Shown here: positions 1 through 64,000 of the stretch, piece by piece
Layout of the letters: the number at the start of each line of letters is the position of its first letter
How positions within the stretch are numbered: the stretch's first letter is position 1
NCBI GenBank assembly: GCA_017555205.1
Contig: JAFZGW010000013.1
Location: 124,001 to 188,000 of the forward strand
Length of the DNA stretch: 64,000 bases
Direction: 5' to 3'
DNA from: Akkermansia sp.
GTDB lineage: Bacteria; Verrucomicrobiota; Verrucomicrobiia; Verrucomicrobiales; Akkermansiaceae
Made by a program: the position numbers and the translations under genes
The notes under the pieces: model-generated
Told to the model about the DNA's origin: nothing
What the model saw: only the letters and a program-made list of their open reading frames with translations
Databases searched by the model: none

Positions 1-4
1 CGAT

Positions 5-1636
5 ATGCAGGCACTGGCGGACACGGTGGCCATGCTGGAAGCTGACGCAGACACACGCGGCGGCGCTGCACTCGGCGCATGCAGGCGGGTATCTGACGGG
101 CCACAGGGGTGGCCGTGGCAGGTGGTGGCGCTGCATGGCGCGGAGGGGTACGAGCTGCGCGTGGTGCCCGGTAAGGTGCTGGCGGGTCTGGGCATGACGG
201 GTAGTGGTGCGGGGCTGGGTGATGAGGAGGTGGCGTATACGTACCTTGAGCTGCCTGCTACTGTGGGGGCGGATATGGTGCAGGATTATGACGCCACCAA
301 GGATGTGTCCACGGTGTACCTTGAGCTTACCGGGCGCGTGGTGCGCCGGTATCTGACTTGTGGCGATATGGTGGACGCTGGGCTGATGGATGCCCCGTAT
401 GGCATGATGACGGATGCGGACAAGGCGGAGAAAACCGGGCACGAGATTGTGACGTTGGAAGATGCCGCCCTGCGTGTGACATGCGCACCGGCGGATGATG
501 CGCTGCGCATCTGGCCGCTTGCTGTGGTGACTAAGGCGCACACGCAGCCGGTAACGCAGCTGCTGTGGGGTGATTTGAGTGCGCTGGAATGCCGGGGCAT
601 CGCGCGCACGGACGGCAAGCCGGTATGGCCAAGCGACCGCAGCGCAGCGGCAGCATGGGGTACTACGGCGCATGCAGATGGAATGGACGCGGTGGCGCCG
701 GTGGAGTTCAGCACGGCGGCGGAAACCATCGAGGGCACGCTGCGCGCGTGCATGGATGAGGATGGCGCGCTGGAGTTTTATTTGGGTGAGTATGGCGCGG
801 GAGGTTCAGGCGGTTCAGCCGGTGAAGAAGAAGAAGAAACGGAAGTTCCCGAGGAGGAAGAGCCCGAGATGGGCGACCCCGAGGAAGAAGACCCGGAGGA
901 AGACATGCCGCCGCCGCCCGGACCATATACCCCGCCGACCCCTGCGCCCACGCCTACGCCCTCGCCTGTCCCCGGCGGTGGGATTACGCGTGTGCCGTAT
1001 GGGTACGTGGCGGGAGAAGGCTTTTTGAGCTGCGAGCTTATAAAAGCGGCAGATGGGCAGCTTTATTGGGAGCTTGAACTTGACCCGGATTACTTGGCGA
1101 AGGTGTGCGCAGCGATGGCGGTACCGGTGACGGTGACGTATAAGGCAGTCGGCACGCAGGTGGGTACTTTTGCCACGGTGAAAATGGGTTTAGGCGATTG
1201 CGCAGCGAGTGCCAGCGGCATGCTGTTGAGCGGCACAGCGCAGCTGTTGTTTAATGGCACTAATAATGTGGACGCGAACAAGGAGCGCGCTACGGTGCGG
1301 GTGAATTATGTGGCGAGTCCGGTATGGCAGCAGAGCCGCAAGTGGTATTTGAGCCCGAAAAAGGTACACAAAGCCGGTGCGTATGTGAGGCTGGAAAAGG
1401 CGACCAACGGATGGCAGCCCGGCGGATTTGTGGAGGCGCGGGTGTGGTACCGATTCAGCATTAAAAAGGCAGTTTTCCGCAAGAATGCGCTTGCTTACCT
1501 CCAAAAGGAGATGGCGGCCATCGCGGTGGAAGGCGAGGCAGTAAGCACCAGCGCGGATTCCAGCGTGCGCGCGGTGTTGAGCGGTAACATGACCGCGCCC
1601 GTGTATACGATGACGCTGGGAGACGCAACAGAATAA
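5..1636 (+). CDS. Phage structural-type protein with acidic and proline-rich linker
   Basis: 543 residues if it starts at the first ATG, but the frame is open to the window edge, so the true start may lie upstream. I do not recognise a family. Residues 1 to about 260 form one region. Residues about 265-300 are extremely acidic (Glu and Asp runs) and about 300-325 are Pro/Thr repeats. A distinct C-terminal region follows, rich in beta-prone sequence. It is the first of a tightly packed rightward set (4 nt before the next gene), so a virion or tail role is inferred from position. The linker may separate two virion domains. Confidence 0.6.
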   Translation: MQALADTVAMLEADADTRGGAALGACRRVSDGPQGWPWQVVALHGAEGYELRVVPGKVLAGLGMTGSGAGLGDEEVAYTYLELPATVGADMVQDYDATKDVSTVYLELTGRVVRRYLTCGDMVDAGLMDAPYGMMTDADKAEKTGHEIVTLEDAALRVTCAPADDALRIWPLAVVTKAHTQPVTQLLWGDLSALECRGIARTDGKPVWPSDRSAAAAWGTTAHADGMDAVAPVEFSTAAETIEGTLRACMDEDGALEFYLGEYGAGGSGGSAGEEEEETEVPEEEEPEMGDPEEEDPEEDMPPPPGPYTPPTPAPTPTPSPVPGGGITRVPYGYVAGEGFLSCELIKAADGQLYWELELDPDYLAKVCAAMAVPVTVTYKAVGTQVGTFATVKMGLGDCAASASGMLLSGTAQLLFNGTNNVDANKERATVRVNYVASPVWQQSRKWYLSPKKVHKAGAYVRLEKATNGWQPGGFVEARVWYRFSIKKAVFRKNALAYLQKEMAAIAVEGEAVSTSADSSVRAVLSGNMTAPVYTMTLGDATE

Positions 1637-1640
1637 AGAT

Positions 1641-1829
1641 ATGGCAAACGTGGTAACAGTAAGGATAAAGACGGAACCGGCAGCCAAGGCTATAAAAGCG
1701 TACGCCACCAGCGCGGCGGTGGTATTAACCGGCACCGGCGGCGATAGGTGGGCAACGGGGGGCAGCGGCGGGGCTACGGTGGAACGTGGGTTCACGGTGA
1801 CGGTTGAATTTAGCGGTGGTGAGTCATGA
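1641..1829 (+). CDS. Small phage protein of unknown function
   Basis: 62 residues. It starts 4 nt after the preceding stop and its TGA overlaps the next ATG (ATGA), so it is embedded in a translationally coupled late operon. The C-terminal half is rich in Gly and Thr and alternates small and hydrophobic residues, suggesting a beta-structured peptide. No family recognised. The packing between two longer genes is the main reason to accept it as real. Confidence 0.6.
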   Translation: MANVVTVRIKTEPAAKAIKAYATSAAVVLTGTGGDRWATGGSGGATVERGFTVTVEFSGGES

Positions 1830-2551
1830 GTAGTGCAATATTGCCGGAGTTTAGGAGTGGCGAGCCGCTGACGGCGGCGGCGCTTAACGCGCTGGCGAGT
1901 CGGATACGCGGCCTCCAGCTGCGCGCGGCGCAGAATGGGCAGGTGGTGCAGCGTGCGCGCCGGGTGTTGCCGGGGCGGCATTTTGCGTTCCAGTTGGCGG
2001 AGCTGAACGGCTGCATCTGGTACCGGCAAGGGTGGCTGGATGTGGCGGGCGAGCTGGTGCCGGTGGGGGAAAAGGAGTGGAACTTGCTGGGGGGCATGAA
2101 GCCCTGCACGGTGTGGCTTAATGTGACGCGCGGCGATGATGGCACCGTCACCGGTACGGTGGAGCAAGGCGAGCTTGATTTGACCACGCCGGAGCGGAAT
2201 ATGCGGCGGCGTTTGGGCTATGTGCGCAAGGAGGCGGCGCAGGATGAGTACGGGATGATATGGCACGCTGTGCAGGTGCTGGGTGGTGTGATATCGCCGG
2301 TGGCACCGAGGCGGCAGATGGGCACGCCCGCCGGTTCGCCTGCGGCGGAGAAGTTTTGTAAGAGTGATGCGGGGGTGGAGTATATGCACGCGGGGCATGT
2401 GCGCGGCGGTGGGTATAGTGTGGGCGGAGAGGCGCATGCGGGGCGGTGGGTAAAGCTGGGGTACAGTAACGACCTGCACACGATGGAGCTACCGCCGGAG
2501 CACGGCGGCACGCGGTTGGTGCAGAGTATGGGATTTGCAACGAATATCTAG
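1826..2551 (+). CDS. Phage tail or baseplate-type protein, unknown
   Basis: 241 residues, ATG overlapping the preceding stop as ATGA, with GGTGGTGAG just upstream. The N-terminus (SGEPLTAAALNALASRIR) resembles the opening helix of short tail or baseplate proteins in other phages of this host group, by recollection only. The rest has no recognised domain. The C-terminus contains Gly/His-rich stretches. It ends 2 nt before the methyltransferase gene, in the same late transcription unit. Confidence 0.55.
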   Translation: MSSAILPEFRSGEPLTAAALNALASRIRGLQLRAAQNGQVVQRARRVLPGRHFAFQLAELNGCIWYRQGWLDVAGELVPVGEKEWNLLGGMKPCTVWLNVTRGDDGTVTGTVEQGELDLTTPERNMRRRLGYVRKEAAQDEYGMIWHAVQVLGGVISPVAPRRQMGTPAGSPAAEKFCKSDAGVEYMHAGHVRGGGYSVGGEAHAGRWVKLGYSNDLHTMELPPEHGGTRLVQSMGFATNI

Positions 2552-2553
2552 CG

Positions 2554-3354
2554 ATGGACGCAGAGAAAATAACGGGCCCGTCTACGCCAGAAATGGGGAC
2601 ATTTCCGGCTACGCCGAGGCACCTGCCCTCCGAAACTCCGGGCAGGTGGGAGGATTATATCGGGCAGATTATGCTGGCTGATTGCATGGACGTGCTACGG
2701 CAGATTCCGGATGGCGCGGTGGATGTTTTGCTGACGGATCCGCCGTACGGGATGCCGGGACGCGAGGAGGGGGAGCGCGGGCGGTTCGGGAATAAAAACA
2801 GCCGTTTTGAAAAGTACCGCAAGATGGCAGGCGCCGGGCATTGGAAATATGGCGATGAGATGACGGCATGGGATGTGGCACCATCGCCGGAGGTGTTCCA
2901 GGAGATGTTTCGCGTGAGCAAGGAGCAGATTATATGGGGCGGCAATTATTTCGAGCTACCGGCCACGCGGTGTTTTAATGTGTGGCGCAAGCTGACCATC
3001 AGCGAGGGGTTTTCCATGGCCATGTGTGAATACGCGTGGACTAGCTACAAAACAAACGCGAAATGGTGGGAGTTCGCGCCGCAGGATGCGGAGCGGTTCC
3101 ACCCTACACAAAAGCCGCTGGGGCTGATTTGCAGGCAGCTGGAGGAGTACACCAAGCCGGGGGATTTGGTGCTGGATTGCTACAGCGGCAGCGGCACGGT
3201 GGCCGTGGCTTGTCAGCTGCTGGGGCGGCGGTTTATTGCGGTGGAGAAAAACCCGAAGTATTGGCAGATGAGCGTGGAGAGATTGCGGAGTACGGCAGCG
3301 CGGGTGGCAGATGCCTGCCCGGGCGCAGGTGGGCAGCAGTTGTTGCTTTTCTGA
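2554..3354 (+). CDS. DNA adenine or cytosine-N4 methyltransferase, beta class
   Basis: 266 residues. The catalytic motif DPPYGMPG (motif IV) is near residue 61. HPTQKP is near residue 184. The SAM-binding motif DCYSGSGT (motif I) is near residue 207, so motif IV precedes motif I, as in beta-class N6-adenine/N4-cytosine enzymes. There is no cognate restriction gene beside it. In a prophage such a solitary methyltransferase usually protects phage DNA from host restriction or tunes expression; that role is inference. It is the last long gene of the rightward late block. Confidence 0.88.
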   Translation: MDAEKITGPSTPEMGTFPATPRHLPSETPGRWEDYIGQIMLADCMDVLRQIPDGAVDVLLTDPPYGMPGREEGERGRFGNKNSRFEKYRKMAGAGHWKYGDEMTAWDVAPSPEVFQEMFRVSKEQIIWGGNYFELPATRCFNVWRKLTISEGFSMAMCEYAWTSYKTNAKWWEFAPQDAERFHPTQKPLGLICRQLEEYTKPGDLVLDCYSGSGTVAVACQLLGRRFIAVEKNPKYWQMSVERLRSTAARVADACPGAGGQQLLLF

Positions 3355-3429
3355 TGTAAGAAAATGCCCGATTTTTTTTTATATAATGCACTGGGAGAAC
3401 AAAAAAATGCGAAAAGAATAAAAAAGTTG

Positions 3430-3458
3430 TTGACAACTAAGCATCAAAGCGTTATAAT
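3430..3458 (+). promoter_or_regulatory. Exact sigma70 consensus promoter
   Basis: TTGACA at 3430-3435, a 17-nt spacer, then TATAAT at 3453-3458: a complete match to the bacterial consensus. It is much stronger than any other promoter in the window and drives a short unit ending at the terminator at 3621-3658. Confidence 0.85.
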
Positions 3459-3510
3459 GCGCGCGCCGCCCCAAGCGGCAATTCCGCCGGGAGGGAGCGG
3501 TTCATTACTA

Positions 3511-3612
3511 ATGAATACCCCAACCCGAAAATACAGAAAGCTGGCCGCTGTGCTGGACATAGCGGAGAAAGTACTGAGAATTATCCTCTTACTGTTAAAG
3601 CTTCTGTGTTAA
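3511..3612 (+). CDS. 33-residue hydrophobic peptide
   Basis: Starts at the ATG at 3511. A longer frame back to 3364 would cross the consensus promoter and is unlikely. The peptide has a basic N-terminal third (TRKYRK) and a C-terminal hydrophobic helix of Leu/Ile residues, fitting a single membrane segment. GGGAGGGAG lies about 14 nt upstream, in the loop of a possible CCGC/GCGG hairpin, so accessibility of the ribosome site may be controlled. It is transcribed alone from the consensus promoter and closed by a UUCG-loop terminator. Holin-like or toxin-like function is possible but not shown. Confidence 0.5.
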   Translation: MNTPTRKYRKLAAVLDIAEKVLRIILLLLKLLC

Positions 3613-3658
3613 AAAAAAAGTGCCCGGTGCAATTCGTTGCACCGGGCAACTTTTTTTT
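3613..3658. terminator. Strong bidirectional terminator with UUCG tetraloop
   Basis: A perfect 12-bp stem (3621-3632 with 3637-3648) caps a TTCG loop. It is flanked by A9 on the left and T8 at 3651-3658 on the right, so it can end transcription in both directions. Confidence 0.92.
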
Positions 3659-3668
3659 GAAAAAGAGA

Positions 3669-3697
3669 TTGACAAAAGAGGGGGCGCGTGGTTAAAT
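3669..3697 (+). promoter_or_regulatory. Promoter for candidate small RNA
   Basis: TTGACA at 3669-3674, a 17-nt spacer, and TTAAAT at 3692-3697. The -35 is perfect and the -10 matches 4 of 6. It lies immediately after the preceding terminator, so it starts a separate short transcript. Confidence 0.6.
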
Positions 3698-3703
3698 GAA
3701 GCC

Positions 3704-3778
3704 ATCCGAGGGAAGGGGTTCCCTCATTAGTAACGATTCTGCCCCGCTGCGGTTCGCCGTGGCGGGGCGATTTTTTTT
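3704..3778 (+). ncRNA. Candidate phage small RNA of about 75 nt
   Basis: The stretch between the promoter at 3669 and a strong terminator folds simply. A 7-bp hairpin (3708-3714 with 3719-3725, GGGG loop) is followed by a short single-stranded linker and the 3' hairpin. No plausible open reading frame starts within it. Promoter, hairpin and terminator in 110 bp suggest a dedicated small RNA located between the late and early operons. Confidence 0.5.
3741..3778 (+). terminator. Intrinsic terminator with UUCG tetraloop
   Basis: The stem 3741-3752 with 3757-3768 (12 pairs including two G-U) encloses a TTCG loop and is followed by T8 at 3771-3778. It is the 3' end of the candidate small RNA. Confidence 0.9.
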
Positions 3779-3797
3779 GCATTATACCCGGACGCAG

Positions 3798-3822
3798 AAA
3801 AAGCCCCGAAATGGGGCTTTTT
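3798..3822. terminator. Bidirectional terminator between convergent units
   Basis: AAAAAGCCCC and GGGGCTTTTT form a perfect 10-bp inverted repeat around GAAAT. It sits just past the stop of the leftward early operon (3884) and faces the rightward small transcripts. Confidence 0.85.
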
Positions 3823-3883
3823 CGTTTGGATCACATGGCAAAGTGTGATTTTATCGGCTAAATTAGCCGCAAATTGGCTGTTA

Positions 3884-4450
3884 TTAGCTGATGCCTGCGA
3901 GGGTGATGTCTTTGCGGCTGGCCAGATAGTCTGCCGTATGCACGAGGCGCTGCATGGGGGTGAGCGGTGTGGGCAGTTCTTCACCGGTGCGCGGGTTGAC
4001 GTTCCAGCGGCCCATGTGACATGCCACGATGGCGGCAATGGTGCGGGCTGCGGCATCGCGCACGGCATCCTCGCCACCGGCGGCCAGCAGTGTGGCTTGC
4101 TGCCATATGAGGTCTGCGGCGCGCTGTGGGTGCATGAATGCGGTGTATGTTTCGTTGTCGTTTTTCTTGCAGCAGTCGTGCAGGATGGCAGCGGCGATTG
4201 CTATGCTATAGTCGAGGGTGTTGGGCTGATAGTCGGCCATGGCAAGCAGGTGCGCGGTGAGGCGCACTACGGCGCGGGTGTGGCGGACAAGGCCGCCCTC
4301 GCCTAAGCTGATGGCGGGGTGGTATTTGCCGGTGGTGGCGGCGGGCATTGTCCAGAAGCAAGCTGGGCAGGCATCCAGCACGGCGCGCACGAGGGTGCGC
4401 ACGTTGTCGTGCTGAATCATGTTGATTTCGGTATCTAGTTTGGTTTTCAT
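3884..4450 (-). CDS. HD-domain phosphohydrolase, prophage early gene
   Basis: 188 residues. The HD-superfamily metal ligands can be read in order: His57, His91-Asp92 (ILHDCCK), His107, His145 (VACHMGRW) and Asp174 (HTADYLAS). Enzymes of this fold hydrolyse nucleotides, cyclic nucleotides or alarmones; the substrate here is unknown. It is the last gene of the leftward early operon, before a bidirectional terminator. A heptamer repeat lies directly upstream of its start. A role in host nucleotide-signal removal is speculation. Confidence 0.8.
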   Translation of the reverse strand: MKTKLDTEINMIQHDNVRTLVRAVLDACPACFWTMPAATTGKYHPAISLGEGGLVRHTRAVVRLTAHLLAMADYQPNTLDYSIAIAAAILHDCCKKNDNETYTAFMHPQRAADLIWQQATLLAAGGEDAVRDAAARTIAAIVACHMGRWNVNPRTGEELPTPLTPMQRLVHTADYLASRKDITLAGIS

Positions 4451-4471
4451 GTGTGTTTATTGGGTTATCAT

Positions 4472-4512
4472 GATTTACGAGTTACGATTTACGATTTACG
4501 ATTTACGATTTT
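4472..4512. repeat. Tandem heptamer repeat GATTTAC
   Basis: Units at 4472, 4479 (variant GAGTTAC), 4486, 4493 and 4500, plus a partial unit at 4507. It is intergenic, between the 88-residue protein gene and the HD gene. A related cluster lies at 9694-9721. Confidence 0.85.
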
Positions 4513-4533
4513 GCGGGTTGCGTTTGGGGGCTT

Positions 4534-4800
4534 TCATAAGAAGCAGATGATAGCGGTTGCGATGCCGATATTTACGGCGGCGGTTGCCAACAGGGTGATG
4601 ATGGTTGCGCGGGCGGCGTTTTGGGCGCGTGTTACAGCCTGCACGGCATCGTTGGAAAGTCGGCTGAGAGCGGAGTGAGCCGTGGCGGCTGTTTGGAGGC
4701 AGTTTTTCCAGCTTTCTGCGGCATCTGCTGCGTGTTTTTGGCAGGTGTTGACGAGTGTGCGCATTTCGCGCACTGTTGCGGTATGTGTGTGTGTTTTCAT
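4534..4800 (-). CDS. Small membrane-anchored phage protein
   Basis: 88 residues. An N-terminal helical part (about residues 10-60, Ala-rich, compatible with a coiled coil) is followed by one C-terminal hydrophobic segment ending in ATAIICFL, so it looks tail-anchored. No family recognised. It lies in the early operon between the SAM methyltransferase and HD genes. Regulation by the repressor is inferred from operon position. Confidence 0.6.
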   Translation of the reverse strand: MKTHTHTATVREMRTLVNTCQKHAADAAESWKNCLQTAATAHSALSRLSNDAVQAVTRAQNAARATIITLLATAAVNIGIATAIICFL

Positions 4801-4803
4801 GGC

Positions 4804-5274
4804 TTATATTTTAAGAAAAAAAGCGAAGTGTGTTTTATTTCGTGAATGAGTGACAAGGGGGGCGAACGGAGCGGCAAGCGGCAAGACGTGCGAGAGAGGA
4901 ATTTGTGTTTCGTTCCACTTAAAAAGCAAGCTGCCTCCGTTTTTAAGCACGCGGAAACATTCCGAAAAGCCTTGCCGCAAGTCATTTTGCCAGGTGTCGC
5001 GAGAAAGCACTCCGTAGCGTGCGCGCAGCCAGCTTTTCTGCCCAGCCCGCAGTAAATGCGGAGGATCAAACAAAACAGCCTGAAAATGGCCATCGGGGAA
5101 AGGTATGGCACGAAAATCTGCCACGATATCCGGAGCTATTACAACGGTGCGGCCATCGCATAGAGGGATGGAGTCTTGCCGGGCATCCATGTAGACGGCG
5201 GCGGGGTGGTGTTTGTTGTGCCACCAAGCCCGCCCGCCACAGCATGCGTCAAGTATGAGCGGTTTTTTAGTCAT
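4804..5274 (-). CDS. Phage SAM-dependent methyltransferase-like protein
   Basis: 156 residues. LDACCGGRAWW near residues 8-18 is an unusual SAM-binding loop, and FDPPHLL near residue 70 corresponds to motif IV. RVLKNGGSLLFKW near residue 115 is a typical late strand of class I methyltransferases. This pattern (ACCG, PDIVADF, FDPPH, FKW) matches a short family common in phage genomes whose substrate is unknown. The DPPH tetrad suggests a nucleic acid amino group. It ends 3 nt before the next start and overlaps the upstream ASCH gene by 4 nt. Confidence 0.8.
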   Translation of the reverse strand: MTKKPLILDACCGGRAWWHNKHHPAAVYMDARQDSIPLCDGRTVVIAPDIVADFRAIPFPDGHFQAVLFDPPHLLRAGQKSWLRARYGVLSRDTWQNDLRQGFSECFRVLKNGGSLLFKWNETQIPLSHVLPLAAPFAPLVTHSRNKTHFAFFLKI

Positions 5275-5735
5275 GGCGTGGTGTGTGTTTTGAGATAAAG
5301 CAGATAGTTTTCTAGCTGAGGATGTTTGGGGTGCGGTTCGTTCGCGGTGTAAATGAATTTTTGCACGGTGGGGCCGTGGTATGCGCGGCCATTGGTGCCG
5401 TAGTGCACCGGATATCGGACGTGCCAGGCGTAGCCCGCCGCCGCACCGGTGGTGCTATGGCGTGGCGAGCCGGTGAGGTATTGACGGGCTACAGAGACGG
5501 GGACGGCGGCAGGGGTGGCGATGGATTCCAGCCAGCGTTCGCGGCAGATGCCGGGTGGCGGCATGGGGGTGGCACCGGCAAAGGTGCAGTGGCCCCACAT
5601 TCTGCCGCCACCTACGAGGAAGATGGTATCACCGGGGTGGAGGTTGCGCGGCAGGTAGCTGCGGAGTTCTACGGTTTTGGTACCTGCCAGGATTGCGGCG
5701 GCGTAGTCCGGTTTGATGGCGAGAATGATGTTCAT
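5271..5735 (-). CDS. ASCH-domain (PUA-like) protein
   Basis: 154 residues from the ATG at 5735. The N-terminal signature IKPDYAAAILAGTKTVELR, followed by a YLPRN...GDTIFLVGGG strand, is typical of the ASCH fold. That fold binds RNA or modified nucleosides and includes an N4-acetylcytidine amidohydrolase. The start was chosen because ATGA overlaps the stop of the upstream small gene (5732-5735). Function in the phage is unknown; RNA binding is the safest guess. Its stop overlaps the methyltransferase start by 4 nt. Confidence 0.72.
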   Translation of the reverse strand: MNIILAIKPDYAAAILAGTKTVELRSYLPRNLHPGDTIFLVGGGRMWGHCTFAGATPMPPPGICRERWLESIATPAAVPVSVARQYLTGSPRHSTTGAAAGYAWHVRYPVHYGTNGRAYHGPTVQKFIYTANEPHPKHPQLENYLLYLKTHTTP

Positions 5736-5938
5736 GGTTGTGCGATGGTTTCCGTCCAGCAGATGTTGCCGGTGGAGGTGGTGATGGTGATGCGGGCGGG
5801 CAGTAGGCAACCGGAGCCGATGGCGCGCGCCCATAGTACGGCTTGCGGTAGGGTGGCGCTGATGTTGTGTGTGGTGGTGTGGCCATCAGCGGAGCGGATG
5901 GCGATGGTGTATTGTTTGTGGTGTGGTGGTGATGGCAT
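5732..5938 (-). CDS. Small phage protein of unknown function
   Basis: 68 residues from the ATG at 5938, which follows the helicase stop by 10 nt. A longer frame into the helicase gene exists but would be out of place. The sequence is Thr-rich with alternating hydrophobic residues (YTIAIRSADGHTTTHNIS) and looks like a small beta-sheet protein. Its stop overlaps the ASCH start as ATGA, supporting coupled translation. Confidence 0.6.
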   Translation of the reverse strand: MPSPPHHKQYTIAIRSADGHTTTHNISATLPQAVLWARAIGSGCLLPARITITTSTGNICWTETIAQP

Positions 5939-5948
5939 GGGGGGGGTG

Positions 5949-7604
5949 TCAGTTAGATAATTTTGTGAACGTGTAGCTACTTTGGCCAGCGGCCTCGCGC
6001 TTGCCGAATTCAAAGGGGACGCCGTTTTCATCGTACAGCTTTTGGCCGCGGAGTGATTCGAGGCGTTTGCCGAGTGAGCGGGCGGGGTCTTTGCCGCCGG
6101 TGATGGTCATGAGCCACTCGTTCGCATCGGCAATTTCCACCAGTTTTTTAACGGTGAAGGTTTTGGCGGTTTCGCCATCCATGAGGTTGCTTGCGATGTA
6201 GGCCAGCATGCGGGTAAGGGTGCGGCCTTGGAGGTCGCCACCGGCGCCGCTGTAGCGGCGTTCGGCGAAGGGGGACTGGAAGCCATTGTGCACCATAACA
6301 CTGCCCACAATCGCGGCGAAGGTCTCGAAGGTTGGCTTGTCTGAGCCTGCTACCAGTGACGGGCAACCGGCATCCGCCCAGTTTTTGACCATGGCCCACA
6401 TGAGGCGCAGCAGGTCGGCACGCCATGCAGGCTGTGCAAGTGCCTTTTTGTTCAGCGGGTTTTTGAATTTTCTCTTTACGGCATCGGTGGCCAGGAACAA
6501 GTCGCAAATGAGGGCGCGGCGTTCTACGTCTGCCGATGTGCCGATGTTGTTACCGGTGGCGTAGATTTGCATTTTGTTGCGGGCGGTGAACATTTCGAGC
6601 CCGCCGAGCTTGCGACCCTCCACCTCGTTACTGGTGGCAATCATGTTTATGGTGCCGCTGGATAATACCGGGATGTCATCGAGCATGTAGAACGGGCGGC
6701 GTGACAGGAGGGCGGCCTGTAGTGCCTTGATGGCGTCATCTTCATTCTTGCAATCCGGCGCGCCTGCGGCCATGCCCCATACGGGTGCCACGCAGAGCCA
6801 TGCCAGCAAGGATTTGCCGGAGCCGCGCTGATTGGCATTGAAAATACCTATGGGCATGACGTCATCCACCAGGAGGCGGCAGTATTGGCCGAGCATGAGC
6901 GCGAGACAGCAGCAGGCGGAGCGGTTTGTGACCGGTTGCGGGCCTTGCATGGTGGTGCTGGTGTGCAGTTTCCATACCTGATTTGCCTCTGCATCTGATT
7001 CCGGGCCCCACGGGAATGTGTGCATGAGGTTGTTCCATGCCGCGCGGCATGTGGCGGGGGGGTATTGACGGGCACCGGTGGTGTAGTTCAGCGTTTCGGC
7101 TGTGTATGTTAGTGTGGCTGCATTATAGCCGATTTCTGCCAGCTGGATGGTGCGTTTGCCGTCCTCGGTAGGTGCGCCCCATACCGGGAGGCGCACGGGG
7201 ATGATGGTTTCCAGTTCGTCCATGGAATAATACCATGGGTCGGAAGTCATGATGGCCTCGGTGATTTGTTTGGGAAGCTGCACGGATTTGGCTTTATCGC
7301 CGCTGCCCTTATGGAATACGAAAAAATCATACAGCCATGAGCGCAGGCGGGATGGTGTCATTTCCAGCGGCGTGGCGGGGTACAGCCCGAGCGCGTTCTG
7401 TTTGGTGGATTGTTCCACGGTGAAGTATTTATCCTCACGGCGGAAGATGGTATGGGTGGGCAGGTTCTCACACACGGCACGCGCGATGGTGAGCAAGTTC
7501 GGCTCATTGATATTGATGGCGGGCTTGCCGATTTCGGCGTTCAGCGGGGCGTGGCCGAGGCGCTGGCCGATGGTGGGTTTTCTCACTTCTTCAGAGTCTG
7601 ACAT
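5949..7604 (-). CDS. Phage replicative AAA+ helicase
   Basis: 551 residues. Walker A NQRGSGKS is at residues 258-265, Walker B YMLDD at 306-310, sensor-1-like YATGNN at 348-353 and an arginine pair (ERRALI) near 361-366, which together give a complete AAA+ core. The N-terminal 220 residues lack a recognised domain and the C-terminus is probably a winged helix. Such proteins act with a primase to open phage origins. The gene start overlaps the end of the primase gene by 22 nt, so the two probably work as a primase-helicase pair. Confidence 0.82.
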   Translation of the reverse strand: MSDSEEVRKPTIGQRLGHAPLNAEIGKPAININEPNLLTIARAVCENLPTHTIFRREDKYFTVEQSTKQNALGLYPATPLEMTPSRLRSWLYDFFVFHKGSGDKAKSVQLPKQITEAIMTSDPWYYSMDELETIIPVRLPVWGAPTEDGKRTIQLAEIGYNAATLTYTAETLNYTTGARQYPPATCRAAWNNLMHTFPWGPESDAEANQVWKLHTSTTMQGPQPVTNRSACCCLALMLGQYCRLLVDDVMPIGIFNANQRGSGKSLLAWLCVAPVWGMAAGAPDCKNEDDAIKALQAALLSRRPFYMLDDIPVLSSGTINMIATSNEVEGRKLGGLEMFTARNKMQIYATGNNIGTSADVERRALICDLFLATDAVKRKFKNPLNKKALAQPAWRADLLRLMWAMVKNWADAGCPSLVAGSDKPTFETFAAIVGSVMVHNGFQSPFAERRYSGAGGDLQGRTLTRMLAYIASNLMDGETAKTFTVKKLVEIADANEWLMTITGGKDPARSLGKRLESLRGQKLYDENGVPFEFGKREAAGQSSYTFTKLSN

Positions 7605-8743
7605 GATGCTATTTGCAGGATGCTGCGGCCATCGGCGGCAGGGTTGAGGTAAAGTAGTTGCTGCATGCGGGGTGCAGGCTGCCCGGCGGCATCGAGGTAG
7701 GGTTTGTGCTGGGCGCCCTCACCGGAGCCGTAGCGGAGACAGCCGGGCAGGCGCGTGAGCCGCACAGCGGTGATGGCGGCGGGGTCTGCACCAAGGGCGG
7801 CCAAGCGGGTGATGTAGTGCTGGCGCTGGACGTCAAATTCCTCCTTGGTGGCGCAGTTGACACGCACGAGGGCGTGGTATGATTTGCCGCCGGATGTGTA
7901 TACGGCCACGATGGGATCCGCGAGCTGGACGAGTATGCGGAGCCAGACGGATGGCGGTGCCTCGTCTGATTCCAGCACTAAGTACGGGAACCGGGTGGCG
8001 CAGGCGGCGTGACGGCGGCCCAGTTTTGCGCCGTATTTGTCGCGGTTGTTGTCGTTTGGTTGCCATTTGCCGGTGATGGGTGCAGCGAGGAACCAGCAGC
8101 CGTTCTGGCCGCCCTTTGGGAATGCTGTGCGAGGGTGGTGCGGCTGGGTGCCGAATGCGGGCGGGTGTTCCTCCAGCCGCACGGTGCTAACACCGGCAGT
8201 ATGCAGCACTTGGCCCTGCGATGCGAACTTGGTAAATACGAGGATTTTTTCGCCGAATTCGTAGATGGAGTCAAGCAGGAGTTTCGGCCATGTGAGGGGG
8301 TCTTTGGGGATGGGCACGGGTGAGTGTTCGCGCAGCCATGTGTCGTCTATGAGCACGGGGCACTGGCCAGCTGCGGCAGCGGCCTCGATTTCATCGTACG
8401 GGTCGGCGGGTGCTTTGCGGATGGCGGGGGCGGCGGCGTAGGCTGCGCGTGCGGCGTTGTGGTGCCGTTGGTTGGCTGCGGCGGTGGGGCATTTGCGGCG
8501 GAGGGCGCTGTACAGCGCTTGCATGGCGGCATCACGTGCGGCGGCGCAGGATTTGTGCACGCAGTTATCGTGGGGGCCTTTTCCCTCCTCAAACCAGATG
8601 CGGAAGTCGCGCGGCCCGTTGCCGGTGCTGTGGCAGTCTATGCCGGGGCATGTGGCTTGGCAGATGCCGTTGCCGATTTCTTCCAAGTCGGGGAAGATTT
8701 CGCGGGCGATGCGGATTTGTTCGTGTACGGGGATATCAAACAT
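7583..8743 (-). CDS. AEP-type phage primase with N-terminal zinc-binding region
   Basis: 386 residues. The N-terminus has clustered Cys/His (CQATCPGIDCH and later CVHKSC), fitting a zinc ribbon. Residues about 250-330 carry an archaeo-eukaryotic primase signature: LVLESDEAP (acidic metal ligands), then SGGKSYHALV (S-x-H type motif), then RLTRLPGCLR. It would prime phage DNA replication together with the downstream helicase, whose start it overlaps. Its own start overlaps the upstream stop by 8 nt. Polymerase activity is inferred. Confidence 0.75.
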   Translation of the reverse strand: MFDIPVHEQIRIAREIFPDLEEIGNGICQATCPGIDCHSTGNGPRDFRIWFEEGKGPHDNCVHKSCAAARDAAMQALYSALRRKCPTAAANQRHHNAARAAYAAAPAIRKAPADPYDEIEAAAAAGQCPVLIDDTWLREHSPVPIPKDPLTWPKLLLDSIYEFGEKILVFTKFASQGQVLHTAGVSTVRLEEHPPAFGTQPHHPRTAFPKGGQNGCWFLAAPITGKWQPNDNNRDKYGAKLGRRHAACATRFPYLVLESDEAPPSVWLRILVQLADPIVAVYTSGGKSYHALVRVNCATKEEFDVQRQHYITRLAALGADPAAITAVRLTRLPGCLRYGSGEGAQHKPYLDAAGQPAPRMQQLLYLNPAADGRSILQIASCQTLKK

Positions 8744-9035
8744 GGCGGGCGGTGGTGATGTTGGTTTCTATTTCGAGTCCGCAGGATTCTATAATTTTGC
8801 GCAGGGTGTCGATACGGGCGGGCAGTGTGCCGTCGTGTTCCACGAATGGCAGGGAGGCCGAGTATGTGAGCGTGAAGTATGCTTGCAGTAATGCGAATGC
8901 GAGTTCAAGGCTGGCCGCGGCGCCCAGTTGGCGCAGGGAGTCATGCGCAGACTGGCAGGCCATGCGGTTTATTTCTTCTTGCCAGTTGTCGGGGGTGAGC
9001 ATGGCGGTAACGGAGGGGAGGTCTGTTTCGGACAT
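8736..9035 (-). CDS. Small early phage protein
   Basis: 99 residues from the ATG at 9035, chosen because it lies 4 nt after the stop of the HTH gene upstream; a longer frame reads into that gene. The sequence is mostly helical (residues about 20-90) with no motif I recognise. Overlap of its stop with the primase start suggests translational coupling and a role in replication. Confidence 0.6.
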   Translation of the reverse strand: MSETDLPSVTAMLTPDNWQEEINRMACQSAHDSLRQLGAAASLELAFALLQAYFTLTYSASLPFVEHDGTLPARIDTLRKIIESCGLEIETNITTARHV

Positions 9036-9039
9036 AGTT

Positions 9040-9678
9040 TTATTTGAGGGTGATTTGTATGGCGTTTTTGCCGGTGGTGGTGAGGGTTTCTTTGGCGCTT
9101 GCCACGGCTGGCAAGCTGGCCAGCTGGCGCACGGTGGCGAAGCGGTGGGCGAAGTATACGGCAGGCTTGAACGGCACGAGGATGGTGCGCGCATCCAGCT
9201 GGGTGATGGTGGCGGCATCCAGTGTGCCGATGGTGGCAAGCTGGGCGTATACGTTGGCCGTGGCCTGCTTGCGGGAGATGGTACCGGCTACGGCGGGGCG
9301 TATGTGTTCCAGTACGGCATCGCGGGTATAAAATAGTGTGCGGCGGGAGCAACCGAGCGCGGCGGCCAGTTCGGTGATGGATGCCTCTGCTGCTGGGTGC
9401 AGGCGGAGGAGATGTGCCAGCACGGTGGCGTGCTGGTGTAGGTGGGCAAGGTCTGCCGGTGCACCGGTGCCGAGCAGTGCCAGCCGGATGCTGTGCAGGA
9501 TGTCCGCCACCCATGTGTCGAACCATGCTTGTACGGTTTCGAGTTGTTCCTCGTTCAGCAGTTCGGCGGGGAACGATGCGGGGAGCCGGAACGCGTCCGG
9601 GGCGCTGGTGGCATCGGGGATGGCGTCCTCGAGCAGCGGCAGGCAGAAATAAGGGGATACGGATTTTGGGGCTGACAT
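9040..9678 (-). CDS. Helix-turn-helix early phage protein
   Basis: 212 residues. ITELAAALGCSRRTLFYTRDAV at about residues 108-129 is a clear helix-turn-helix. The C-terminal part has weakly alternating strands (DARTILVPFKPAVYFAH). It lies between the MerR-like gene and the replication genes in the leftward operon, so an origin-binding or regulatory role is plausible. A heptamer repeat cluster lies 16-43 nt upstream of its start, a candidate binding site, though that link is inference. Confidence 0.7.
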   Translation of the reverse strand: MSAPKSVSPYFCLPLLEDAIPDATSAPDAFRLPASFPAELLNEEQLETVQAWFDTWVADILHSIRLALLGTGAPADLAHLHQHATVLAHLLRLHPAAEASITELAAALGCSRRTLFYTRDAVLEHIRPAVAGTISRKQATANVYAQLATIGTLDAATITQLDARTILVPFKPAVYFAHRFATVRQLASLPAVASAKETLTTTGKNAIQITLK

Positions 9679-9693
9679 GGCGCAGGGAAGTAC

Positions 9694-9721
9694 GAATTAC
9701 GAGTTACGAATTACGAAGTAG
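9694..9721. repeat. Tandem heptamer repeat GAATTAC/GAGTTAC
   Basis: Units at 9694 (GAATTAC), 9701 (GAGTTAC), 9708 (GAATTAC) and a degenerate unit at 9715. It is intergenic and directly upstream of the HTH gene at 9678. It shares the GAGTTAC unit with the cluster at 4472-4512. Confidence 0.8.
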
Positions 9722-9724
9722 TTT

Positions 9725-10003
9725 TTAATCAGTGGGACGCAGGAGGGCAAGGGTGGCGGCTACGTCTATCATGCGGCAGCCGGTGGCGCCGCGTTTGGTG
9801 GCAATGAGGCCGTACTGTTTCCAGCGTTCCAGTGTGCGGAGGCTGGGCGGTGTGGGCCAGAGCCCGGCGGCCTGAATCCACGGGGCGAGTAGGCGCAGGC
9901 TGGCCACGTATGGCGGGCAGCCTTGCGGGAGGGGCGGACGCGGGGCGGGTTTCGGCGCGGGGTAGCGCACGCCGGGGATGTGTGCAAATGGTTGGGAGTT
10001 CAT
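9725..10003 (-). CDS. MerR/excisionase-like small DNA-binding protein
   Basis: 92 residues. A proline-rich N-terminus (PAPKPAPRPPLP) is followed by a winged-helix type segment: PSLRTLERWKQYGLIATKR then MIDVAATLALL, the arrangement in MerR and excisionase families (turn, recognition helix, wing). It could be the excisionase or an early regulator. It is the third gene of the leftward operon, 8 nt after the preceding stop. Confidence 0.65.
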   Translation of the reverse strand: MNSQPFAHIPGVRYPAPKPAPRPPLPQGCPPYVASLRLLAPWIQAAGLWPTPPSLRTLERWKQYGLIATKRGATGCRMIDVAATLALLRPTD

Positions 10004-10011
10004 GTCGGGAG

Positions 10012-10359
10012 TTAAGCAAGGGAATCGAACATGCCGGAGCTGCCAGCGGGCTCGGGCTGGTGCACGGGGGCACCGGGGAGGGCGGCGGCGGCGGTGCGGA
10101 GTACGTGCAGAGCGGTGCGGAGTTGGGCGGAGTCCTGGGCAGTGGCGAGTTTGTGGCGGAGGGTGGCGATGAGTTGTTGCTCGCCGGCGATGGCATCGCA
10201 GTTTTCTACGCTGGCGGGGCGCGTGCGCATGGCTGCAAGGCGGCGCTCTGCGGTGCGCAGGGCGATGCGGGTGGCGGAACCTGCCACGGTGGGGGTGAGT
10301 AGATCCTTGAGGGTTTCAAGGGCGGATATGGCGGCTTGGTATGGTGTTTCGTTTTTCAT
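10012..10359 (-). CDS. Early phage protein with GSSGMFD tail (copy 1)
   Basis: 115 residues. Residues 1-90 are largely helical with Ala/Arg/Leu heptads. The C-terminus reads PVHQPEPAGSSGMFDSLA. The same tail occurs on the preceding gene's product, with matching DNA (about 10016-10070 versus 10378-10437). The rest of the proteins is unrelated, so the tail behaves like a portable peptide. No family recognised. Confidence 0.65.
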   Translation of the reverse strand: MKNETPYQAAISALETLKDLLTPTVAGSATRIALRTAERRLAAMRTRPASVENCDAIAGEQQLIATLRHKLATAQDSAQLRTALHVLRTAAAALPGAPVHQPEPAGSSGMFDSLA

Positions 10360-10373
10360 GGCGGCGGGAGGGG

Positions 10374-10631
10374 TTAATCAAGGAGGTTATCGAACATGCC
10401 GGAGCTGCCAGCGGCAGCGGGCTGGTGCACGGGTGCGGGTTCCGGTGCCGGTGCGGGGGTGGCTGCCGGTGCGGGTGCCTGCACCGGTGTGGTGGCGCGG
10501 CGGGATTTGCGGAGGGTGGCAAGGCGGCCCATGGGCTGCAGCAGGCCATCGGACAGGGAGAGCCCCAGCGCGGCTGCTCCTGCCGCGGCGAGGCCTATCA
10601 GTTGCGGGGTGGTTTTCAGATTGGTGGTCAT
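10374..10631 (-). CDS. First early phage protein with GSSGMFD tail (copy 2)
   Basis: 85 residues from the ATG at 10631; a GTG six nt upstream lies inside an operator and is less likely. A hydrophobic segment (QLIGLAAAGAAALGLSL) near residues 9-25 may be a membrane helix. An Ala/Pro linker (about residues 50-65) and the tail PVHQPAAAGSSGMFDNLLD follow. It is the first gene of the leftward operon and is read from the operator-controlled promoter at 10660-10688. Role unknown. Confidence 0.65.
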   Translation of the reverse strand: MTTNLKTTPQLIGLAAAGAAALGLSLSDGLLQPMGRLATLRKSRRATTPVQAPAPAATPAPAPEPAPVHQPAAAGSSGMFDNLLD

Positions 10632-10634
10632 GTT

Positions 10635-10763
10635 CACAAATTTTGTGTTTCTGAGGTGAAATTAATCACAATTTTTGTGACTTGTCAACACAAATTTTGT
10701 GATTTACTGAAAGAGAAATACACAAATTTTGTGATTTGGCTTTACAGATACACAAAATTTGTG
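10635..10763. promoter_or_regulatory. Five-site operator array of the prophage switch
   Basis: Palindromes of the form CACAAATTTTGTG lie at 10635-10647, 10667-10679 (CACAATTTTTGTG), 10689-10701, 10721-10733 and 10751-10763. Start-to-start spacings are 32, 22, 32 and 30. Three are the same 13-mer, one is its exact reverse complement and one is slightly degenerate. They overlap both divergent promoters and are the likely binding sites of the adjacent HTH repressor. Confidence 0.9.
10660..10688 (-). promoter_or_regulatory. Leftward early promoter
   Basis: Read on the minus strand, TTGACA is at 10688-10683, followed by a 17-nt spacer and TTAATT at 10665-10660. Operators at 10667 and 10689 overlap the spacer and abut the -35, so repressor binding would block it. 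Confidence 0.65.
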
Positions 10764-10769
10764 TACAAT
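10741..10769 (+). promoter_or_regulatory. Repressor promoter, probably leaderless
   Basis: TTTACA at 10741-10746, a 17-nt spacer and TACAAT at 10764-10769. The ATG at 10776 is only 6 nt after the -10, so the mRNA would begin at or next to the start codon. The operator at 10751-10763 fills the spacer, giving autorepression. Confidence 0.75.
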
Positions 10770-10775
10770 AGCGCC

Positions 10776-11186
10776 ATGGAACTCGAAGAACTAAAGCAAG
10801 CAGTAACCCAGAAATTTGGGTCTATCAAAGCCTGTGCAGAAGAGTTGGGCGTATCGTACAACACGCTGCAAACGACGTTGACAGGCAAGAATCCCATGAC
10901 GAAAGCCCTCAAGAATCACCTGATGCTCGCGCTCGGTGCACGCGAGGCGGTTTTGGTGTACCGCGTGGATGTGCCTACGCACAAGGTGGAGGAGCTGACC
11001 GCGGGGCGCGGCTGTGTGACTGAGGCTGACCATCGCGAGGCGCTGCAGGCCATCATCGAGCACAATCTGCAGGAGCTGGCCAAGCTGGGCGCGGAGCTGG
11101 AGTGGACGCCGGAGCAGCGCGAGGCGCTGGGCATCTCCACGCCTCTGCCGGGTGGTGGCTATGAGGTGCGGGAGCCCTTTGCGTGA
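10776..11186 (+). CDS. Prophage repressor-type HTH protein
   Basis: 136 residues from the ATG at 10776. The N-terminal 50 residues contain a helix-turn-helix (SIKACAEELGVSYNTLQTTL), and the C-terminal half is helical and acidic, probably for oligomerisation. It is read divergently from the early operon across five palindromic operators, the standard position of a lysogeny repressor. There is no LexA-type cleavage domain, so induction, if any, is by another route. A perfect stem terminator follows. Confidence 0.8.
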   Translation: MELEELKQAVTQKFGSIKACAEELGVSYNTLQTTLTGKNPMTKALKNHLMLALGAREAVLVYRVDVPTHKVEELTAGRGCVTEADHREALQAIIEHNLQELAKLGAELEWTPEQREALGISTPLPGGGYEVREPFA

Positions 11187-11209
11187 GATAGTTTTCTTTG
11201 AGTGCAGTC

Positions 11210-11244
11210 AGCGGCAGGGTGATGCGCACGCCCTGCCGCTTTTT
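11210..11244 (+). terminator. Terminator of the repressor gene
   Basis: AGCGGCAGGG (11210-11219) pairs perfectly with CCCTGCCGCT (11231-11240) around an 11-nt loop and is followed by TTTT. Confidence 0.88.
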
Positions 11245-11285
11245 CGCTTGCGTTGTTTTGCGTTTTGTGTTAGCCTGAGAGAGTT

Positions 11286-11741
11286 ATGAACAATATGCCG
11301 AAATGGTTGCAGAATTTCTTTTTTGTGCTGGGTGTCGCGTTTTGGATATTCGTGGCGCTCAAAGGGTGCGCGTGGCTTGCTGAGGATGAGCCCGCGCCGC
11401 CGAAAATGGCCCCGGTGGAGCTGTGCGAAGGGTTGAAGCGCGGGGATATCGTTGAGCTGCGCTATACGACGCACTTGCATGCAACTGAGGCCAACGCTAT
11501 GATGGATGTGACGGTAATGCGCATGGGAACAGATGAAGATCTGCGCATCTGGGTGGCATCGCTGCTGGAGATGGAAAAAGCAGGCACGGCGCTGCATGTT
11601 GAAGAGGGTACACAGTTGGAAGTGCTGCGGGTACACAAGCACGATACAAAGGTGGATTTCGTGCGATATACCGTTGAGGTAGCGGGTAGCCGTGGCACCT
11701 GGTGGATAACCGGCGCGATGCTAAAAAAGCCGGAGAAGTAA
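11286..11741 (+). CDS. Membrane-anchored protein expressed beside the repressor
   Basis: 151 residues. One N-terminal membrane helix (residues about 9-28, FFFVLGVAFWIFVALKGCAWL) is followed by a domain of about 115 residues that looks beta-rich and would lie outside or in the periplasm. No family recognised. It is rightward, after the repressor terminator, and convergent with the integrase. Genes at this place in prophages are often lysogenic conversion or superinfection-exclusion factors; this is inferred from position only. Confidence 0.65.
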   Translation: MNNMPKWLQNFFFVLGVAFWIFVALKGCAWLAEDEPAPPKMAPVELCEGLKRGDIVELRYTTHLHATEANAMMDVTVMRMGTDEDLRIWVASLLEMEKAGTALHVEEGTQLEVLRVHKHDTKVDFVRYTVEVAGSRGTWWITGAMLKKPEK

Positions 11742-11751
11742 CGCATGCGCG

Positions 11752-13083
11752 TTACGGGCAGCCCCTTTCCCCCGGTGGTGTTTCCGGTAGGATTTGCCAC
11801 CATTTATCTGCCATCTCGCGGGTGGTGCCAGCCATATTGACGTACCGAGAATAGAGCAGCTGCGCGGATCGGTGGCCCATGTTGAGCTGTAGCTGGGCGA
11901 TTTCGCCGATGCGCGCCTTGAGGTAATAGGTTGCGTATGAATGGCGCAGGCAGTCATTCTGCCATTTGCCGCCGCCGAAACCAGCGCGTGCGCGGAGGGC
12001 GCTTAGGTTGGGGTTCAGGGAGGGGTCTTGAGTTACGAGGTCGGTAGGTGCTGCGTCTGCCGGGCGGCAGGCACGCAGCCAGGCAGCGAGGGTGGGGTGC
12101 ATTTCGATATGGCGCTGGCCGCCGGTTTTGCTGTTCGGCGCGCGCACCGATATGATAGCATCCTCAAAATCAATATCTTGCCAGCGCAGGCGGGTACATT
12201 CTGTGGGGCGCATGCCCGCGAACGCGCACACGGCTATATATGGCCGGAGGTGCGTCAAATCCGCCTTGGCTGCACGTTTGGCGGCGTGGTTGGTGATGTG
12301 TGCGGCGGCGGCGATTTCGTCGGCGGTGGCCGGGCGGCAAGCGGAGAATAGTTTTTTAAGGTTCGCGGGCGGCAGTGCGGTTATCTCCGCCTCTTTCACG
12401 TGCCGCTGTTCCAGGCAGGTGACAGGGTTTTCCATGCGCACCATCCTGCGTTTGATTGCCCAGTTGAATAGTGCATGGAGCTGCCTACGGCCACCGTTCC
12501 ACGAGGTTGGGGCATCTGGCCATGTGTTGTCTAAAATGGCTTGTATTTTTTCTGGTGTAAGGAGCTCAAGCGGAGTGGATGACAGCCCAGGATTGCGGGA
12601 AAATAAGGTGCTGCAGGTGGTATTGCGTGTGCGGATGGTGGCAGCCGACTGATGCCCTTTAGTAGCCGCCACCTTTGCGAGGATGTCGGCAAGAGTAAGC
12701 GGCGCGGCGGCAGGTGTAGCGGCCACCTCACCCCCGCCCCCCGCACCCCCAGAGGGTATAAACGGTGCACATGCCACGCCTTGCGTGTGAACGGCGGCGA
12801 GCAGTTGCCGCACGGCATCGCACAGGGACAGGCCCGAGCCCTCAAGAAGTTTGCATGCCGCGGCGGCATCGGCGGCAAGGCGAGCCGGGAGCATGGCCAC
12901 GGGCTTTTCGCCGTTCGCTTTCACATGCATGCGGATGGACGCGATATAGCTTGCGGCTGCTGCCCGCGTGGCGAAGCGGTTATATTTGCGCTTGCCGGTT
13001 GGCGAGAGCCGAGCAGGCAAAACAACTAGCCACGGGCTTTTCGCGTGGCCTTTGTAGTTATCCCTCTGGATGCTTAACTGCAT
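11752..13083 (-). CDS. int: Tyrosine recombinase (prophage integrase)
   Basis: 443 residues. An N-terminal arm-binding part is followed by a SAM-like core-binding domain (about residues 145-240). The catalytic domain has Arg in AGMRPTECTRLRW, Lys in NSKTGG, an Arg-His in CLRHSYATY (the preceding His of the usual HxxR is Asp), His in MGHRSAQ and Tyr in SRYVN. It integrates and excises the element. It has its own promoter (13090-13118) with the -10 only 6 nt from the ATG. Confidence 0.93.
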   Translation of the reverse strand: MQLSIQRDNYKGHAKSPWLVVLPARLSPTGKRKYNRFATRAAAASYIASIRMHVKANGEKPVAMLPARLAADAAAACKLLEGSGLSLCDAVRQLLAAVHTQGVACAPFIPSGGAGGGGEVAATPAAAPLTLADILAKVAATKGHQSAATIRTRNTTCSTLFSRNPGLSSTPLELLTPEKIQAILDNTWPDAPTSWNGGRRQLHALFNWAIKRRMVRMENPVTCLEQRHVKEAEITALPPANLKKLFSACRPATADEIAAAAHITNHAAKRAAKADLTHLRPYIAVCAFAGMRPTECTRLRWQDIDFEDAIISVRAPNSKTGGQRHIEMHPTLAAWLRACRPADAAPTDLVTQDPSLNPNLSALRARAGFGGGKWQNDCLRHSYATYYLKARIGEIAQLQLNMGHRSAQLLYSRYVNMAGTTREMADKWWQILPETPPGERGCP

Positions 13084-13089
13084 GCCGCT

Positions 13090-13118
13090 ATTATAACCTC
13101 GGGCAACGGGTTAGGCAA
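13090..13118 (-). promoter_or_regulatory. Integrase promoter, probably leaderless
   Basis: Minus strand TTGCCT at 13118-13113, a 17-nt spacer and TATAAT at 13095-13090. Only 6 nt separate the -10 from the ATG (13083-13081). Confidence 0.75.
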
Positions 13119-13305
13119 CAGTAAGAGGCGGGACGTGGCGGCGCGTGGCGGGAAAAGGCGGCGCGTGGCGGTGTTGTTTTCTTATTTGTTTTTAGTGCGT
13201 TATACACTGAGCTGTAGCATATTGCAAAAAGGCGCGCGCCGTGCAAGTGCAATCTTACGGCATCATTTAAAAAGCGTAGATTGTAAGAACTTAAAAACAT
13301 ACATT

Positions 13306-15537
13306 ATGAAATTACATCTACCACTCACTCTATTAACTGCCGTTCTGGCAGCCTATATCGCCTTACCTGCCCAAGCCGTAGAAGCCCCGGATACTTATAA
13401 TAGGAAGGATATCTGCGACTCGGACATTCTAGCAAACTACACCACCAATACTGAAGCCGATTACTACGCCTTCCTTCTGGGAAAAGATATAGTAGTGCCC
13501 CCGGATATAAAATTGGATGGCGGAAATCTGCTTTTTACAACTAATGAGAATTTCGCCCCCGTTTCTCTGGTGTTTTCTGGCAGTAATTCATCAGCTCTGA
13601 TAAATCAGGATTCACTGGTATTTGATACCTTGTCTCATCTTTCTATCTCAGACTATAGCAACGGAGGAATTAGCACTCACGGTAATCTGGTTATTCAAAA
13701 TGTGAATGACGGTATAGATAATCCGGAAATTCCGGATGTACTCTTCTCTGGTAACACCTCCACCAACGATATAGGAGGCGGTGCAATTTATACCGAAAAC
13801 GCAGCCACTATCAACAGAAATGGATGGGTAATTTTCTCTGGTAACTCAGGTTCCTCTGCTACAAGATATGAATATGGCGGCGGTGCGATTTATGCTGGAG
13901 ATGTAGTAACTATCAGCGAAAATGAGAAGGTGACATTTTTGGAAAACTGCATTACCTCGCGCGGCAATGGAGGCGCGATTTATGCAGAAAATACTGTAAT
14001 CATCAGCAAAAATGCTGAGGTATCCTTCTCTGGAAATTATTTCAATACAACAGGTTTCACCAGTTACGGCGGCGGCGCGATTTGTGCTGGAAACACGGTA
14101 ACTATCAGCGAAAATGGAGATGTAACCTTCGCAGGCAACTATTCAAGTGGGTCAGGAGCTGCAATTTATGCATCTAGAGTAATAAATATCAGCAACAATA
14201 AAGAAGTAGCCTTCACCGATAACTACACCTATGATGGGTGGCACGGCGGCGGTGCGATTGCGGGTAAAGAGATAAACATCCATGAGAATGAGAACGTGAG
14301 CTTTATCGGCAATTCTGCCAGCGTTGGTGGCGCACTTTATACACTAGAGGGTAGTGGAGGCAATGTTAGCATTAGAGGAAATGGAAATGTTATCTTCTCC
14401 GGTAACTCAATTACTCCTAACGGCCGCTCGTACTACAAAGGTGGTGCGATTAGTACAAACGGCAATGTGTCCATTCTGGGGAATGACACTGTATGCTTTG
14501 AGAAGAACCATGAAAATAAATACGGTACATACCGCTTGCGCAGTATTTATAGTAGCGGTAGCGGAGGTATAAATCTTTCTGCTAAAACCGGAGGATACAT
14601 CACTTTTTACGATTCCGTATACACAGGCGGAGATTCATATTTCAACAGTGATTATGTGGATGCCGAAGGCAATACGCAAAGCACCAAGGGTGACATCATC
14701 TTCAGCGGCAAATATGCGGAGCAGCATCTGAACGAAATTCTGGCAGCTAATAATGAAGGGCGCACGGCGACAGCTGAAGAAATTCTGAACTCTCAGACCA
14801 GCACTATTGAAGGAAACGCATATTTGAACGGCGGCAGTCTTCAGATTAAGGACGGGGCTGTATTCAATGTAAATGGTGATACGGTAAACATTGCCGCTGG
14901 AAGCAATGCTACGCTTGCTATCAGCGATGCCGAGCTTGTGGCAGCGAATGCCACGGTAGAGGTAGGAGAAGCCACCACGCTGCAGCTGAGCAATGGCGCC
15001 GCCGTCACAGCAGATGAAATCAACATTGCTGCCGGGGCAACTTTAGCTCTTGTTGATGTCGCAATTACGACATCAACAAGCGATTTGATGGTAGCAGCCT
15101 ATCGTGTATCCAGCCTTAATGTTATCAATGCCGATTTGACCTTCGCTGCCGGTTCTACACTGGTGACGGATGGTACCGGTATCAACATGACAGAAGGCTC
15201 GGTGCTGACCTTCAACGCCACCAGCGAAGGCGAGAAAATCAATCTGGTGTTCACTCTTGGTACTGAATACGGCGAGGAGGGTCTCGTGCAGTTGTTCTCC
15301 AATGTGGACATCGTGAAGTTCCTCATGGATGGTAAAGAAATGGACGCCTCAACAACACTGTTGGCCAGCGACTTCTTCACCGGTGATTGCATCAACGAGA
15401 ACACCACGCTACACTACGACAGCAACACCAATATGGTATACCTGCAAGGCGTCAGCAAAGTAGTCCCCGAACCCACTACGGCGACACTGAGCCTGCTGGC
15501 ACTGGCAGCCCTGGCTATGCGCCGTAGACGCAAATAA
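13306..15537 (+). CDS. Secreted beta-helix surface protein with PEP-CTERM tail
   Basis: 743 residues from the ATG at 13306; the frame is open to 13135, but a signal peptide (MKLHLPLTLLTAVLAAYIALPAQA) begins here. From about residue 150 to 410 it carries at least seven GGA[IL] motifs alternating with nine F-x-x-N motifs (FSGN, FAGN, FTDN), the repeat grammar of chlamydial Pmp passengers, which fold as a right-handed beta helix. Residues about 490-640 resemble adhesin beta-strand repeats. The C-terminus has VPEPTT, a hydrophobic helix and RRRRK, the PEP-CTERM sorting signal. No autotransporter barrel is present. It is a surface adhesin candidate. Confidence 0.85.
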   Translation: MKLHLPLTLLTAVLAAYIALPAQAVEAPDTYNRKDICDSDILANYTTNTEADYYAFLLGKDIVVPPDIKLDGGNLLFTTNENFAPVSLVFSGSNSSALINQDSLVFDTLSHLSISDYSNGGISTHGNLVIQNVNDGIDNPEIPDVLFSGNTSTNDIGGGAIYTENAATINRNGWVIFSGNSGSSATRYEYGGGAIYAGDVVTISENEKVTFLENCITSRGNGGAIYAENTVIISKNAEVSFSGNYFNTTGFTSYGGGAICAGNTVTISENGDVTFAGNYSSGSGAAIYASRVINISNNKEVAFTDNYTYDGWHGGGAIAGKEINIHENENVSFIGNSASVGGALYTLEGSGGNVSIRGNGNVIFSGNSITPNGRSYYKGGAISTNGNVSILGNDTVCFEKNHENKYGTYRLRSIYSSGSGGINLSAKTGGYITFYDSVYTGGDSYFNSDYVDAEGNTQSTKGDIIFSGKYAEQHLNEILAANNEGRTATAEEILNSQTSTIEGNAYLNGGSLQIKDGAVFNVNGDTVNIAAGSNATLAISDAELVAANATVEVGEATTLQLSNGAAVTADEINIAAGATLALVDVAITTSTSDLMVAAYRVSSLNVINADLTFAAGSTLVTDGTGINMTEGSVLTFNATSEGEKINLVFTLGTEYGEEGLVQLFSNVDIVKFLMDGKEMDASTTLLASDFFTGDCINENTTLHYDSNTNMVYLQGVSKVVPEPTTATLSLLALAALAMRRRRK

Positions 15538-15568
15538 AGTTCATGTAAAACAATTACATGTGTGGAAT

Positions 15569-15605
15569 AATCCCCCATGGCCGTTTGGCTGTGGGGGATT
15601 TTTTC
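15569..15605 (+). terminator. Terminator of the PEP-CTERM protein gene
   Basis: A 14-bp stem (15569-15582 with 15587-15600, two G-U pairs) around GTTT is followed by a T-run. A smaller hairpin (CATGTAA...TTACATG) lies at 15542-15560. Confidence 0.9.
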
Positions 15606-15632
15606 GACGAGGAATTGCGCAGGTCGCTGCGG

Positions 15633-15857
15633 CTATTTAGGAGAGGGCACAAAACCCTTTGCGGGGCGGAAGACCATTTTTCCGCGCTCAGTATTATATT
15701 CAAAGGTTCCTAGTTTTGAGATATGGAGCTTAGGTTCGCTGAGAGCTGCGGACTGAATAGAATTGAGCACCGCATCTACTGCGGCAGATGCGGTGCTGCG
15801 GGTTGCGCCCGGTCCCATATAGCGCTGAACGCGGGCAATGAGTTGTTTTTTATTCAC
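15633..15857 (-). CDS. HU/IHF-like DNA-binding protein, short
   Basis: About 74 residues from a GTG at 15857; the upstream frame runs into the phosphatase gene and no ATG fits. It matches the HU fold: a basic helix NKKQLIARVQRYMG, then TASAAVDAVLNSIQSAA, then the strand pair ISKLGTFEYNTERGKMVFRPAKGF. The last part corresponds to the HU signature region (G-x-F-x-x-x-x-R), although the DNA-wrapping arm is short. The start codon is uncertain. It ends just before the terminator of the convergent gene. Confidence 0.65.
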   Translation of the reverse strand: MNKKQLIARVQRYMGPGATRSTASAAVDAVLNSIQSAALSEPKLHISKLGTFEYNTERGKMVFRPAKGFVPSPK

Positions 15858-15874
15858 CGTAATGGTGTGTGTGC

Positions 15875-16561
15875 TCAGATTTGTTTGAAAGCCTTTACGC
15901 CCCATTCGCGGCATTGCCAGTTGGTGCCGTCTTCGCAGGTAAAGATACAGACACCGCCCGTGGCAACCTTGATATCGTGCGTAGCACAGAAGCCGGCATA
16001 GTCGCCGGTAATGTGCGGGGCAAAGCGAATGGTGCCGTTGGAGGAAACGCAAAGGAGCACTTCGCCCTCCTGAACCTCATCGGCGAGAGCCGTCCAGTTG
16101 TTGATAATTTGCTGTACATCCACTTTCCAACCGGGGGGAACGATTGCCTCGGCATTCCATTTGTCAATAGCAGCGGCGCCGATAGCATTCAGCTCTTCGG
16201 GGCTTAAATCGGCGGGATTTTTGCCCTCGGCGGCGGCGATATCTGCGCCTAAGCGGGCTTTTGTATCTTCCTCGCTGTGGTTTTCATCGGGACCGTAGTC
16301 GACCTCAATGAAGCGAGCATCGGGCTGCACGGGGCAGGGGTTGCCAAGCTCCTCGGCAGCGAGAGCCGCTGTACACATGGTGCGCTGCAACGGAGCCGCG
16401 AGAATACGAGTGGGAGTCAGCCCCAGCTTGGTGAGATATTTGCCGATTCCTCGCCCTCTTTCTTCTTCCACGAGGGGAAGATCAGTGCGGGAGCCCACTC
16501 GCGTGGGAGTTTCACCCTTGCGGAAGGTGTTGCCGTGGCGTGCGATAATGAGTGTTTTCAT
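15875..16561 (-). CDS. Histidine phosphatase family protein, altered active site
   Basis: 228 residues. The phosphoryl-accepting motif ARHGNT is at residues 7-12, with the second arginine in APLQRTMCTAAL and the acid in FIEVDYG. The usual second catalytic His (V-S-H-G-G) is replaced: the sequence reads LCVSSNGTIR. The fold is that of phosphoglycerate mutase-like phosphatases, but activity may be weak or altered. It follows the topoisomerase gene by 31 nt with no terminator, so it is probably co-transcribed. Confidence 0.8.
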   Translation of the reverse strand: MKTLIIARHGNTFRKGETPTRVGSRTDLPLVEEERGRGIGKYLTKLGLTPTRILAAPLQRTMCTAALAAEELGNPCPVQPDARFIEVDYGPDENHSEEDTKARLGADIAAAEGKNPADLSPEELNAIGAAAIDKWNAEAIVPPGWKVDVQQIINNWTALADEVQEGEVLLCVSSNGTIRFAPHITGDYAGFCATHDIKVATGGVCIFTCEDGTNWQCREWGVKAFKQI

Positions 16562-16592
16562 GGTTGTTTCAGGTGTTAGTAAGAGGATAAAA

Positions 16593-18440
16593 TCAGGCCA
16601 AATCTTCCTCGATTCGGAGATTGTCCATGATATACTGACGACGGTCGGGGGTATTTTCGCCCATATAGAAGCGCAACAAATCGCGCAGGCGCTTGGCGTT
16701 TTCGAGCGTGACTTCTTCGAGCCTTATATCTTCGTTGATGAAGCCTTTGAACTCCTGGGGTGAGATTTCACCAAGACCTTTGAAACGAGTAATTTCAGGA
16801 TTTTTGCCCAAATCCTTCACGGCCTTGTCGCGCTCATTTTCCGAGTAGCAGTAAATCGTTTTCTTCTTATTGCGCACGCGGAAGAGCGGGGTCTGGAGGA
16901 TGTAGAGGTGGCCTTCGTGAATGACCTCGGGGAAGTATTGGATGAAGAAAGTGAGCAGTAGCAGGCGAATGTGCATGCCGTCCACATCAGCATCCGTTGC
17001 GATGATTACCTTATTGTAGCGCAAATCCTCGATATTTTTGTCAACATTGAGCGCGAGGTGCAGGAAATCGAGCTCCTCATTGGTTTCGAGAATGGCATTT
17101 TTATTCAGGCCATAGCTGTTAGCGGGTTTACCGCGCAGGGAGAAAACGGCCTGAGTTTCGGCATCTCGCGCCGTTGTGATAGAACCGGAAGCGGAGTCAC
17201 CCTCGGTAATGAAGAGCATGGTCTCCTTTGCCCGCTTATGTTTGGTATCGTAGTGCACGCGGCAATCACGCAGCTTTTTGTTGTGCACGCGTGCCTTTTT
17301 TGCGCGCTCTTTTGCGACTTTACCCTGAACATCCGCGACCTTCTTGCGAGTTTTTTCGCTATCCTTGATTTTATCTTCGAGGATTTCGGCGACATCGGGG
17401 TTGCGGTGCAGGAAATTATCGAGTTCCTTGGCCAAGAAGTTGCTGACGAAGGTACGAATGGTTTCCTTGCCGGGCCCCATGGTATTGCTACCGAGCTTTG
17501 TTTTGGTCTGGGATTCGAAGATGGGGTCAATAACTTTGATGCTGATAGCGGCCTCGATGCTGGCGCGGATATCGGAAGCATCATAATTCTTCTTGTAGAA
17601 GTTCTGGAGGGTTTTAGCAATAGCCTCGCGGAAAGCGCTTTGGTGGGTACCGCCCATGGTGGTGTGCTGACCATTGGCAAAGGAGTAGTACTCCTCGCCG
17701 TACTGGTCGCTGTGAGTCAGGGCAATTTCGATATCGTCATTCTTGAGGTGAATGGGCGGGTAGAGCGGTTCGCTGCTCATTTCCTCCTTCAGCAAATCGA
17801 GCAAACCATTGCGGGATACGATATTCTTGCCGTTCAGATTGATGGTGAGGCCGGTATTCAAGTAGCAGTAGTAGCGGCACATGCGGTTGACGTACTCGAG
17901 ATTGTACGCTGCATTTTCCGCAAAAACCGTACGGTCAATCATGAAGGTTACTTTGGTGCCATCGGCTTCATCCGTGGGCTCAGTGATATCTGTTCCCTCA
18001 ATCATGATACCCTTGGAGAACTGAATATGGCGGCACTGTCCCTCGCGGCAGGCCTTGATTTCAAAAAATGACGAGAGAGCATTCACGGCCTTGAGACCTA
18101 CGCCGTTGAGACCGACAGATTTTTTGAAAGCTTCGCTGTCGTATTTACCACCGGTATTGATTTGAGCCGCACAGTCGAAAAGTTTGCCAAGGGGAATACC
18201 GCGACCGAAGTCGCGTACTTCGCACAGGCCATCCGGGGAAATGCGGACGATGATTTTCTTGCCCGCCCCCATCACGAACTCGTCCACGCAGTTGTCAATT
18301 ACTTCTTTGAGCAAGACATAGGGGCCATCATCAGCCATGCTGCCATCGCCCAGCTTGCCGATGTACATACCGGCGCGTGCACGTATGTGCTCCTGCCAGG
18401 CCAACGATTTGATGTCGTCTTCCGTATATTCTGCTGCCAT
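16593..18440 (-). CDS. parE: Type IIA topoisomerase subunit B (topoisomerase IV ParE-like)
   Basis: 615 residues, the short length of ParE rather than the longer GyrB. A GHKL ATPase region is at the N-terminus ([11 protein letters not shown], then DFGRGIP and [14 protein letters not shown]). The TOPRIM metal motifs are EGDSASGS near residue 411 and [10 protein letters not shown] near 482, with RFKGLGEI and [11 protein letters not shown] at the end. With its A subunit it would decatenate or relax DNA using ATP. The partner gene is not in the window, and assignment to ParE over GyrB rests on length and the N-terminal sequence. Promoter at 18453-18481. Confidence 0.9.
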
Positions 18441-18452
18441 ATTCCGCTGAGT

Positions 18453-18481
18453 ATGTTATCATACAAAAAGGCGCGCCGCAA
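18453..18481 (-). promoter_or_regulatory. Promoter of the topoisomerase gene
   Basis: Minus strand TTGCGG at 18481-18476, a 17-nt spacer and TAACAT at 18458-18453. The -10 is 12 nt from the ATG. Confidence 0.65.
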
Positions 18482-18532
18482 GCCGGAAATCCGTCTCGGT
18501 ATGCGAAAAATGTGTCCGCTGTCGGCGATATA

Positions 18533-19558
18533 TCAAACAACTTCTGCGGATTCGACCATAACGGGCACCGTCTTGCCGTCTGCCACGATTTGCAGATGAG
18601 TACCGGGGGCAGTATGCGGGGAGCTGATATAAGCCATGGCATAGCTATGCCCGCTGCCCGCAGCTTGAGCAGCACTGGTAATACGGCCTACGGAACCGCC
18701 ATCGAGAGTTTGCACCGTATCACCGGGGGATAAGGGGTGCCCCGGGGTATGGCAACGCAGGGAAACAAGACGCGACGCTGCAGATGTGGGGATATTTGCT
18801 GAGCAGAGGTGATGGAGATTTGCCTCGGCCGGGGTAAGATTCTGCATATCGTGCGCCATATCCGGCTTGCCGTGGCTGATACGCAGATATTCACCGGTTT
18901 TGTGCCCGCAGGGAACCGCGCCGGCTGCCAGCATTTGCTCGAACCATGCAATTCCGCGGGCGGCCGGGCAAAAGAGTTCATAGCCATCGGGGGTTACCAA
19001 ACCGGAACGTGAAAGCGTGCAGCGCTGGCCACCACGGCGAAATGAGCAGAAACACCCGCGGCGCGGCAGCTCCGCATCATGTATGACCTTGGCAAGCACT
19101 TTGTGAGAATCCGGGCCGGTTAGGGCAATGCCGCACAGAGAATCAGTTTCGTTTATCAGTTCAAGTGGCGCCTTGTCGAGTTGTTTTTTAAGATGCTCAA
19201 AGTCAGAGTCTGCCAAAGAGGCCGAGCCCAGCAAAAAGAAGTTGCCGGCGCTTTGCCTGAATATCGTCATGCGGTCAAGGATGATACCGTTATCCCGCAG
19301 CAATAAGCTTTGCAGGCAATGGCCATCGCGGCAGCTGTTGAGATTGGCTGTGAGGTCATGAGACAGGCGCTCCAGTGCGCCGTTACCCAGCAGTCGGAAT
19401 TTGCCGAGGTGAGAGATATCGAACATGCCGCAAGTCGCGCGTGCGGCAAGATGTTCATCGATGAGGTCGCTGAATTGCTGCGGCATGTTCCAGCCGCCGA
19501 CGTCTGTCATTTGAGCCCCCAAGCGGCAGTGCAGGGAATGAAGCGGGCTTTCTTTCAT
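18533..19558 (-). CDS. GcvT/YgfZ-family folate-binding protein
   Basis: 341 residues. The N-terminus (GWNMPQQFSDLIDEHLAARATCGMFDISHLGKFRLLG) is the classic opening of aminomethyltransferase GcvT, and EYLRISHGKPDMAHDM...TPAEANL matches the central tetrahydrofolate region. The C-terminal barrel is present but the usual GcvT segment after TPxEAxL is shortened. No gcvH or gcvP is nearby, so it may be a YgfZ-like or stand-alone folate-dependent protein rather than the glycine cleavage T protein. It has its own TTGC promoter at 19568-19596. Confidence 0.72.
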   Translation of the reverse strand: MKESPLHSLHCRLGAQMTDVGGWNMPQQFSDLIDEHLAARATCGMFDISHLGKFRLLGNGALERLSHDLTANLNSCRDGHCLQSLLLRDNGIILDRMTIFRQSAGNFFLLGSASLADSDFEHLKKQLDKAPLELINETDSLCGIALTGPDSHKVLAKVIHDAELPRRGCFCSFRRGGQRCTLSRSGLVTPDGYELFCPAARGIAWFEQMLAAGAVPCGHKTGEYLRISHGKPDMAHDMQNLTPAEANLHHLCSANIPTSAASRLVSLRCHTPGHPLSPGDTVQTLDGGSVGRITSAAQAAGSGHSYAMAYISSPHTAPGTHLQIVADGKTVPVMVESAEVV

Positions 19559-19567
19559 ACGGTAAAC

Positions 19568-19596
19568 ATTGTGCCGTATGCCCCCCCGCGCTGCAA
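19568..19596 (-). promoter_or_regulatory. Promoter of the GcvT-like gene
   Basis: Minus strand TTGCAG at 19596-19591, a 17-nt spacer that includes G7, and CACAAT at 19573-19568. It is 9 nt from the ATG at 19558. Confidence 0.65.
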
Positions 19597-19618
19597 GAGG
19601 TTAGAACCAACTGTTTGT

Positions 19619-20563
19619 TTAATCCTTGGCTGCGCGCGGATCGATAGCATCCCGCAGACCGTCACCTAAGAAGTTGAGTGCCAAAAGAGTCAGGCAGAAA
19701 AACGCAGCCGGAAATATCAGCAACTCAGGGCTAACCTCCATGCGGTCGGCGCCTTCTTTAATCAAAGTACCCCATGATGAGTTGGGGGCTTTTACACCCA
19801 GCCCTATGAAAGAGAGGGTGGATTCCGTCAGCATGATTCCCGGTACCGCCAAAGTGGTGTATACAACGACCGTACCCAGCAAATTGGGAGCAATGTGGCG
19901 GAATAGTATGTTCAGGTGCCCCAGTCCGAGCGATTGAGCGGCCATGATGTATTCCTGGGCTTTAATTTCGAGTGTTTGCGTGCGAACAATGCGCGCCAGG
20001 GTCAGCCAACCGAGAGCGCCAATGGCTATGAATAGCGGCACCAGCCCCAGAATGGGGGCAACGGACTCGCGGCGCCAACCGGTGAGTTCGACTATCGCGG
20101 CCGTAAGATTGCGGCTGGGTTCTTCGATACTCAGCGAAAAAACAATCACCAGTACGATGAACGGCAGCGCAAAAAGTACATCGACCGTGCGCATCATCAG
20201 GGCATCCGTCCTGCCGCCGATGTAACCGGAAATAAGCCCGTAGACCAAGCCGATAATAAGTGCTACAACCGTGGCCACCAGCCCCACCAGCAGGGAGATG
20301 CGCCCGCCGTAAAGCACACGGGCTAAAAGGTCACGCCCGAGTTGGTCCGTGCCGAACGGGTGCTCCCAACTGCAGGGAGCGGCGATGTTGTTCAAATCCG
20401 TACTGTTCGGGTTGTCAATGATGGGGAAAAGCGGCAAAATAAAGCAAGCAAACACCATCAGCAGCAGAAATCCCAGTGAAGTCATGGCCGCCCGATTTCG
20501 CGACAGTCGCAACCATGCGTCCTTACTCAGTGAATTACCTTGTGTGTATGTTGGTTTAGCCAT
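19619..20563 (-). CDS. oppC: Oligopeptide ABC transporter permease OppC
   Basis: 314 residues from the ATG at 20563; a longer frame would run into oppB. It has an N-terminal OppC-type segment (WLRLSRNRAAMTSLGFLLLMVFACF), multiple membrane helices, and the permease coupling motif near APILGLVPLFIAIGALGWLTLARIVRTQ. DPRAAKD at the C-terminus is typical of OppC/DppC. It forms the inner-membrane channel with OppB. The gene lies 17 nt after oppB in an oppA-oppB-oppC operon; the ATPase genes are not in this window. Confidence 0.9.
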   Translation of the reverse strand: MAKPTYTQGNSLSKDAWLRLSRNRAAMTSLGFLLLMVFACFILPLFPIIDNPNSTDLNNIAAPCSWEHPFGTDQLGRDLLARVLYGGRISLLVGLVATVVALIIGLVYGLISGYIGGRTDALMMRTVDVLFALPFIVLVIVFSLSIEEPSRNLTAAIVELTGWRRESVAPILGLVPLFIAIGALGWLTLARIVRTQTLEIKAQEYIMAAQSLGLGHLNILFRHIAPNLLGTVVVYTTLAVPGIMLTESTLSFIGLGVKAPNSSWGTLIKEGADRMEVSPELLIFPAAFFCLTLLALNFLGDGLRDAIDPRAAKD

Positions 20564-20580
20564 TGTCTGCAATGAGTTGT

Positions 20581-21510
20581 TTATGCTGCGCCCTGGGTTC
20601 GCAGGCGTGGGTTGAGTGCCACCAGCGCCAAATCCACCACCAGATTGGCTGCTACTATCAGCACACCGTAGCAAAGCACCAGCCCCTGTATAAGGAAATA
20701 GTCGCGATCGGTTGTCGCATTCACAAAGTGCAGACCCATGCCCGGCACCTGAAAACAGGTCTCAACTACAAATGAGCCTGTGATGAGAGCAGCAAATGCC
20801 GGTCCTAAGTACGATACTGCGGGTAGCAATCCGCTGCGCAGGGCATGCACAAAAAGTTGTCTTGTTGCGCCGGCTCCCTTGGCGCGAGCAGTGCGCATGA
20901 AATCCTGAGAGAGCACCTCCAGCATGCCGCCACGCGTCAGTCGTGCCAGATAGGCGGCATTGATAAGCCCCAGCGTGAGAGCCGGCAAAAGGGCACACAG
21001 CGGGTTATCCCACCCGGCTACACTGAGCCCGGGTACATGCATGCCGAGTGTTTTCCCCAACATGGGTCCAATCACAAAAGCAGGCATGCAGATGCTGAGC
21101 ATGGCGGCAAACATGAGCAGGGTGTCCGGCCAGCGGTTTTTCCACCATGCCGAGAGCATACCCGCCGGTATGCCCAGCACTACGGCAATGCTCATGCCCA
21201 ATATGCCCAACCAAAGGGATACAGGAAATGCCGCCGAGATAATATCGCTCACCTGCAAGCCTTCTCGTACCAGCGAGGGGCCGAAATCGCCTGCAGTGAG
21301 TATGTTCTTCCAATAGTTGAAGTATTGAGATAGGGCACTTTGGTCGAGCCCATACAGAGAATTGAGCTGTTCCATGACATGTTGAGGCAGCTTACGCTCG
21401 CCCAAAAAGGGGTTGCCGGGCAACATGCGAACAAGAAAGAAGGTAATGGTCTCGAGCACGAATACCACGAGCGCACCTTGCGCCAGACGTTTGAATATTA
21501 ACTTAATCAT
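20581..21510 (-). CDS. oppB: Oligopeptide ABC transporter permease OppB
   Basis: 309 residues starting MIKLIFKRLAQG at 21510. Its ATG overlaps the oppA stop as ATGA. It has the OppB/DppB pattern: an N-terminal helix with FFLVRMLPGNPF, a periplasmic loop, then five helices with the coupling loop MRTARAKGAGATRQLFVHALRSGLLP. The C-terminus RDYFLIQGLVLCYGVLIVAANLVVDL is diagnostic of the family. It works with OppC and the lipoprotein OppA in peptide uptake. Confidence 0.92.
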   Translation of the reverse strand: MIKLIFKRLAQGALVVFVLETITFFLVRMLPGNPFLGERKLPQHVMEQLNSLYGLDQSALSQYFNYWKNILTAGDFGPSLVREGLQVSDIISAAFPVSLWLGILGMSIAVVLGIPAGMLSAWWKNRWPDTLLMFAAMLSICMPAFVIGPMLGKTLGMHVPGLSVAGWDNPLCALLPALTLGLINAAYLARLTRGGMLEVLSQDFMRTARAKGAGATRQLFVHALRSGLLPAVSYLGPAFAALITGSFVVETCFQVPGMGLHFVNATTDRDYFLIQGLVLCYGVLIVAANLVVDLALVALNPRLRTQGAA

Positions 21511-23129
21511 GGTTTTACTTCTACGGCATCGAGGGGGAAATTGTCCAGAAGGCGGGGTTGCCAATTATTCACATGCTGACGGCTACGCAGGTAGGTGCGC
21601 TCACTGTGATAGAGGGGGAGTATGGGCAAATCTCGCAACATCAACTCTTCCGCACGTTGCAGGTGAGCGCGGCGCTCATCGGCATCTCCGGTCGCTCGGG
21701 CAGACTCCAGCGCGGCATCGCAAGCGGCGCTTCCCCAGCCGGTGCAGTTATTACCGCCGCCGCTGCGCCACAGCTCCACGAAGGTGGCCGGGTCGAGGTA
21801 GTCGCCACTCCAGGAGGAGGAGGAAATATCGTACTCCATATTTTGTTGAGCTGATTTGTACGCGGTCCATTCGCAGGAACGAATGTCGACATGAATTCCC
21901 AGCACTTGCTCCCACATGGCCTGTATGGTTTCCGCCATAACACGCTGCACATCGCGCGAAGTGGTCATTAGCTCCAGCACCGGAAATCCCTTGCCACCGT
22001 CAAATCCGGCTTCTGCCAGTAGCTGCCGGGCCAGGGCTTCACGCTCTGCCTGAGTATTCGGCTCAGTCGCGGCGCTCACGCTATAGCCTGCGCCAGGTGG
22101 GGTGAATGTGACTGTGGGTGTGCCGGCGCCACGCACCACTTTATCCACCAAAGCGCTGCGATTGATAGCGAGGTGAAGAGCCCGGCGCACGCGGGAATCG
22201 TGGAGCGGGGGACGCGAGGTGTTCAGACGATAGAAAATGGTGCAGTAGTAGGGGTCTCGGCAAAAATCCTGCTTGCATTCCGCGGCCGCATAAGCGAGCA
22301 TTTCAGGCGGAACATTATTGGTGATATGGAGCTTGCCGCCCATGTACATGCGGGTTTCCGTATAACCGTTAACAATAGGGAGAAAGCGTACGCCGCGATT
22401 CTTCACCTCAGCTGCTCGCAGGTAGCGGGGGTTGGGCTTTACGCTCAAGTAATCATTGAAGCGATGCTCCGCTATCACATAAGCGCCATTACCTACCCAG
22501 TTTTCGGGTCTGGTCCACAGGCTGCGGCGGTCCAACATGCCGCCCAGTACTTCCACCTTGTGTTTGGGGATAGGGAACCAGGTGAAGTGCAGCATCAGAC
22601 GCGGTAAATGCGGAGTCGGGCCGCTGAGGGTGAGCTGTAGCGTGTGCTTATCGAGAGCTTTCACTCCAACTTGTTCCCAGTCGCACCTCCCCTTATTGAA
22701 ATCTTCCGCGCGAAGGAGGGGGTAAAGCATTTCGGCGTATTTACCGGCAAACTGCGGGTGCAGCAGGCGCTTGTACGCATATTCGAAATCGTGAGCGGTC
22801 AGCGGGGTGCCATCGCTCCATTGAGCAGAGGGATTCAGGTAGAAAGTCCACACATCCGCCCGGTCGTTATGCTCCCAGCGTTCAGCCGTGCCCGGTAATA
22901 CTTCACCATCTTGAGTCGGAGCAGGGCGCACAAGCCCTTCCAAGAGGGTAGATATGATTTTGCCGTCTGCCACAGCCGTGGCCTTGTGCGGGTCTTGGCT
23001 TTGCGGTTCGGAATTGTTGCCGATTATCAGTATGCCGTCTTGTGCAAAACGCTCCGATGAACTGCGCCGATCACCGCAGGCAGTCAGCAGGCAGCTCAGA
23101 GTTATCGCTAGAAATGCATAGACGTTCAT
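21507..23129 (-). CDS. oppA: Peptide-binding lipoprotein OppA
   Basis: 540 residues from the ATG at 23129. A lipoprotein signal ends LSCLLTAC, so Cys18 would be lipidated and the protein held at the membrane. The mature part follows the OppA fold: NNSEPQSQDPHKA, then LLEGLVR, WEHNDRADVWTFYLNPSAQWSDGTPLTAHDF, and C-terminal LPILPLYHSERTYL. It delivers peptides to OppBC. Promoter at 23140-23168 with a leader of only a few nt. Confidence 0.93.
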   Translation of the reverse strand: MNVYAFLAITLSCLLTACGDRRSSSERFAQDGILIIGNNSEPQSQDPHKATAVADGKIISTLLEGLVRPAPTQDGEVLPGTAERWEHNDRADVWTFYLNPSAQWSDGTPLTAHDFEYAYKRLLHPQFAGKYAEMLYPLLRAEDFNKGRCDWEQVGVKALDKHTLQLTLSGPTPHLPRLMLHFTWFPIPKHKVEVLGGMLDRRSLWTRPENWVGNGAYVIAEHRFNDYLSVKPNPRYLRAAEVKNRGVRFLPIVNGYTETRMYMGGKLHITNNVPPEMLAYAAAECKQDFCRDPYYCTIFYRLNTSRPPLHDSRVRRALHLAINRSALVDKVVRGAGTPTVTFTPPGAGYSVSAATEPNTQAEREALARQLLAEAGFDGGKGFPVLELMTTSRDVQRVMAETIQAMWEQVLGIHVDIRSCEWTAYKSAQQNMEYDISSSSWSGDYLDPATFVELWRSGGGNNCTGWGSAACDAALESARATGDADERRAHLQRAEELMLRDLPILPLYHSERTYLRSRQHVNNWQPRLLDNFPLDAVEVKP

Positions 23130-23139
23130 ATCGGCGGCG

Positions 23140-23168
23140 AGTCTAGCACATTTTGACCGGCTCTGCAA
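23140..23168 (-). promoter_or_regulatory. oppA promoter
   Basis: Minus strand TTGCAG at 23168-23163, a 17-nt spacer and TAGACT at 23145-23140. It is 10 nt from the oppA ATG. Confidence 0.6.
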
Positions 23169-23223
23169 TCACGATTTATGACTTCACTTATACCTTGCAT
23201 ACGCAATTCGATAATTTTTGTGG

Positions 23224-23252
23224 TGGACAATGGGAAAAGCAACCTTTATAAT
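23224..23252 (+). promoter_or_regulatory. Promoter of the dynamin-like gene
   Basis: TGGACA at 23224-23229, a 17-nt spacer and exact TATAAT at 23247-23252. The ATG at 23263 is 10 nt further on. This decides the start, because ATG 23230 lies inside the promoter. Confidence 0.7.
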
Positions 23253-23262
23253 AGGCGCGGAC

Positions 23263-24909
23263 ATGCTGAGTCGATGTTTCAGAACTGAAGAAAGCCGTGC
23301 GCGCCACTGGGCGCAGCAGGCGGTTGACTTGTGCTCTGAGATTGAAGATGAGTCATTAACTGAACTCATAGAGCCGATAAGAAAAGCTACTGATGAGCTT
23401 GAGCGAGATCGGCGCATTATGGTCATTGGCGGCGAGCGTTGCGGCAAATCAACCCTTTTGGCATCCATCGGCGAATATCCGCTTATAGCGAAAGTGCCTT
23501 TTGAGGGCGACTATGTACGCTGGCGTTATTTCTGCAAAGACGGAGATGCGACAGCTTCCCGCTTTATTCCGCTTGAAAATCTGAGTGGGTTGGAGCTTGT
23601 GGATACACGCTCTGCTACAGATGAGGGCGCGGCTGCTACGCTGTTTCAATTGATGAAGAGGGCGGATGTTGTGATAGCTGTAGTGGACGGTCGCAGCTAT
23701 GAGGCATCTCCGGTGTGGAGGCTCTTGGCCACTCTGCGTGCGGAAGAGCGTACGCCCGCCTGCTTGGTAGCTGTTACCTTCACCGAAACCTTTGGTGCGG
23801 ATTCAGCCATGAAGCTGATGGAGACAATGCGCGAGTTCTGTCGAGAACATGTCGGAACATCTCTTCCGCTCTGCTTTGTTAACCCCAGAAGCAGCCACGA
23901 GAATATGGAATCTTTCCGTCAGCTCGTGCAAGATGCCATGACGCAACCTGCCGGCGTGCGCGCTGAAATTCGTAATTTGCTGGAACATGCGAAGGCGCTG
24001 GTGAGAAAGCAGGGGTCGGTGCTGGTTGCCCGTGAGCGCGTGGCAAGAACGGACAGCGGATTCTTGGCCGGTATCGAACAGGAAATTGATTATTTCCAAA
24101 GCCGACAGCGCGAAAGCCTGCAAGGGTGCACCGAGGCTTACGCCGAGGCTGCTATGCGAGCTTTGCCCTCAACCATCAGCAAATTACAGAAAACGCTCGG
24201 CATCGTTCTATCTCCGGTTACACTGATTCGTCTGGAGCTGTTGGGCAGCGGTACGGAACGCTACTACTACCGAACACTGCGAGCCGAGGTACTGGAACAG
24301 CAAGAGGTGAGCGATACTAATTTCGTTCTCTCCTGTATGAGCCACTGGCGCGATGTGCGCCCGCGTATGAAAAAGACGCTTGAGTGTGAAATCGGCGAGT
24401 TCCCGGCCAGTGTTTTAGAAGCTGATTTGGAGCAGCTGCGTGTGCGCATGGGGCGTGAGCTCTACAAGCCCTTTGTCGATGTTAAGCTGCGCGTCAGCTA
24501 TAGCAAGTGCTTCAGTTCCCATGTGGGATGGATGCGCGCGTGCTGTGGCTTGATATGCTTATTCCTGATAACGGCTGGTATACTGGGAGTTTTTGATTAT
24601 CTGTTCTTTGCTGTCATGTCGGTCATGCTGGCGGGCGTGGTGTGGGGGCTGGGTTCGATTGCTCATTTTGTTGTAGCGCGTAAGCTGTGCAGCGAGGTGG
24701 TGCAGCACTCACTGGATTTGCATGATAAAATTAAGAACAATATCGGTAGTGCCGTAGAGGCTCTGTTGGTATCACGCGTGGCGGCATATAGGCGTTTGTA
24801 TACCGCACCTCGCGACAAAGTGGCCAGACATGAACAAAGTCTCGGTCCGCTGAAGAATAAGCAAAAGGATATCAATATGCAATTGAATGCAGCGGCGCCC
24901 AGAATATAA
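23263..24909 (+). CDS. Dynamin-like GTPase with membrane hairpin
   Basis: 548 residues. GGERCGKSTLL near residue 55 is the GTPase P-loop and LVDTRS is a switch-II-like DxxG variant. A clear NKxD base-recognition motif is missing (TFTET is in its place), so nucleotide specificity is uncertain. A long helical stalk follows. Two hydrophobic helices (about residues 425-475, CGLICLFLITAGIL and FFAVMSVMLAGVVWGLG) form a probable membrane hairpin, followed by a C-terminal helix. This is the layout of bacterial dynamin-like proteins that remodel membranes. No paralogue is adjacent, unlike many paired bacterial dynamins. Confidence 0.72.
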   Translation: MLSRCFRTEESRARHWAQQAVDLCSEIEDESLTELIEPIRKATDELERDRRIMVIGGERCGKSTLLASIGEYPLIAKVPFEGDYVRWRYFCKDGDATASRFIPLENLSGLELVDTRSATDEGAAATLFQLMKRADVVIAVVDGRSYEASPVWRLLATLRAEERTPACLVAVTFTETFGADSAMKLMETMREFCREHVGTSLPLCFVNPRSSHENMESFRQLVQDAMTQPAGVRAEIRNLLEHAKALVRKQGSVLVARERVARTDSGFLAGIEQEIDYFQSRQRESLQGCTEAYAEAAMRALPSTISKLQKTLGIVLSPVTLIRLELLGSGTERYYYRTLRAEVLEQQEVSDTNFVLSCMSHWRDVRPRMKKTLECEIGEFPASVLEADLEQLRVRMGRELYKPFVDVKLRVSYSKCFSSHVGWMRACCGLICLFLITAGILGVFDYLFFAVMSVMLAGVVWGLGSIAHFVVARKLCSEVVQHSLDLHDKIKNNIGSAVEALLVSRVAAYRRLYTAPRDKVARHEQSLGPLKNKQKDINMQLNAAAPRI

Positions 24910-24928
24910 GCCCGCGACAGATTGTTGC

Positions 24929-24957
24929 TTGCCATCCCACGGCTGATGTGATATAAA
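24929..24957 (+). promoter_or_regulatory. Promoter of the ankyrin membrane protein
   Basis: TTGCCA at 24929-24934, a 17-nt spacer and TATAAA at 24952-24957. It is 10 nt from the ATG at 24968. Confidence 0.65.
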
Positions 24958-24967
24958 CGTATCGTTA

Positions 24968-26140
24968 ATGAATCAGCAATATCCAGAAGCAGAGCCGATG
25001 TCACCATGGCGCACGATGTTTTGTGTGTCGGCCTACGCCATGATGAGCATGTTCGCTGTGTTGATTTTGCTGAGCGGTGTGCACATGGTGTGCAAGATGA
25101 CCAATTTGTATGGCTGGTTGTTGAGAGGTGAGGTCAGCTATAATGAGGATTGGTCCGCAGAACAGCGTTCCGCTATAGACGATTTTGTTAATTCTCTCAA
25201 GATTGAGAATAGTTACCTGCTGGAGTATACCGATTATTATGACCCACCCGAGCCGGGAACGTGGAAATACGCAGCTTGGAAAGATGCGAAAGTCATGCCT
25301 GTAGCTGCTGATATAGATAAGAAGGTGCGAGAGGCCGCGCTGGGAATGATACCGCAGCAGGATGACAACGGCAGCGTGGCTCATGTTGCTGCCGAAATTG
25401 GCTATTATGCTGCTGTCCGCGCTTTTGCTGAACATTATCCGCAGCTTATTCAGTACAAAAACAAGGCGGAAGATGATTTGCTTATTCTGACGCTCCAAGG
25501 AATGCCGACAAGCCAACGAGAGGAGGCGTTTGCCGTGGCTGATTACTTGGTGGAGCAGGGGCTGAAACCGGTTAACACGGTGGCTATGCAATATGCCATT
25601 ATGACAGCGGAAAAACCGGCTGATATCTTAGTGTGGTTATTGAAAAAGGGGTTCCCTTTGGAACCTTACAATGAAAATGGGGTGCGAGGTCTGCCGTTGG
25701 ACTACTGTATTGCCCACAATCACTGTACTGACATTTTTGTTGAATTGGTGAATCAGGGCAAAATTAATGTCAATGATACTCGGGGAAAAGCCACCTACCT
25801 ACAAAGGGCTGCTACGGCAGCTAAAGTTGAGGTAGTGGAGCTATTGCTCAAACTTGGAGCGAATCCAGATTTGCTCCCTGAGCCATATATCGAAAGTGAT
25901 GAAAATTGTAGCTTGGCCCAAACGCCTGTTGAGCTGGTTCTCAGTTATTATAACACAAGCTCAGATGAAGAGGAGTGCGAGCGGTACCTTGCAACATTGC
26001 GTATACTTTTCCAATATAACGCACGGCCTCAACCATTACCGGCCAAGTGGGAGAATGAAGATAAACTTCACGCGGTAGAGGCCATTTACCGAGAATTCGG
26101 GCATGAACTAACAACTTTACCAAGTAATTCGGCAACATGA
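24968..26140 (+). CDS. Membrane-anchored ankyrin-repeat protein
   Basis: 390 residues. A short N-terminal tail and one membrane helix (about residues 18-40, CVSAYAMMSMFAVLILLSGV) lead into a large soluble domain. Ankyrin-type units are recognisable but diverged, the clearest being RGKATYLQRAATAAKVEVVELLLKLGANPDLL near residue 275. The N-in topology is not determined. The TGA overlaps the next ATG (ATGA), so it is translationally coupled to the secreted repeat protein. Function unknown; protein binding is the usual role of ankyrin repeats. Confidence 0.72.
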   Translation: MNQQYPEAEPMSPWRTMFCVSAYAMMSMFAVLILLSGVHMVCKMTNLYGWLLRGEVSYNEDWSAEQRSAIDDFVNSLKIENSYLLEYTDYYDPPEPGTWKYAAWKDAKVMPVAADIDKKVREAALGMIPQQDDNGSVAHVAAEIGYYAAVRAFAEHYPQLIQYKNKAEDDLLILTLQGMPTSQREEAFAVADYLVEQGLKPVNTVAMQYAIMTAEKPADILVWLLKKGFPLEPYNENGVRGLPLDYCIAHNHCTDIFVELVNQGKINVNDTRGKATYLQRAATAAKVEVVELLLKLGANPDLLPEPYIESDENCSLAQTPVELVLSYYNTSSDEEECERYLATLRILFQYNARPQPLPAKWENEDKLHAVEAIYREFGHELTTLPSNSAT

Positions 26141-27120
26141 AATACGCCACTGTACTCTCTTCTCTTTTTATAACTGCTGCACCGTTGGTGGCTCAGCAAC
26201 AGGATTCCGTTTCGCTGACTCCTATTCTCATCTATGTATCTGACTGTAAAAGCGCAGATGAAGCGGCGCCTCGCGTAGCAAAGCTTATTAACCAATCGAA
26301 CGGAGCCACGGTAAAAGTGGAACCCTATGATTTAGCAATACTTCGGGCAACATCATGTTTCGGTTCCACGGAATTGCAAAAGGTTATGGCAGACTATCTT
26401 CCTGAGCTTTCTTCGCAGGCTCAGGCCGAAACCAAGCCGTTCCTGAAGTTATTTGAGCAGATGATACAGGCGATTGATGATCAGACCGCTACCCTTAGTG
26501 GGGTGAATGACCGAGAATCCGCCCGGCAGGCAGCTGAGTTAATCGAAGCATTTTTGCCCTTCATGGAGTCTTGCTCAGAAAAAATTAATGTTTTGCCACT
26601 ACCGAGTGATGAGCAGACGCTGCGTGAATTGCGCTTTCGCTACAAAATCGGCACGCGTCGCAGTGCTGCAAAATTATTGCAGGCGTGGGCTGCCTTGCAA
26701 CAGCGCGATGCAAACTTTTACCAATCAAAGCGCTTGTTGGAAGCCTTGCTGAGCGTGCGCGATGTGCTTGAGAATATGGATATGAGCATAGATCCGGATG
26801 CTATCCCCGCTGCTATGACCGCAGCTCAGAAATTGCAGCCAATTATGCGCCAATGGATAGCCGTAATATCTCATGTCCGCGATAAAGAAAGCGCAGATGC
26901 TGCTGCGGTAGAGCTCAAGAAATTGCAAGAGCAAATGCGAGCAGTCGCCATGGAGGTCGGCCTGAACCGAACTTTTGAAGAAGATTTGTTCCTCATTTCA
27001 CCGGAGCTGGAGGTGCAAGTGTATATTATGGATCGTATCACCCACTATTTACAAGAGGAATTGAATCCGCCCTACTATGGTGCAACGCTTCTGAAAGAAG
27101 TCTTGGAGCACGAGGATTGA
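26137..27120 (+). CDS. Secreted protein with three DxxSAxxA helical repeats
   Basis: 327 residues with a signal peptide ending LVAQQ (about residue 20). No known family. The sequence contains three copies of a motif pair. Motif A (D-x-x-S-A-x-x-A-A) is at residues 36-44, 125-133 and 249-257. Motif B (a Cys/Tyr-rich turn followed by Leu) is at SCFGSTEL 73-80, FYQSKRL 194-200 and YYGATLL 313-319. The same pair occurs once in each of the two small secreted proteins at 50030-50877. It is predicted all-helical. Overlap with the ankyrin gene suggests a shared role. Confidence 0.7.
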   Translation: MKYATVLSSLFITAAPLVAQQQDSVSLTPILIYVSDCKSADEAAPRVAKLINQSNGATVKVEPYDLAILRATSCFGSTELQKVMADYLPELSSQAQAETKPFLKLFEQMIQAIDDQTATLSGVNDRESARQAAELIEAFLPFMESCSEKINVLPLPSDEQTLRELRFRYKIGTRRSAAKLLQAWAALQQRDANFYQSKRLLEALLSVRDVLENMDMSIDPDAIPAAMTAAQKLQPIMRQWIAVISHVRDKESADAAAVELKKLQEQMRAVAMEVGLNRTFEEDLFLISPELEVQVYIMDRITHYLQEELNPPYYGATLLKEVLEHED

Positions 27121-27143
27121 GGCCTGTTGATAGCGGATTTAGC

Positions 27144-27172
27144 TTGCGCTGAAGAAGGAAAAAGAGTAATAT
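27144..27172 (+). promoter_or_regulatory. Promoter of the diadenylate cyclase gene
   Basis: TTGCGC at 27144-27149, a 17-nt spacer and TAATAT at 27167-27172. The ATG at 27180 is 7 nt away, so transcripts would be nearly leaderless. Confidence 0.65.
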
Positions 27173-27179
27173 TCTGCCC

Positions 27180-27974
27180 ATGGATGTACCGTTCGTACTG
27201 AGAGCTCTTTTCGAGATATTCGTTATCTGGGTTGTATTTTATCAACTATACAAGGCGTTCAAGGGCTCGCGTGCAGCCGCCATTATGGCAGGTTTAGCGG
27301 TTATCATCGGCTTAACAACCATGTTGATTGAGCTAACGCACGCCGCGGTACTTCAGTTGATTGTGGGGTCATTTCTTGGCCCGGGCACTCTTTTAGTTAG
27401 CCTGTTTATCTTGTTCCACCCCGAGCTCCGCACAGCACTCGCCAAGCTTGGTGCCCACCGATTGCTCGGCAGTTTGTGGTCGCGTGAGCAAAATGAAGAC
27501 TTTGTTTCCTGCATTTGTGATTCCGTTTCGTTCTTGGTAAGCAAGCGTTATGGTGCGCTTATAGCTATCTGCCGAAACAACAAGCTCTCGGATATTGTGA
27601 AAACCGGTACGGCACTCGATGCCGTTTGCAGCCGTGAGCTGATTGGTACTATATTCATGCCGAAAACAATGCTCCATGACGGAGCTGTTGTCATCAATAA
27701 CGAGCGAATCATAGCGGCTGCATGTATTTTGCCTGTTTCATCCCGTGAGCTCAAAGATCGTTCACTCGGGTTGCGACATCGTGCCGGTATCGGATTGGCA
27801 GAAAATTCTGATGCGGTTATCATTATTGTCTCAGAAGAAACCGGCTCCGTATCTTTAGTTGTAGGAAATATCGTACAGCGCGATATTTCCGTGCAAATGC
27901 TCGCTACCCGATTAACCGAACTCATCTACAGCCATGCAACTACTGCGCAATCTCCGTCGACTGTTAAATCCTAA
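27180..27974 (+). CDS. cdaA: Diadenylate cyclase CdaA (c-di-AMP synthase)
   Basis: 264 residues. Three N-terminal membrane helices (residues about 10-85) precede the DisA_N catalytic domain. The DGA motif (MLHDGAVVI) is near residue 166 and the RHR motif (LRHRAGIGL) near 197, the pair that binds ATP and metal. It makes c-di-AMP, which controls potassium, turgor and cell-wall balance in many bacteria. The next gene, overlapping by 41 nt, encodes a minimal CdaR-like membrane peptide, matching the usual cdaA-cdaR order. Confidence 0.93.
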   Translation: MDVPFVLRALFEIFVIWVVFYQLYKAFKGSRAAAIMAGLAVIIGLTTMLIELTHAAVLQLIVGSFLGPGTLLVSLFILFHPELRTALAKLGAHRLLGSLWSREQNEDFVSCICDSVSFLVSKRYGALIAICRNNKLSDIVKTGTALDAVCSRELIGTIFMPKTMLHDGAVVINNERIIAAACILPVSSRELKDRSLGLRHRAGIGLAENSDAVIIIVSEETGSVSLVVGNIVQRDISVQMLATRLTELIYSHATTAQSPSTVKS

Positions 27975-28131
27975 TCAGCGTACATTCCGCTCTCGGATTA
28001 CCAATAACTGGAAAGCTAAGCTGATATGCCTTCTCTTGGCTGTATTTGTCTGGTTTTGGGTTCAAGTTCGCTATGTTGACAGCGGCGATGATTGGGGGCT
28101 CAATGAAATTAGACTTTCAATACCTGAATAA
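27934..28131 (+). CDS. Minimal CdaR/YbbR-like membrane peptide
   Basis: 65 residues. A basic N-terminus, then NNWKAKLICLLLAVFVWFWVQV, the membrane helix typical of the N-terminus of CdaR (YbbR) proteins, and only about 15 residues after it. The periplasmic YbbR domains that normally follow are absent, and bioD begins 5 nt downstream, so there is no room for them in any frame. It overlaps cdaA by 41 nt. By place and helix it is probably the CdaA regulator reduced to its membrane part. Confidence 0.7.
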   Translation: MQLLRNLRRLLNPNQRTFRSRITNNWKAKLICLLLAVFVWFWVQVRYVDSGDDWGLNEIRLSIPE

Positions 28132-28136
28132 ACTAT

Positions 28137-28778
28137 ATGTTGCAGAATTATTTTATAGCCGGCACTGATTGCGGGGTGGGGAAAACCTATGTTACCTGTG
28201 CCTTGCTGCGCGACCTGCAAGCATGCGGGATAGATGCCATCGGCTATAAGCCGGTTGCCTGTGGTGATAGGAATGAGGCACGCGATATTCGCGAAGCTGT
28301 AGGTAAACCAACTTACAGCTTGGATGCTATCAACCCTGTTTATCTTCGTACGCTGGCAGAGCCTATAATTGCCGCCGAAATGGAACGTAAGTCAATAGAG
28401 CGTGACGCGCTGGTTCAGGGATTTGAGCAACTGGCTGCGGCTCATCAAATGGTGTTGGTGGATGGTTGCGGTTCTTGGGAGACTCCGCTTGCTACCGGAT
28501 TCAGTATGGCAGATTTGGCCGCGGCTCTCAATTTGCCGGTAATTCTCGTTGTCAATAATCGCCCCGGTGCGGCGGGGCTAGTGCAGTTAACACTCCAATC
28601 CATACAGTCTCGCGGCCTGAAGTGCTGTGGTTATATTCTCAACCACATTGGTGAGGAATGGAGTACTGCCTCCGTGACCAATTCCCGAGTTATTTCGGAT
28701 TTGACCCATCTGCCAATCTTGGCCGAGTTCATTCACGGCCAAGATTATGTAGATGCGAAGGAAGTACTCTCCCTTTAA
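28137..28778 (+). CDS. bioD: Dethiobiotin synthetase
   Basis: 213 residues, normal length for BioD. The P-loop GTDCGVGKTYVTCALL is at residues 8-23, GYKPVACG at 36-43, and VDGCGSWETPL matches the BioD G-G-x-x-x-P region. The enzyme carboxylates diaminopelargonate to dethiobiotin with ATP and CO2, the penultimate step of biotin synthesis. Other bio genes are not in the window. It follows the CdaR-like peptide by 5 nt and is convergent with the small ankyrin gene. Confidence 0.92.
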   Translation: MLQNYFIAGTDCGVGKTYVTCALLRDLQACGIDAIGYKPVACGDRNEARDIREAVGKPTYSLDAINPVYLRTLAEPIIAAEMERKSIERDALVQGFEQLAAAHQMVLVDGCGSWETPLATGFSMADLAAALNLPVILVVNNRPGAAGLVQLTLQSIQSRGLKCCGYILNHIGEEWSTASVTNSRVISDLTHLPILAEFIHGQDYVDAKEVLSL

Positions 28779-28779
28779 C

Positions 28780-29229
28780 TCAGCGGGCGCTCCTCAGTAC
28801 TTCCGCTGTTTCTCTGTGCCGCTCTTTGACAGAAATGTCGAGAGCGGTTTCGCCGTCTTCATTGCGCAAGTTTGTGTCTGCTCCGGCGCTGAGCAACGCA
28901 CGCACGATTTCTGTATATCCGTCATCGGCGGCTATCATGAGTGCGGTTTCGCCGTCTTCATCCTGAAGATTTACATCCGCCCCCGCAGCAATGAGGTTGC
29001 GGACGGCTTTTAAATTGCCCTTGTCAGCTGCCTGCATGAGGGCAGTCTCGCGGTCATCATCAACTGCATTTACATTCAGCCCACTGTTCAGAGCTTGCTT
29101 CAGCTCCGTAGCTCCGGCTACTGCGGCGCGGTAAATGACACGTTGCGGTGCATTGTACGGTGTATCGGCTACGCTACTTGTCGCCGCTACGGTAAGTAAT
29201 ACGATGGCTTTTGCGAATGTATTTTTCAT
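28780..29229 (-). CDS. Secreted ankyrin-repeat protein
   Basis: 149 residues. A signal peptide ends near residue 21 (VAATSSVAD). Four ankyrin units follow, with repeating D-x-D-G-E-T-A-L-M/D-x-A cores (residues about 55-145). The last units are nearly identical at the DNA level, a sign of recent repeat expansion. Unlike most genes here it has a clear ribosome site (AGGAG at 29242-29238, 8 nt before the ATG) and a TTGACA promoter. It acts outside the cytoplasm in protein binding, with unknown partner. Confidence 0.82.
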   Translation of the reverse strand: MKNTFAKAIVLLTVAATSSVADTPYNAPQRVIYRAAVAGATELKQALNSGLNVNAVDDDRETALMQAADKGNLKAVRNLIAAGADVNLQDEDGETALMIAADDGYTEIVRALLSAGADTNLRNEDGETALDISVKERHRETAEVLRSAR

Positions 29230-29237
29230 GGTTTGTT

Positions 29238-29290
29238 CTCCTTCTATTTTGAACTGGCCTTTATTTATACCATTTTTTTTCGCATGTCAA
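29238..29290 (-). promoter_or_regulatory. TTGACA promoter plus Shine-Dalgarno of ankyrin gene
   Basis: Minus strand TTGACA at 29290-29285, a 17-nt spacer and TAAATA at 29267-29262 give a leader of about 25 nt. AGGAG is at 29242-29238. This differs from the short-leader promoters elsewhere in the window. Confidence 0.7.
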
Positions 29291-29336
29291 GCATAAAGCA
29301 TATAAAAGTTATAGGAAATACAAAAAACTTTTTTTA

Positions 29337-29365
29337 TTGTAAAAAAAGCAATCCTGTATTATGCT
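29337..29365 (+). promoter_or_regulatory. Promoter of the MFS gene
   Basis: TTGTAA at 29337-29342, a 17-nt spacer and TATGCT at 29360-29365. It is 9 nt from the ATG at 29375. Confidence 0.55.
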
Positions 29366-29374
29366 TTTCGCGTC

Positions 29375-30550
29375 ATGAGAGAGAGCGCAGGAATAAGAAA
29401 AGTAATGGTAGTTGTATTAGTGGCGTTGTTTCTGGCGCAGTTGGGTGGGGGATTGTACGATGTCTTGTTCAGCAATTATTTAAATGATGTATTGCATTTG
29501 GATGCCGGGGCTCGCGGCTTCATGGAATTGCCGAGGGAGCTGCCCGGAGTATTGAGTTGGTTTGTCATGGCAGCTCTGTTCTTTTTGAATGAGATACGTT
29601 TGGCAGCTGTTTCGATACTGTTGGCCGTAGTAGGCACGCTAATGATGATGTTATTGGGGGAGGGCGCCACACTCTGGCAGCTGAGTTTGACAGTAGCGAC
29701 CGCCAGCCTTGGTTTACACATATTGATGGGCATTGTCGATTCTATCGTTATGCATACCGCGCGACCTGAGAACCGAAGCTTGCGTTTGGGACAAATGCGA
29801 GCGATGGGAACAGCCGCCTCATTGATAGGAGCTCTTTTTATTTGGTTAAAGTGGAAGTTCAATCAGGATTTCATGTGGGACTACATATTGGTGACGGGTA
29901 TTTTCTTGATATCGTCCCTCATGCTCTTTTTCGTAAAATCGCCGGAGTTCCCACGCCGAAAGAGCGTGAAAGAGAATTTTATTCTGCGGCGCGAATATGC
30001 TCTCTATTACGGTATAGAGACACTGCATGGCATACGCAAGCAGTTATATATGACATTTGGCTTCTGGTTGCTTGTAAATACGCTGCAGCAACCTCCCGGT
30101 CGCATTGGTATGATAGTGCTTATAGCCGGCATTATTGGCCTTTTTGCACAGCCGTTTATCGGAATGTGTATTAAGCGCTATGGTGAGCGCCGAATTACTA
30201 TCATTGACAGTATCGCATTATCGGTGCTTTGTTTGGTATACGCCTTTGCCCTGGAAATGTTGCCGGGAGAGTGGGCAGTTGTTGCCGTAGCATGTTGTTT
30301 TGTGCTCGATAAGGTTTTATTTGCCATGGGAATGGCACGCACTACCTACATAGCACGTATATGCGGAGAGCGCAGAAGCGATATCACCCCCTGCATATAT
30401 ACCGGTATAGCGATTAACCATGTCGCTTCGATTGCCTATGGTATTATCGGCGGTCTTATTTGGACCTACACCGGTGGACCGCAGCTTGTGTTCCTGACCG
30501 GCGGTTTGGCAGTAGTCGGAGCCGGGATACTGGCTCGTAAGATGAAGTAG
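29375..30550 (+). CDS. Major facilitator superfamily transporter
   Basis: 391 residues with about 12 hydrophobic segments, the usual MFS size. The first helix (MVVVLVALFLAQLGGGLYDVLFSNYL) and a central cytoplasmic loop (PRRKSVKENFILRREYALYYG) with a positive cluster fit the family. KRYGERR between later helices resembles the repeat of the MFS loop motif. Substrate unknown. It is monocistronic, convergent with the CvpA-like gene 6 nt away, and no terminator is visible between them. Confidence 0.8.
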   Translation: MRESAGIRKVMVVVLVALFLAQLGGGLYDVLFSNYLNDVLHLDAGARGFMELPRELPGVLSWFVMAALFFLNEIRLAAVSILLAVVGTLMMMLLGEGATLWQLSLTVATASLGLHILMGIVDSIVMHTARPENRSLRLGQMRAMGTAASLIGALFIWLKWKFNQDFMWDYILVTGIFLISSLMLFFVKSPEFPRRKSVKENFILRREYALYYGIETLHGIRKQLYMTFGFWLLVNTLQQPPGRIGMIVLIAGIIGLFAQPFIGMCIKRYGERRITIIDSIALSVLCLVYAFALEMLPGEWAVVAVACCFVLDKVLFAMGMARTTYIARICGERRSDITPCIYTGIAINHVASIAYGIIGGLIWTYTGGPQLVFLTGGLAVVGAGILARKMK

Positions 30551-30556
30551 CTGATT

Positions 30557-31351
30557 TTAGATAATCTTTTCGATGATTTCAGCGGTGTTGCCCATTTGGA
30601 GGAAGGCATGGAGACGCTCGTTTTCAAGCAGTGTTACATAGCGGCCTTCCTCGACCAGCGTGCGCAAACCTTTATCTCGGAATAAATCCAAAAATCTCGT
30701 TGGGTGGGGAATTTTACTGTGAGCCAGTCGCTCGTTGTAAAATTTGGTGAACTCCGGTTCCGAAAGTGAGCAGCCATACGCGACTAAGCATGCAAGATTT
30801 GCCTGCGCTTGGCTTTCCAGCGGGTCGATGTGCTCCAGCCATGCCGTGGCATTGGCTTTGCGTATCGTATTTTTAGCGCGTGTAAACCAAGGCATAGCGG
30901 GATTTCCCTCACCCTTACTGTGTGCTGCGGCCAAGTCACAGTAATATGATATACGCGCAATATTTCCATAGTACGACACGCCTACGGTTCCCACCCAAAT
31001 CATGAGTGCACTCATGAGAATAGTCGTGATAATGCCGCCGGTGCTGGCACCGCCGCGACGCCATGAGAAGAGATGAGAAAACCAGTTCATACCGTGGAAA
31101 AACACCGCGAATGTAAAAAGGCCAAGCCCCCACGCCAACACCTGAACCATCCAGTTGCGAGGGGTATCCGTAACCAGAGCAAGCAGAGTAAAACCCTTAT
31201 TTTGAAGAAATATCCACACGGCGATGCTCCCGATAACTGCAATTGAGAGCAAAATCATACGAATAACGCCCTTGAGAAGGGAGAATATCACAATAAAGAG
31301 CAACAGCACGGAGAGCGCCAGTAAGATAGTTGTTTGCGCGTCGAAGTTCAT
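30557..31351 (-). CDS. CvpA-like membrane protein with helical tail
   Basis: 264 residues. Four membrane helices (residues about 8-30, 34-52, 68-90 and 105-128) match the order of CvpA family proteins, and a cytoplasmic or periplasmic helical domain of about 130 residues follows. CvpA family members influence membrane stress responses and colicin V export; no firm function can be given here. It starts 5 nt after the octaheme cytochrome gene and would be co-transcribed with it. Confidence 0.6.
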   Translation of the reverse strand: MNFDAQTTILLALSVLLLFIVIFSLLKGVIRMILLSIAVIGSIAVWIFLQNKGFTLLALVTDTPRNWMVQVLAWGLGLFTFAVFFHGMNWFSHLFSWRRGGASTGGIITTILMSALMIWVGTVGVSYYGNIARISYYCDLAAAHSKGEGNPAMPWFTRAKNTIRKANATAWLEHIDPLESQAQANLACLVAYGCSLSEPEFTKFYNERLAHSKIPHPTRFLDLFRDKGLRTLVEEGRYVTLLENERLHAFLQMGNTAEIIEKII

Positions 31352-31356
31352 AATCG

Positions 31357-33429
31357 TTATTTAGTGGGTGACGTTTGCAGGGCTCGCAGCATATTGAGTT
31401 CATTTTGCGCCTCATCCTGTCGACCAAGATGTTGCAGAACCACGGCTTTATTATAGCGGGCCGGGTGGAATGCGGGGGAGAGTTGCAGTGCTTTATCGAA
31501 TGCGCTCAGAGCATAGTCGAAATGTTGCAACTCTGCCAATATCAATCCTAAACGGTAAAATGCTTCCGGGTTGTCGGGCGCTACCTTTGTGCATTTTAAC
31601 ATTTGCTGAAGAGCATCCATAGGGCGGTTTTGACGTGCCAGAAATACGGCAAAATCCATGTAAGCGACAGCGGATGACGGGTCAAGTTCTATTGCGCGCT
31701 TGTACTGGTGCTCTGCTAGCTCGGCGTTTCCACGAGCATCTGCCAGCATGGCCAGCAACATGGCACCGGTCGGTTGGTCTGATTGGTGCTCAGCAATTTG
31801 AGATAGCTCTGCCATGGCTTCAGCTGCCTGCGGGTTGTTGTGCAGATTCCCGATATTCTGCCAAGCCGCAGCACGGCGAACCAGCTTAATCGGGTCGTGA
31901 ATGAGCGTTAGAGCCTCTTTACCCAGTATTTTGGCCGCAGCGGCACGAACCATAGCGTTTTCATCATCCGCGGAGGCACGGGCGGCTTGCAAAACTTCGG
32001 AGGTAACCTGCTGCCTAGCCATCAGTTCAAGCAAAGTGGCTCGCCACCCCGGTATTTCTTCTGTAGCAAAAGCTGCCAGAAGCTCCTGTGTATTGTCCTG
32101 CCCGGCCAGTGCATTGTGCACAGCTCGGGTGCGCGAGTTGTCGCGAGTGGATTTGCGCTCCGGGTATTTTTGAGAAATAACGCTTGCAGCCCAAGTGTTA
32201 TCTTTATCACTGTGACAATTAAGGCAAGCATTCGGCAAGCCCAACTCCACACTCAGCTCAGGAGAAGGGGAGTTAAATGAGTGGTCACGCCGAGGGTCTC
32301 GCGCCATATACATGCTCTCCGGCATGTGACATTCCACACAGCGGCCGCCTTTGCTGTCGGGCGGGCAGGGACTATGGTCGGTCGGGTTTATAATCGGAGT
32401 GGCCGTTTTACCTACCATGGTGCCGGTTGCATGGCAACGCATGCACAGTGAGTTGTCTTCTTGCGAGAGTTTCAGGGTGGCCGTGTGATGGTCGTGGCAG
32501 TCCAGACAAGTGACACCGGCTCGGCCCATACGGCTCAATCTCAGGCCGGTTTCACAGTAATCTTCATCTCGTTGCATACCATTCGGCCAAAAGATGCCGG
32601 GTATAATGGGTAACTCCAGTCGGAAATGGTCATCAAATTTGTCACCCACGGTGAAGGTGTCATCCAACTCTTCTCTGCGCGCATGGCAAGTGGCACAGTT
32701 ATCGTGCATTTGTTGGGCGCTGAGTTTGCGATCGGCAGTGGCCACAAGGCAGCCATCGTCTGACGGTTTATCACTGATTTTGTGGCATTGTATACAACTT
32801 ACCCCCGGTTCCTTCCAAGTAGATTTGTAAGTATCGGTAGTTAGGTCGTAGTTTTTACGGAAGTGCGAAGTATGGCACCAAGCACACTGCGAGTTCCAGT
32901 TCATTCCCCGGCCAAGCCAGTGCCCCCAATCTCCTTCTTTGCGGGTCGCGCTACCCTCACTGCTGAGCCGTTTGTCGGCTTCAAACATATCAAACCATTC
33001 ATGGAGTGCTATATCCCATGCTGCACTGGGGGTATGTAACCCACCGTCTTTACCCTCCACGAGGTACTGCACAAGCGGCTTTCGTCCCAATACAGAATGC
33101 ACTGTAAAATTGCGTTGACTCTTGCCATCAGTTATCTGCAGCTTGCCATCGCGAGTGGTGGTGAAACGCAGCTCCGAACCATGAGCCTGCAAACGCTGTC
33201 CATGAAACGGTTCCGAATCGAGTTCAGGCAGAACTACTCTGTAAGCCCAGGCATGGTCACTGCCGGCCCAGTCTTCAAACTCTTTTGCATGGCAGGCTGC
33301 GCATTTCAGAGATATGGGCACAGCACTTTGCTGCCAATGGGCACTCTGCCCGGCATAGGGCTCAACCTTCTGCGCTTCATCACAAGCACAGAATAGGAGA
33401 GTTATCGCTAGATAAGGCAGTCTTTTCAC
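31357..33429 (-). CDS. Octaheme c-type cytochrome lipoprotein with HEAT and TPR repeats
   Basis: About 690 residues from a GTG at 33429 (signal MKRLPYLAITLLFCAC). A lipidated Cys is likely near residue 14-16. Eight CxxCH heme sites are visible: CAACH, CAWCH, CIQCH, CATCH, CLDCH, CMRCH, CVECH and CLNCH. The C-terminal third changes to HEAT-like (residues about 470-540) and TPR units (about 560-680, NPEAFYRLGLILAELQ). The heme part resembles cytochrome c554/nitrite-reductase-related multiheme proteins. Periplasmic electron transfer is likely; substrate unknown. The start codon is uncertain. Confidence 0.85.
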   Translation of the reverse strand: MKRLPYLAITLLFCACDEAQKVEPYAGQSAHWQQSAVPISLKCAACHAKEFEDWAGSDHAWAYRVVLPELDSEPFHGQRLQAHGSELRFTTTRDGKLQITDGKSQRNFTVHSVLGRKPLVQYLVEGKDGGLHTPSAAWDIALHEWFDMFEADKRLSSEGSATRKEGDWGHWLGRGMNWNSQCAWCHTSHFRKNYDLTTDTYKSTWKEPGVSCIQCHKISDKPSDDGCLVATADRKLSAQQMHDNCATCHARREELDDTFTVGDKFDDHFRLELPIIPGIFWPNGMQRDEDYCETGLRLSRMGRAGVTCLDCHDHHTATLKLSQEDNSLCMRCHATGTMVGKTATPIINPTDHSPCPPDSKGGRCVECHMPESMYMARDPRRDHSFNSPSPELSVELGLPNACLNCHSDKDNTWAASVISQKYPERKSTRDNSRTRAVHNALAGQDNTQELLAAFATEEIPGWRATLLELMARQQVTSEVLQAARASADDENAMVRAAAAKILGKEALTLIHDPIKLVRRAAAWQNIGNLHNNPQAAEAMAELSQIAEHQSDQPTGAMLLAMLADARGNAELAEHQYKRAIELDPSSAVAYMDFAVFLARQNRPMDALQQMLKCTKVAPDNPEAFYRLGLILAELQHFDYALSAFDKALQLSPAFHPARYNKAVVLQHLGRQDEAQNELNMLRALQTSPTK

Positions 33430-33466
33430 GCGCAAAATTGTAGCAAGTTATGCAAAAAATTCAAGT

Positions 33467-36400
33467 TTAAAGCAGTTCTCCCGCCGCTGCCAATTTCTTT
33501 GCAGAAGCCCGGCCCTTAACGGCAAGTGTGGGAGCAAAGACAGAAAGGCGGAGCTCTGCTACCATGAGGCCATAAGCTAACCAAGCAGGAGAATTGCCGT
33601 GCTGAGCGTATCGCTCGTAAAAATCAGGGCGAATTGCCGCCATAACATTATCTATGCGCTCAAGTTCGCGAGCTGCCGGTTGCTGGGATATTTTTTGCAG
33701 GCGCTGTAGAAGCCCACGCGCAAAACGACCTATATCTTGCAGAGCTGCGGGCTCGCAATCAGAAAGGAAGAACGAGCGAGTGAGCCATTGCCAATCACGC
33801 TGTAAATCTTCGGCAATGCGAGCTGCATAGCGGTCACGAGAGGCAGATACGCAATAGGCGCGCAGTGCGGAATCCGTCGCTGCGAGTTGTTCCCATATCT
33901 TGCTGAGAGGGCCGCTGATGGTATCATACAGGTGCTCACGCATGCGCAAACAGGCGGCATCGAATTCATCCGCGCTACGGGGCAGTGGCGCTAAGGTTGC
34001 ATCCATGGCAGCATAGATGGTATCTGCCACATTATTCTTCGGCTGCACACCAAGGGTACTCATCGCTAGTTTCGCTTCGACTGACTTAATGGGTATACGC
34101 TTGCGAATACCGTTTATGAAATCGCCGTGGCGAATCAACGCAAGCCTACGCACCCCGAATCGATGCGCCCGCTCAGCGTCTGCCTGTGTGGGGTAAACTT
34201 TGATTTTCACGCGCTCGCCATCATCGCACAAAGCAGGATATCCGGTACCGGTACCAACATCAATGGTAGTAGGTAAGTCGCCGCAATCCCAGCGGGTCAT
34301 CGCCGTGGCGGAGAAGCTTCGCTGAGCTTTCTTTCGGAATCGTTTTTCGCGGTAACTTTGCAAATGTTCACGCAGGGCAGCTAAATTGCTCCCCATAGCC
34401 AGCTCCTTGCCTTCATCATCGCTCACCCAAATTTTGGTAATTAAATCAGCCGGCAAGCGAGAAAAATCGAATTGCTGCGCATTGCAGAACTTTTGAGTGC
34501 GACTCATGACGAACTCTGCCAGAGCCTGAGCCAATGGACGGTCGGGCGATTTTTCGTACCAAATATCGGCAAAGTCATCTGCCGCATCTGCAATGGGCAT
34601 GAGAAATTGCCGCAAATCCTTGGGTAAGCTCCGCAACAAAATTTCAGCACGTTCTGCCAGATGTGCCTGAACGCCCCAATCCGGCAGCCAGTCAGGGAAA
34701 TCTGGCAACTGGTCAATGTGTACACCAAGTGTCACGCCGTCATCTGCCTCGCCGGGATTGTGAGCATAGTAGACCGGATATTCAGTACCCTCGATAATCA
34801 GCTCATCGGGATAGAGGTCAGCCGGGGCATGATCCTCGCCGGGATACACACAGCTATCGTAAGGAACGAATAGCACTTTTGGATTCTCTTTTTCAGCTTT
34901 TTCGCGCCAACGGCGTAAGGCCTTGGCCGAGGCGCAGTCTTTCGGTAAACGTTCCTCAAAGAACTGATAAACGCCTTCTGAGCACCACAGCAAATCGCGG
35001 CGGCGGAGTTTGGCTTCCGCCGTGCGTACTTGTTCACGCATATCCTGAAGGTGCTGCAAGAAGGGAGGTTCATCCCGCAACTGCATATCCAGAATACCAT
35101 CGCGAATCATGATTTCACGAGCAGCCGGCAAGTTATAACGCGCATACGATATACGGCGCCCATCAATGATAGTGAGTCCTCCGCAGGTTACGCGCTCTTT
35201 GGCGTAAACTACACCGGCCGCTTTATCCCACGCAGCATCGTAGGAATGAAGTGAGCACAACTGGGGTGCGACCTGTTCGACCCATGCCGGGTTCAGCACA
35301 GCACAGCGACGCATAAACAAGCGGCTGGTTTCCACCAATTCAGCTCCGAATATCCACTCGGCGCGCTTGTTGCGGCGGAACATGCCGCTCCCCGGGAATA
35401 TTGAGAAATCTCGACCGCCTGCACCTCGATAGACTTTATCCTCCGGGCGCCAAATGCCGATTTGCAGCGGAGCTCCTGCAAGTAGTGCCCTGTGTATGGA
35501 ATCCCCCGTAGCCTGTTGTTCAACAGGCGGTAGTTCGGGTATGCGCCAACGCAGGGTTTCTTGAAGAGCTGAACCTAAATCCTGCACAAGATTGTGCCAT
35601 TCAACCGCCCGCAGAAAGTTGATGTAATTTTTGCTGCACCATTGGCGTAGTTTATTGCGCTTTAATGTTCGTTTTTCTTTGAACTCTAATGTGCTGCGCC
35701 AAAGACTAAGCATGGAAAGAAAATCGCTATCCGGATTTTTCCACTGCGCGTGCATTTGGTCAGCTTGAGTGGCAAATTCCTGCGGACGCTCACGCGGGTC
35801 CATAATGCTCAGCCCGGCCACTATCACCAAAATCTCAGCCAAACAGTGCTCGTGCTCAGCTTCAATCAACATGCGCCCGAGACGCGGGTCCAAGGGCAAT
35901 CGAGCTAAACTACGACCAATATCGGTCATTTTTTTGTGGCGATCCAGCGCACCGATTTCCCGAAGAGTTTTGTAACCTTCATTGATAAGACGAGCCCCGG
36001 GGGGATCGGGCAGGGGGAATTCCCCGAGCGGAGGCAGCCGTAAATCAGCCATGCGCAAAATAACACCGGCCAACGCGCTGCGTTTAATTTCCGGGTCGGT
36101 AAAGGCGTCTCTCTCTTCGAAATCGCTCTCAGCGTACAGACGAATACACACGCCTTCGGTAATACGACCACAGCGACCGGCTCGCTGTCGTGCACTGGCT
36201 TGTGATATCGGTTCAACTTGTAAACGCTGAATCTGACGACCGGGCAAGTACCGTGATATACGCGCCAACCCGCTGTCTATAACATAGATAATACCTGGGA
36301 TAGTGAGCGATGTTTCTGCAACATTGGTTGCTAATACAATACGCCGAGTCCCTTTTTGCGGATGAAAGATACGTTGCTGTTCACCCAGTCCGAGGCGGGC

Positions 36401-37186
36401 GAAAAGCGGCAAAATATCGGTTTTCGGTAAGTTCAGATTGCTGAGTTCATCGGCACAGTCACGAATTTCCCTTTCGCCGGGCAAGAAAACGAGAACATCG
36501 CCCTTATCGTCGTACTCGGATAACCAAGTAACGGCTCGTGCAACATGCTGCGGCAATTCCTCATCCGGATGGCGTTGCGGCATGTAGTGGAGGTCAACAT
36601 GGTAGGTTCGACCCTCGACATTAATGATAGGAGCTCCTCCAAAAAAGTCAGAGAATGCCCCGGCATCCATCGTGGCAGAGGAAATGATGAGTTTCAAATC
36701 CTTGCGACGTGCCAGCAACAATTTCATGTACCCCAGCAGAAAGTCGATGTTGAGACTGCGCTCGTGCGCTTCATCGAGTATGATGGTGTGGTACTTTCTT
36801 AAATCGCGGTCATCCTGCGTTTCTGCCAGCAAAATACCATCCGTCATGAGTTTCAAGCGGGTGTCGCGAGTGGTTCGATCATCAAAGCGAACCTGATACC
36901 CCACATATTCACCAAGCTCGCAGCCTATTTCTTCGGCTATTCGTCGGGCAACGGCGACAGCAGCAAGACGGCGAGGCTGAGTACAAGCGAGCATTCCGCG
37001 GCGGTTACCTGCTACCTCCATGGCAATTTTCGGTAGCTGGGTCGTTTTGCCGCTACCGGTTTCACCCACGACAACCACGACTTGGTGGTGACGAAGTGCA
37101 TCCGCAATATCCCGGCGGCGCCGGGATATTGGTAAATCAGGATATCGAAATTCGAGCGGGGATTGAGCTGTGGCTGGGATGGACAT
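33467..37186 (-). CDS. hrpA: ATP-dependent RNA helicase HrpA
   Basis: 1239 residues, close to the 1300 of the E. coli protein. DEAH-box motifs are in order: GETGSGKTTQLP (motif I, about residue 40), LDEAHER (II, near 137), SSATMD (III), ATNVAETSLTIPG (V) and QRAGRCGR (VI). A long HrpA-type C-terminal region with an OB-like part follows. The protein remodels RNA or ribonucleoproteins and, in E. coli, rescues stalled ribosomes. It lies 13 nt downstream of the oxidoreductase gene in the same minus-strand run. Confidence 0.93.
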   Translation of the reverse strand: MSIPATAQSPLEFRYPDLPISRRRRDIADALRHHQVVVVVGETGSGKTTQLPKIAMEVAGNRRGMLACTQPRRLAAVAVARRIAEEIGCELGEYVGYQVRFDDRTTRDTRLKLMTDGILLAETQDDRDLRKYHTIILDEAHERSLNIDFLLGYMKLLLARRKDLKLIISSATMDAGAFSDFFGGAPIINVEGRTYHVDLHYMPQRHPDEELPQHVARAVTWLSEYDDKGDVLVFLPGEREIRDCADELSNLNLPKTDILPLFARLGLGEQQRIFHPQKGTRRIVLATNVAETSLTIPGIIYVIDSGLARISRYLPGRQIQRLQVEPISQASARQRAGRCGRITEGVCIRLYAESDFEERDAFTDPEIKRSALAGVILRMADLRLPPLGEFPLPDPPGARLINEGYKTLREIGALDRHKKMTDIGRSLARLPLDPRLGRMLIEAEHEHCLAEILVIVAGLSIMDPRERPQEFATQADQMHAQWKNPDSDFLSMLSLWRSTLEFKEKRTLKRNKLRQWCSKNYINFLRAVEWHNLVQDLGSALQETLRWRIPELPPVEQQATGDSIHRALLAGAPLQIGIWRPEDKVYRGAGGRDFSIFPGSGMFRRNKRAEWIFGAELVETSRLFMRRCAVLNPAWVEQVAPQLCSLHSYDAAWDKAAGVVYAKERVTCGGLTIIDGRRISYARYNLPAAREIMIRDGILDMQLRDEPPFLQHLQDMREQVRTAEAKLRRRDLLWCSEGVYQFFEERLPKDCASAKALRRWREKAEKENPKVLFVPYDSCVYPGEDHAPADLYPDELIIEGTEYPVYYAHNPGEADDGVTLGVHIDQLPDFPDWLPDWGVQAHLAERAEILLRSLPKDLRQFLMPIADAADDFADIWYEKSPDRPLAQALAEFVMSRTQKFCNAQQFDFSRLPADLITKIWVSDDEGKELAMGSNLAALREHLQSYREKRFRKKAQRSFSATAMTRWDCGDLPTTIDVGTGTGYPALCDDGERVKIKVYPTQADAERAHRFGVRRLALIRHGDFINGIRKRIPIKSVEAKLAMSTLGVQPKNNVADTIYAAMDATLAPLPRSADEFDAACLRMREHLYDTISGPLSKIWEQLAATDSALRAYCVSASRDRYAARIAEDLQRDWQWLTRSFFLSDCEPAALQDIGRFARGLLQRLQKISQQPAARELERIDNVMAAIRPDFYERYAQHGNSPAWLAYGLMVAELRLSVFAPTLAVKGRASAKKLAAAGELL

Positions 37187-37199
37187 CGGTGTTATGAAA

Positions 37200-38513
37200 T
37201 TACCAATCTTGCATGGTTCCGTTTGACATGCGTGATTTCTCCGCCAAGAAAACGATTCGATGGCCGGTCACAGAATCCTCTAAGAGGGTTTTGCCGGGAG
37301 AAGTCGGCTCTCCGCGAAGGTAGGCAATGAAGTCGAGTATGACCTCACGATCACCGCCACCGTGGTGGCAGCCTTCCTGAGCCTCCGTTACGTCCACCAC
37401 ATGTTTTACACGCCCTTCAGGCGCACCCGGAACAATGGAGGAAATGGTGAATCGACCATTCTCAAACGTGCCGTAAACTTCACCACGAGTTCCGGTAACA
37501 TGCACGCGGCGTTTTGATATAGATGCTCCGCCGGTCATGGAAAAAGTACCGGTAGCACCGTCAGCATACTCAATGAGAACAGACTGATGATCTACAATAT
37601 CAGTTTTACAGCGATAGGCGCAGGCCCCGTAGGGATTGTCCTCGCCACTAAGTATTGCCGCTTTATCTTCATCTGTTTCGGGGCGGCTAATGTTGCTGTC
37701 GTGCCACACGTTGTCCGCCCATCGTTGCGGATTTTCGATGTAGAGGCGTCGAGCAGAGTAGGGACAATTTCGCTCAACATCGGCCGGGCAATCCGTAAGG
37801 CAGCGGGTTCCGGCTCCCTCCGGTGCATTTTCGGGGACAAATTGGAACATGCTACCCACGCTTGAAATACGGCGCGGCTTATTGTTCCCCATTAGCCAAG
37901 CCATCAAATCAAGGTCATGACTGCACTTGGTCAGCAACATGCCTGAACCGCAGATTTCAGCACTGGCGTATTTACCTCGCACGAAGGACACGCTTTCGTG
38001 AAAATAATTAACCTGGGCAGACATTCGTATGTTAATTACCTTACCGATTTCTCCGTTTTCAATAACTTGTTTAAAGCGCTGATAAAAAGGCGCATAGCGC
38101 AGCACATGACATACCATCACCGTGCGCTTGGTTTCAGCGACACAAGCAAGCAACTCTTGCGCCTCATCTTCATTGAGGGCAAAGGGTTTTTCAAGCAGCA
38201 TATCATACCCGTGCCGCAACAACGGAAGACTGGTGCTCACATGCAGCCTATCCATGGTTCCGTTGATGACCGCATCCGCAAACTTGGGAACGGCAATCAA
38301 CTCATCTACCGTAGAAAAACAATTCTCGGCCGGAAAACCGAAGGTTATTCGCGCATAATTCCGTCTCTTTGCGTCTATGTCGACAACACCGACAATTTCG
38401 AGTAGCTCCGGGTTAGTGAGTGCAACACGGGTGTATATCATTGAGCGCACACCCATGCCCACTACGACTACACGCAGTGGTTGTTTAGGTTCACTATCAG
38501 TTGCAATACTCAT
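37200..38513 (-). CDS. Gfo/Idh/MocA family oxidoreductase
   Basis: 437 residues. The N-terminal Rossmann fold has VVVGMGVRSMIYTRVAL and an acidic strand end VGVVDID for NAD(P) binding. MLLEKPFALNEDEAQEL is the family EKP motif with the catalytic Lys. The C-terminal domain is longer than average, with several Cys (RCLTDCPADVERNCPYSAR and YGACAYRC) that may bind metal. Substrate unknown; sugar or inositol derivatives are usual. It lies 7 nt after the amidohydrolase gene and 13 nt before hrpA. Confidence 0.87.
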   Translation of the reverse strand: MSIATDSEPKQPLRVVVVGMGVRSMIYTRVALTNPELLEIVGVVDIDAKRRNYARITFGFPAENCFSTVDELIAVPKFADAVINGTMDRLHVSTSLPLLRHGYDMLLEKPFALNEDEAQELLACVAETKRTVMVCHVLRYAPFYQRFKQVIENGEIGKVINIRMSAQVNYFHESVSFVRGKYASAEICGSGMLLTKCSHDLDLMAWLMGNNKPRRISSVGSMFQFVPENAPEGAGTRCLTDCPADVERNCPYSARRLYIENPQRWADNVWHDSNISRPETDEDKAAILSGEDNPYGACAYRCKTDIVDHQSVLIEYADGATGTFSMTGGASISKRRVHVTGTRGEVYGTFENGRFTISSIVPGAPEGRVKHVVDVTEAQEGCHHGGGDREVILDFIAYLRGEPTSPGKTLLEDSVTGHRIVFLAEKSRMSNGTMQDW

Positions 38514-38520
38514 ACGGAAA

Positions 38521-39375
38521 TCATTTACCCCATCGCTGAGTTATGCCGTCATAGGAGTCTATACGGCGGTCGCGGAAGAATGGCCAAATGCGACGATGGG
38601 CTTCGAGTGCATTCAAATCAAGGTCAGCGTAGAGGATTGTTCGTTCATGTACCGGAGCTTTTGCAACAATCTGTCCGCAATAGTCACTTACGAAACTCTG
38701 CCCCCAGAAGGTGGTTTCACCCTCAACCCCGCAACGATTGACGGCACATATATAGCACCCGTTGGCTACGCCGTGCCCACGTTGTACGGTCTCCCATGCG
38801 CAATGCTGAGCGTTGTAAAGTTCTTCCTCACCGGGAATCCAACCGATTGCAGTGGGGTAAAAAATAATTTCCGCACCCTGCATGGCAGTCAGGCGAGCGG
38901 CTTCCGGGTACCATTGGTCCCAGCAAATCAGCACACCTATGCGACCGTACTTGGTTTCAAAGCATTTGTAACCCAAATCGCCCGGCGTAAAGTAGAATTT
39001 TTCTTCAAATCCGGGGTCTTGGGGAATGTGCATCTTGCGATACATGCCAAGATAAGTACCATCTGCATCTATCACCCATGCAGTGTTGTGATATATACCT
39101 GTCGCGCGTTTTTCAAACCCGGCCGCGACAATGACAACCCCCAGCTCGCGTGCCAGCTCGCAGAGTTCATCTGTCCATGCGCCGGGGATATATTCTGCGG
39201 TATCGAAGAGGGAGCAATCCTGAGCGCGGCAGAAGTAGAGGGTGGTGCACATCTCCTGCGTACAGATAATCTGCGCGCCGCCGGCAGCGGCTTCTCTCAT
39301 GGCTTGCATCTGCAGTCGTTTGTTTTCTGCGGGATCGGCCACGGCGGCTTGTTGGATGAGTGCTATTCTAGGCAT
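38521..39375 (-). CDS. aguB: N-carbamoylputrescine amidase-type carbon-nitrogen hydrolase
   Basis: 284 residues from the ATG at 39375 (MPRIALIQQ). The nitrilase-superfamily triad is visible: Glu in CTQEMCTT, Lys in MYRKMHIP and Cys in GVLICWDQWYPE. The overall sequence (YFTPGDLGYKCFET, IFYPTAIGW, FFRDRRIDSYDGITQRW) matches bacterial and plant AguB, which releases putrescine from N-carbamoylputrescine. An agmatine deiminase partner is not in the window. The promoter at 39381-39409 is 5 nt from the ATG. Confidence 0.9.
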   Translation of the reverse strand: MPRIALIQQAAVADPAENKRLQMQAMREAAAGGAQIICTQEMCTTLYFCRAQDCSLFDTAEYIPGAWTDELCELARELGVVIVAAGFEKRATGIYHNTAWVIDADGTYLGMYRKMHIPQDPGFEEKFYFTPGDLGYKCFETKYGRIGVLICWDQWYPEAARLTAMQGAEIIFYPTAIGWIPGEEELYNAQHCAWETVQRGHGVANGCYICAVNRCGVEGETTFWGQSFVSDYCGQIVAKAPVHERTILYADLDLNALEAHRRIWPFFRDRRIDSYDGITQRWGK

Positions 39376-39380
39376 GCCGC

Positions 39381-39409
39381 AATATACCACATCGCGCTAT
39401 ATTTTGCAA
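39381..39409 (-). promoter_or_regulatory. aguB promoter, probably leaderless
   Basis: Minus strand TTGCAA at 39409-39404, a 17-nt spacer and TATATT at 39386-39381. Only 5 nt (39376-39380) separate the -10 from the ATG. Confidence 0.75.
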
Positions 39410-39433
39410 GACGTGTGCTGCATTTACAGTCAG

Positions 39434-39469
39434 AAAAAGCCGTTGAAAGGTCACTTTCAACGGCTTTTT
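39434..39469. terminator. Bidirectional terminator ending the pyr/glycosyltransferase run
   Basis: A perfect 16-bp inverted repeat (39434-39449 with 39454-39469) with a GTCA loop has A5 and T5 at its ends. It lies between the stop of the secreted protein gene (39495) and the aguB promoter. Confidence 0.93.
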
Positions 39470-39494
39470 ATATTCAGGAGGTAAATATTTCGGC

Positions 39495-40100
39495 TTATTG
39501 CTGGTCGGCAGCGACGCGTCGCAGATGTTCGATAACGGTCTTGTTAATCTCCTGCGGTGATTTACCGGCCATAGCAGCCTGCTGTGACACTCGCACAATT
39601 TCTGCTTCTTGTAAAATCATGAGAGAAATCCCCATTTGGGCATCTTTGCGGAAGTATTCGGCGGCAAGCGGATATTTGGCGTAAAGAGCTTCAAGTTCGC
39701 CATCGAAGCGAGCAGATATCTTAACGATATCCTTAACGTTAGTGGGCTTTTCTGCCCTCAGTGCGTTGACTATTTTTGTGTTAATGATATTGGCTTCCTT
39801 TACAAAAGCGAGATATTCGCCGCTGAGACTATCGAGCGGGGTAATATCCATGATTTTTTGCATGATATCAAACTGAGCCTCAGGAGAAGAATCAGCCTCT
39901 TGCCCCAACTCAATGGAGTTGGCCAACAGAAGTATAAGATAAGTGCGAACACCGGCATCGATATCATACCATGACATTTGTTTTTGCATGGTCATGTCGG
40001 GTGCTATCGGCAGCGATACATCGCCGGAGTCAATAGACTGTGCAGTCTCTGCTGATAACGAGCTTACAGCACACAATAAGGCAACTAGTGTTTTTTTCAT
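39495..40100 (-). CDS. Secreted helical protein of unknown function
   Basis: 201 residues from the ATG at 40100, where a signal peptide (MKKTLVALLCAVSSLSAE) begins; the longer frame runs into the glycosyltransferase gene. The mature part is predicted mostly helical and acidic. No family recognised, and it lacks the D-x-x-S-A motif of the other secreted proteins here. It lies 2 nt after the glycosyltransferase stop and before a strong terminator, so it is the last gene of the run. Confidence 0.65.
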   Translation of the reverse strand: MKKTLVALLCAVSSLSAETAQSIDSGDVSLPIAPDMTMQKQMSWYDIDAGVRTYLILLLANSIELGQEADSSPEAQFDIMQKIMDITPLDSLSGEYLAFVKEANIINTKIVNALRAEKPTNVKDIVKISARFDGELEALYAKYPLAAEYFRKDAQMGISLMILQEAEIVRVSQQAAMAGKSPQEINKTVIEHLRRVAADQQ

Positions 40101-40102
40101 AC

Positions 40103-41212
40103 TTATGATTTTGTTTTGAGTATTTCTGAGTAAAGTTTCATGTAGGCTGCAGCCGTATCGCTCAATCGGTAAGGAGCAGGTATGGATGCAAGCGAACTTG
40201 GCGGGTAAGAACTCCATTGTGTGAGGGTATCCATAACAGCGGCTATATCGCCCGGAGTAACTCGCCCCTCCGGTAAAAAAGAATTGAGATACTCACCCAC
40301 GGCGCCGTAATCGTAGCCAATTACAGGGCGTCCGAGCGCAAGTGCCTCCTGAATAGCGCGATCCCATGTAGCCGGCTTTTTGCAGAGAGAGAGCGTGACA
40401 TCGCAGGCGCAGAGTACATCTCGCATATCCGCACGCTCCCCTAACCAAGAGATATGCTCTGTAAGCCCGGCGTTGCTATATAGTAATTTCAGTTCGTTAA
40501 CGTAAACTGTTCGAGCTTTACGATAATTCCCGGCTATGTAGACATGAGCTTGAATCCCGCTGCGGAGCAAACCGGTTAAAATAGGCGCAATATCTTCCAA
40601 CCCTCGCAAGGGAGAAATAGAGCCCGGCACACAAATGGAAAGGTGATTGTCGTACCCGGGCTGCTGAGCGCGCCATGTGCTGAACCAACTTTCCGTGGGC
40701 TGGTAGTTCGGGTTGCACAAGCGTTCATCCGTGCCGTAAGGTATGATTTCGGGCATACATTTGAGCGGCGATGTTTCGGCGGTAAGTAATTCTCGCTGAT
40801 GACGACTCAGTACCGTATGGTAATCACACTTACTCCACCCCAACTCGGATGTGCTGTGCCACACATAACCGCAAATGGCGCCAACTACCGGAGGAACAGT
40901 CATGCGGCGCGGACGCCGACATGCCATATTGACAATCCAAGCAGCATCCGTTGAATATACTTGAACTATATCCGGAGCCTGCCGACGGATAAGCTTGCGC
41001 AGGCGGCGCACTTCCCGCCATGCGGTCAAAAGATTGGGCCTGTGGCAGCTGACGTATGCTACCTTGGAGGCATATAAACGATTAACAATTTCACTGGATG
41101 GCGCGACTACTATATTTTCACATTCAGCCGATTGAAGCGCACAAGCCAAATCCGCCGCCAGTACAGATGTGCTGCCGGGGCGCATGTGTGGGCTGTAGTG
41201 AAGGATTTTCAT
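40103..41212 (-). CDS. GT4-type glycosyltransferase (second of a tandem pair)
   Basis: 369 residues, GT-B fold. The N-terminus (ILHYSPHMRPGSTSVLAADLACAL) is the acceptor domain, and the C-terminal nucleotide-sugar domain holds LSICVPGSISPLRGLEDIAPIL and AIQEALALGRPVIGYDYGAVGEYL. The latter includes the conserved E-A-x-A-x-G-x-P. The Glu of the usual ExFG part is replaced (PATWDR). It is clearly homologous to its upstream neighbour (same DVLCACDVTLSL block), so the pair arose by duplication. A role in surface polysaccharide or LPS core is likely. ATGA overlap with the neighbour. Confidence 0.85.
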   Translation of the reverse strand: MKILHYSPHMRPGSTSVLAADLACALQSAECENIVVAPSSEIVNRLYASKVAYVSCHRPNLLTAWREVRRLRKLIRRQAPDIVQVYSTDAAWIVNMACRRPRRMTVPPVVGAICGYVWHSTSELGWSKCDYHTVLSRHQRELLTAETSPLKCMPEIIPYGTDERLCNPNYQPTESWFSTWRAQQPGYDNHLSICVPGSISPLRGLEDIAPILTGLLRSGIQAHVYIAGNYRKARTVYVNELKLLYSNAGLTEHISWLGERADMRDVLCACDVTLSLCKKPATWDRAIQEALALGRPVIGYDYGAVGEYLNSFLPEGRVTPGDIAAVMDTLTQWSSYPPSSLASIPAPYRLSDTAAAYMKLYSEILKTKS

Positions 41213-42327
41213 GAATCACGCAAACAAACGCCGCGATATAGCTCCAGATGGGCGTTTATCATGTCACTCCTGCGGTAGGGTGCCGGAACGGGTAACTTGG
41301 GGGTAGGTCTATCGGTATACCAGCGAGCCAGCACTTCAACCATGGCATCCGTCGATTTTGTTGCTACGCGACCTTCGGGAAGGAATACGTTGAGTTGTTC
41401 ACCTACGCCGCCGTGTTCGTAGCCTGCTACAGGGCGCCCCAGAGCAAGTGCTTCGAGGGTGGTTTTGCCGAACGATTCCGGTTGCAAGGTGAGCGATAAC
41501 GTGACATCGCAAGCACAGAGTACATCTCGCAAATCCGTACGGTGACCGGTCCAGGTGACATTCGATGTCTGGCCTGCTTCCGCAAGTGTTTGCTCAATTT
41601 CACGGCGAACCGCTTCTTTCCCCTTTTTGGTTTCCCCGACAATGACTGCATGTGCAGGAATCCCTCGCTCATTAAGAGCTTTTAATATGGGGGCTAAGTG
41701 TGTAGCACCTTTCAGTTTTGTGATTCGGCCCGGCAGACAAAGGGTGTATTTACCCTTTAACTCCGGATAATTGCTATACCACGACTCGTACCACTTATCG
41801 CATGGGGTATATTCGGGGTAATTTCTGCTTACATCCACAGAGTTGGGAATAACGCTAATATGCTCCGGTGAAACAGCATTCGGATAGTGCTGAAGGATGT
41901 GCTCTTTCATGCACTCCGATACGGCTATCACCTTATCCCCCTTAGCCATAATGGCGGAATAGAAGTTTACGGAATGAAAGCCGTGAAATGTTGTGATGAC
42001 ATGGGGGCGGTATGCAGGCTTAAGTCGCTTGCAAGCCAAATATCCTACCCATGCAGGTACTCGGGAATGCAGGTGCAATATGTCCGGTCGCTCCTCTTTA
42101 AGTAAACGAACCATCTTACCCACCTGTAAGAAAGTTTTTATGCTTTTCCTGCCAATGGGTCGAAGAATGTGCCTTGCTCCGGTCTTTTCAATATTCGGAA
42201 CCATGGCTCCGCCGGCGGATACAACCACACAGTCGACCCCTTGCTCACAAAGCCCTTGACAGAGTTCGAGAACAACTTGTTCAACACCGCCGGATGACAG
42301 TGAGGGCAGAAGATGCATTACTTTCAT
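41209..42327 (-). CDS. GT4-type glycosyltransferase (first of a tandem pair)
   Basis: 372 residues. The N-terminal loop MHLLPSLSSGGVEQVVLELCQGL is the glycine-rich acceptor loop of GT4 enzymes. YTLCLPGRITKLKGATHLAPIL and PESFGKTTLEALALGRPVAGY form the donor site, with the E-x-F-G...E-A motif intact. It probably transfers a sugar to a lipid-linked or LPS acceptor at the inner membrane. Its start overlaps the ELM1-family stop as ATGA. Confidence 0.88.
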   Translation of the reverse strand: MKVMHLLPSLSSGGVEQVVLELCQGLCEQGVDCVVVSAGGAMVPNIEKTGARHILRPIGRKSIKTFLQVGKMVRLLKEERPDILHLHSRVPAWVGYLACKRLKPAYRPHVITTFHGFHSVNFYSAIMAKGDKVIAVSECMKEHILQHYPNAVSPEHISVIPNSVDVSRNYPEYTPCDKWYESWYSNYPELKGKYTLCLPGRITKLKGATHLAPILKALNERGIPAHAVIVGETKKGKEAVRREIEQTLAEAGQTSNVTWTGHRTDLRDVLCACDVTLSLTLQPESFGKTTLEALALGRPVAGYEHGGVGEQLNVFLPEGRVATKSTDAMVEVLARWYTDRPTPKLPVPAPYRRSDMINAHLELYRGVCLRDS

Positions 42328-43265
42328 GGTAAAAGCGTAGGATAAGTAGTCAGTATGTAATCAGCAGCGCGTCCAGCTTCATCCAGTATTGACTTGGGCG
42401 CGGGCAACTCCTGAGTTTTCGCCCATTCGGTGAAAGTGGTTGCACCGCCGTCTGCGATAAGCATGTTAAGCCCGCGAACCACACGCGAAGGTTTATCTTT
42501 GTGCGGGTCACCCTTGCGCAGCATTTCTATAATACCGACAGGAGCCCCGCTTGAGAGTGCCTCATATACCATCGAAACACTATCTTGCGTAACCCATACT
42601 TCATGAGCAGAAGCCAAGTGATCAGCCACCCATGTGGGGCCGGTCTGGTCTACGGGTTCTACGCGGATATTGGGGAATGCTGCCGTAACATCCTGCACAA
42701 AATCAGCAGGGGTACGGCGAGAGGTTGTAAGGACGATAGGCCGGGAACTTTGTCTGGCAATGGCAGATAATTGGTTAAGCACGTGCTCAGCCTCCCACTT
42801 AAACTCCTTGCTCGGACCACCGATAAGAACAAGATTTTCTTTTTTAGGTACATCAGGCTGCGGTTTAATGCAGTTGATTGCACCGTTAGTCAGGAAGGTT
42901 CGTATTGTGGGAACTCCGCCTTCGGGTACATCGTGCCGGGGCATGATGCACAAGTCAAACAGGCGCGCAGGCAAACTGGGTCTCATACATACCATACACA
43001 AGCAGCGAAGGTGGCGAGCAAGGCTCAACGCGGCTAAGTGGGTACTGTGACCGGCACACAAGATGAGATGAGGTCGTGGAAGATTCAATTCCTTGCCTTT
43101 GTAGAACAGTTTGCGCAACCAGCTCATGCCGCTTATGGACACCTCATGGCATGAGTGCTGCATGTTGGGGCGAGAATTTCGAGCTCTCACCAGCAGTGCT
43201 TCGGCAAGTCCTCTGGTTTGGGAGAGATGGCCTTTTTTACCATCACTGATAATATAGATAACCAT
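42324..43265 (-). CDS. ELM1-family (mitochondrial fission ELM1-like) protein
   Basis: 313 residues. The sequence pattern (ISDGKKGHLSQTRGLAEAL at the start, LVLIGGPSKEFKW in the middle, VWVTQDSVSMVYEALSSGAPVGIIE near residue 240) matches the ELM1-like family. In bacteria it has a GT-B-like fold and is usually found with LPS core genes. Here it is coupled to two glycosyltransferases, supporting a role in surface glycan synthesis. It lies 31 nt after pyrC with no terminator. Confidence 0.8.
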   Translation of the reverse strand: MVIYIISDGKKGHLSQTRGLAEALLVRARNSRPNMQHSCHEVSISGMSWLRKLFYKGKELNLPRPHLILCAGHSTHLAALSLARHLRCLCMVCMRPSLPARLFDLCIMPRHDVPEGGVPTIRTFLTNGAINCIKPQPDVPKKENLVLIGGPSKEFKWEAEHVLNQLSAIARQSSRPIVLTTSRRTPADFVQDVTAAFPNIRVEPVDQTGPTWVADHLASAHEVWVTQDSVSMVYEALSSGAPVGIIEMLRKGDPHKDKPSRVVRGLNMLIADGGATTFTEWAKTQELPAPKSILDEAGRAADYILTTYPTLLP

Positions 43266-43296
43266 GGAAGAGAGAAAGGTCTGATAAAAGTGGATA

Positions 43297-44595
43297 TTAG
43301 CGATTAATGGGAAGAGTTACACCGCCGTAGAGTGTGCTATTGAGCATGGGATTATTGGTAGTACCGCAGCATAATGACTCACAAGTGACAACTTGTTGCT
43401 CCTCGGGTGCAAAGAGCAGGAGCGGTGCTACTACAGGCACATCTTCCTCACGGTCGTACGGATTTACAATCTTTACCGGCGCGCTGCTGCAGGCACGAAC
43501 TACGTCCGCCCAGTTAAGCTTACCGGGTTTTACCAAGTGGGTGTAAAGAGCTGGCAGGAAGGTATCGAGCCCCACCATTCCCTGAGGTGCACTCACGAAA
43601 TCCTGTTTCTTGGCGAAGGGTAGGCAGGGGGTGTGATCGGTTACAATACAGTCGATGGTACCGTCTTTCACACCGGCCAGCAAAGCCTCGCAGTCGGTAC
43701 GCTCGCGCAAGGGCGGTGTTGTTTTGAACGTGGTGTTGTAATCACCGACATCTTCGTGCGTATAAAGAAGGTGGTGCAGTGCTACTTCTGCGGTGAGGCC
43801 TTTCATGCCGGCAGCTTTGGCGCGTCGGATGATTTCGACACCTTCTGCGGTGCTGACAGTCTGCACGTGCAAGCTTACACCGGCATCTTTTGCCAGGCGT
43901 ATGATTGTCTCAATGCCGATTTCTTCCGCACAGGGGGGAGTTCCATGCAGACCGAGAATGTAGGAGGTCGAGCTCGGGTGCATGTAGGTATTGCGGCTCA
44001 GGCAAGGCACATCGCCACGAATAGCAAACGTCAAATCCATTTCGGCAGCATATTTCATTGCACGGTGCAGCATGAGCAAGCTTGCGGGCATATTGCCGCT
44101 GTCGCTCAATATGGTAACACCGCGAGCCGCAAGTGTATTGTACGGCGCCTGCTGCTCTCCCTTCATTCCCTCGGTTATACACCCTGCGGGAACCATTGTG
44201 GCAAAGGAACGCTGGCTTACCGCCTCATCAAAACTATCGAGCGTGGCTGTATTGTCAAAGATAAATCCGCTAGACGGCATGACCAGCATACCCCACACAC
44301 CACCACGGTTGGCCGCTTGTCCGGCACGATAAATGCACTCTCGCTTGCTATGACCATCAATGCTGATGGTCGTATGCAAATCGAAAAGAGCAGGCATCAA
44401 AATTTTGCCGGTGGCATCGATTGTGCGTGCACCTGCAGGCACCTGCATTTCGCCGGCAGGTGTTACTTGGTTGATGCCGGGCAGGGCAATACCGTTGCGG
44501 TAAATGCTGACGGGTTCATCCCCATGCCCCATGCGCAGGTCTATCTTTTCGCCCGTGAGGGCCCATGTGGCGTTGGTGATGTAAGTATTAGTCAT
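43297..44595 (-). CDS. pyrC: Dihydroorotase-like protein, probably inactive (PyrC')
   Basis: 432 residues with the full amidohydrolase barrel pattern, but metal ligands are missing. The usual H-x-H of the first strand is DLHTTIS, so only one His remains. The mid-barrel His site reads AIRGDVP. The usual H-x-S-T strand reads LHVQTVST. TDHTPC keeps the Asp of the last ligand. Such pseudo-dihydroorotases form holoenzymes with aspartate transcarbamoylase in some bacteria. Its ATG overlaps the pyrB stop by 8 nt, fitting that partnership. An active dihydroorotase should lie elsewhere in the genome. Confidence 0.8.
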   Translation of the reverse strand: MTNTYITNATWALTGEKIDLRMGHGDEPVSIYRNGIALPGINQVTPAGEMQVPAGARTIDATGKILMPALFDLHTTISIDGHSKRECIYRAGQAANRGGVWGMLVMPSSGFIFDNTATLDSFDEAVSQRSFATMVPAGCITEGMKGEQQAPYNTLAARGVTILSDSGNMPASLLMLHRAMKYAAEMDLTFAIRGDVPCLSRNTYMHPSSTSYILGLHGTPPCAEEIGIETIIRLAKDAGVSLHVQTVSTAEGVEIIRRAKAAGMKGLTAEVALHHLLYTHEDVGDYNTTFKTTPPLRERTDCEALLAGVKDGTIDCIVTDHTPCLPFAKKQDFVSAPQGMVGLDTFLPALYTHLVKPGKLNWADVVRACSSAPVKIVNPYDREEDVPVVAPLLLFAPEEQQVVTCESLCCGTTNNPMLNSTLYGGVTLPINR

Positions 44596-45517
44596 GGCTC
44601 TGAGTCTGGGGGGTAAGGTGATAGAGGATGCTCATGCGAGCGGCTATACCATTTTCTACTTGGTTATTTATCAGACAGTTGCGGTAATTCATCGCAGCAT
44701 CGCATATCTCTACGCCGCGATTAACCGGACCGGGGTGCATGATGCTGAGATTAAGGTCATCTATGCGGCGCAAGCGCTCTTCCGTTACGCCGAAAGCTGC
44801 ATGGTAGTCCGCAGAGGGGAAGAACGGTGTATCGATGCGTTCATTCTGAACTCTCAACAGATAAATAACATCGGGCTTCCATTCAAAAATCTGGTTCCAG
44901 TTGGTAAAGCGCGGGATTCCGGTATGTTGCTGAGGCGGCACCAACGGACCGGGTCCCATATAAGCCACTTCGGCACCAAGTCGGCGCAGAATGGTACTGG
45001 TGGAGCGTGCAACTCGACTATGCAGGATGTCGCCGATTATCACTACACGGCGTCCTGCGACTTCACCATATTTCTCTTTAATGGTAAAGGCATCCAAAAA
45101 GGCTTGGCTGGGGTGAGCGTGTGAACCATCACCGGCATTGATAACCGCAGCCTTGCAGTGGCGGGCGATAACAGCGGGTATGCCGCTGTTCTTGTGTCGC
45201 ACGATGATGTAGTCCATCTTCATGCTCATGAGCGTATCAATGGTATCGTGTACGCTCTCACCTTTTACAACGGATGAGGTGGAAACCGTGAACGTTGTCA
45301 CATCGGCAGAGAGACGGTGCGCCGCGACCTCGAAGGATGAGCGAGTACGTGTGCTCGGTTCGTAAAACAAAGTCAAAACGGATTTACCCTTGAGTGCCGG
45401 TACTTTCTTCACACTTTTGGTGAAAATGTCCTTCATTGCAGAAGTGCTCTGCAATATGGTATGTATATCCTCGTCACTCAGAGAATTGATTGTGATTAAA
45501 TCCTTGCGTGGGTTCAT
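44588..45517 (-). CDS. pyrB: Aspartate carbamoyltransferase catalytic chain
   Basis: 309 residues from the ATG at 45517 (an upstream TTG is less likely). The carbamoyl phosphate site FYEPSTRTRSSFE is near residue 50. HPSQAFLD near 130 is the family H-P-[TS]-Q motif, and MHPGPVNRGVEI near 270 is the aspartate-site region. It catalyses the first committed step of pyrimidine synthesis. No pyrI regulatory subunit is adjacent; the overlapping downstream gene is a degenerate dihydroorotase that may serve as partner. It lies 22 nt after pyrR. Confidence 0.94.
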   Translation of the reverse strand: MNPRKDLITINSLSDEDIHTILQSTSAMKDIFTKSVKKVPALKGKSVLTLFYEPSTRTRSSFEVAAHRLSADVTTFTVSTSSVVKGESVHDTIDTLMSMKMDYIIVRHKNSGIPAVIARHCKAAVINAGDGSHAHPSQAFLDAFTIKEKYGEVAGRRVVIIGDILHSRVARSTSTILRRLGAEVAYMGPGPLVPPQQHTGIPRFTNWNQIFEWKPDVIYLLRVQNERIDTPFFPSADYHAAFGVTEERLRRIDDLNLSIMHPGPVNRGVEICDAAMNYRNCLINNQVENGIAARMSILYHLTPQTQSHD

Positions 45518-45539
45518 GGAATGCAAAGTTATCTTATAC

Positions 45540-46058
45540 TCAGTAAATTATTTCTTCCTTTCCGTCAAGTTCCTGCAAGCTTACTTTAACGGTATCGGTT
45601 GACGCTGTCGTCAGGTCAAATGCAACATAATCGGGTTGAATGGGCAACTGACGGCCGCCACGGTCGGTCAGGCAGTGCATTTCCACCCGTGCGGGGCGCC
45701 CGTATTCCCACAGTACTTCAAGGGCGGCTCGGGCGGTTCGCCCGGTGCTCAGAACATCATCTACCAGCACGAGGTGCATATCATCGGTAGAGAAGGGCAA
45801 GTGCGAGCTACGAAGAGCAGGGCGCTTGCCGCGCAAATCGAGGTCGTCACGGTATAGGGTAATGTCAATAGCTCCATATTCGGCCTGACATCCGGCAGTT
45901 TCTAACTTTTTTACAAGACGCTGAGCCAGTATATCACCGTGACTTACAATGCCGACAATCCCCAGCTGAGCAGAGCCTCGGGCTGCCCATCCTTGCAACA
46001 GATGGTCAGCCCAGGCATCCAATGCCCTCTCAATGTCTGCTTTGTTGATGGTGGGCAT
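45540..46058 (-). CDS. pyrR: PyrR: pyrimidine regulator/uracil phosphoribosyltransferase
   Basis: 172 residues. The PRPP-binding loop LVLVDDVLSTGRTARAALEVL is near residue 95, and LDLRGKRPALRSSHLPFSTDD matches the PyrR core. In Gram-positive bacteria PyrR binds an mRNA attenuator upstream of pyr genes. I looked at the sequence before purE, pyrR and pyrB and saw no obvious anti-terminator/terminator hairpin pair, so the regulatory role is unproven here. It follows purE by 17 nt. Confidence 0.9.
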   Translation of the reverse strand: MPTINKADIERALDAWADHLLQGWAARGSAQLGIVGIVSHGDILAQRLVKKLETAGCQAEYGAIDITLYRDDLDLRGKRPALRSSHLPFSTDDMHLVLVDDVLSTGRTARAALEVLWEYGRPARVEMHCLTDRGGRQLPIQPDYVAFDLTTASTDTVKVSLQELDGKEEIIY

Positions 46059-46075
46059 GGTATAAAAAAAGTGAA

Positions 46076-46483
46076 TTATTTAGCGAGGTTGATGATGCGA
46101 TGCGCGGCCATGGCTGCATTGATGGGGGTCTTTTTGTGCAGACCTACAGTCGTGGCAGGCACACCACCGGGCAGCTGAGATATGGCCAACAGGGCATCCA
46201 CACCATTCAGCGGACCACAGGGAACAGGCACACCGATAACAGGAAGCTCAGTATTCATAACCACCACACCGGGAAGAGCAGCAGAAAGACCGGCAACGCA
46301 GAGTAGAACGGCCTTCGTTCCGCTTTCCTCGAGTCCCTTGAGGTACTCAATAAGCGCCGGCAAATCACGGTGTGCCGAGTAAATTACCTCTTCGTGCTCA
46401 ACGTTATTCTCAGAAAAATAGGTGCGAGCCGGTTCCATGAAGGGAAGGTCGCTCTTGCTGCCGTAGATAGTGATAACTTTCAT
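46076..46483 (-). CDS. purE: PurE: N5-carboxyaminoimidazole ribonucleotide mutase
   Basis: 135 residues from the ATG at 46483; a longer frame would remove the promoter from the intergenic gap. It has YGSKSDLPFM (the family G-S-x-S-D loop), YSAHRDLPALIEYLK and GVPVPCGPLNGVDALL, and is slightly shorter than the usual 160. It carries out the carboxyl shift in purine synthesis. Its placement as first gene of a pyrimidine run joins purine and pyrimidine synthesis. No purK is seen. Promoter at 46494-46522. Confidence 0.88.
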   Translation of the reverse strand: MKVITIYGSKSDLPFMEPARTYFSENNVEHEEVIYSAHRDLPALIEYLKGLEESGTKAVLLCVAGLSAALPGVVVMNTELPVIGVPVPCGPLNGVDALLAISQLPGGVPATTVGLHKKTPINAAMAAHRIINLAK

Positions 46484-46493
46484 GCTAGTCAGC

Positions 46494-46522
46494 ATTCTAG
46501 CATGAGCAGCTTTAGCAAGCAA
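46494..46522 (-). promoter_or_regulatory. purE-pyr operon promoter
   Basis: Minus strand TTGCTT at 46522-46517, a 17-nt spacer and TAGAAT at 46499-46494. It is 10 nt from the purE ATG. Confidence 0.7.
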
Positions 46523-46548
46523 GCAAATTTCACGTACGCGCGAGTGTT

Positions 46549-47364
46549 TTAAGGGCATTCTTTTCTATCAGGCAAGGATATTCGCTTGTACGCAAGAACC
46601 TGAGCATCTTTCATATCAAGATAATAGGGCGAGGCATGTCTAAACCATGCGCCAGTGTTAAGAATATGGCGGTGTCTCGTGCGCCAATTCCCGAACCGAT
46701 GAAAATGCCCCAATACCACCACCTCCGCTTCCGGAAAATAACGGCGGGCAAAGTTTTCGGCACGATGGGCACAACTCAACCAGCTCCATACGATATTGAG
46801 CGGGCGTTGCGGTGGCCAAAAACAGTGCATAAAACCACGAAGGTACTTATTGCGTATACCCTCTCTCCGCAAGATGGGAGTAGTGAGTTGGCACATCTCT
46901 CTCGATAGCTCCAAACGAGCAGGGAGCTCATGGTCACGCTCTCTATAGCTTGCTATCAAGGCTCGGCACTTCTCCTTATTACGCAGATATTCCCAGCTCC
47001 AGGGAGCAACTTCGCGGTAGAGCGCATGTCCGTGCATGGCTACCACTCGCCCGCCCCAAAATCGCACCAACAACGGTTCGATATCCGGGTCATGATTGCC
47101 GGAGATTTCCACTAACTGTACACCTCGGCGACGACATTCTTCACGCAGCTCGTTGCGCAGTTTTTTGCCGCTTTCCTGCCAAAGGCACTTTCGAGTCTCG
47201 GCCAAATCCCCCACTACGACCAGCATACCAACACCATCGCGCAACAATAGCTCCGCCAGCTCTGCAGGCGGGGGCGCTTCGCAGCGTTCATGTCCGTAAT
47301 GCAGGTCGGAAATGAAACGCACGAGCGTCCCCGGCGCGGGGTCTACGCTCTCGATAGTGGGCAT
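46549..47364 (-). CDS. Metallophosphoesterase, LpxH-like
   Basis: 271 residues from the ATG at 47364 (MPTIESVDP). Metal ligands of the calcineurin-like family are in order: D-x-H in FISDLHYGH, G-D in VVGDLAE, G-N-H-D in ISGNHDPD, and G-H-x-H in VLGHFHRFG. The size and the FMHCFWPPQRP insertion recall UDP-2,3-diacylglucosamine pyrophosphatase relatives, but the substrate is not certain. It lies 14 nt after the RNA methyltransferase gene. Confidence 0.78.
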   Translation of the reverse strand: MPTIESVDPAPGTLVRFISDLHYGHERCEAPPPAELAELLLRDGVGMLVVVGDLAETRKCLWQESGKKLRNELREECRRRGVQLVEISGNHDPDIEPLLVRFWGGRVVAMHGHALYREVAPWSWEYLRNKEKCRALIASYRERDHELPARLELSREMCQLTTPILRREGIRNKYLRGFMHCFWPPQRPLNIVWSWLSCAHRAENFARRYFPEAEVVVLGHFHRFGNWRTRHRHILNTGAWFRHASPYYLDMKDAQVLAYKRISLPDRKECP

Positions 47365-47378
47365 GGCAATACGTGTTT

Positions 47379-47996
47379 TTACTTTTGTATGCTTCTCTGG
47401 CGAACTGCTTCGTACAGGCAAACGCCGGTCGCGACGGATACATTCAGACAAGGAACGCTGCCATACATGGGGATGCGGATGAGGAAATCGCAGTTTTCTT
47501 CCGTCAGTCGACGCATACCGTCGCCTTCAGCGCCCATGACCAGAGCTATTCCACCCTTCAAATCCATATCGTAAAGCCCTCTGTCACCATGGTCGGATGT
47601 GCCGACAAACCATATTCCGGCATCTTTCATGGTCTTCATGGTACGAGCCAAATTGGTCACCTGCACAAAAGGCACTTTTTCGGCGGCACCAACGGAGACT
47701 CGCAACACGGTTTCGGTTATGCCTACTGATTTATCTTTGGGGGTAATCACAGCAGCCACACCGGCACCATCCGCGGTGCGCAATATAGCGCCGAGGTTGT
47801 GGGGGTCCTGCACGCAGTCGAGCACCAAGTAGAGCCCTTGCGGATTCGCTTCGAGAATATCCTGCAAAGCGCCTTCATCGAGTGCTTTCACCACCGTACG
47901 GGTAGGTGGTTTGTCGAATCGGGGCGTCTGCTTATTTTCCGGGCGAGCCGTATGTTTATTTGCTCTTGCAGTGTGTTCGTTGAATTTCTTTGCCAT
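47379..47996 (-). CDS. SpoU/TrmH-family RNA 2'-O-methyltransferase
   Basis: 205 residues. A basic, disordered N-terminal 45 residues (Asn/Lys/Thr-rich) precede the SPOUT domain. Its motifs are [19 protein letters not shown] (motif 1), [14 protein letters not shown] (motif 2) and [27 protein letters not shown] (motif 3). Similar to RlmB, which methylates G2251 of 23S rRNA, but it lacks the N-terminal L30e-like substrate domain, so the target may differ. It is followed by the phosphoesterase gene. Confidence 0.85.
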
Positions 47997-48010
47997 GTGA
48001 AGTGGGGAGG

Positions 48011-50029
48011 TCAGAGTTCTTGCAGTTCTACCTTGCCGCAGTGTTTAAGGATGTAGGGCGTTCCGCCGTGTAGAGCCGGATATTTATCATCAATTTTCAC
48101 GGTGTTATTGCGGAATATGAGCCCATCGGCAGATACCGCATAGAGCAGGGGTACTCGGTGGGTCAAGAAGGTATTGCCTTCTATGAGAATGTTTTGATGA
48201 TAGCGAGTAGTCTGCTTACCGGGGTCTTTAATTTCGGGGCAAATGGAGATGATAGCCTCCGTGAACTGATAAAGAGCTGTCAAATTATGGTCAAAGAGGT
48301 TGTTGATGATTTTTACATCACGACATCTTCCGCTCTCATACCAACCTTGGGCATCGCCAGCTAACAATATAGCAGAACCGTGAGAAGCAATAAACTTGCA
48401 ATCTTTCACCAGTACGGGTTTCGGGGTGGTGAAGAGGGACCCTCGGGCACGATTGTGGCGAACCGTGCAGCCAATGAAATTAACCGCCGGGTACCAGTCA
48501 GCATTTTCGATAGCATCCCCCTTATCTACGCCGTCAGGCAGGTCTTCTGTCAGGTGTATATGCAGGTGATTTTCATCAATTTTTCGCACAGCTGCAACCT
48601 GCCCGAGTTGAGGAATATTCTCCAATGTAGGGCCGTTGATAAACTGTACTTTCTCACCGGGTGTGAATACCTCAAAGCCAATGGCTTGCGGGTGCATGTA
48701 ACGAGCGATGATTTCTCGCTTATTTATTACTTTTTCGATACCCAAACAGGTGGAATGCACATTGATAGCATCGTCCATCATGCCCTCATACAGTGCGTTT
48801 TTAACGGTAATTGTACCGCCGCAGTTGGAGAAGTGCGTGGCATCTGCCGACACGGTGTAAACTCGCCCCGGAGCACAAACACAACCGCCGCCGTTGATAG
48901 TGATATCGCGGGAGCGTTGGGCAATCAAAGCCATTCCTTGGCTGTCTTGGAAAACCACATTATTAAGGCTCACATTATCAGCCCGATAAAGAACCATAGC
49001 CGGGTGAGGGCGACCATAATGCCGCTGTACAAGTATATTGCCCACTCGCAAGCCAAGTTTTGTGGCATCGGTGAAGTATTTGACGCGATTGGGCGAGACC
49101 TGTTCGCAGCGCGGAGACCACCCCATATCCCCCCATTTGCCTGTTGGCACCATCTGCCCGTCTTGTTGGAAGGCGAGCACGGCACCGGGAGATTTCGGCT
49201 TACCATCACCGGTCAGATAGTAGCGACCTTCTTTTACTTCCCAACGGAACGCGGGGGCGTATTCCAATGTAGTTGTACCGTCTTTAATTTCTACGATTTT
49301 GCCTTCGTTGTAGTAAGGATTGTCATGGCGAATGGTGATATTATTCAATTCAACATTTTCGCTATCCATCAGCAGGACGGGTTGCATGCACCCATGGAAG
49401 ACAAACGTGGCTCCATTTCCCTCGATTCGAAGGTTTTTCTGCCCGACGATAGGAATACCCACGGGTTGAATGTCCTGCTGGTCATGGTTGGAGATATAGT
49501 AACTCATGTGCAGAGCGCCCTCAGGGTAGAAGTGGTACTCTCCGGGGGCTATATTGATAAGGGCTTTTTCCCCTCGGAACGTAGCAGCCTTGCTGAGACG
49601 CTCCCGGAGCAGGGGGCCGGCGTCGGACTTCGCGGACGGAAGCAAGTCTAGTGACAATCCCATCTTCTTGACTTTCTCTACAGCACGGTTCCACGAATAC
49701 TCCGGTTGACTATGCCAGCTGAGTTCCTGCCACGCGGTATTGTTGGCGCTGCTACTCACCAGATATGCGCAATCAGCAACTGTCTCCACCTCAAAACTTT
49801 CGCCCGCTTGCCCTTCCCACAGCACCTTTGAACCATTGAGTACACGGAAGGGGGCACCCTTGCCCTCGGGCGCCTTACCTTTAAGAATGTGGCATTTTGT
49901 TTCGCGAGGTAACACCAACATGCGGCGCCCGGCTGTCAAATTAACCATGGATTCATAATCCGTGTTTGTCGGTGCCGCGCTTACAGGCAGCATCGAAATC
50001 ATTGCAGTTGATAATATAAGACTTTTCAT
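48011..50029 (-). CDS. GH110-type alpha-1,3-galactosidase
   Basis: 672 residues with a signal peptide (residues 1-18). The protein folds as a right-handed beta helix (many N-N-x-x-x and G-x-x-h-x turns). Segments [40 protein letters not shown] around residues 385-425 are, from memory of the family, characteristic of GH110 alpha-galactosidases. Those remove terminal alpha-1,3-galactose from blood-group B or linear alpha-Gal glycans. The Asp pair in MMDDAIN is likely in the active site. Its start abuts the stop of a small secreted protein gene (50030), so the three genes are coupled. Confidence 0.8.
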
Positions 50030-50494
50030 TTATTGTACAGAGTTTACCAATTTAACTAACGATGCAGGGAGATTTTTAGAGCCGTAATACTCGGCCGCGG
50101 CAATGCGATCGGCCTGAAGTTGTATGCGCTCGTTAAGTTTATTTATAATGGGAAGATAGCGCTTTTCGTACGCGCTTTGTGTTTCTTCATCTAACGGGGG
50201 AAGAGCTGCAAACCCCTGACCCCAAGTTTGAAGTTCACGGCTCAAACGCATTACGGAAGCCACTGCGACTTCTGCACTATTATTATCCTGAACCTGTGCT
50301 AAGGTGTCATGTAGCATTCCCAACAACACAATACCGGCGCGTATACGAGCCTCGCCCGCACTGAAATCGTTTATTCCGGCGTTGGGGGCAACAGTCGGTG
50401 TGTTTTCACCCTGCTGAGCTTCTGCTGTGTATGTTAACACACTCAGTGCAAACAATAGTACTGATTTTCGTTTTATTTGTCGAGCATCATACAT
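50030..50494 (-). CDS. Small secreted protein with one DxxSAxxA helical repeat
   Basis: 154 residues. A signal peptide (about residues 1-26) is followed by a low-complexity stretch. Motif A (VQDNNSAEVAVAS) is at residues 68-80 and motif B (YYGSKNL) at 136-142, a spacing of 68. The same pair recurs in the upstream neighbour and three times in the protein at 26137. All-helical prediction. It overlaps the upstream gene by 22 nt and its stop abuts the GH110 start, so it belongs to a glycan-utilisation operon. Function unknown. Confidence 0.68.
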   Translation of the reverse strand: MYDARQIKRKSVLLFALSVLTYTAEAQQGENTPTVAPNAGINDFSAGEARIRAGIVLLGMLHDTLAQVQDNNSAEVAVASVMRLSRELQTWGQGFAALPPLDEETQSAYEKRYLPIINKLNERIQLQADRIAAAEYYGSKNLPASLVKLVNSVQ

Positions 50495-50877
50495 AAGGCG
50501 TGGAATTGTTTAAAAAATGCCAGTGAGTTATAGCATCGGTATTTTTGCAAGCGAAAAATGTGTTCATAGACGGAGCCCCAGTTCTCCCGCATTTTGACTT
50601 CATACTTCTGCAGCAGTTCTTGCTTGACTGATGGAGAAAGCGTTTGTATGCGGGCTATAGATGAGCGTGTATCATATACCCGGGGAAGCATGGCATTGAG
50701 CTTTTCCGCTGCCTCGTCCGCACTATCTCGATCAGTTACGCTTGCCAATATCGGCAGCAATTCAGTCGGCAACTCCGTATATTCGGAGAATGCATGGTCA
50801 ACTGCCGGAGGAATGGCAGCTTGCACCATACCCGGTAAAATTGCAGCCAGTGCGTATATCCAGATGTGATTTTTCAT
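50473..50877 (-). CDS. Small secreted protein with one DxxSAxxA helical repeat (first gene)
   Basis: 134 residues from the ATG at 50877; a GTG at 50892 is the alternative. The signal peptide ends at about residue 20 (GMVQA). Motif A VTDRDSADEAAEKL is at residues 47-60 and the motif B equivalent RCYNSLAFF at 114-122. It is the first gene of the run leading to GH110. A hairpin at about 50894-50930 lies immediately upstream of the start. Confidence 0.68.
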   Translation of the reverse strand: MKNHIWIYALAAILPGMVQAAIPPAVDHAFSEYTELPTELLPILASVTDRDSADEAAEKLNAMLPRVYDTRSSIARIQTLSPSVKQELLQKYEVKMRENWGSVYEHIFRLQKYRCYNSLAFFKQFHALCMMLDK

Positions 50878-50893
50878 GCGTTTACTGAACACA

Positions 50894-50930
50894 GCACGGC
50901 CGGGTCAGCGCCGCTGCCCGGTCGTGTTTA
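50894..50930 (-). terminator. GC-rich hairpin between two secreted-protein genes
   Basis: CACGGCCGGG pairs with CCCGGTCGTG (one G-U) around an inner CAGC/GCTG stem. It follows the stop of the coiled-coil gene (50962) on the minus strand. It has only a weak T-run, so it may be a terminator or a processing site. Confidence 0.5.
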
Positions 50931-50961
50931 GTTGTCATAAATCGTTGATTTCGTTCATTTA

Positions 50962-52512
50962 TTATTTCTTAGCCGCTGTTTCAGTAGGAGCCGCTTGCTT
51001 GGCGTCCTTTGCTGCGGGAGCAGGCTTCTTTTCATCCAGTTCAATAGAGGTAGCCTGAGTATCCACCTCCTTCTCCTGGGCTATCTTCTCGAGCATAACG
51101 TTAATTTGAGCCTCGGCAGAAGATGCTGCATTTTCGAGAGCCGAGATTTTGCGCTCAAGCTGACTCTTAAGCTGTCTACGTTCGCGCGAACGAGTGCGTA
51201 TTGTTTGCTCAAGATCTTGGCGCTGAGCGCGCAGCGGACTCTCATATTCTTCCGGCAGGAGTTGCTTTTTCAAACGAAGAAGCTTCTTGTATGCTTCATC
51301 CTCTTTGAGCAGATTTTCAGCACCTTCATAGTCACCGTTTATCATCAACTGGCGAGCTTTCTCATTTGCCTCCCAATACTGAGTGATAAGTACAGGAACC
51401 GTGCCAATACTTTCGTCTTTCAGGCCATTTTCGTTACGACGCAGAGCATCTCTTACCTTGTTGGTGGCAGCACTCAGCATAACCAAATTACGATTATCCG
51501 GATTGTACCACACTTGTGCAATCTGTTCTCCGTTTTTCTCAAATTGCTGTTCAAGCTTATCGTAGTCGATTTGATCACGCTCGTCCATGTCTCTCTTCTT
51601 CGCCGAATTCAGTTTGCTACGGCGCGAGGTCTCACGCTTCTGCAAGTTCTCCCAACGGCGAGAAAGATCATTGAGCGTGGCGATATACCATTTGTAGGCT
51701 TCCTTATACTCAGGAATACCTTGGTATTTGTCTCTCAGGATTTCAAATTTGTCCAGGCCACCAACTTTGCGGGCGTTTTTATATTGCTTAACATCTGTAA
51801 GCATGGCCTGATAAGCGGCCTTACCGTCTCGCTCATACTTATTTCGGTCATCGGTCGAAATATGCTTGTAGACATAATCCGCACCTTTGACGTTATTGTA
51901 GTTAGTCTGCAACTCTGCCACCTCTATAGCGAGCTTATCGAGATCGGCCAGCTTGTTATTCAACAGCTGCTTACGTCCCTGACACAGATTCTGCAGTGAA
52001 CGAGAAGGCTTGGAAAGGCTGGCGTACTCGGCATCCGCCTGAGCCAGCTTTTCTCGCAGTCGCAGGGATACGTCTTTAACTTTTGCGGCATCTTCTTCGT
52101 TCACGACCGGAGCTGTATTTTCCGCGGTGGTACCGGGTTCCTCTGCACTCTCGGTTGCGGGTGCAGCAGCATCGGCAGCAGGGGTATCAGCCGGAGGCGT
52201 ATCTGTTGCGGTAGCGTCAGTTGTTGCAGGAGTCGGAGTTTCAGGCGCCGGGGTCGGGGAAGGCTGAGGTGTGACAACCGGCTTAGGCGCAGCTTCGCGC
52301 TTATCGAGAATGCTGGAGCTCTTTACCTCCATCGTTACCGGATTCCCCTTCCTGTCCAGACCGGAGAATTTGGTATTACCGCCGGCTTCATAAATGATTC
52401 GGCACTGAGTGTACCGTTTGGCGTTGGAAAGGGTTATATCGTACAATTCAGCAGCCTGTACAAAAGAAACACTGCAGGCTACCATCGCAAGGAGATGAGT
52501 GAGTCGTTTCAT
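50962..52512 (-). CDS. Secreted coiled-coil protein with Ala/Pro/Thr linker
   Basis: 516 residues from the ATG at 52512 (MKRLTHLLAMVACSVSFVQAAE, signal peptide). A small N-terminal domain (residues 20-65) is followed by a Pro/Ala/Thr-rich linker (about 70-135) and then about 350 residues of charged helices forming coiled coils (RNKYERDGKAAY, ENLQKRETSRRSKLNSAKKRD, SQLERKISALENAASSAEAQI). Periplasmic or surface scaffold is plausible; no known family assigned. The next gene on the same strand is separated by a GC-rich hairpin. Confidence 0.72.
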   Translation of the reverse strand: MKRLTHLLAMVACSVSFVQAAELYDITLSNAKRYTQCRIIYEAGGNTKFSGLDRKGNPVTMEVKSSSILDKREAAPKPVVTPQPSPTPAPETPTPATTDATATDTPPADTPAADAAAPATESAEEPGTTAENTAPVVNEEDAAKVKDVSLRLREKLAQADAEYASLSKPSRSLQNLCQGRKQLLNNKLADLDKLAIEVAELQTNYNNVKGADYVYKHISTDDRNKYERDGKAAYQAMLTDVKQYKNARKVGGLDKFEILRDKYQGIPEYKEAYKWYIATLNDLSRRWENLQKRETSRRSKLNSAKKRDMDERDQIDYDKLEQQFEKNGEQIAQVWYNPDNRNLVMLSAATNKVRDALRRNENGLKDESIGTVPVLITQYWEANEKARQLMINGDYEGAENLLKEDEAYKKLLRLKKQLLPEEYESPLRAQRQDLEQTIRTRSRERRQLKSQLERKISALENAASSAEAQINVMLEKIAQEKEVDTQATSIELDEKKPAPAAKDAKQAAPTETAAKK

Positions 52513-52558
52513 GATATGATATTTTTGAAATGCTATAACGAAATCTGATGTTACGTAC

Positions 52559-52587
52559 ATGCTAGCATACATTGGGCCATAATGCAA
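52559..52587 (-). promoter_or_regulatory. Promoter of the coiled-coil protein gene
   Basis: Minus strand TTGCAT at 52587-52582, a 17-nt spacer and TAGCAT at 52564-52559. The leader is about 40 nt, longer than at the other TTGC promoters. Confidence 0.6.
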
Positions 52588-52619
52588 ACATCAAATGCAC
52601 ACTTGTAAATAAAAATGTG

Positions 52620-54278
52620 TTATTCGGAGCTTAACAGTAGGCTACAGGCATGAGCTCTAGCGGTTTCATCCCCGGTACCCAGCATTCGCATGAGCTCTTG
52701 CACTCGAGATTCGTAGTCTATTTTTGCAAGACGCGACACGGTACGGTCTCCATTTTGAAGCTTAGATATGAGGTAATGGTGATTTGCCAGAGCCGCTACT
52801 TGTGGAAAGTGGGTGATGGAGATAACTTGGTGATTGTTACCCAGCTCCCGCATTTTCATGCCGACAGAGCGAGCGATTTCACCACCCACATTAGCATCGA
52901 TTTCATCGAAAACAAGTAGCGGCGTATCGTCTCTACTGGCCAACGCACTTTTCAGGGCAAGCATCACGCGTGCCAATTCACCGCTGGAGGCAATAAGTCG
53001 CAGGGCTTTCAACGGTTCGCCGGGGTTGGGGCCAAATAAAAAATCCACTTCCTCAGCACCTTGCGGGCCTGGTTCCGGCAAAGCAGCCAAGCTGACTTCG
53101 AAAAGGGATTGCCTGAACCCCAGTTGTCGGGCATGGTGCAGGAATTGTTCAGCCAAGCGTGGTGCTGCTTTACGGCGAGTATTGCTCAGTGCTGCAGCTG
53201 CAATTTTCAGCTCACTGTATTTTACTCTTTCCGTTTCCGCGAGTTCCTTGAGCAATTCTTCTCTGTTGTCAATAGCCGCCAATTTGTTGCGGCAGTCTGT
53301 CAAGTGTTGTTGTATAGCCTCGAAATCGGAACCGTACTTGCGCTTGAGTGAATCAAGCGTGCTTATTCTTTCTTCGAGTCGAGCTAACTCCTCGGGGTCG
53401 CCGCACAAGGTATCTGCGTAATCTTGCAGTCTTGCAGCAACATCTTCCAGTTCTTCTACAATACCGGGTAAGGGAGCCAACCAGTCAGCACATGCGGCAT
53501 CGAGTCGCTCCAGCTCTCGTGCTTGGCGCACCAGTTGTCGCAAACGTGCAAGCACCGCATCATCGGCTCCATCAATCATGTGAGCCATAGGCAAGGCTGT
53601 ATCTCGGAGCCTGCCGGCGTTGCGGGCTCGCTGCCAGTTGCCTTCCAATTCGGCGGCCTCCTCTGCGGTAAAGGCAGCACTTTCAATTTCCTGCACTTGA
53701 TGGCGCAGGAAATCCAGCTCGCGTTCATTGGCCATTTCACTTTCCATGAGTCGACGGTAGTTACTACGCGCCGTAACCCAAGCTTGGTAAGAGGTATGAT
53801 AATCAGAAAGAGCACACTCGTTTTCTGCAAAGGCATCCAGCAATTCAAGTTGTCGCTCTTGCGAGGTAAGCGAGCGGTGAGCCTCCGGGTGGTGCATGTC
53901 TACCAAACCGGCACCGACTTTGCGCAAAAGGCTGAGAGTTGCAGGAGAACTGTTGATAAATTGCCGATTGCCGGTTGCAGTAATAACACGGCGAATGAGC
54001 AACGAGCCGTCTTCGCAAGGGGGAAGTCCGGCCTCTGCCAACAGGCTGTCTATGTAAGCCGGTCGACTGAGATGAAATACGGCTTCTATACTACACTGAG
54101 TTTCGCTGCTGCGTATACGGCCTTTATCGGCACGTTCTCCCATTACCAGAGATATGCCACCCATAATGACGGATTTTCCGGCACCGGTTTCTCCGGTGAT
54201 TGCCAAAAAACCATTTTCGGGTTCCCATACGAGTTCGTCAACAAGAGCCAGATTGCGTATCTTTAACAGTGAGAGCAT
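52620..54278 (-). CDS. recN: DNA repair protein RecN
   Basis: 552 residues, typical size. N-terminal SMC-like ATPase half with ITGETGAGKSVIMGGISLVMGERAD (Walker A, about residues 29-53), a central coiled-coil pair, and a C-terminal half with SGELARVMLALKSAL (signature) and LLVFDEIDANVGGEIA (Walker B). It holds broken DNA ends in recombinational repair. It is read divergently from the MBL hydrolase gene. Confidence 0.94.
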   Translation of the reverse strand: MLSLLKIRNLALVDELVWEPENGFLAITGETGAGKSVIMGGISLVMGERADKGRIRSSETQCSIEAVFHLSRPAYIDSLLAEAGLPPCEDGSLLIRRVITATGNRQFINSSPATLSLLRKVGAGLVDMHHPEAHRSLTSQERQLELLDAFAENECALSDYHTSYQAWVTARSNYRRLMESEMANERELDFLRHQVQEIESAAFTAEEAAELEGNWQRARNAGRLRDTALPMAHMIDGADDAVLARLRQLVRQARELERLDAACADWLAPLPGIVEELEDVAARLQDYADTLCGDPEELARLEERISTLDSLKRKYGSDFEAIQQHLTDCRNKLAAIDNREELLKELAETERVKYSELKIAAAALSNTRRKAAPRLAEQFLHHARQLGFRQSLFEVSLAALPEPGPQGAEEVDFLFGPNPGEPLKALRLIASSGELARVMLALKSALASRDDTPLLVFDEIDANVGGEIARSVGMKMRELGNNHQVISITHFPQVAALANHHYLISKLQNGDRTVSRLAKIDYESRVQELMRMLGTGDETARAHACSLLLSSE

Positions 54279-54343
54279 ATTTTGCTTTGCGTTGCGCGCG
54301 TATTATGGCATAATGTGGCAGCGAATTAAATAAAAAACTGACG

Positions 54344-55117
54344 ATGAAAGTACTTTTTCTTGGCAGCGGAACGTCCACCGGGGTGCCTGTAATTGGGTGT
54401 CAGTGTGATGTATGCTGCTCTGCTGACCCTCGAAATAAACGCCTACGCTCCTCCGTTCTGGTGCAATCAGCCACCACAACTTTATTGATTGACTCATGTC
54501 CGGATTTGCGGCAGCAGGCTTTGCGCCACAACCTTACGGCCATTGACTCTGTCATTTACACACACGAGCATCTTGACCATACTACCGGGTTTGACGACAT
54601 GCGGGCTTTCTGCTGGAACCGCGAAGATAAATTGCCACTTTATGCAGGGCCGAGCTGCTTGGCGCATTTGAAGCGCATGTTTGCGTGGGCCTTTTCGGAG
54701 CAAAATACCTACAAGGGTTACATTCGTCCTGCTGCGCATAATCACGGCGGAGCCCCATTTATTGTGGGGGATATAGAAATTACGCCTGTACCGGTAGAGC
54801 ATGCTTCGGTAGAGACTTTTGGGTATGTATTCCGCGCGGAAGGACGTTCCTTTGGCTATGTGCCGGATATAAAGGTGCTTCCGGAAACCTCTCGCCCGCT
54901 GTTACAAGGCTTGGACGCCTTGGCGATGGATGCCTTAACAACGCGCGAACACCACACCCACATAACAGTTGCTGAGAATGTAAAACTCATGCAGCAGCTT
55001 GCCCCGACTCGGGGCTTTCTGACGCATTGCGGTCATGCTGTAGATTATGAATCCACAGCTCGTATTTTGCCGACCTTTATGGCACCAGCCTACGATGGTT
55101 TGTGCGTTGAGTTGTAA
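54344..55117 (+). CDS. Metallo-beta-lactamase fold hydrolase, PhnP-like
   Basis: 257 residues. VLFLGSGTSTGVPVIGCQCDVC at the N-terminus, the metal motif YTHEHLDHTTG near residue 75, and later His ligands (PVPVEHAS, FLTHCGH). The CxCxxC start and overall order match PhnP/RNase Z-like phosphodiesterases that act on cyclic phosphates or nucleic acids. PhnP itself works in phosphonate breakdown, but no phn genes are nearby, so the substrate is open. A stem terminator follows. Confidence 0.85.
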   Translation: MKVLFLGSGTSTGVPVIGCQCDVCCSADPRNKRLRSSVLVQSATTTLLIDSCPDLRQQALRHNLTAIDSVIYTHEHLDHTTGFDDMRAFCWNREDKLPLYAGPSCLAHLKRMFAWAFSEQNTYKGYIRPAAHNHGGAPFIVGDIEITPVPVEHASVETFGYVFRAEGRSFGYVPDIKVLPETSRPLLQGLDALAMDALTTREHHTHITVAENVKLMQQLAPTRGFLTHCGHAVDYESTARILPTFMAPAYDGLCVEL

Positions 55118-55137
55118 CCGCATGCTTTATGCGTATA

Positions 55138-55190
55138 AAAACAGAGCACCCCTTCCTGCCAAGTTGCAGCGGAAGGGGTGTGCTGTTTTT
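55138..55190. terminator. Bidirectional terminator between convergent genes
   Basis: AAAACAG and CACCCCTTCC on the left pair with GGAAGGGGTG and CTGTTTT on the right, with a two-base internal mismatch. It sits between the MBL gene (+) and the membrane protein gene (-). Confidence 0.85.
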
Positions 55191-55214
55191 ATATCAGAAG
55201 AGGTAATTAACCCA

Positions 55215-56813
55215 TCAATCTTCAGGCTGCAGCAGCTTGATACTGATAGGGCGACCGAGGATGCGCTCGGCGGCAGGTATATCCTGCTGCATACTGATAG
55301 TGTAGTTAAGCCAAGAGCCCGCTGCGGCACGAGCTTCAACTTTTTCGGCGGCACGCTTTAAGTTTTTCTCGGTCATACCGTAAGTGCGGATTAGGTCATA
55401 ACTCCCTGTGCCGGAATCATTTGCTTCAGTGTCTTTGGTTTGGTTAAAAACATACTCGGCAAAGGCAAGATTTTCGGAAATATCAAATCGACCGATACGG
55501 AAATCGCTGCGTTTAAACTCCCAGTGAGGGTGAGTGCCTACATACATCATATTGAGTGTACCGGCCATGCGAGCAGGGCTGTATGCAGTAAATGCAACAA
55601 CCATAAGAAGTGCAATACTCAGGCAGATTTTTGTGTATTTCCAGAACCCACCGTTGCTGCTCATGTAGATTATCAGCACAACTAGCCCGGCAAGCCCCAT
55701 CAGCAGAGCTTCCGCAGCCTCTATGCGGCGAGTTGTGAAACCGAAATCTGCAATCTGGTAATACAGGCGCATATACACACTGACAGCCAACAAAGCCGTT
55801 TGAATGACCAGCATATAACCCAACACGCGACTGAATACGGAGCGACGAGCAGAGCCGTTTCGGCGGAAAAGAAGGACGAGAATCATTGCAGCCAAAACAG
55901 CGGCCCAAGTAATGGAGGTAGCCCCCTCATGCAAGTAGGCGGTTTGTGACACACCCTCCGGCACTGAGCCAAACCACAGATATGCAATATCGGTCGAGGT
56001 AGCAATCAGGAACGCGGCATTTATTCCCAGCAGCACGCAGAAAGGAAGGTAGGGAAGCAAGGTTGAACCATTGGTTGCCGGAGCCACCGGCGGAGCAACC
56101 GGAGCAGAGGAAACACTGCTACGGCGGCTGAAACAATAGAAACCAAACCACACGAAGCCAACAATCCAGTGGAAAACATGGAACCAGAAATCGCGGCTGA
56201 TTTGCAGCAACTCCACCAATTGGTTCCACCAACCGATAATTGTATTCCATACAATATCGACGACAGGATTACCGGCAGCAAAGATGCACAAAAAGCCGAC
56301 GAAGCAGCTCACGCCTATCAGTATACAAATAAGGAGCGGAAGCAACTTGCGCAGGGTATTCATGCCTCCCTTTTTCTTTTCTTCATCTGACCGACGGGCA
56401 AACCAATATGACCACCAATTGCGATAGGTAGTTCGGGGCTCTACATAATTACGAGCAGTTGAGGTCATAACAATGAAAAATGGCAGCACCAAGCTGGAAA
56501 TCCAGCTGATATTGCTTCCACACATGAAGAGCGCCAGAAAGTTGATAATTGCTAAACCCTGCAAGAACCAATATTCACCTCGGCTAAAATCGCGGCGCAA
56601 CAGGAGCAAGGCATTTATGGCCAAAAAGCTTCCCAGCGCAGCACCTAATCCTATACCCACTCCCCGCGGCCATGCTAAATCGGCAGCGGCTACAACAAGA
56701 ATAAGTACAATGAACGGCACACACCCTTGTTTCCACCAACTCGGATCTTTAACAACCGGAGCAGGGGGCGCAGGAGGTACAGGCGGAAGGTTTGGTTTGG
56801 TAGGTGCACTCAT
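55215..56813 (-). CDS. Polytopic membrane protein, DUF4173-like
   Basis: 532 residues. A proline-rich cytoplasmic N-terminus (residues 1-25) is followed by about 12 hydrophobic helices and a soluble C-terminal tail of about 110 residues. The pattern near FGFTTRRIEAAEALLMGLAGLVVLI recalls the DUF4173/DUF4153 membrane families, a loose match from memory. Function unknown. It is followed by a terminator shared with the convergent MBL gene and lies 45 nt from the ROK kinase gene. Confidence 0.6.
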   Translation of the reverse strand: MSAPTKPNLPPVPPAPPAPVVKDPSWWKQGCVPFIVLILVVAAADLAWPRGVGIGLGAALGSFLAINALLLLRRDFSRGEYWFLQGLAIINFLALFMCGSNISWISSLVLPFFIVMTSTARNYVEPRTTYRNWWSYWFARRSDEEKKKGGMNTLRKLLPLLICILIGVSCFVGFLCIFAAGNPVVDIVWNTIIGWWNQLVELLQISRDFWFHVFHWIVGFVWFGFYCFSRRSSVSSAPVAPPVAPATNGSTLLPYLPFCVLLGINAAFLIATSTDIAYLWFGSVPEGVSQTAYLHEGATSITWAAVLAAMILVLLFRRNGSARRSVFSRVLGYMLVIQTALLAVSVYMRLYYQIADFGFTTRRIEAAEALLMGLAGLVVLIIYMSSNGGFWKYTKICLSIALLMVVAFTAYSPARMAGTLNMMYVGTHPHWEFKRSDFRIGRFDISENLAFAEYVFNQTKDTEANDSGTGSYDLIRTYGMTEKNLKRAAEKVEARAAAGSWLNYTISMQQDIPAAERILGRPISIKLLQPED

Positions 56814-56858
56814 AGCTGTTTATTTGATGTTGAGAGAAAAATGTTTGTTCAAAAATAA

Positions 56859-57803
56859 TCAGTTTAGTTCTCCTTCGGCATAGTGGGCAGCCATTAGTCC
56901 GGCACCAATTAGTCCGGAATCGGCGCCGAATTGAGCAGGCAGCAAACGCAGTGCTCTGTAATGTACGGGAAAGAGCTGCTCCTGCAAGCACTTTTGCAAA
57001 GGGGTAAAGAGTAACTCGCCGGCTTTCGCCACACCTCCGCCAATGATAACGGCCTGCGGTACGAAAGCATACATGAGATTCATGATGAGAGTCGCCAGCT
57101 TTTCAGCAAAACCGGCGTAAAGTTCACGAGCTATATTGCAACCGCCATTTGCGGCTTGCGCCAGCAGATGGGGAGTACACTCGGCAGGTGTTTTAGGAAT
57201 ACCTGCCACGGTGTAAGCTTGGGCTGCATCTGCCGCGAATTCGTTATTTCCAATATACTCCTCTATTGCACCTCTATTTCCGAAGGGACCTTTGCGACCG
57301 TTCCAGTGTATGCTGGTCTGTCCGAGTTCGGCGGCGGAAACAGTTTGCCCGCGCAACATGCGGTTATGGATAATCATACCACCGCCTATACCGGTACCCA
57401 GAGTCAGACATACGAGACTTTCTAAACCTTGTCCGGCGCCGAGTTGCCATTCGGCATACGCCATGCAATTAGCATCGTTATCCAACACAACCGGTAAGCC
57501 CAACTCTTTTTGCATGATGTCGCGCACCGGGACTTCGTGGTCCCACACCGGTACATTGGTAAGTTGATAAAGAACGCCCCGGTGAAAATCCGTCCACCCC
57601 GGCATTCCCAACCCTATAGCTGAGCAGTCGGGGTGAAGGCGCAGTAGTTCGCGTGCAGTGTCGCACATTGCCGCAATGATGGCTGCTGGACTATCGAATT
57701 GCGCCGTGGGCAGGGGGGCTGCTTTTGTGAGAATCTCAGCCCCCTGCGTCACGCCGATTTTAATACTCGTGCCGCCAAAATCCACAGCAATAGCCTTTTT
57801 CAT
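56859..57803 (-). CDS. ROK-family sugar kinase without the zinc-binding cysteines
   Basis: 314 residues. The ATP phosphate loop is AVDFGGTSIKIGV at residues 4-16, and the sugar site with catalytic Asp is VVLDNDANCMAYAEW near residue 106. TLGTGIGGGMIIHNRM and IIGGGVAKAGELLF complete the ROK pattern. The usual zinc motif C-x-C-G-x-x-G-C-x-E is replaced by NGRKGPFGNRGAIEEYIG. It phosphorylates glucose, N-acetylmannosamine or a related sugar. It starts 1 nt after the metalloprotease stop, so the two are co-expressed. Confidence 0.88.
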   Translation of the reverse strand: MKKAIAVDFGGTSIKIGVTQGAEILTKAAPLPTAQFDSPAAIIAAMCDTARELLRLHPDCSAIGLGMPGWTDFHRGVLYQLTNVPVWDHEVPVRDIMQKELGLPVVLDNDANCMAYAEWQLGAGQGLESLVCLTLGTGIGGGMIIHNRMLRGQTVSAAELGQTSIHWNGRKGPFGNRGAIEEYIGNNEFAADAAQAYTVAGIPKTPAECTPHLLAQAANGGCNIARELYAGFAEKLATLIMNLMYAFVPQAVIIGGGVAKAGELLFTPLQKCLQEQLFPVHYRALRLLPAQFGADSGLIGAGLMAAHYAEGELN

Positions 57804-57804
57804 A

Positions 57805-59007
57805 TCAATAACCGCGATGAAGGATGGGGGTTCCCATTTCTATTGAGGCATTTTCAGGAAGCTTATCCAGGTCGAATGTTACACGCCAGCGGAATCGGCT
57901 GCCTTCGTTCGTTATAAAAAGCAAATCCAGCCCCATTTCTCCACCTTTGTGGTTTTTCAGTTCGCCCAATTCAGCTAATGGAATGCTAAGCGAGGCGGAA
58001 CAGGTCTCCGGTTTCGTCCTATTCATCGTACAAGCGAAAGGCACCGCATCATAATCGCGATTAACCTGATAGGGCGGGTCTTGGACATAAGCATTCACAT
58101 CTGCCACACTGGAGTCTGTTTCGACATAGAGCTCCAGTTTATCCCCGACGCGCCTGCACTCGGCATTTTTGACAACTGGCGGCTGCATTCGGGTATAAAA
58201 TTCGGTCTTAGTTCCCTTTGGGGCAAAGGTTTCGGAATGTGCCAATATGCGACAACTGGCCAAGGTGAGATAGGTAGAACTGAAGCCGAAAGTATAGTTC
58301 CCGGCTCCCATCATAGCGGTTCCCAAGGCTTCATTATCGCTCTTAGTACCCAGATTATGCGGCAGATTTAAGCCATGCCCCAGCTCATGAGCGAACCCAC
58401 CATACCACTTGGTAAGCAAGCGACCTTTATGAGTTTTCTGCCCCCAGTGCTGAATATCAAAATATTTGTAATCGAGTGCAAAGCAGTTTGTGCCCAAACC
58501 GTAGAACGGCACCCCCCCGGGATTGAGGTCGTTGTATTCCTCATCGTAATGAGTAGGCATGATAACAAATGTGTGCTGACTCGTACGGCGACCAGGCACA
58601 GCATCGAGGTAAGCATTCACCTCGCTCAGGCAGGCATTGTGTCCACCGCCATACGGGTAGTCCTTATGGGGCTTGGTTCCGCGAACTAAGTGTATATTCA
58701 CGTTGCCGTTTTCTTTGAGTACAAGCCCGAAAGAGCGATTTCCTAATCCATTTCGAGCCATTTCTTTACCATAGTATTGCTGCAAGTGAAGCAGTAGTTC
58801 ACTAATGCGGCGTTCATACCCCTCAATCGGTTCACAATCATTTCCCACAAAATAGACAACATTAAGCTGATGTTCACTCTCTACCAGCTCAATACTATCT
58901 GCCAGTAGTTCCTTTGCTCGGGGTTGAAAATGCTCAGGTGCTGCACCCATAGCGGCTCCGACCAAGCCCAGAGTGCACATCATTGCTGTGATTGCTCGAA
59001 CGTACAT
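57805..59007 (-). CDS. Secreted zinc metalloprotease (metzincin type)
   Basis: 400 residues from the ATG at 59007. The signal peptide ends near residue 22 (VGAAMGAAP). The zinc site HELGHGLNLPH is near residue 205, with the third ligand placed as in metzincins, and AMMGAGN about 18 residues later is a good Met-turn. The C-terminal domain (about residues 270-400) looks beta-sandwich-like and might bind substrate. It is a candidate for breaking down host glycoproteins, which fits the adjacent sugar kinase and ROK regulator. Family assignment is not certain. Confidence 0.8.
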   Translation of the reverse strand: MYVRAITAMMCTLGLVGAAMGAAPEHFQPRAKELLADSIELVESEHQLNVVYFVGNDCEPIEGYERRISELLLHLQQYYGKEMARNGLGNRSFGLVLKENGNVNIHLVRGTKPHKDYPYGGGHNACLSEVNAYLDAVPGRRTSQHTFVIMPTHYDEEYNDLNPGGVPFYGLGTNCFALDYKYFDIQHWGQKTHKGRLLTKWYGGFAHELGHGLNLPHNLGTKSDNEALGTAMMGAGNYTFGFSSTYLTLASCRILAHSETFAPKGTKTEFYTRMQPPVVKNAECRRVGDKLELYVETDSSVADVNAYVQDPPYQVNRDYDAVPFACTMNRTKPETCSASLSIPLAELGELKNHKGGEMGLDLLFITNEGSRFRWRVTFDLDKLPENASIEMGTPILHRGY

Positions 59008-59015
59008 ACCGCCCC

Positions 59016-59043
59016 ATTGTGCCACAAAATATCATTTTGTCAA
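59016..59043 (-). promoter_or_regulatory. Metalloprotease promoter
   Basis: Minus strand TTGACA at 59043-59038, a 16-nt spacer and CACAAT at 59021-59016. It is 8 nt from the ATG at 59007. Confidence 0.6.
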
Positions 59044-59072
59044 GTACGAGGGCGTTCGCGTGTTGGTAACAG

Positions 59073-59948
59073 TCAAACTCGGCTAACACAAAAATCAAGC
59101 ATTTTCTGAACAAACAACTTATTGTGAATTTGCTCGAATGTGAGGTGTGGTAACATGTTACGCAATTTAGTATCGGCATTGTAGCGTATACGTTCAATTA
59201 AACGCGAACTAAATGGCGGGGAATAGAGCGTAATTCGTTCAGGCCGTATGGTGCAGGTTATGGTTAACAGCAGCCGTGCTACCATTTCCTCCACCTGGTT
59301 TCTGTCGCTATAATCAAGGCTCAGCCAATCCATGGGCGCGGGCAATAGGTGCAGGGGACCACTTTCACTGAACCTCCCGTGGCGATACATTGTGCAAGTG
59401 GGATATGCGCCGGGCATTAAGCAGATAGTTGCAGTCTCGCCTTTGCTCCCCTGCGCTAATATAGTGGCCGGGGTAGGGGTGTTTACTTGGCAATTATATA
59501 AACTTTTGAGATGATTGCTCATGCCCACCGGTAGATTTTCCGAAGGCAGTATCAGGGTGATGCTGCGTACCTTTTGGCGCCGCAGAAGTTTCATCAATAG
59601 CCCATCGAAGCTTTCCGGTTCCAGATATGCAAAATTAGCATGTATATCACGCAATTCTCGCCCATGTAAATCCAGCAGGGTAATCGTGCAATTGAGCAAT
59701 GCACCTTCCTTTTGCCCTTGTACTAGTACATGGCATGCGTAATCCGCATTGTACCGATACAGCTTTACCGGTCGCCCTCCACCGGAGGGAACCTCGGCAA
59801 TTTCGTACAACTCTCCACTGGTGCAGAGCGCTGCTACCGCCTTGCCCACACTTACCAAACTTAAGCCGGTAGCCTGAGCTAATTGTGGGCGCGTGGCTTC
59901 TCCTCGTTCGTGCATGCTCTTCAATACTTTCTGCTGCGCTGAGGTCAT
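59073..59948 (-). CDS. ROK-type transcriptional regulator (NagC/XylR-like)
   Basis: 291 residues. The N-terminal winged helix-turn-helix (ATRPQLAQATGLSLVSVGKAVAAL, residues about 18-41, then GGGRPVKLYRYN wing) is that of ROK repressors. The following domain is shorter and more diverged than usual and I cannot find the ATP or zinc motifs, so it probably binds a ligand without kinase activity. It is upstream of the protease and kinase genes on the same strand and is the obvious candidate regulator of them. Leader of about 16 nt. Confidence 0.78.
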   Translation of the reverse strand: MTSAQQKVLKSMHERGEATRPQLAQATGLSLVSVGKAVAALCTSGELYEIAEVPSGGGRPVKLYRYNADYACHVLVQGQKEGALLNCTITLLDLHGRELRDIHANFAYLEPESFDGLLMKLLRRQKVRSITLILPSENLPVGMSNHLKSLYNCQVNTPTPATILAQGSKGETATICLMPGAYPTCTMYRHGRFSESGPLHLLPAPMDWLSLDYSDRNQVEEMVARLLLTITCTIRPERITLYSPPFSSRLIERIRYNADTKLRNMLPHLTFEQIHNKLFVQKMLDFCVSRV

Positions 59949-59970
59949 ACTTTATAAATGCGGTTAATTA

Positions 59971-59999
59971 AGTATCGCACATTCTTAAAAAGCCGTCAA
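59971..59999 (-). promoter_or_regulatory. Promoter of the ROK regulator
   Basis: Minus strand TTGACG at 59999-59994, a 17-nt spacer and GATACT at 59976-59971. It is 22 nt from the ATG. Confidence 0.6.
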
Positions 60000-60092
60000 G
60001 ACAAAAGTATTAAACACACATTATCAGCATATTGCGCATCGTTTATTTTGATTATGGGAGGCACTGTGCGCGTGAGGGACAGCATCAAAAGC

Positions 60093-60121
60093 TAGACATG
60101 AGCGCCAATATCTGCTAACAT
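60093..60121 (+). promoter_or_regulatory. pyrG promoter
   Basis: TAGACA at 60093-60098, a 17-nt spacer and TAACAT at 60116-60121. The leader to the ATG at 60157 is about 30 nt, with no clear Shine-Dalgarno and no G-run start of the Firmicutes pyrG type. Confidence 0.6.
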
Positions 60122-60156
60122 AAAAACCGTAAGGACTAAACATCACACACAAAGAC

Positions 60157-61770
60157 ATGAAATACATCTTCGTAACCGGCGGCGTGGTATCCTCATTGGG
60201 TAAGGGACTTGCAGCGGCATCTATCGGCACATTGCTCGAACACTGCGGTCTCGATGTTACAATGCAGAAGTTTGACCCCTATCTTAACATAGACCCGGGC
60301 ACCATGAGTCCGTATCAGCACGGCGAAGTGTACGTGTTGAATGACGGCGCAGAGACTGACTTGGACTTGGGCCACTATGAGCGCTTTATTCACTGCCAAC
60401 TTTCCCGACTGAACAACCTGACCAGTGGCAAGGTATTCGAACACGTACTCGAGAAAGAGCGCCGTGGCGACTATCTTGGCAAGACTGTGCAGTACATTCC
60501 CCATGTAACGGACGAGATTAAACAGCGCCTGTACGACTTGTCGGCTGCGAATAAGGATTGCGATGTAATCATCACCGAAATTGGTGGCACAGTAGGCGAC
60601 ATCGAAGGATATCTTTTCCTCGAAGCCTTACGTCAATTTGCTCTTGAGGTAGGCCGTAACAACTGCTGTTTCATTCATGTGACCTTGCTGCCCTACATTA
60701 AAGCGGCAGGAGAGACCAAAACGAAACCCACACAGCAGAGTGTGGCGAAGCTGCGAGAAATCGGTATACAGCCCGACATTATCGTATGCCGTACGGAGAT
60801 GGACAATCTGACCGAGGAGGAGAAGCGCAAGATAGGCATGTTCTGTAACGTTCCTCCCCGCAATGTTGTAGCCTTCTGCGACGTAAAACACAGCATTTAC
60901 GAATGTCCGCTTGATTTGGGGCGCGACCGCGTGGATCGCATCGTAACGGAAGTACTCGGCATAACAGTACCCAAGCCGAAGATGGACGAGTGGCAGAAGT
61001 TCGTAGGCCGAGTGATTCACCCCTCCCACAGCGTGCGAATTGCCGTGGTCGGTAAATATATCTCCCTGCAAGATGCCTACAAATCCATCTACGAAAGTTT
61101 CACCCATGCCGGTGCAGCCAACGACTGCCGCGTGGAAATCGTGCGAGTGGATGCCGAGGCTCTGGAAAACGGCAGCTGCGAGAGCATGATTGGCGAGGTC
61201 GACGGAATACTGGTTCCCGGCGGGTTCGGCGAACGCGGCGTAGAGGGTAAGATTAAGGCTGTACAATATGCACGCGAAAAGGGTATACCGTTCTTCGGCA
61301 TCTGCCTCGGCATGCAGGTGGCTGTCATTGAATTCGCCCGCAACGTACTGGGCTTGGCCGGTGCCAATTCCACAGAGTTCGACAAGTTCACCCCCCATCC
61401 CGTCATCTGCCTGCAGGAGGAGCAGAAAACGATTACCAACATGGGTGCCACCATGCGACTGGGTGCATACCCGGCTCACATCCAGCCCGGCAGCCTGTGC
61501 AGCAAACTGTACGGCGGAGCCGAGATTATATCGGAGCGCCACCGCCATCGTTACGAGTTCAATGCCGATTTCCGAGAAACCTGCGAGAAGGCCGGCATGG
61601 TTATATCTGCCGTAAACGATGAGCACGGACTGGTTGAAGTTGTGGAATTGCCCGGGCACCCCTACTTCATCGCCTGCCAGTATCACCCCGAGTTCCAGAG
61701 CCGCCCGACAACCCCGCACCCGCTCTTCAACGGGTTGGTAGCTGCTGCACTGGAAAAGAAACAGGCCTGA
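60157..61770 (+). CDS. pyrG: CTP synthase
   Basis: 537 residues, standard length. The N-terminal synthase domain begins [23 protein letters not shown] (P-loop and UTP site). The C-terminal glutaminase has the Cys nucleophile in FFGICLGMQ and the His/Glu in YHPEFQSRP. It converts UTP to CTP using glutamine and ATP. It is followed by a perfect 10-bp terminator stem that abuts the symporter gene. Confidence 0.97.
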
Positions 61771-61790
61771 TTTTGAAAACACAACACACT

Positions 61791-61830
61791 CGGCGGTCAG
61801 TCGCAGCCTGCGCTGACCGCCGGGGTTTTT
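61791..61830 (+). terminator. Terminator or attenuator between pyrG and the symporter
   Basis: CGGCGGTCAG (61791-61800) pairs perfectly with CTGACCGCCG (61813-61822) around a 12-nt loop and is followed by GG and T5 at 61826-61830. The symporter ATG is at 61832, one nt after the T-run. Confidence 0.88.
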
Positions 61831-61831
61831 A

Positions 61832-63439
61832 ATGGCAGCCATGATTGATATACTGGTCGTACTGGCGTATTTCTGCGCCATTTTCGGTGTGGGGCTCTAT
61901 GTGGGGCGCAAGCAGGAGAGCTTGGAAAGCTATGCCCTGGGCAACCGCAACCTCCCGTGGTGGGCAATCCTCGCCTCTATTCTTGCTGCAGAAATCAGTG
62001 CTGCAACCTTCCTCGGCGCGCCCGGAGAGGGCTTTGCTCTGCGTAACTTTACATATGCGCAGCTTGCCATCGGTACAATTCTCGGGCGAATCATTGTGGG
62101 TCGCCTGTTCCTGAAGCCGTATTACCAATACAATGTAGTATCTATCTACGAATATCTGGAGAAACGCTTCGGGCTGAGCACACGCCGCTGGGCCAGTGCA
62201 ACATTCCTCATCAGCCGAGTGCTGGCCAGTGGTACTCGCTTATTCTTTGCCGGCATCCTGCTCGTGATAGCTTATATGATGATAACCGGGCAAGAAAGCG
62301 CCGGCCAAGTCGAAACCGTGGTAATCTACATTGCTGCGCTTACATTCATCACTATAGCCACGGCGGTATATACCACACTCGGCGGTCTGAAGGCCGTCGT
62401 ATGGACAGATGTTTTGCAGGCTTCCATCTTAGCTATATCTCTTGTTACCACCATAGGCGTGCTGCTGTTTAGTATCAAGGCTGGCGGCAGCTGGGCCGAA
62501 GCTTGGCAAAACATTTGCCACCATCTTGGCAACAAAGATTACAACCCTTGTCAAATCAACAATTTAAAGCCTTGGGCCTTCTTTGATAGCGGATTCACAG
62601 GGCAGGGGCTGTGGGCTGATATCAAGAATATACTCGGCAGTGAATACACCCTGTGGAGTGCAGTACTGGGCTCCACCTTCATCACCATGGCCACTCATGG
62701 TACCGACCAGGACATGGTGCAACGCATGCTCGCCGCACCGGACAGCAAGAAGGGAGCACGAGCCGTTATCCTGTCCGGATTAATGGACATGCCCATCGTC
62801 CTTGTCTTCATCTCCTGCGGTATGCTGCTCTTTGTATACTTTGCTCAGCAGGGGATTACCCCTCCCGAAAAACAGATTGAGATTTTCCCCTGGTTCATCA
62901 TACACTGCCTGCCTGTTGGCGTAAGAGGTCTGCTGGTTGCTGCCCTGCTTGCCACAGCCATGGGGTCACTCTCCACCGCGCTGAATGCACTGGCAACTAC
63001 GGCCACCCGCGACTGGTATGTGGACGTTTTCCGTCCGCAGGCCGGACCGCAGGAGCAACTGCAAGCTGTGCGCTGGCTTACGGTGTTCTTTGCCGTGCTT
63101 CTCATCCTAGTTGGAGCCGGTACCGCATGGCTTACCGTAATGGATCCCACGGTGCGTATTCTGCCCATAGCCCTGGGTATCTTCGGCTACACCTACGGCT
63201 CTTTGCTTGGTGTATTCCTGCTTGGCATGCTCACCCGCGGACGCGGCAATGACTGTGGCAATATCATTGCGATGCTGGCCGGTTTTGCTACGGTTATTAC
63301 GCTTGAGATTCTCACTCGCAATGGGTTCATTACCCCGATAGCGTTCCCTTGGCGAGTAACCATCGGAACTCTTGCTACTTTCTCGGTGGGATGTTGTTTC
63401 CGTACGCAGCAAAGCTGCATCGACAACAGAGTCAAATAA
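61832..63439 (+). CDS. Sodium:solute symporter family transporter
   Basis: 535 residues with about 13 hydrophobic segments. The N-terminus (VLAYFCAIFGVGLYVGRKQESLESYALGNRNLPWWAILASILAAEISAATFLGAPGEGF region) is that of SSS (SGLT-like) transporters, and the G-T-D-Q-D motif near residue 290 fits the family. It moves an unknown solute with sodium. No promoter was seen in the short gap; expression probably depends on read-through of the preceding terminator. Confidence 0.87.
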   Translation: MAAMIDILVVLAYFCAIFGVGLYVGRKQESLESYALGNRNLPWWAILASILAAEISAATFLGAPGEGFALRNFTYAQLAIGTILGRIIVGRLFLKPYYQYNVVSIYEYLEKRFGLSTRRWASATFLISRVLASGTRLFFAGILLVIAYMMITGQESAGQVETVVIYIAALTFITIATAVYTTLGGLKAVVWTDVLQASILAISLVTTIGVLLFSIKAGGSWAEAWQNICHHLGNKDYNPCQINNLKPWAFFDSGFTGQGLWADIKNILGSEYTLWSAVLGSTFITMATHGTDQDMVQRMLAAPDSKKGARAVILSGLMDMPIVLVFISCGMLLFVYFAQQGITPPEKQIEIFPWFIIHCLPVGVRGLLVAALLATAMGSLSTALNALATTATRDWYVDVFRPQAGPQEQLQAVRWLTVFFAVLLILVGAGTAWLTVMDPTVRILPIALGIFGYTYGSLLGVFLLGMLTRGRGNDCGNIIAMLAGFATVITLEILTRNGFITPIAFPWRVTIGTLATFSVGCCFRTQQSCIDNRVK

Positions 63440-63455
63440 TTAAAGCGATTTTTGA

Positions 63456-63484
63456 TTGCATTACTGCGAAGAATCAGCTAGAAT
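63456..63484 (+). promoter_or_regulatory. Promoter of the last gene, probably leaderless
   Basis: TTGCAT at 63456-63461, a 17-nt spacer and TAGAAT at 63479-63484. It is 7 nt from the ATG at 63492. Confidence 0.75.
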
Positions 63485-63491
63485 ACACCCC

Positions 63492-64000
63492 ATGAAAGGC
63501 TTTCGTTTAGCTACACTTTTATGTGGATTGATTTCCCCCACCTTTGCCGGAGACATTGCCGATATTATCAAGAGCGGTGACATCTGGGAAAAGACCTATA
63601 AGGAGCTCTCCGGCCGAGAGTTTAGCGACGTGAGCTATGATAGGATTGATGCCGACACAATACGCATATCGCGTGATTCGGGGATAAGGCTGGCGGAGCT
63701 GGATTTCGGAGAGACTGTCATCACTTGGAAGCCGGATAACGGCACCACTCAAAGCGTGGTTATCATGGTATATAATAAGGGCGATGATTTTCCCATCGAC
63801 CGAGATGCCTACATGAAAATTCTAAAAGAAACCATCGGTGCGCTCAATGAGATGATGATGACAAAGGGGAAGGCTCGACAGGCTGCAAAAAAGGATACCG
63901 GGGTATCCCTGAAAACTTGGATCTGGGAAAACGAGAACACGTTTTTGCGTTTGGATGCATCTTACTCAGGCAGCAAAAAACATTTTGCCTCCGAATTCAT
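63492..64000 (+). CDS. Secreted protein of unknown function (cut by window end)
   Basis: At least 169 residues, running off the window. The signal peptide MKGFRLATLLCGLISPTFAG is clear. The mature part has mixed strands and helices (DVSYDRIDADTIRISRDSGIRLAELDFGE) and no recognised family. It is read from its own TTGC promoter. Residues after position 169 cannot be judged. Confidence 0.7.
   Translation, partial: MKGFRLATLLCGLISPTFAGDIADIIKSGDIWEKTYKELSGREFSDVSYDRIDADTIRISRDSGIRLAELDFGETVITWKPDNGTTQSVVIMVYNKGDDFPIDRDAYMKILKETIGALNEMMMTKGKARQAAKKDTGVSLKTWIWENENTFLRLDASYSGSKKHFASEF

Follow-up and report, generated by a model that had tools for sequence, protein, structure and literature searches.

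A C-terminal peptide common to two unlike early proteins of an Akkermansia prophage is kept in a second phage and may be a lineage-specific docking tail

In a prophage of Akkermansia sp., the first two early proteins, here called P1 and P2, have unlike bodies and end in the same peptide. This tail is retained on two early proteins of a second phage (viral contig L003), where the first of them has a different head; among related prophages, tail type agrees with the clade of the phage primase; and in the lineage with the tail DPDLNLR, a recombination joint lies within the tail-coding DNA. We read the tail, tentatively and at a little short of an even chance, as a docking peptide, a disordered C-terminus with which exchangeable heads would bind a partner specific to the phage lineage.

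The window, i.e., the whole stretch of 64,000 nucleotides that was analysed, contains the right part of the prophage, with the integrase (11752-13083, minus strand; Pfam Phage_integrase, E 2.2e-11), a repressor-like gene (10776-11186, plus strand; PHROG transcriptional regulator, E 1.7e-5), and then minus-strand early genes running leftwards. P1 and P2 are the first genes divergent from the repressor-like gene, i.e., they occupy the Cro position, and between P1 and the repressor lie five 13-bp palindromes of the CACAAATTTTGTG type (10635-10763; spacings of 32, 22, 32, and 30 bp), which are likely operators for the repressor, P1, or both. Downstream of P2 follow a 92-aa protein that is perhaps excisionase-like (9725-10003, minus strand; PHROG excisionase, a weak match at E 0.18), an HTH-like protein (9040-9678, minus strand; HTH_23, E 2.4e-4, below its cut-off), and a module of a primase-like gene (7583-8743, minus strand; PHROG DNA primase, E 3.3e-11) and a helicase/ATPase-like gene (5949-7604, minus strand), the latter with a P-loop-like GSGKS read from the sequence and no Pfam match. 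Window primase and helicase are related to those of A. muciniphila phage Moulinsart; megablast of window positions 1-13500 against the phage collection gave no match. A search with the 92-aa protein matched only the L003 contig among viral contigs and nothing in genome contigs, its own genome being alone among 260; an N-terminal motif, PFA(H/D)IPGVxYP, is common to this protein and one of different length in another prophage (L147:7018-7989). Repressor C-termini are also alike in three prophages, GYEVREPFA in the window gene, GYAAAREPFA in L146:4906-5388, and TYSKALDPYA in L229:12301-12717, and are perhaps another shared tail. A link between the tail and the primase start MFDIPV, with only MFD in common, was rejected as chance.

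P1 (10374-10637, minus strand) has 87 aa when read from a GTG; an alternative ATG at 10631, the start taken in the original prediction, gives 85 aa. It consists of a body (10503-10637), a Pro/Ala-rich linker in which no helix or strand is predicted (10434-10496), and the first tail copy, PVHQPAAAGSSGMFDNLLD plus stop (10374-10433). P2 (10012-10359, minus strand; 115 aa) likewise comprises a body, a linker, and the second tail copy, PVHQPEPAGSSGMFDSLA plus stop (10012-10068, minus strand). The two C-termini have PVHQPxxAGSSGMFD in common. Window positions 1-16000 contain 144 ORFs of 40 aa or longer, which form 10,296 pairs; the C-termini of P1 and P2 score 68 and the next best pair 40. BLASTP found no match between the bodies. 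The tail DNA is 89% identical across 53 nt, with all eight codons of AGSSGMFD the same. One tail on two unlike bodies and nearly identical tail DNA, both claimed by the original prediction, are thus confirmed. In its own genome (84% complete), a degenerate DNA pattern for S-S-G-M-F-D had three matches: the tails of P1 and P2 and an internal T-C-G-M-F-D near window position 19429.

Structure models place the tails in flexible ends. The P2 model has four helices spanning residues 6-93, with pLDDT of about 45 for residues 101-115, and the P1 model, of low confidence (mean pLDDT 56), has helices at 11-23 and 28-44; nothing is predicted past residue 93 of P2 or residue 44 of P1, as expected of a disordered linker ahead of a terminal peptide. 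P1 is probably a small DNA-binding protein, and its sequence pattern weakly suggests a ribbon-helix-helix (RHH) body. Pfam support for this fold is weak and concerns other heads: RHH_3 (E 0.0032) and a NikA-like profile (E 0.0019) each matched 1 of 17 heads, RHH_10 matched the head of the first tailed protein of locus L262 (L262a) at E 0.098, and window P1 matched none. None of the 27 matches from a PDB profile search of the heads was named as an RHH protein, and the ten best of the 27, all designed proteins, were set aside. A fold search with P2 returned 381 matches, none reaching E 0.001.

The tail also occurs in L003, which carries a P2 relative (77% identity) ending in PKAAPSSGMFDIA and a first early protein ending in PKAAPSSGMFDSIA. 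The eight core codons of this tail pair differ by three silent changes, and tail pairs within the window prophage or within L003 are more alike than tails compared between these phages. The repressors of the two phages are 25% identical in a forced alignment. The tail is therefore not confined to two genes of one genome, and its portability, proposed in the original prediction, is supported by its retention after the Pro/Ala-rich linker where the first body differs. The P2 relative (L003:5995-6507) contains an internally duplicated helical hairpin that is single in window P2. P2 relatives were found at one viral locus and, among 260 family genomes, only in its own genome, with a further weak match in G047 that lies inside an 858-aa frame and was taken as chance. 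Back-translated patterns revealed no relatives of P1. An exact-codon tail pattern matched 16 viral and 91 genome stretches; 40 of 108 tail-pattern matches lay within 25 residues of a stop, and only two, both in L003, were judged to be Pro/Ala-linked early proteins. One further sequence pattern matched a single unrelated contig (L300) and was discarded.

The same design recurs with other tails in prophages chosen by their primase, for which 26 of 260 family genomes had a match. In L145, two early proteins end in VVVNGADPDLNLR and VIVAGEDPDLNLR (pair score 66, next 35), with the common tail DPDLNLR, and the viral contig L219 repeats this pair; in L147, the endings are LRVEGYDPEFTPNPENFGQLS and LRVEGYDPEFTPDPENFGTLN (pair score 89, next 52), with GYDPEFTPxPENFG in common. 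L146 and Moulinsart (L163) have a single tailed protein, and the viral contigs L217, L218, L220, and L221 have one tail each. The single ending in L148, TPEEEDALLGTIGA, is without a second example, so its standing as a tail is guesswork. In L155 and L160, which carry the primase, no tail was seen in the ORF listing of their early regions; L149-L154 and L156-L159 were screened for C-terminal pairs only. In a control screen of 24 other loci, pairs scoring at least 60 occurred in two, L153 and L231, both dismissed as apparent DNA duplications; ORF C-termini recur on both strands in L231:15642-16946 with pair scores up to 95, probably from tandem DNA repeats. A 166-aa L146 protein considered as a tail-less relative of the second L147 protein was too weak a match (E 0.007). 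Tails of different lineages gave no convincing alignment with each other, and a literature search of titles and abstract openings found no such tails. The tailed Moulinsart protein is unannotated (ON453896.1, 23148-24344), with two antisense hypothetical proteins annotated over the tailed gene and its neighbours.

Within a tail lineage, heads vary and tails stay. The bodies of first proteins are 27-46% identical in global alignments: between the window and L003, 13/39 body positions are identical in a forced alignment vs. 7/8 in the tail core; between L145 and L163, 24/52 vs. 13/13; and between L146 and L147, 12/44 vs. 13/16 (15/16 against the second L147 protein). Primase identity is 70% for window-L003, 99% for L145-L163 (the prophage primase of G006/L145 is 99% identical to that of Moulinsart), and 73% for L146-L147, vs. 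41-51% between tail types and 33-39% for L155, where no tail was seen; the agreement is based on these three pairs, and the tailed prophages were for the most part located by way of the primase. The P1 head, in turn, is related to a 49-aa protein without a tail that occupies the corresponding place in L193/L229 (16/36 identical, E 6e-10, in a single comparison), the repressor beside the L229 head is 60/136 (44%) identical to the window repressor, and the genome of this head, G033, had no match to the window primase. On this sequence evidence, tail type seems to follow the replication module rather than the immunity region, since L229 has a related head and repressor without the tail and L003, with another repressor, has it. 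Among 30 loci collected by repressor, the five tailed ones (L185-L189) are the same five prophages as in the primase set. Tail-less look-alikes in the Cro position are frequent (L190, L192, L193, L196, L197, L200, and L207), and their genomes (G039, G020, G033, G043, G025, G056, and G054) had no primase match.

A second family of tails was seen in 86 loci matching the repressor profile (30 plus 56 among the matches listed, prophages already read being left out; L240 and L241 cover only 401 bases each). A search expression composed after the endings had been seen found KKP(A/S)A-type endings in 19 of the 3,310 ORFs with 30 aa or more, representing 14 distinct proteins; L258 and L288 overlap on one contig. 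All were judged to be small early proteins that either occupy the Cro position next to a repressor-like gene or are tandem copies. Six groups of bodies can be told apart, although the two found in L262 are weakly alike (30% over 37 residues, E 1e-4), so that the body types may be counted as five or six. In other prophages of the genus, KKP(A/S)A or QKPSA endings were noted in L195, L199, L243, L252, L256-L258, L260, L262, L264, L265, L267, L270, L273, L274, L288, L290, and L291, in several of which the stop codon overlaps an ATG (ATGA). Across different bodies in the KKPAA group, DNA likeness sets in only within the tail codons and can break off at the stop (e.g., L199-L243, -40 to +1; L199-L262a, -48 to +2; L243-L262b, -17 to +1); for L195-L265, it starts at -55 and continues for 53 nt beyond the stop.

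In a related lineage, such DNA is also the site of a recombination joint. Moulinsart DNA tracks the first tailed gene of L145 (A) up to GATCCTGACCTGAATTTGAG, and from there the second (B) through the stop into the next gene, so the two prophages differ by a segment bounded exactly by two tail copies, which was either lost from one of them or gained by the other. Within this segment, L145 carries protein B and a minus-strand gene with a NikA-like match (E 0.0043, below cut-off). Two tailed proteins with a minus-strand gene between them occur in one prophage both in L145:4959-6353 and in L262:1-1577, where the order is a repressor-profile match, a KKPSA protein, the minus-strand gene, and a KKPAA protein; these plans are perhaps stacked immunity units with the tail copies as repeats. 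A joint within tail-coding DNA means that one tail could come to stand on two proteins without any function of the tail, and we consider it unlikely, though a serious alternative, that the tail is only a boundary sequence where the immunity cassette ends, by which cassettes are stacked or swapped through homologous recombination, the peptide itself doing little. The switch in Moulinsart, the onset of KKPAA-group likeness at the tail codons, and the double-tailed L262 all favour this explanation. A boundary sequence of this kind was seen for two tail types other than that of the window pair (L163 vs. L145 A/B; L199, L243, and L262a). Against the explanation, neither P2 nor the second L147 protein has, as far as read, a divergent repressor of its own. 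The minus-strand gene of L262, HTH-like by eye, had no Pfam regulator match. Silent changes dominate between tails: in 11 tail comparisons, some sharing sequences and all chosen because their peptides were alike, a choice biased towards silent changes, 35 of 49 DNA differences were at third codon positions, and 31 changed codons were silent and 12 were not. KPSA is identical in L252 and L262a despite three silent differences in four codons. Given the biased choice, the nominal probability calculated for these counts is not to be trusted as it stands; the comparisons do show tail peptides staying alike while their DNA drifts.

Two other roles for the peptide would make it a signal to, or a mimic of, host proteins. 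A C-terminal degron, by which a host protease would keep the tailed early regulators short-lived, is improbable in our judgment. Rapid turnover would be in keeping with a Cro-like role, the models leave the terminal tails without structure, and the KKPAA, SLA, and SIA tails end in alanine, as does the tmRNA tag of the same genome (AYSKNEYAMAA). However, the conserved core of the window-type tails, SSGMFD, is internal and the last residues vary (SLA, SIA, IA, and NLLD), which does not match the conserved extreme C-terminus of ssrA/ClpX-type signals, although KKPAA tails would partly fit; other tails end in LNLR, GTL, QLS, or TLN, and recognition by a host protease should have led to one prevailing tail type per genus. 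Mimicry of a docking motif known from the host, be it the tail of single-stranded DNA-binding protein (SSB) or a sliding-clamp motif, would account for a short acidic and hydrophobic tail after a flexible linker and is very improbable. The likeness to the SSB tail drawn by the original prediction did not hold up: the two SSB genes above cut-off in the same genome end in DEADDDIPF and EADLDIPF, and the tails end in GMFDSLA and GMFDNLLD, without an acidic tip of the DDIPF kind. Peptides that bind the beta clamp follow a QxxLF-like consensus, which the tail lacks, with no Q ahead of the hydrophobic pair in SSGMFD. Unlike tail types within one host genus also argue against a common host motif.

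If the tail is a docking peptide, P1 and P2 would be early prophage proteins that present it on a flexible linker, the P1 head belonging to the exchangeable immunity region and the tail to the phage lineage, so that whichever head is present, along with P2, would be tied to one constant partner. This partner would most likely be a product of the adjacent replication module, which we favour because tail type agrees with the primase clade, although the product of any other gene linked to the module would be equally compatible. Frequent tail-less look-alikes in the Cro position, and tails of different lineages that do not align convincingly, speak against docking. Of the common partner in replication or packaging put forward by the original prediction, the replication side is suggested by the agreement with the primase clade and packaging is unsupported. 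With a constant tail situated where the immunity cassette ends, the DNA that encodes it may double as homology for swapping heads and for gaining or losing cassettes, perhaps at the window's own tail as well. A more far-reaching form, in which DNA-binding heads are exchanged on a constant tail that links whatever immunity is present to the lineage's replication machinery, with the coding DNA as a socket for swapped or stacked cassettes and for prophages of two immunities, is possible but doubtful, and is rated slightly lower for the minus-strand L262 gene without a regulator match.

Were the tail to act in this way, a plug-and-socket peptide would explain how immunities are swapped without loss of contacts to the early machinery, and a translated recombination joint might stack immunities, which could be studied in the inducible Moulinsart of a cultured gut bacterium. 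Tests should be simple because Moulinsart, whose host is A. muciniphila, is one of the 13 induced prophages listed for the OMM12 consortium (PMC10197239).

In architecture, the tail resembles the C-terminal docking tail of SSB: both are short, conserved end peptides that a disordered linker sets apart from the folded body. It differs in its sequence, in its presence on two unlike proteins, and in varying between phage lineages. In phage immunity regions of the Cro/CI type, a repressor and a small early regulator diverge around operators, as do the window repressor and P1 around an operator-like array; here, the small regulator is probably a strand-helix-helix protein with a lineage-specific tail, and two tailed proteins may stand in tandem. 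Degrons of phage and host, among them the C-terminus of MuA and the ssrA tag, are terminal peptides that can set the fate of a protein, and the tail may do likewise, although the conserved core of the window type stands off the very end and its terminal residues vary. Boundary sequences at the joints of phage mosaics are named in PMC3029335, which also describes structure explicable by general recombination. The tail-coding DNA is, like these, short shared DNA at a module edge that is open to homologous recombination; what sets it apart is that the joint is translated, at the 3′ end of a Cro-position gene, and that its peptide is kept.
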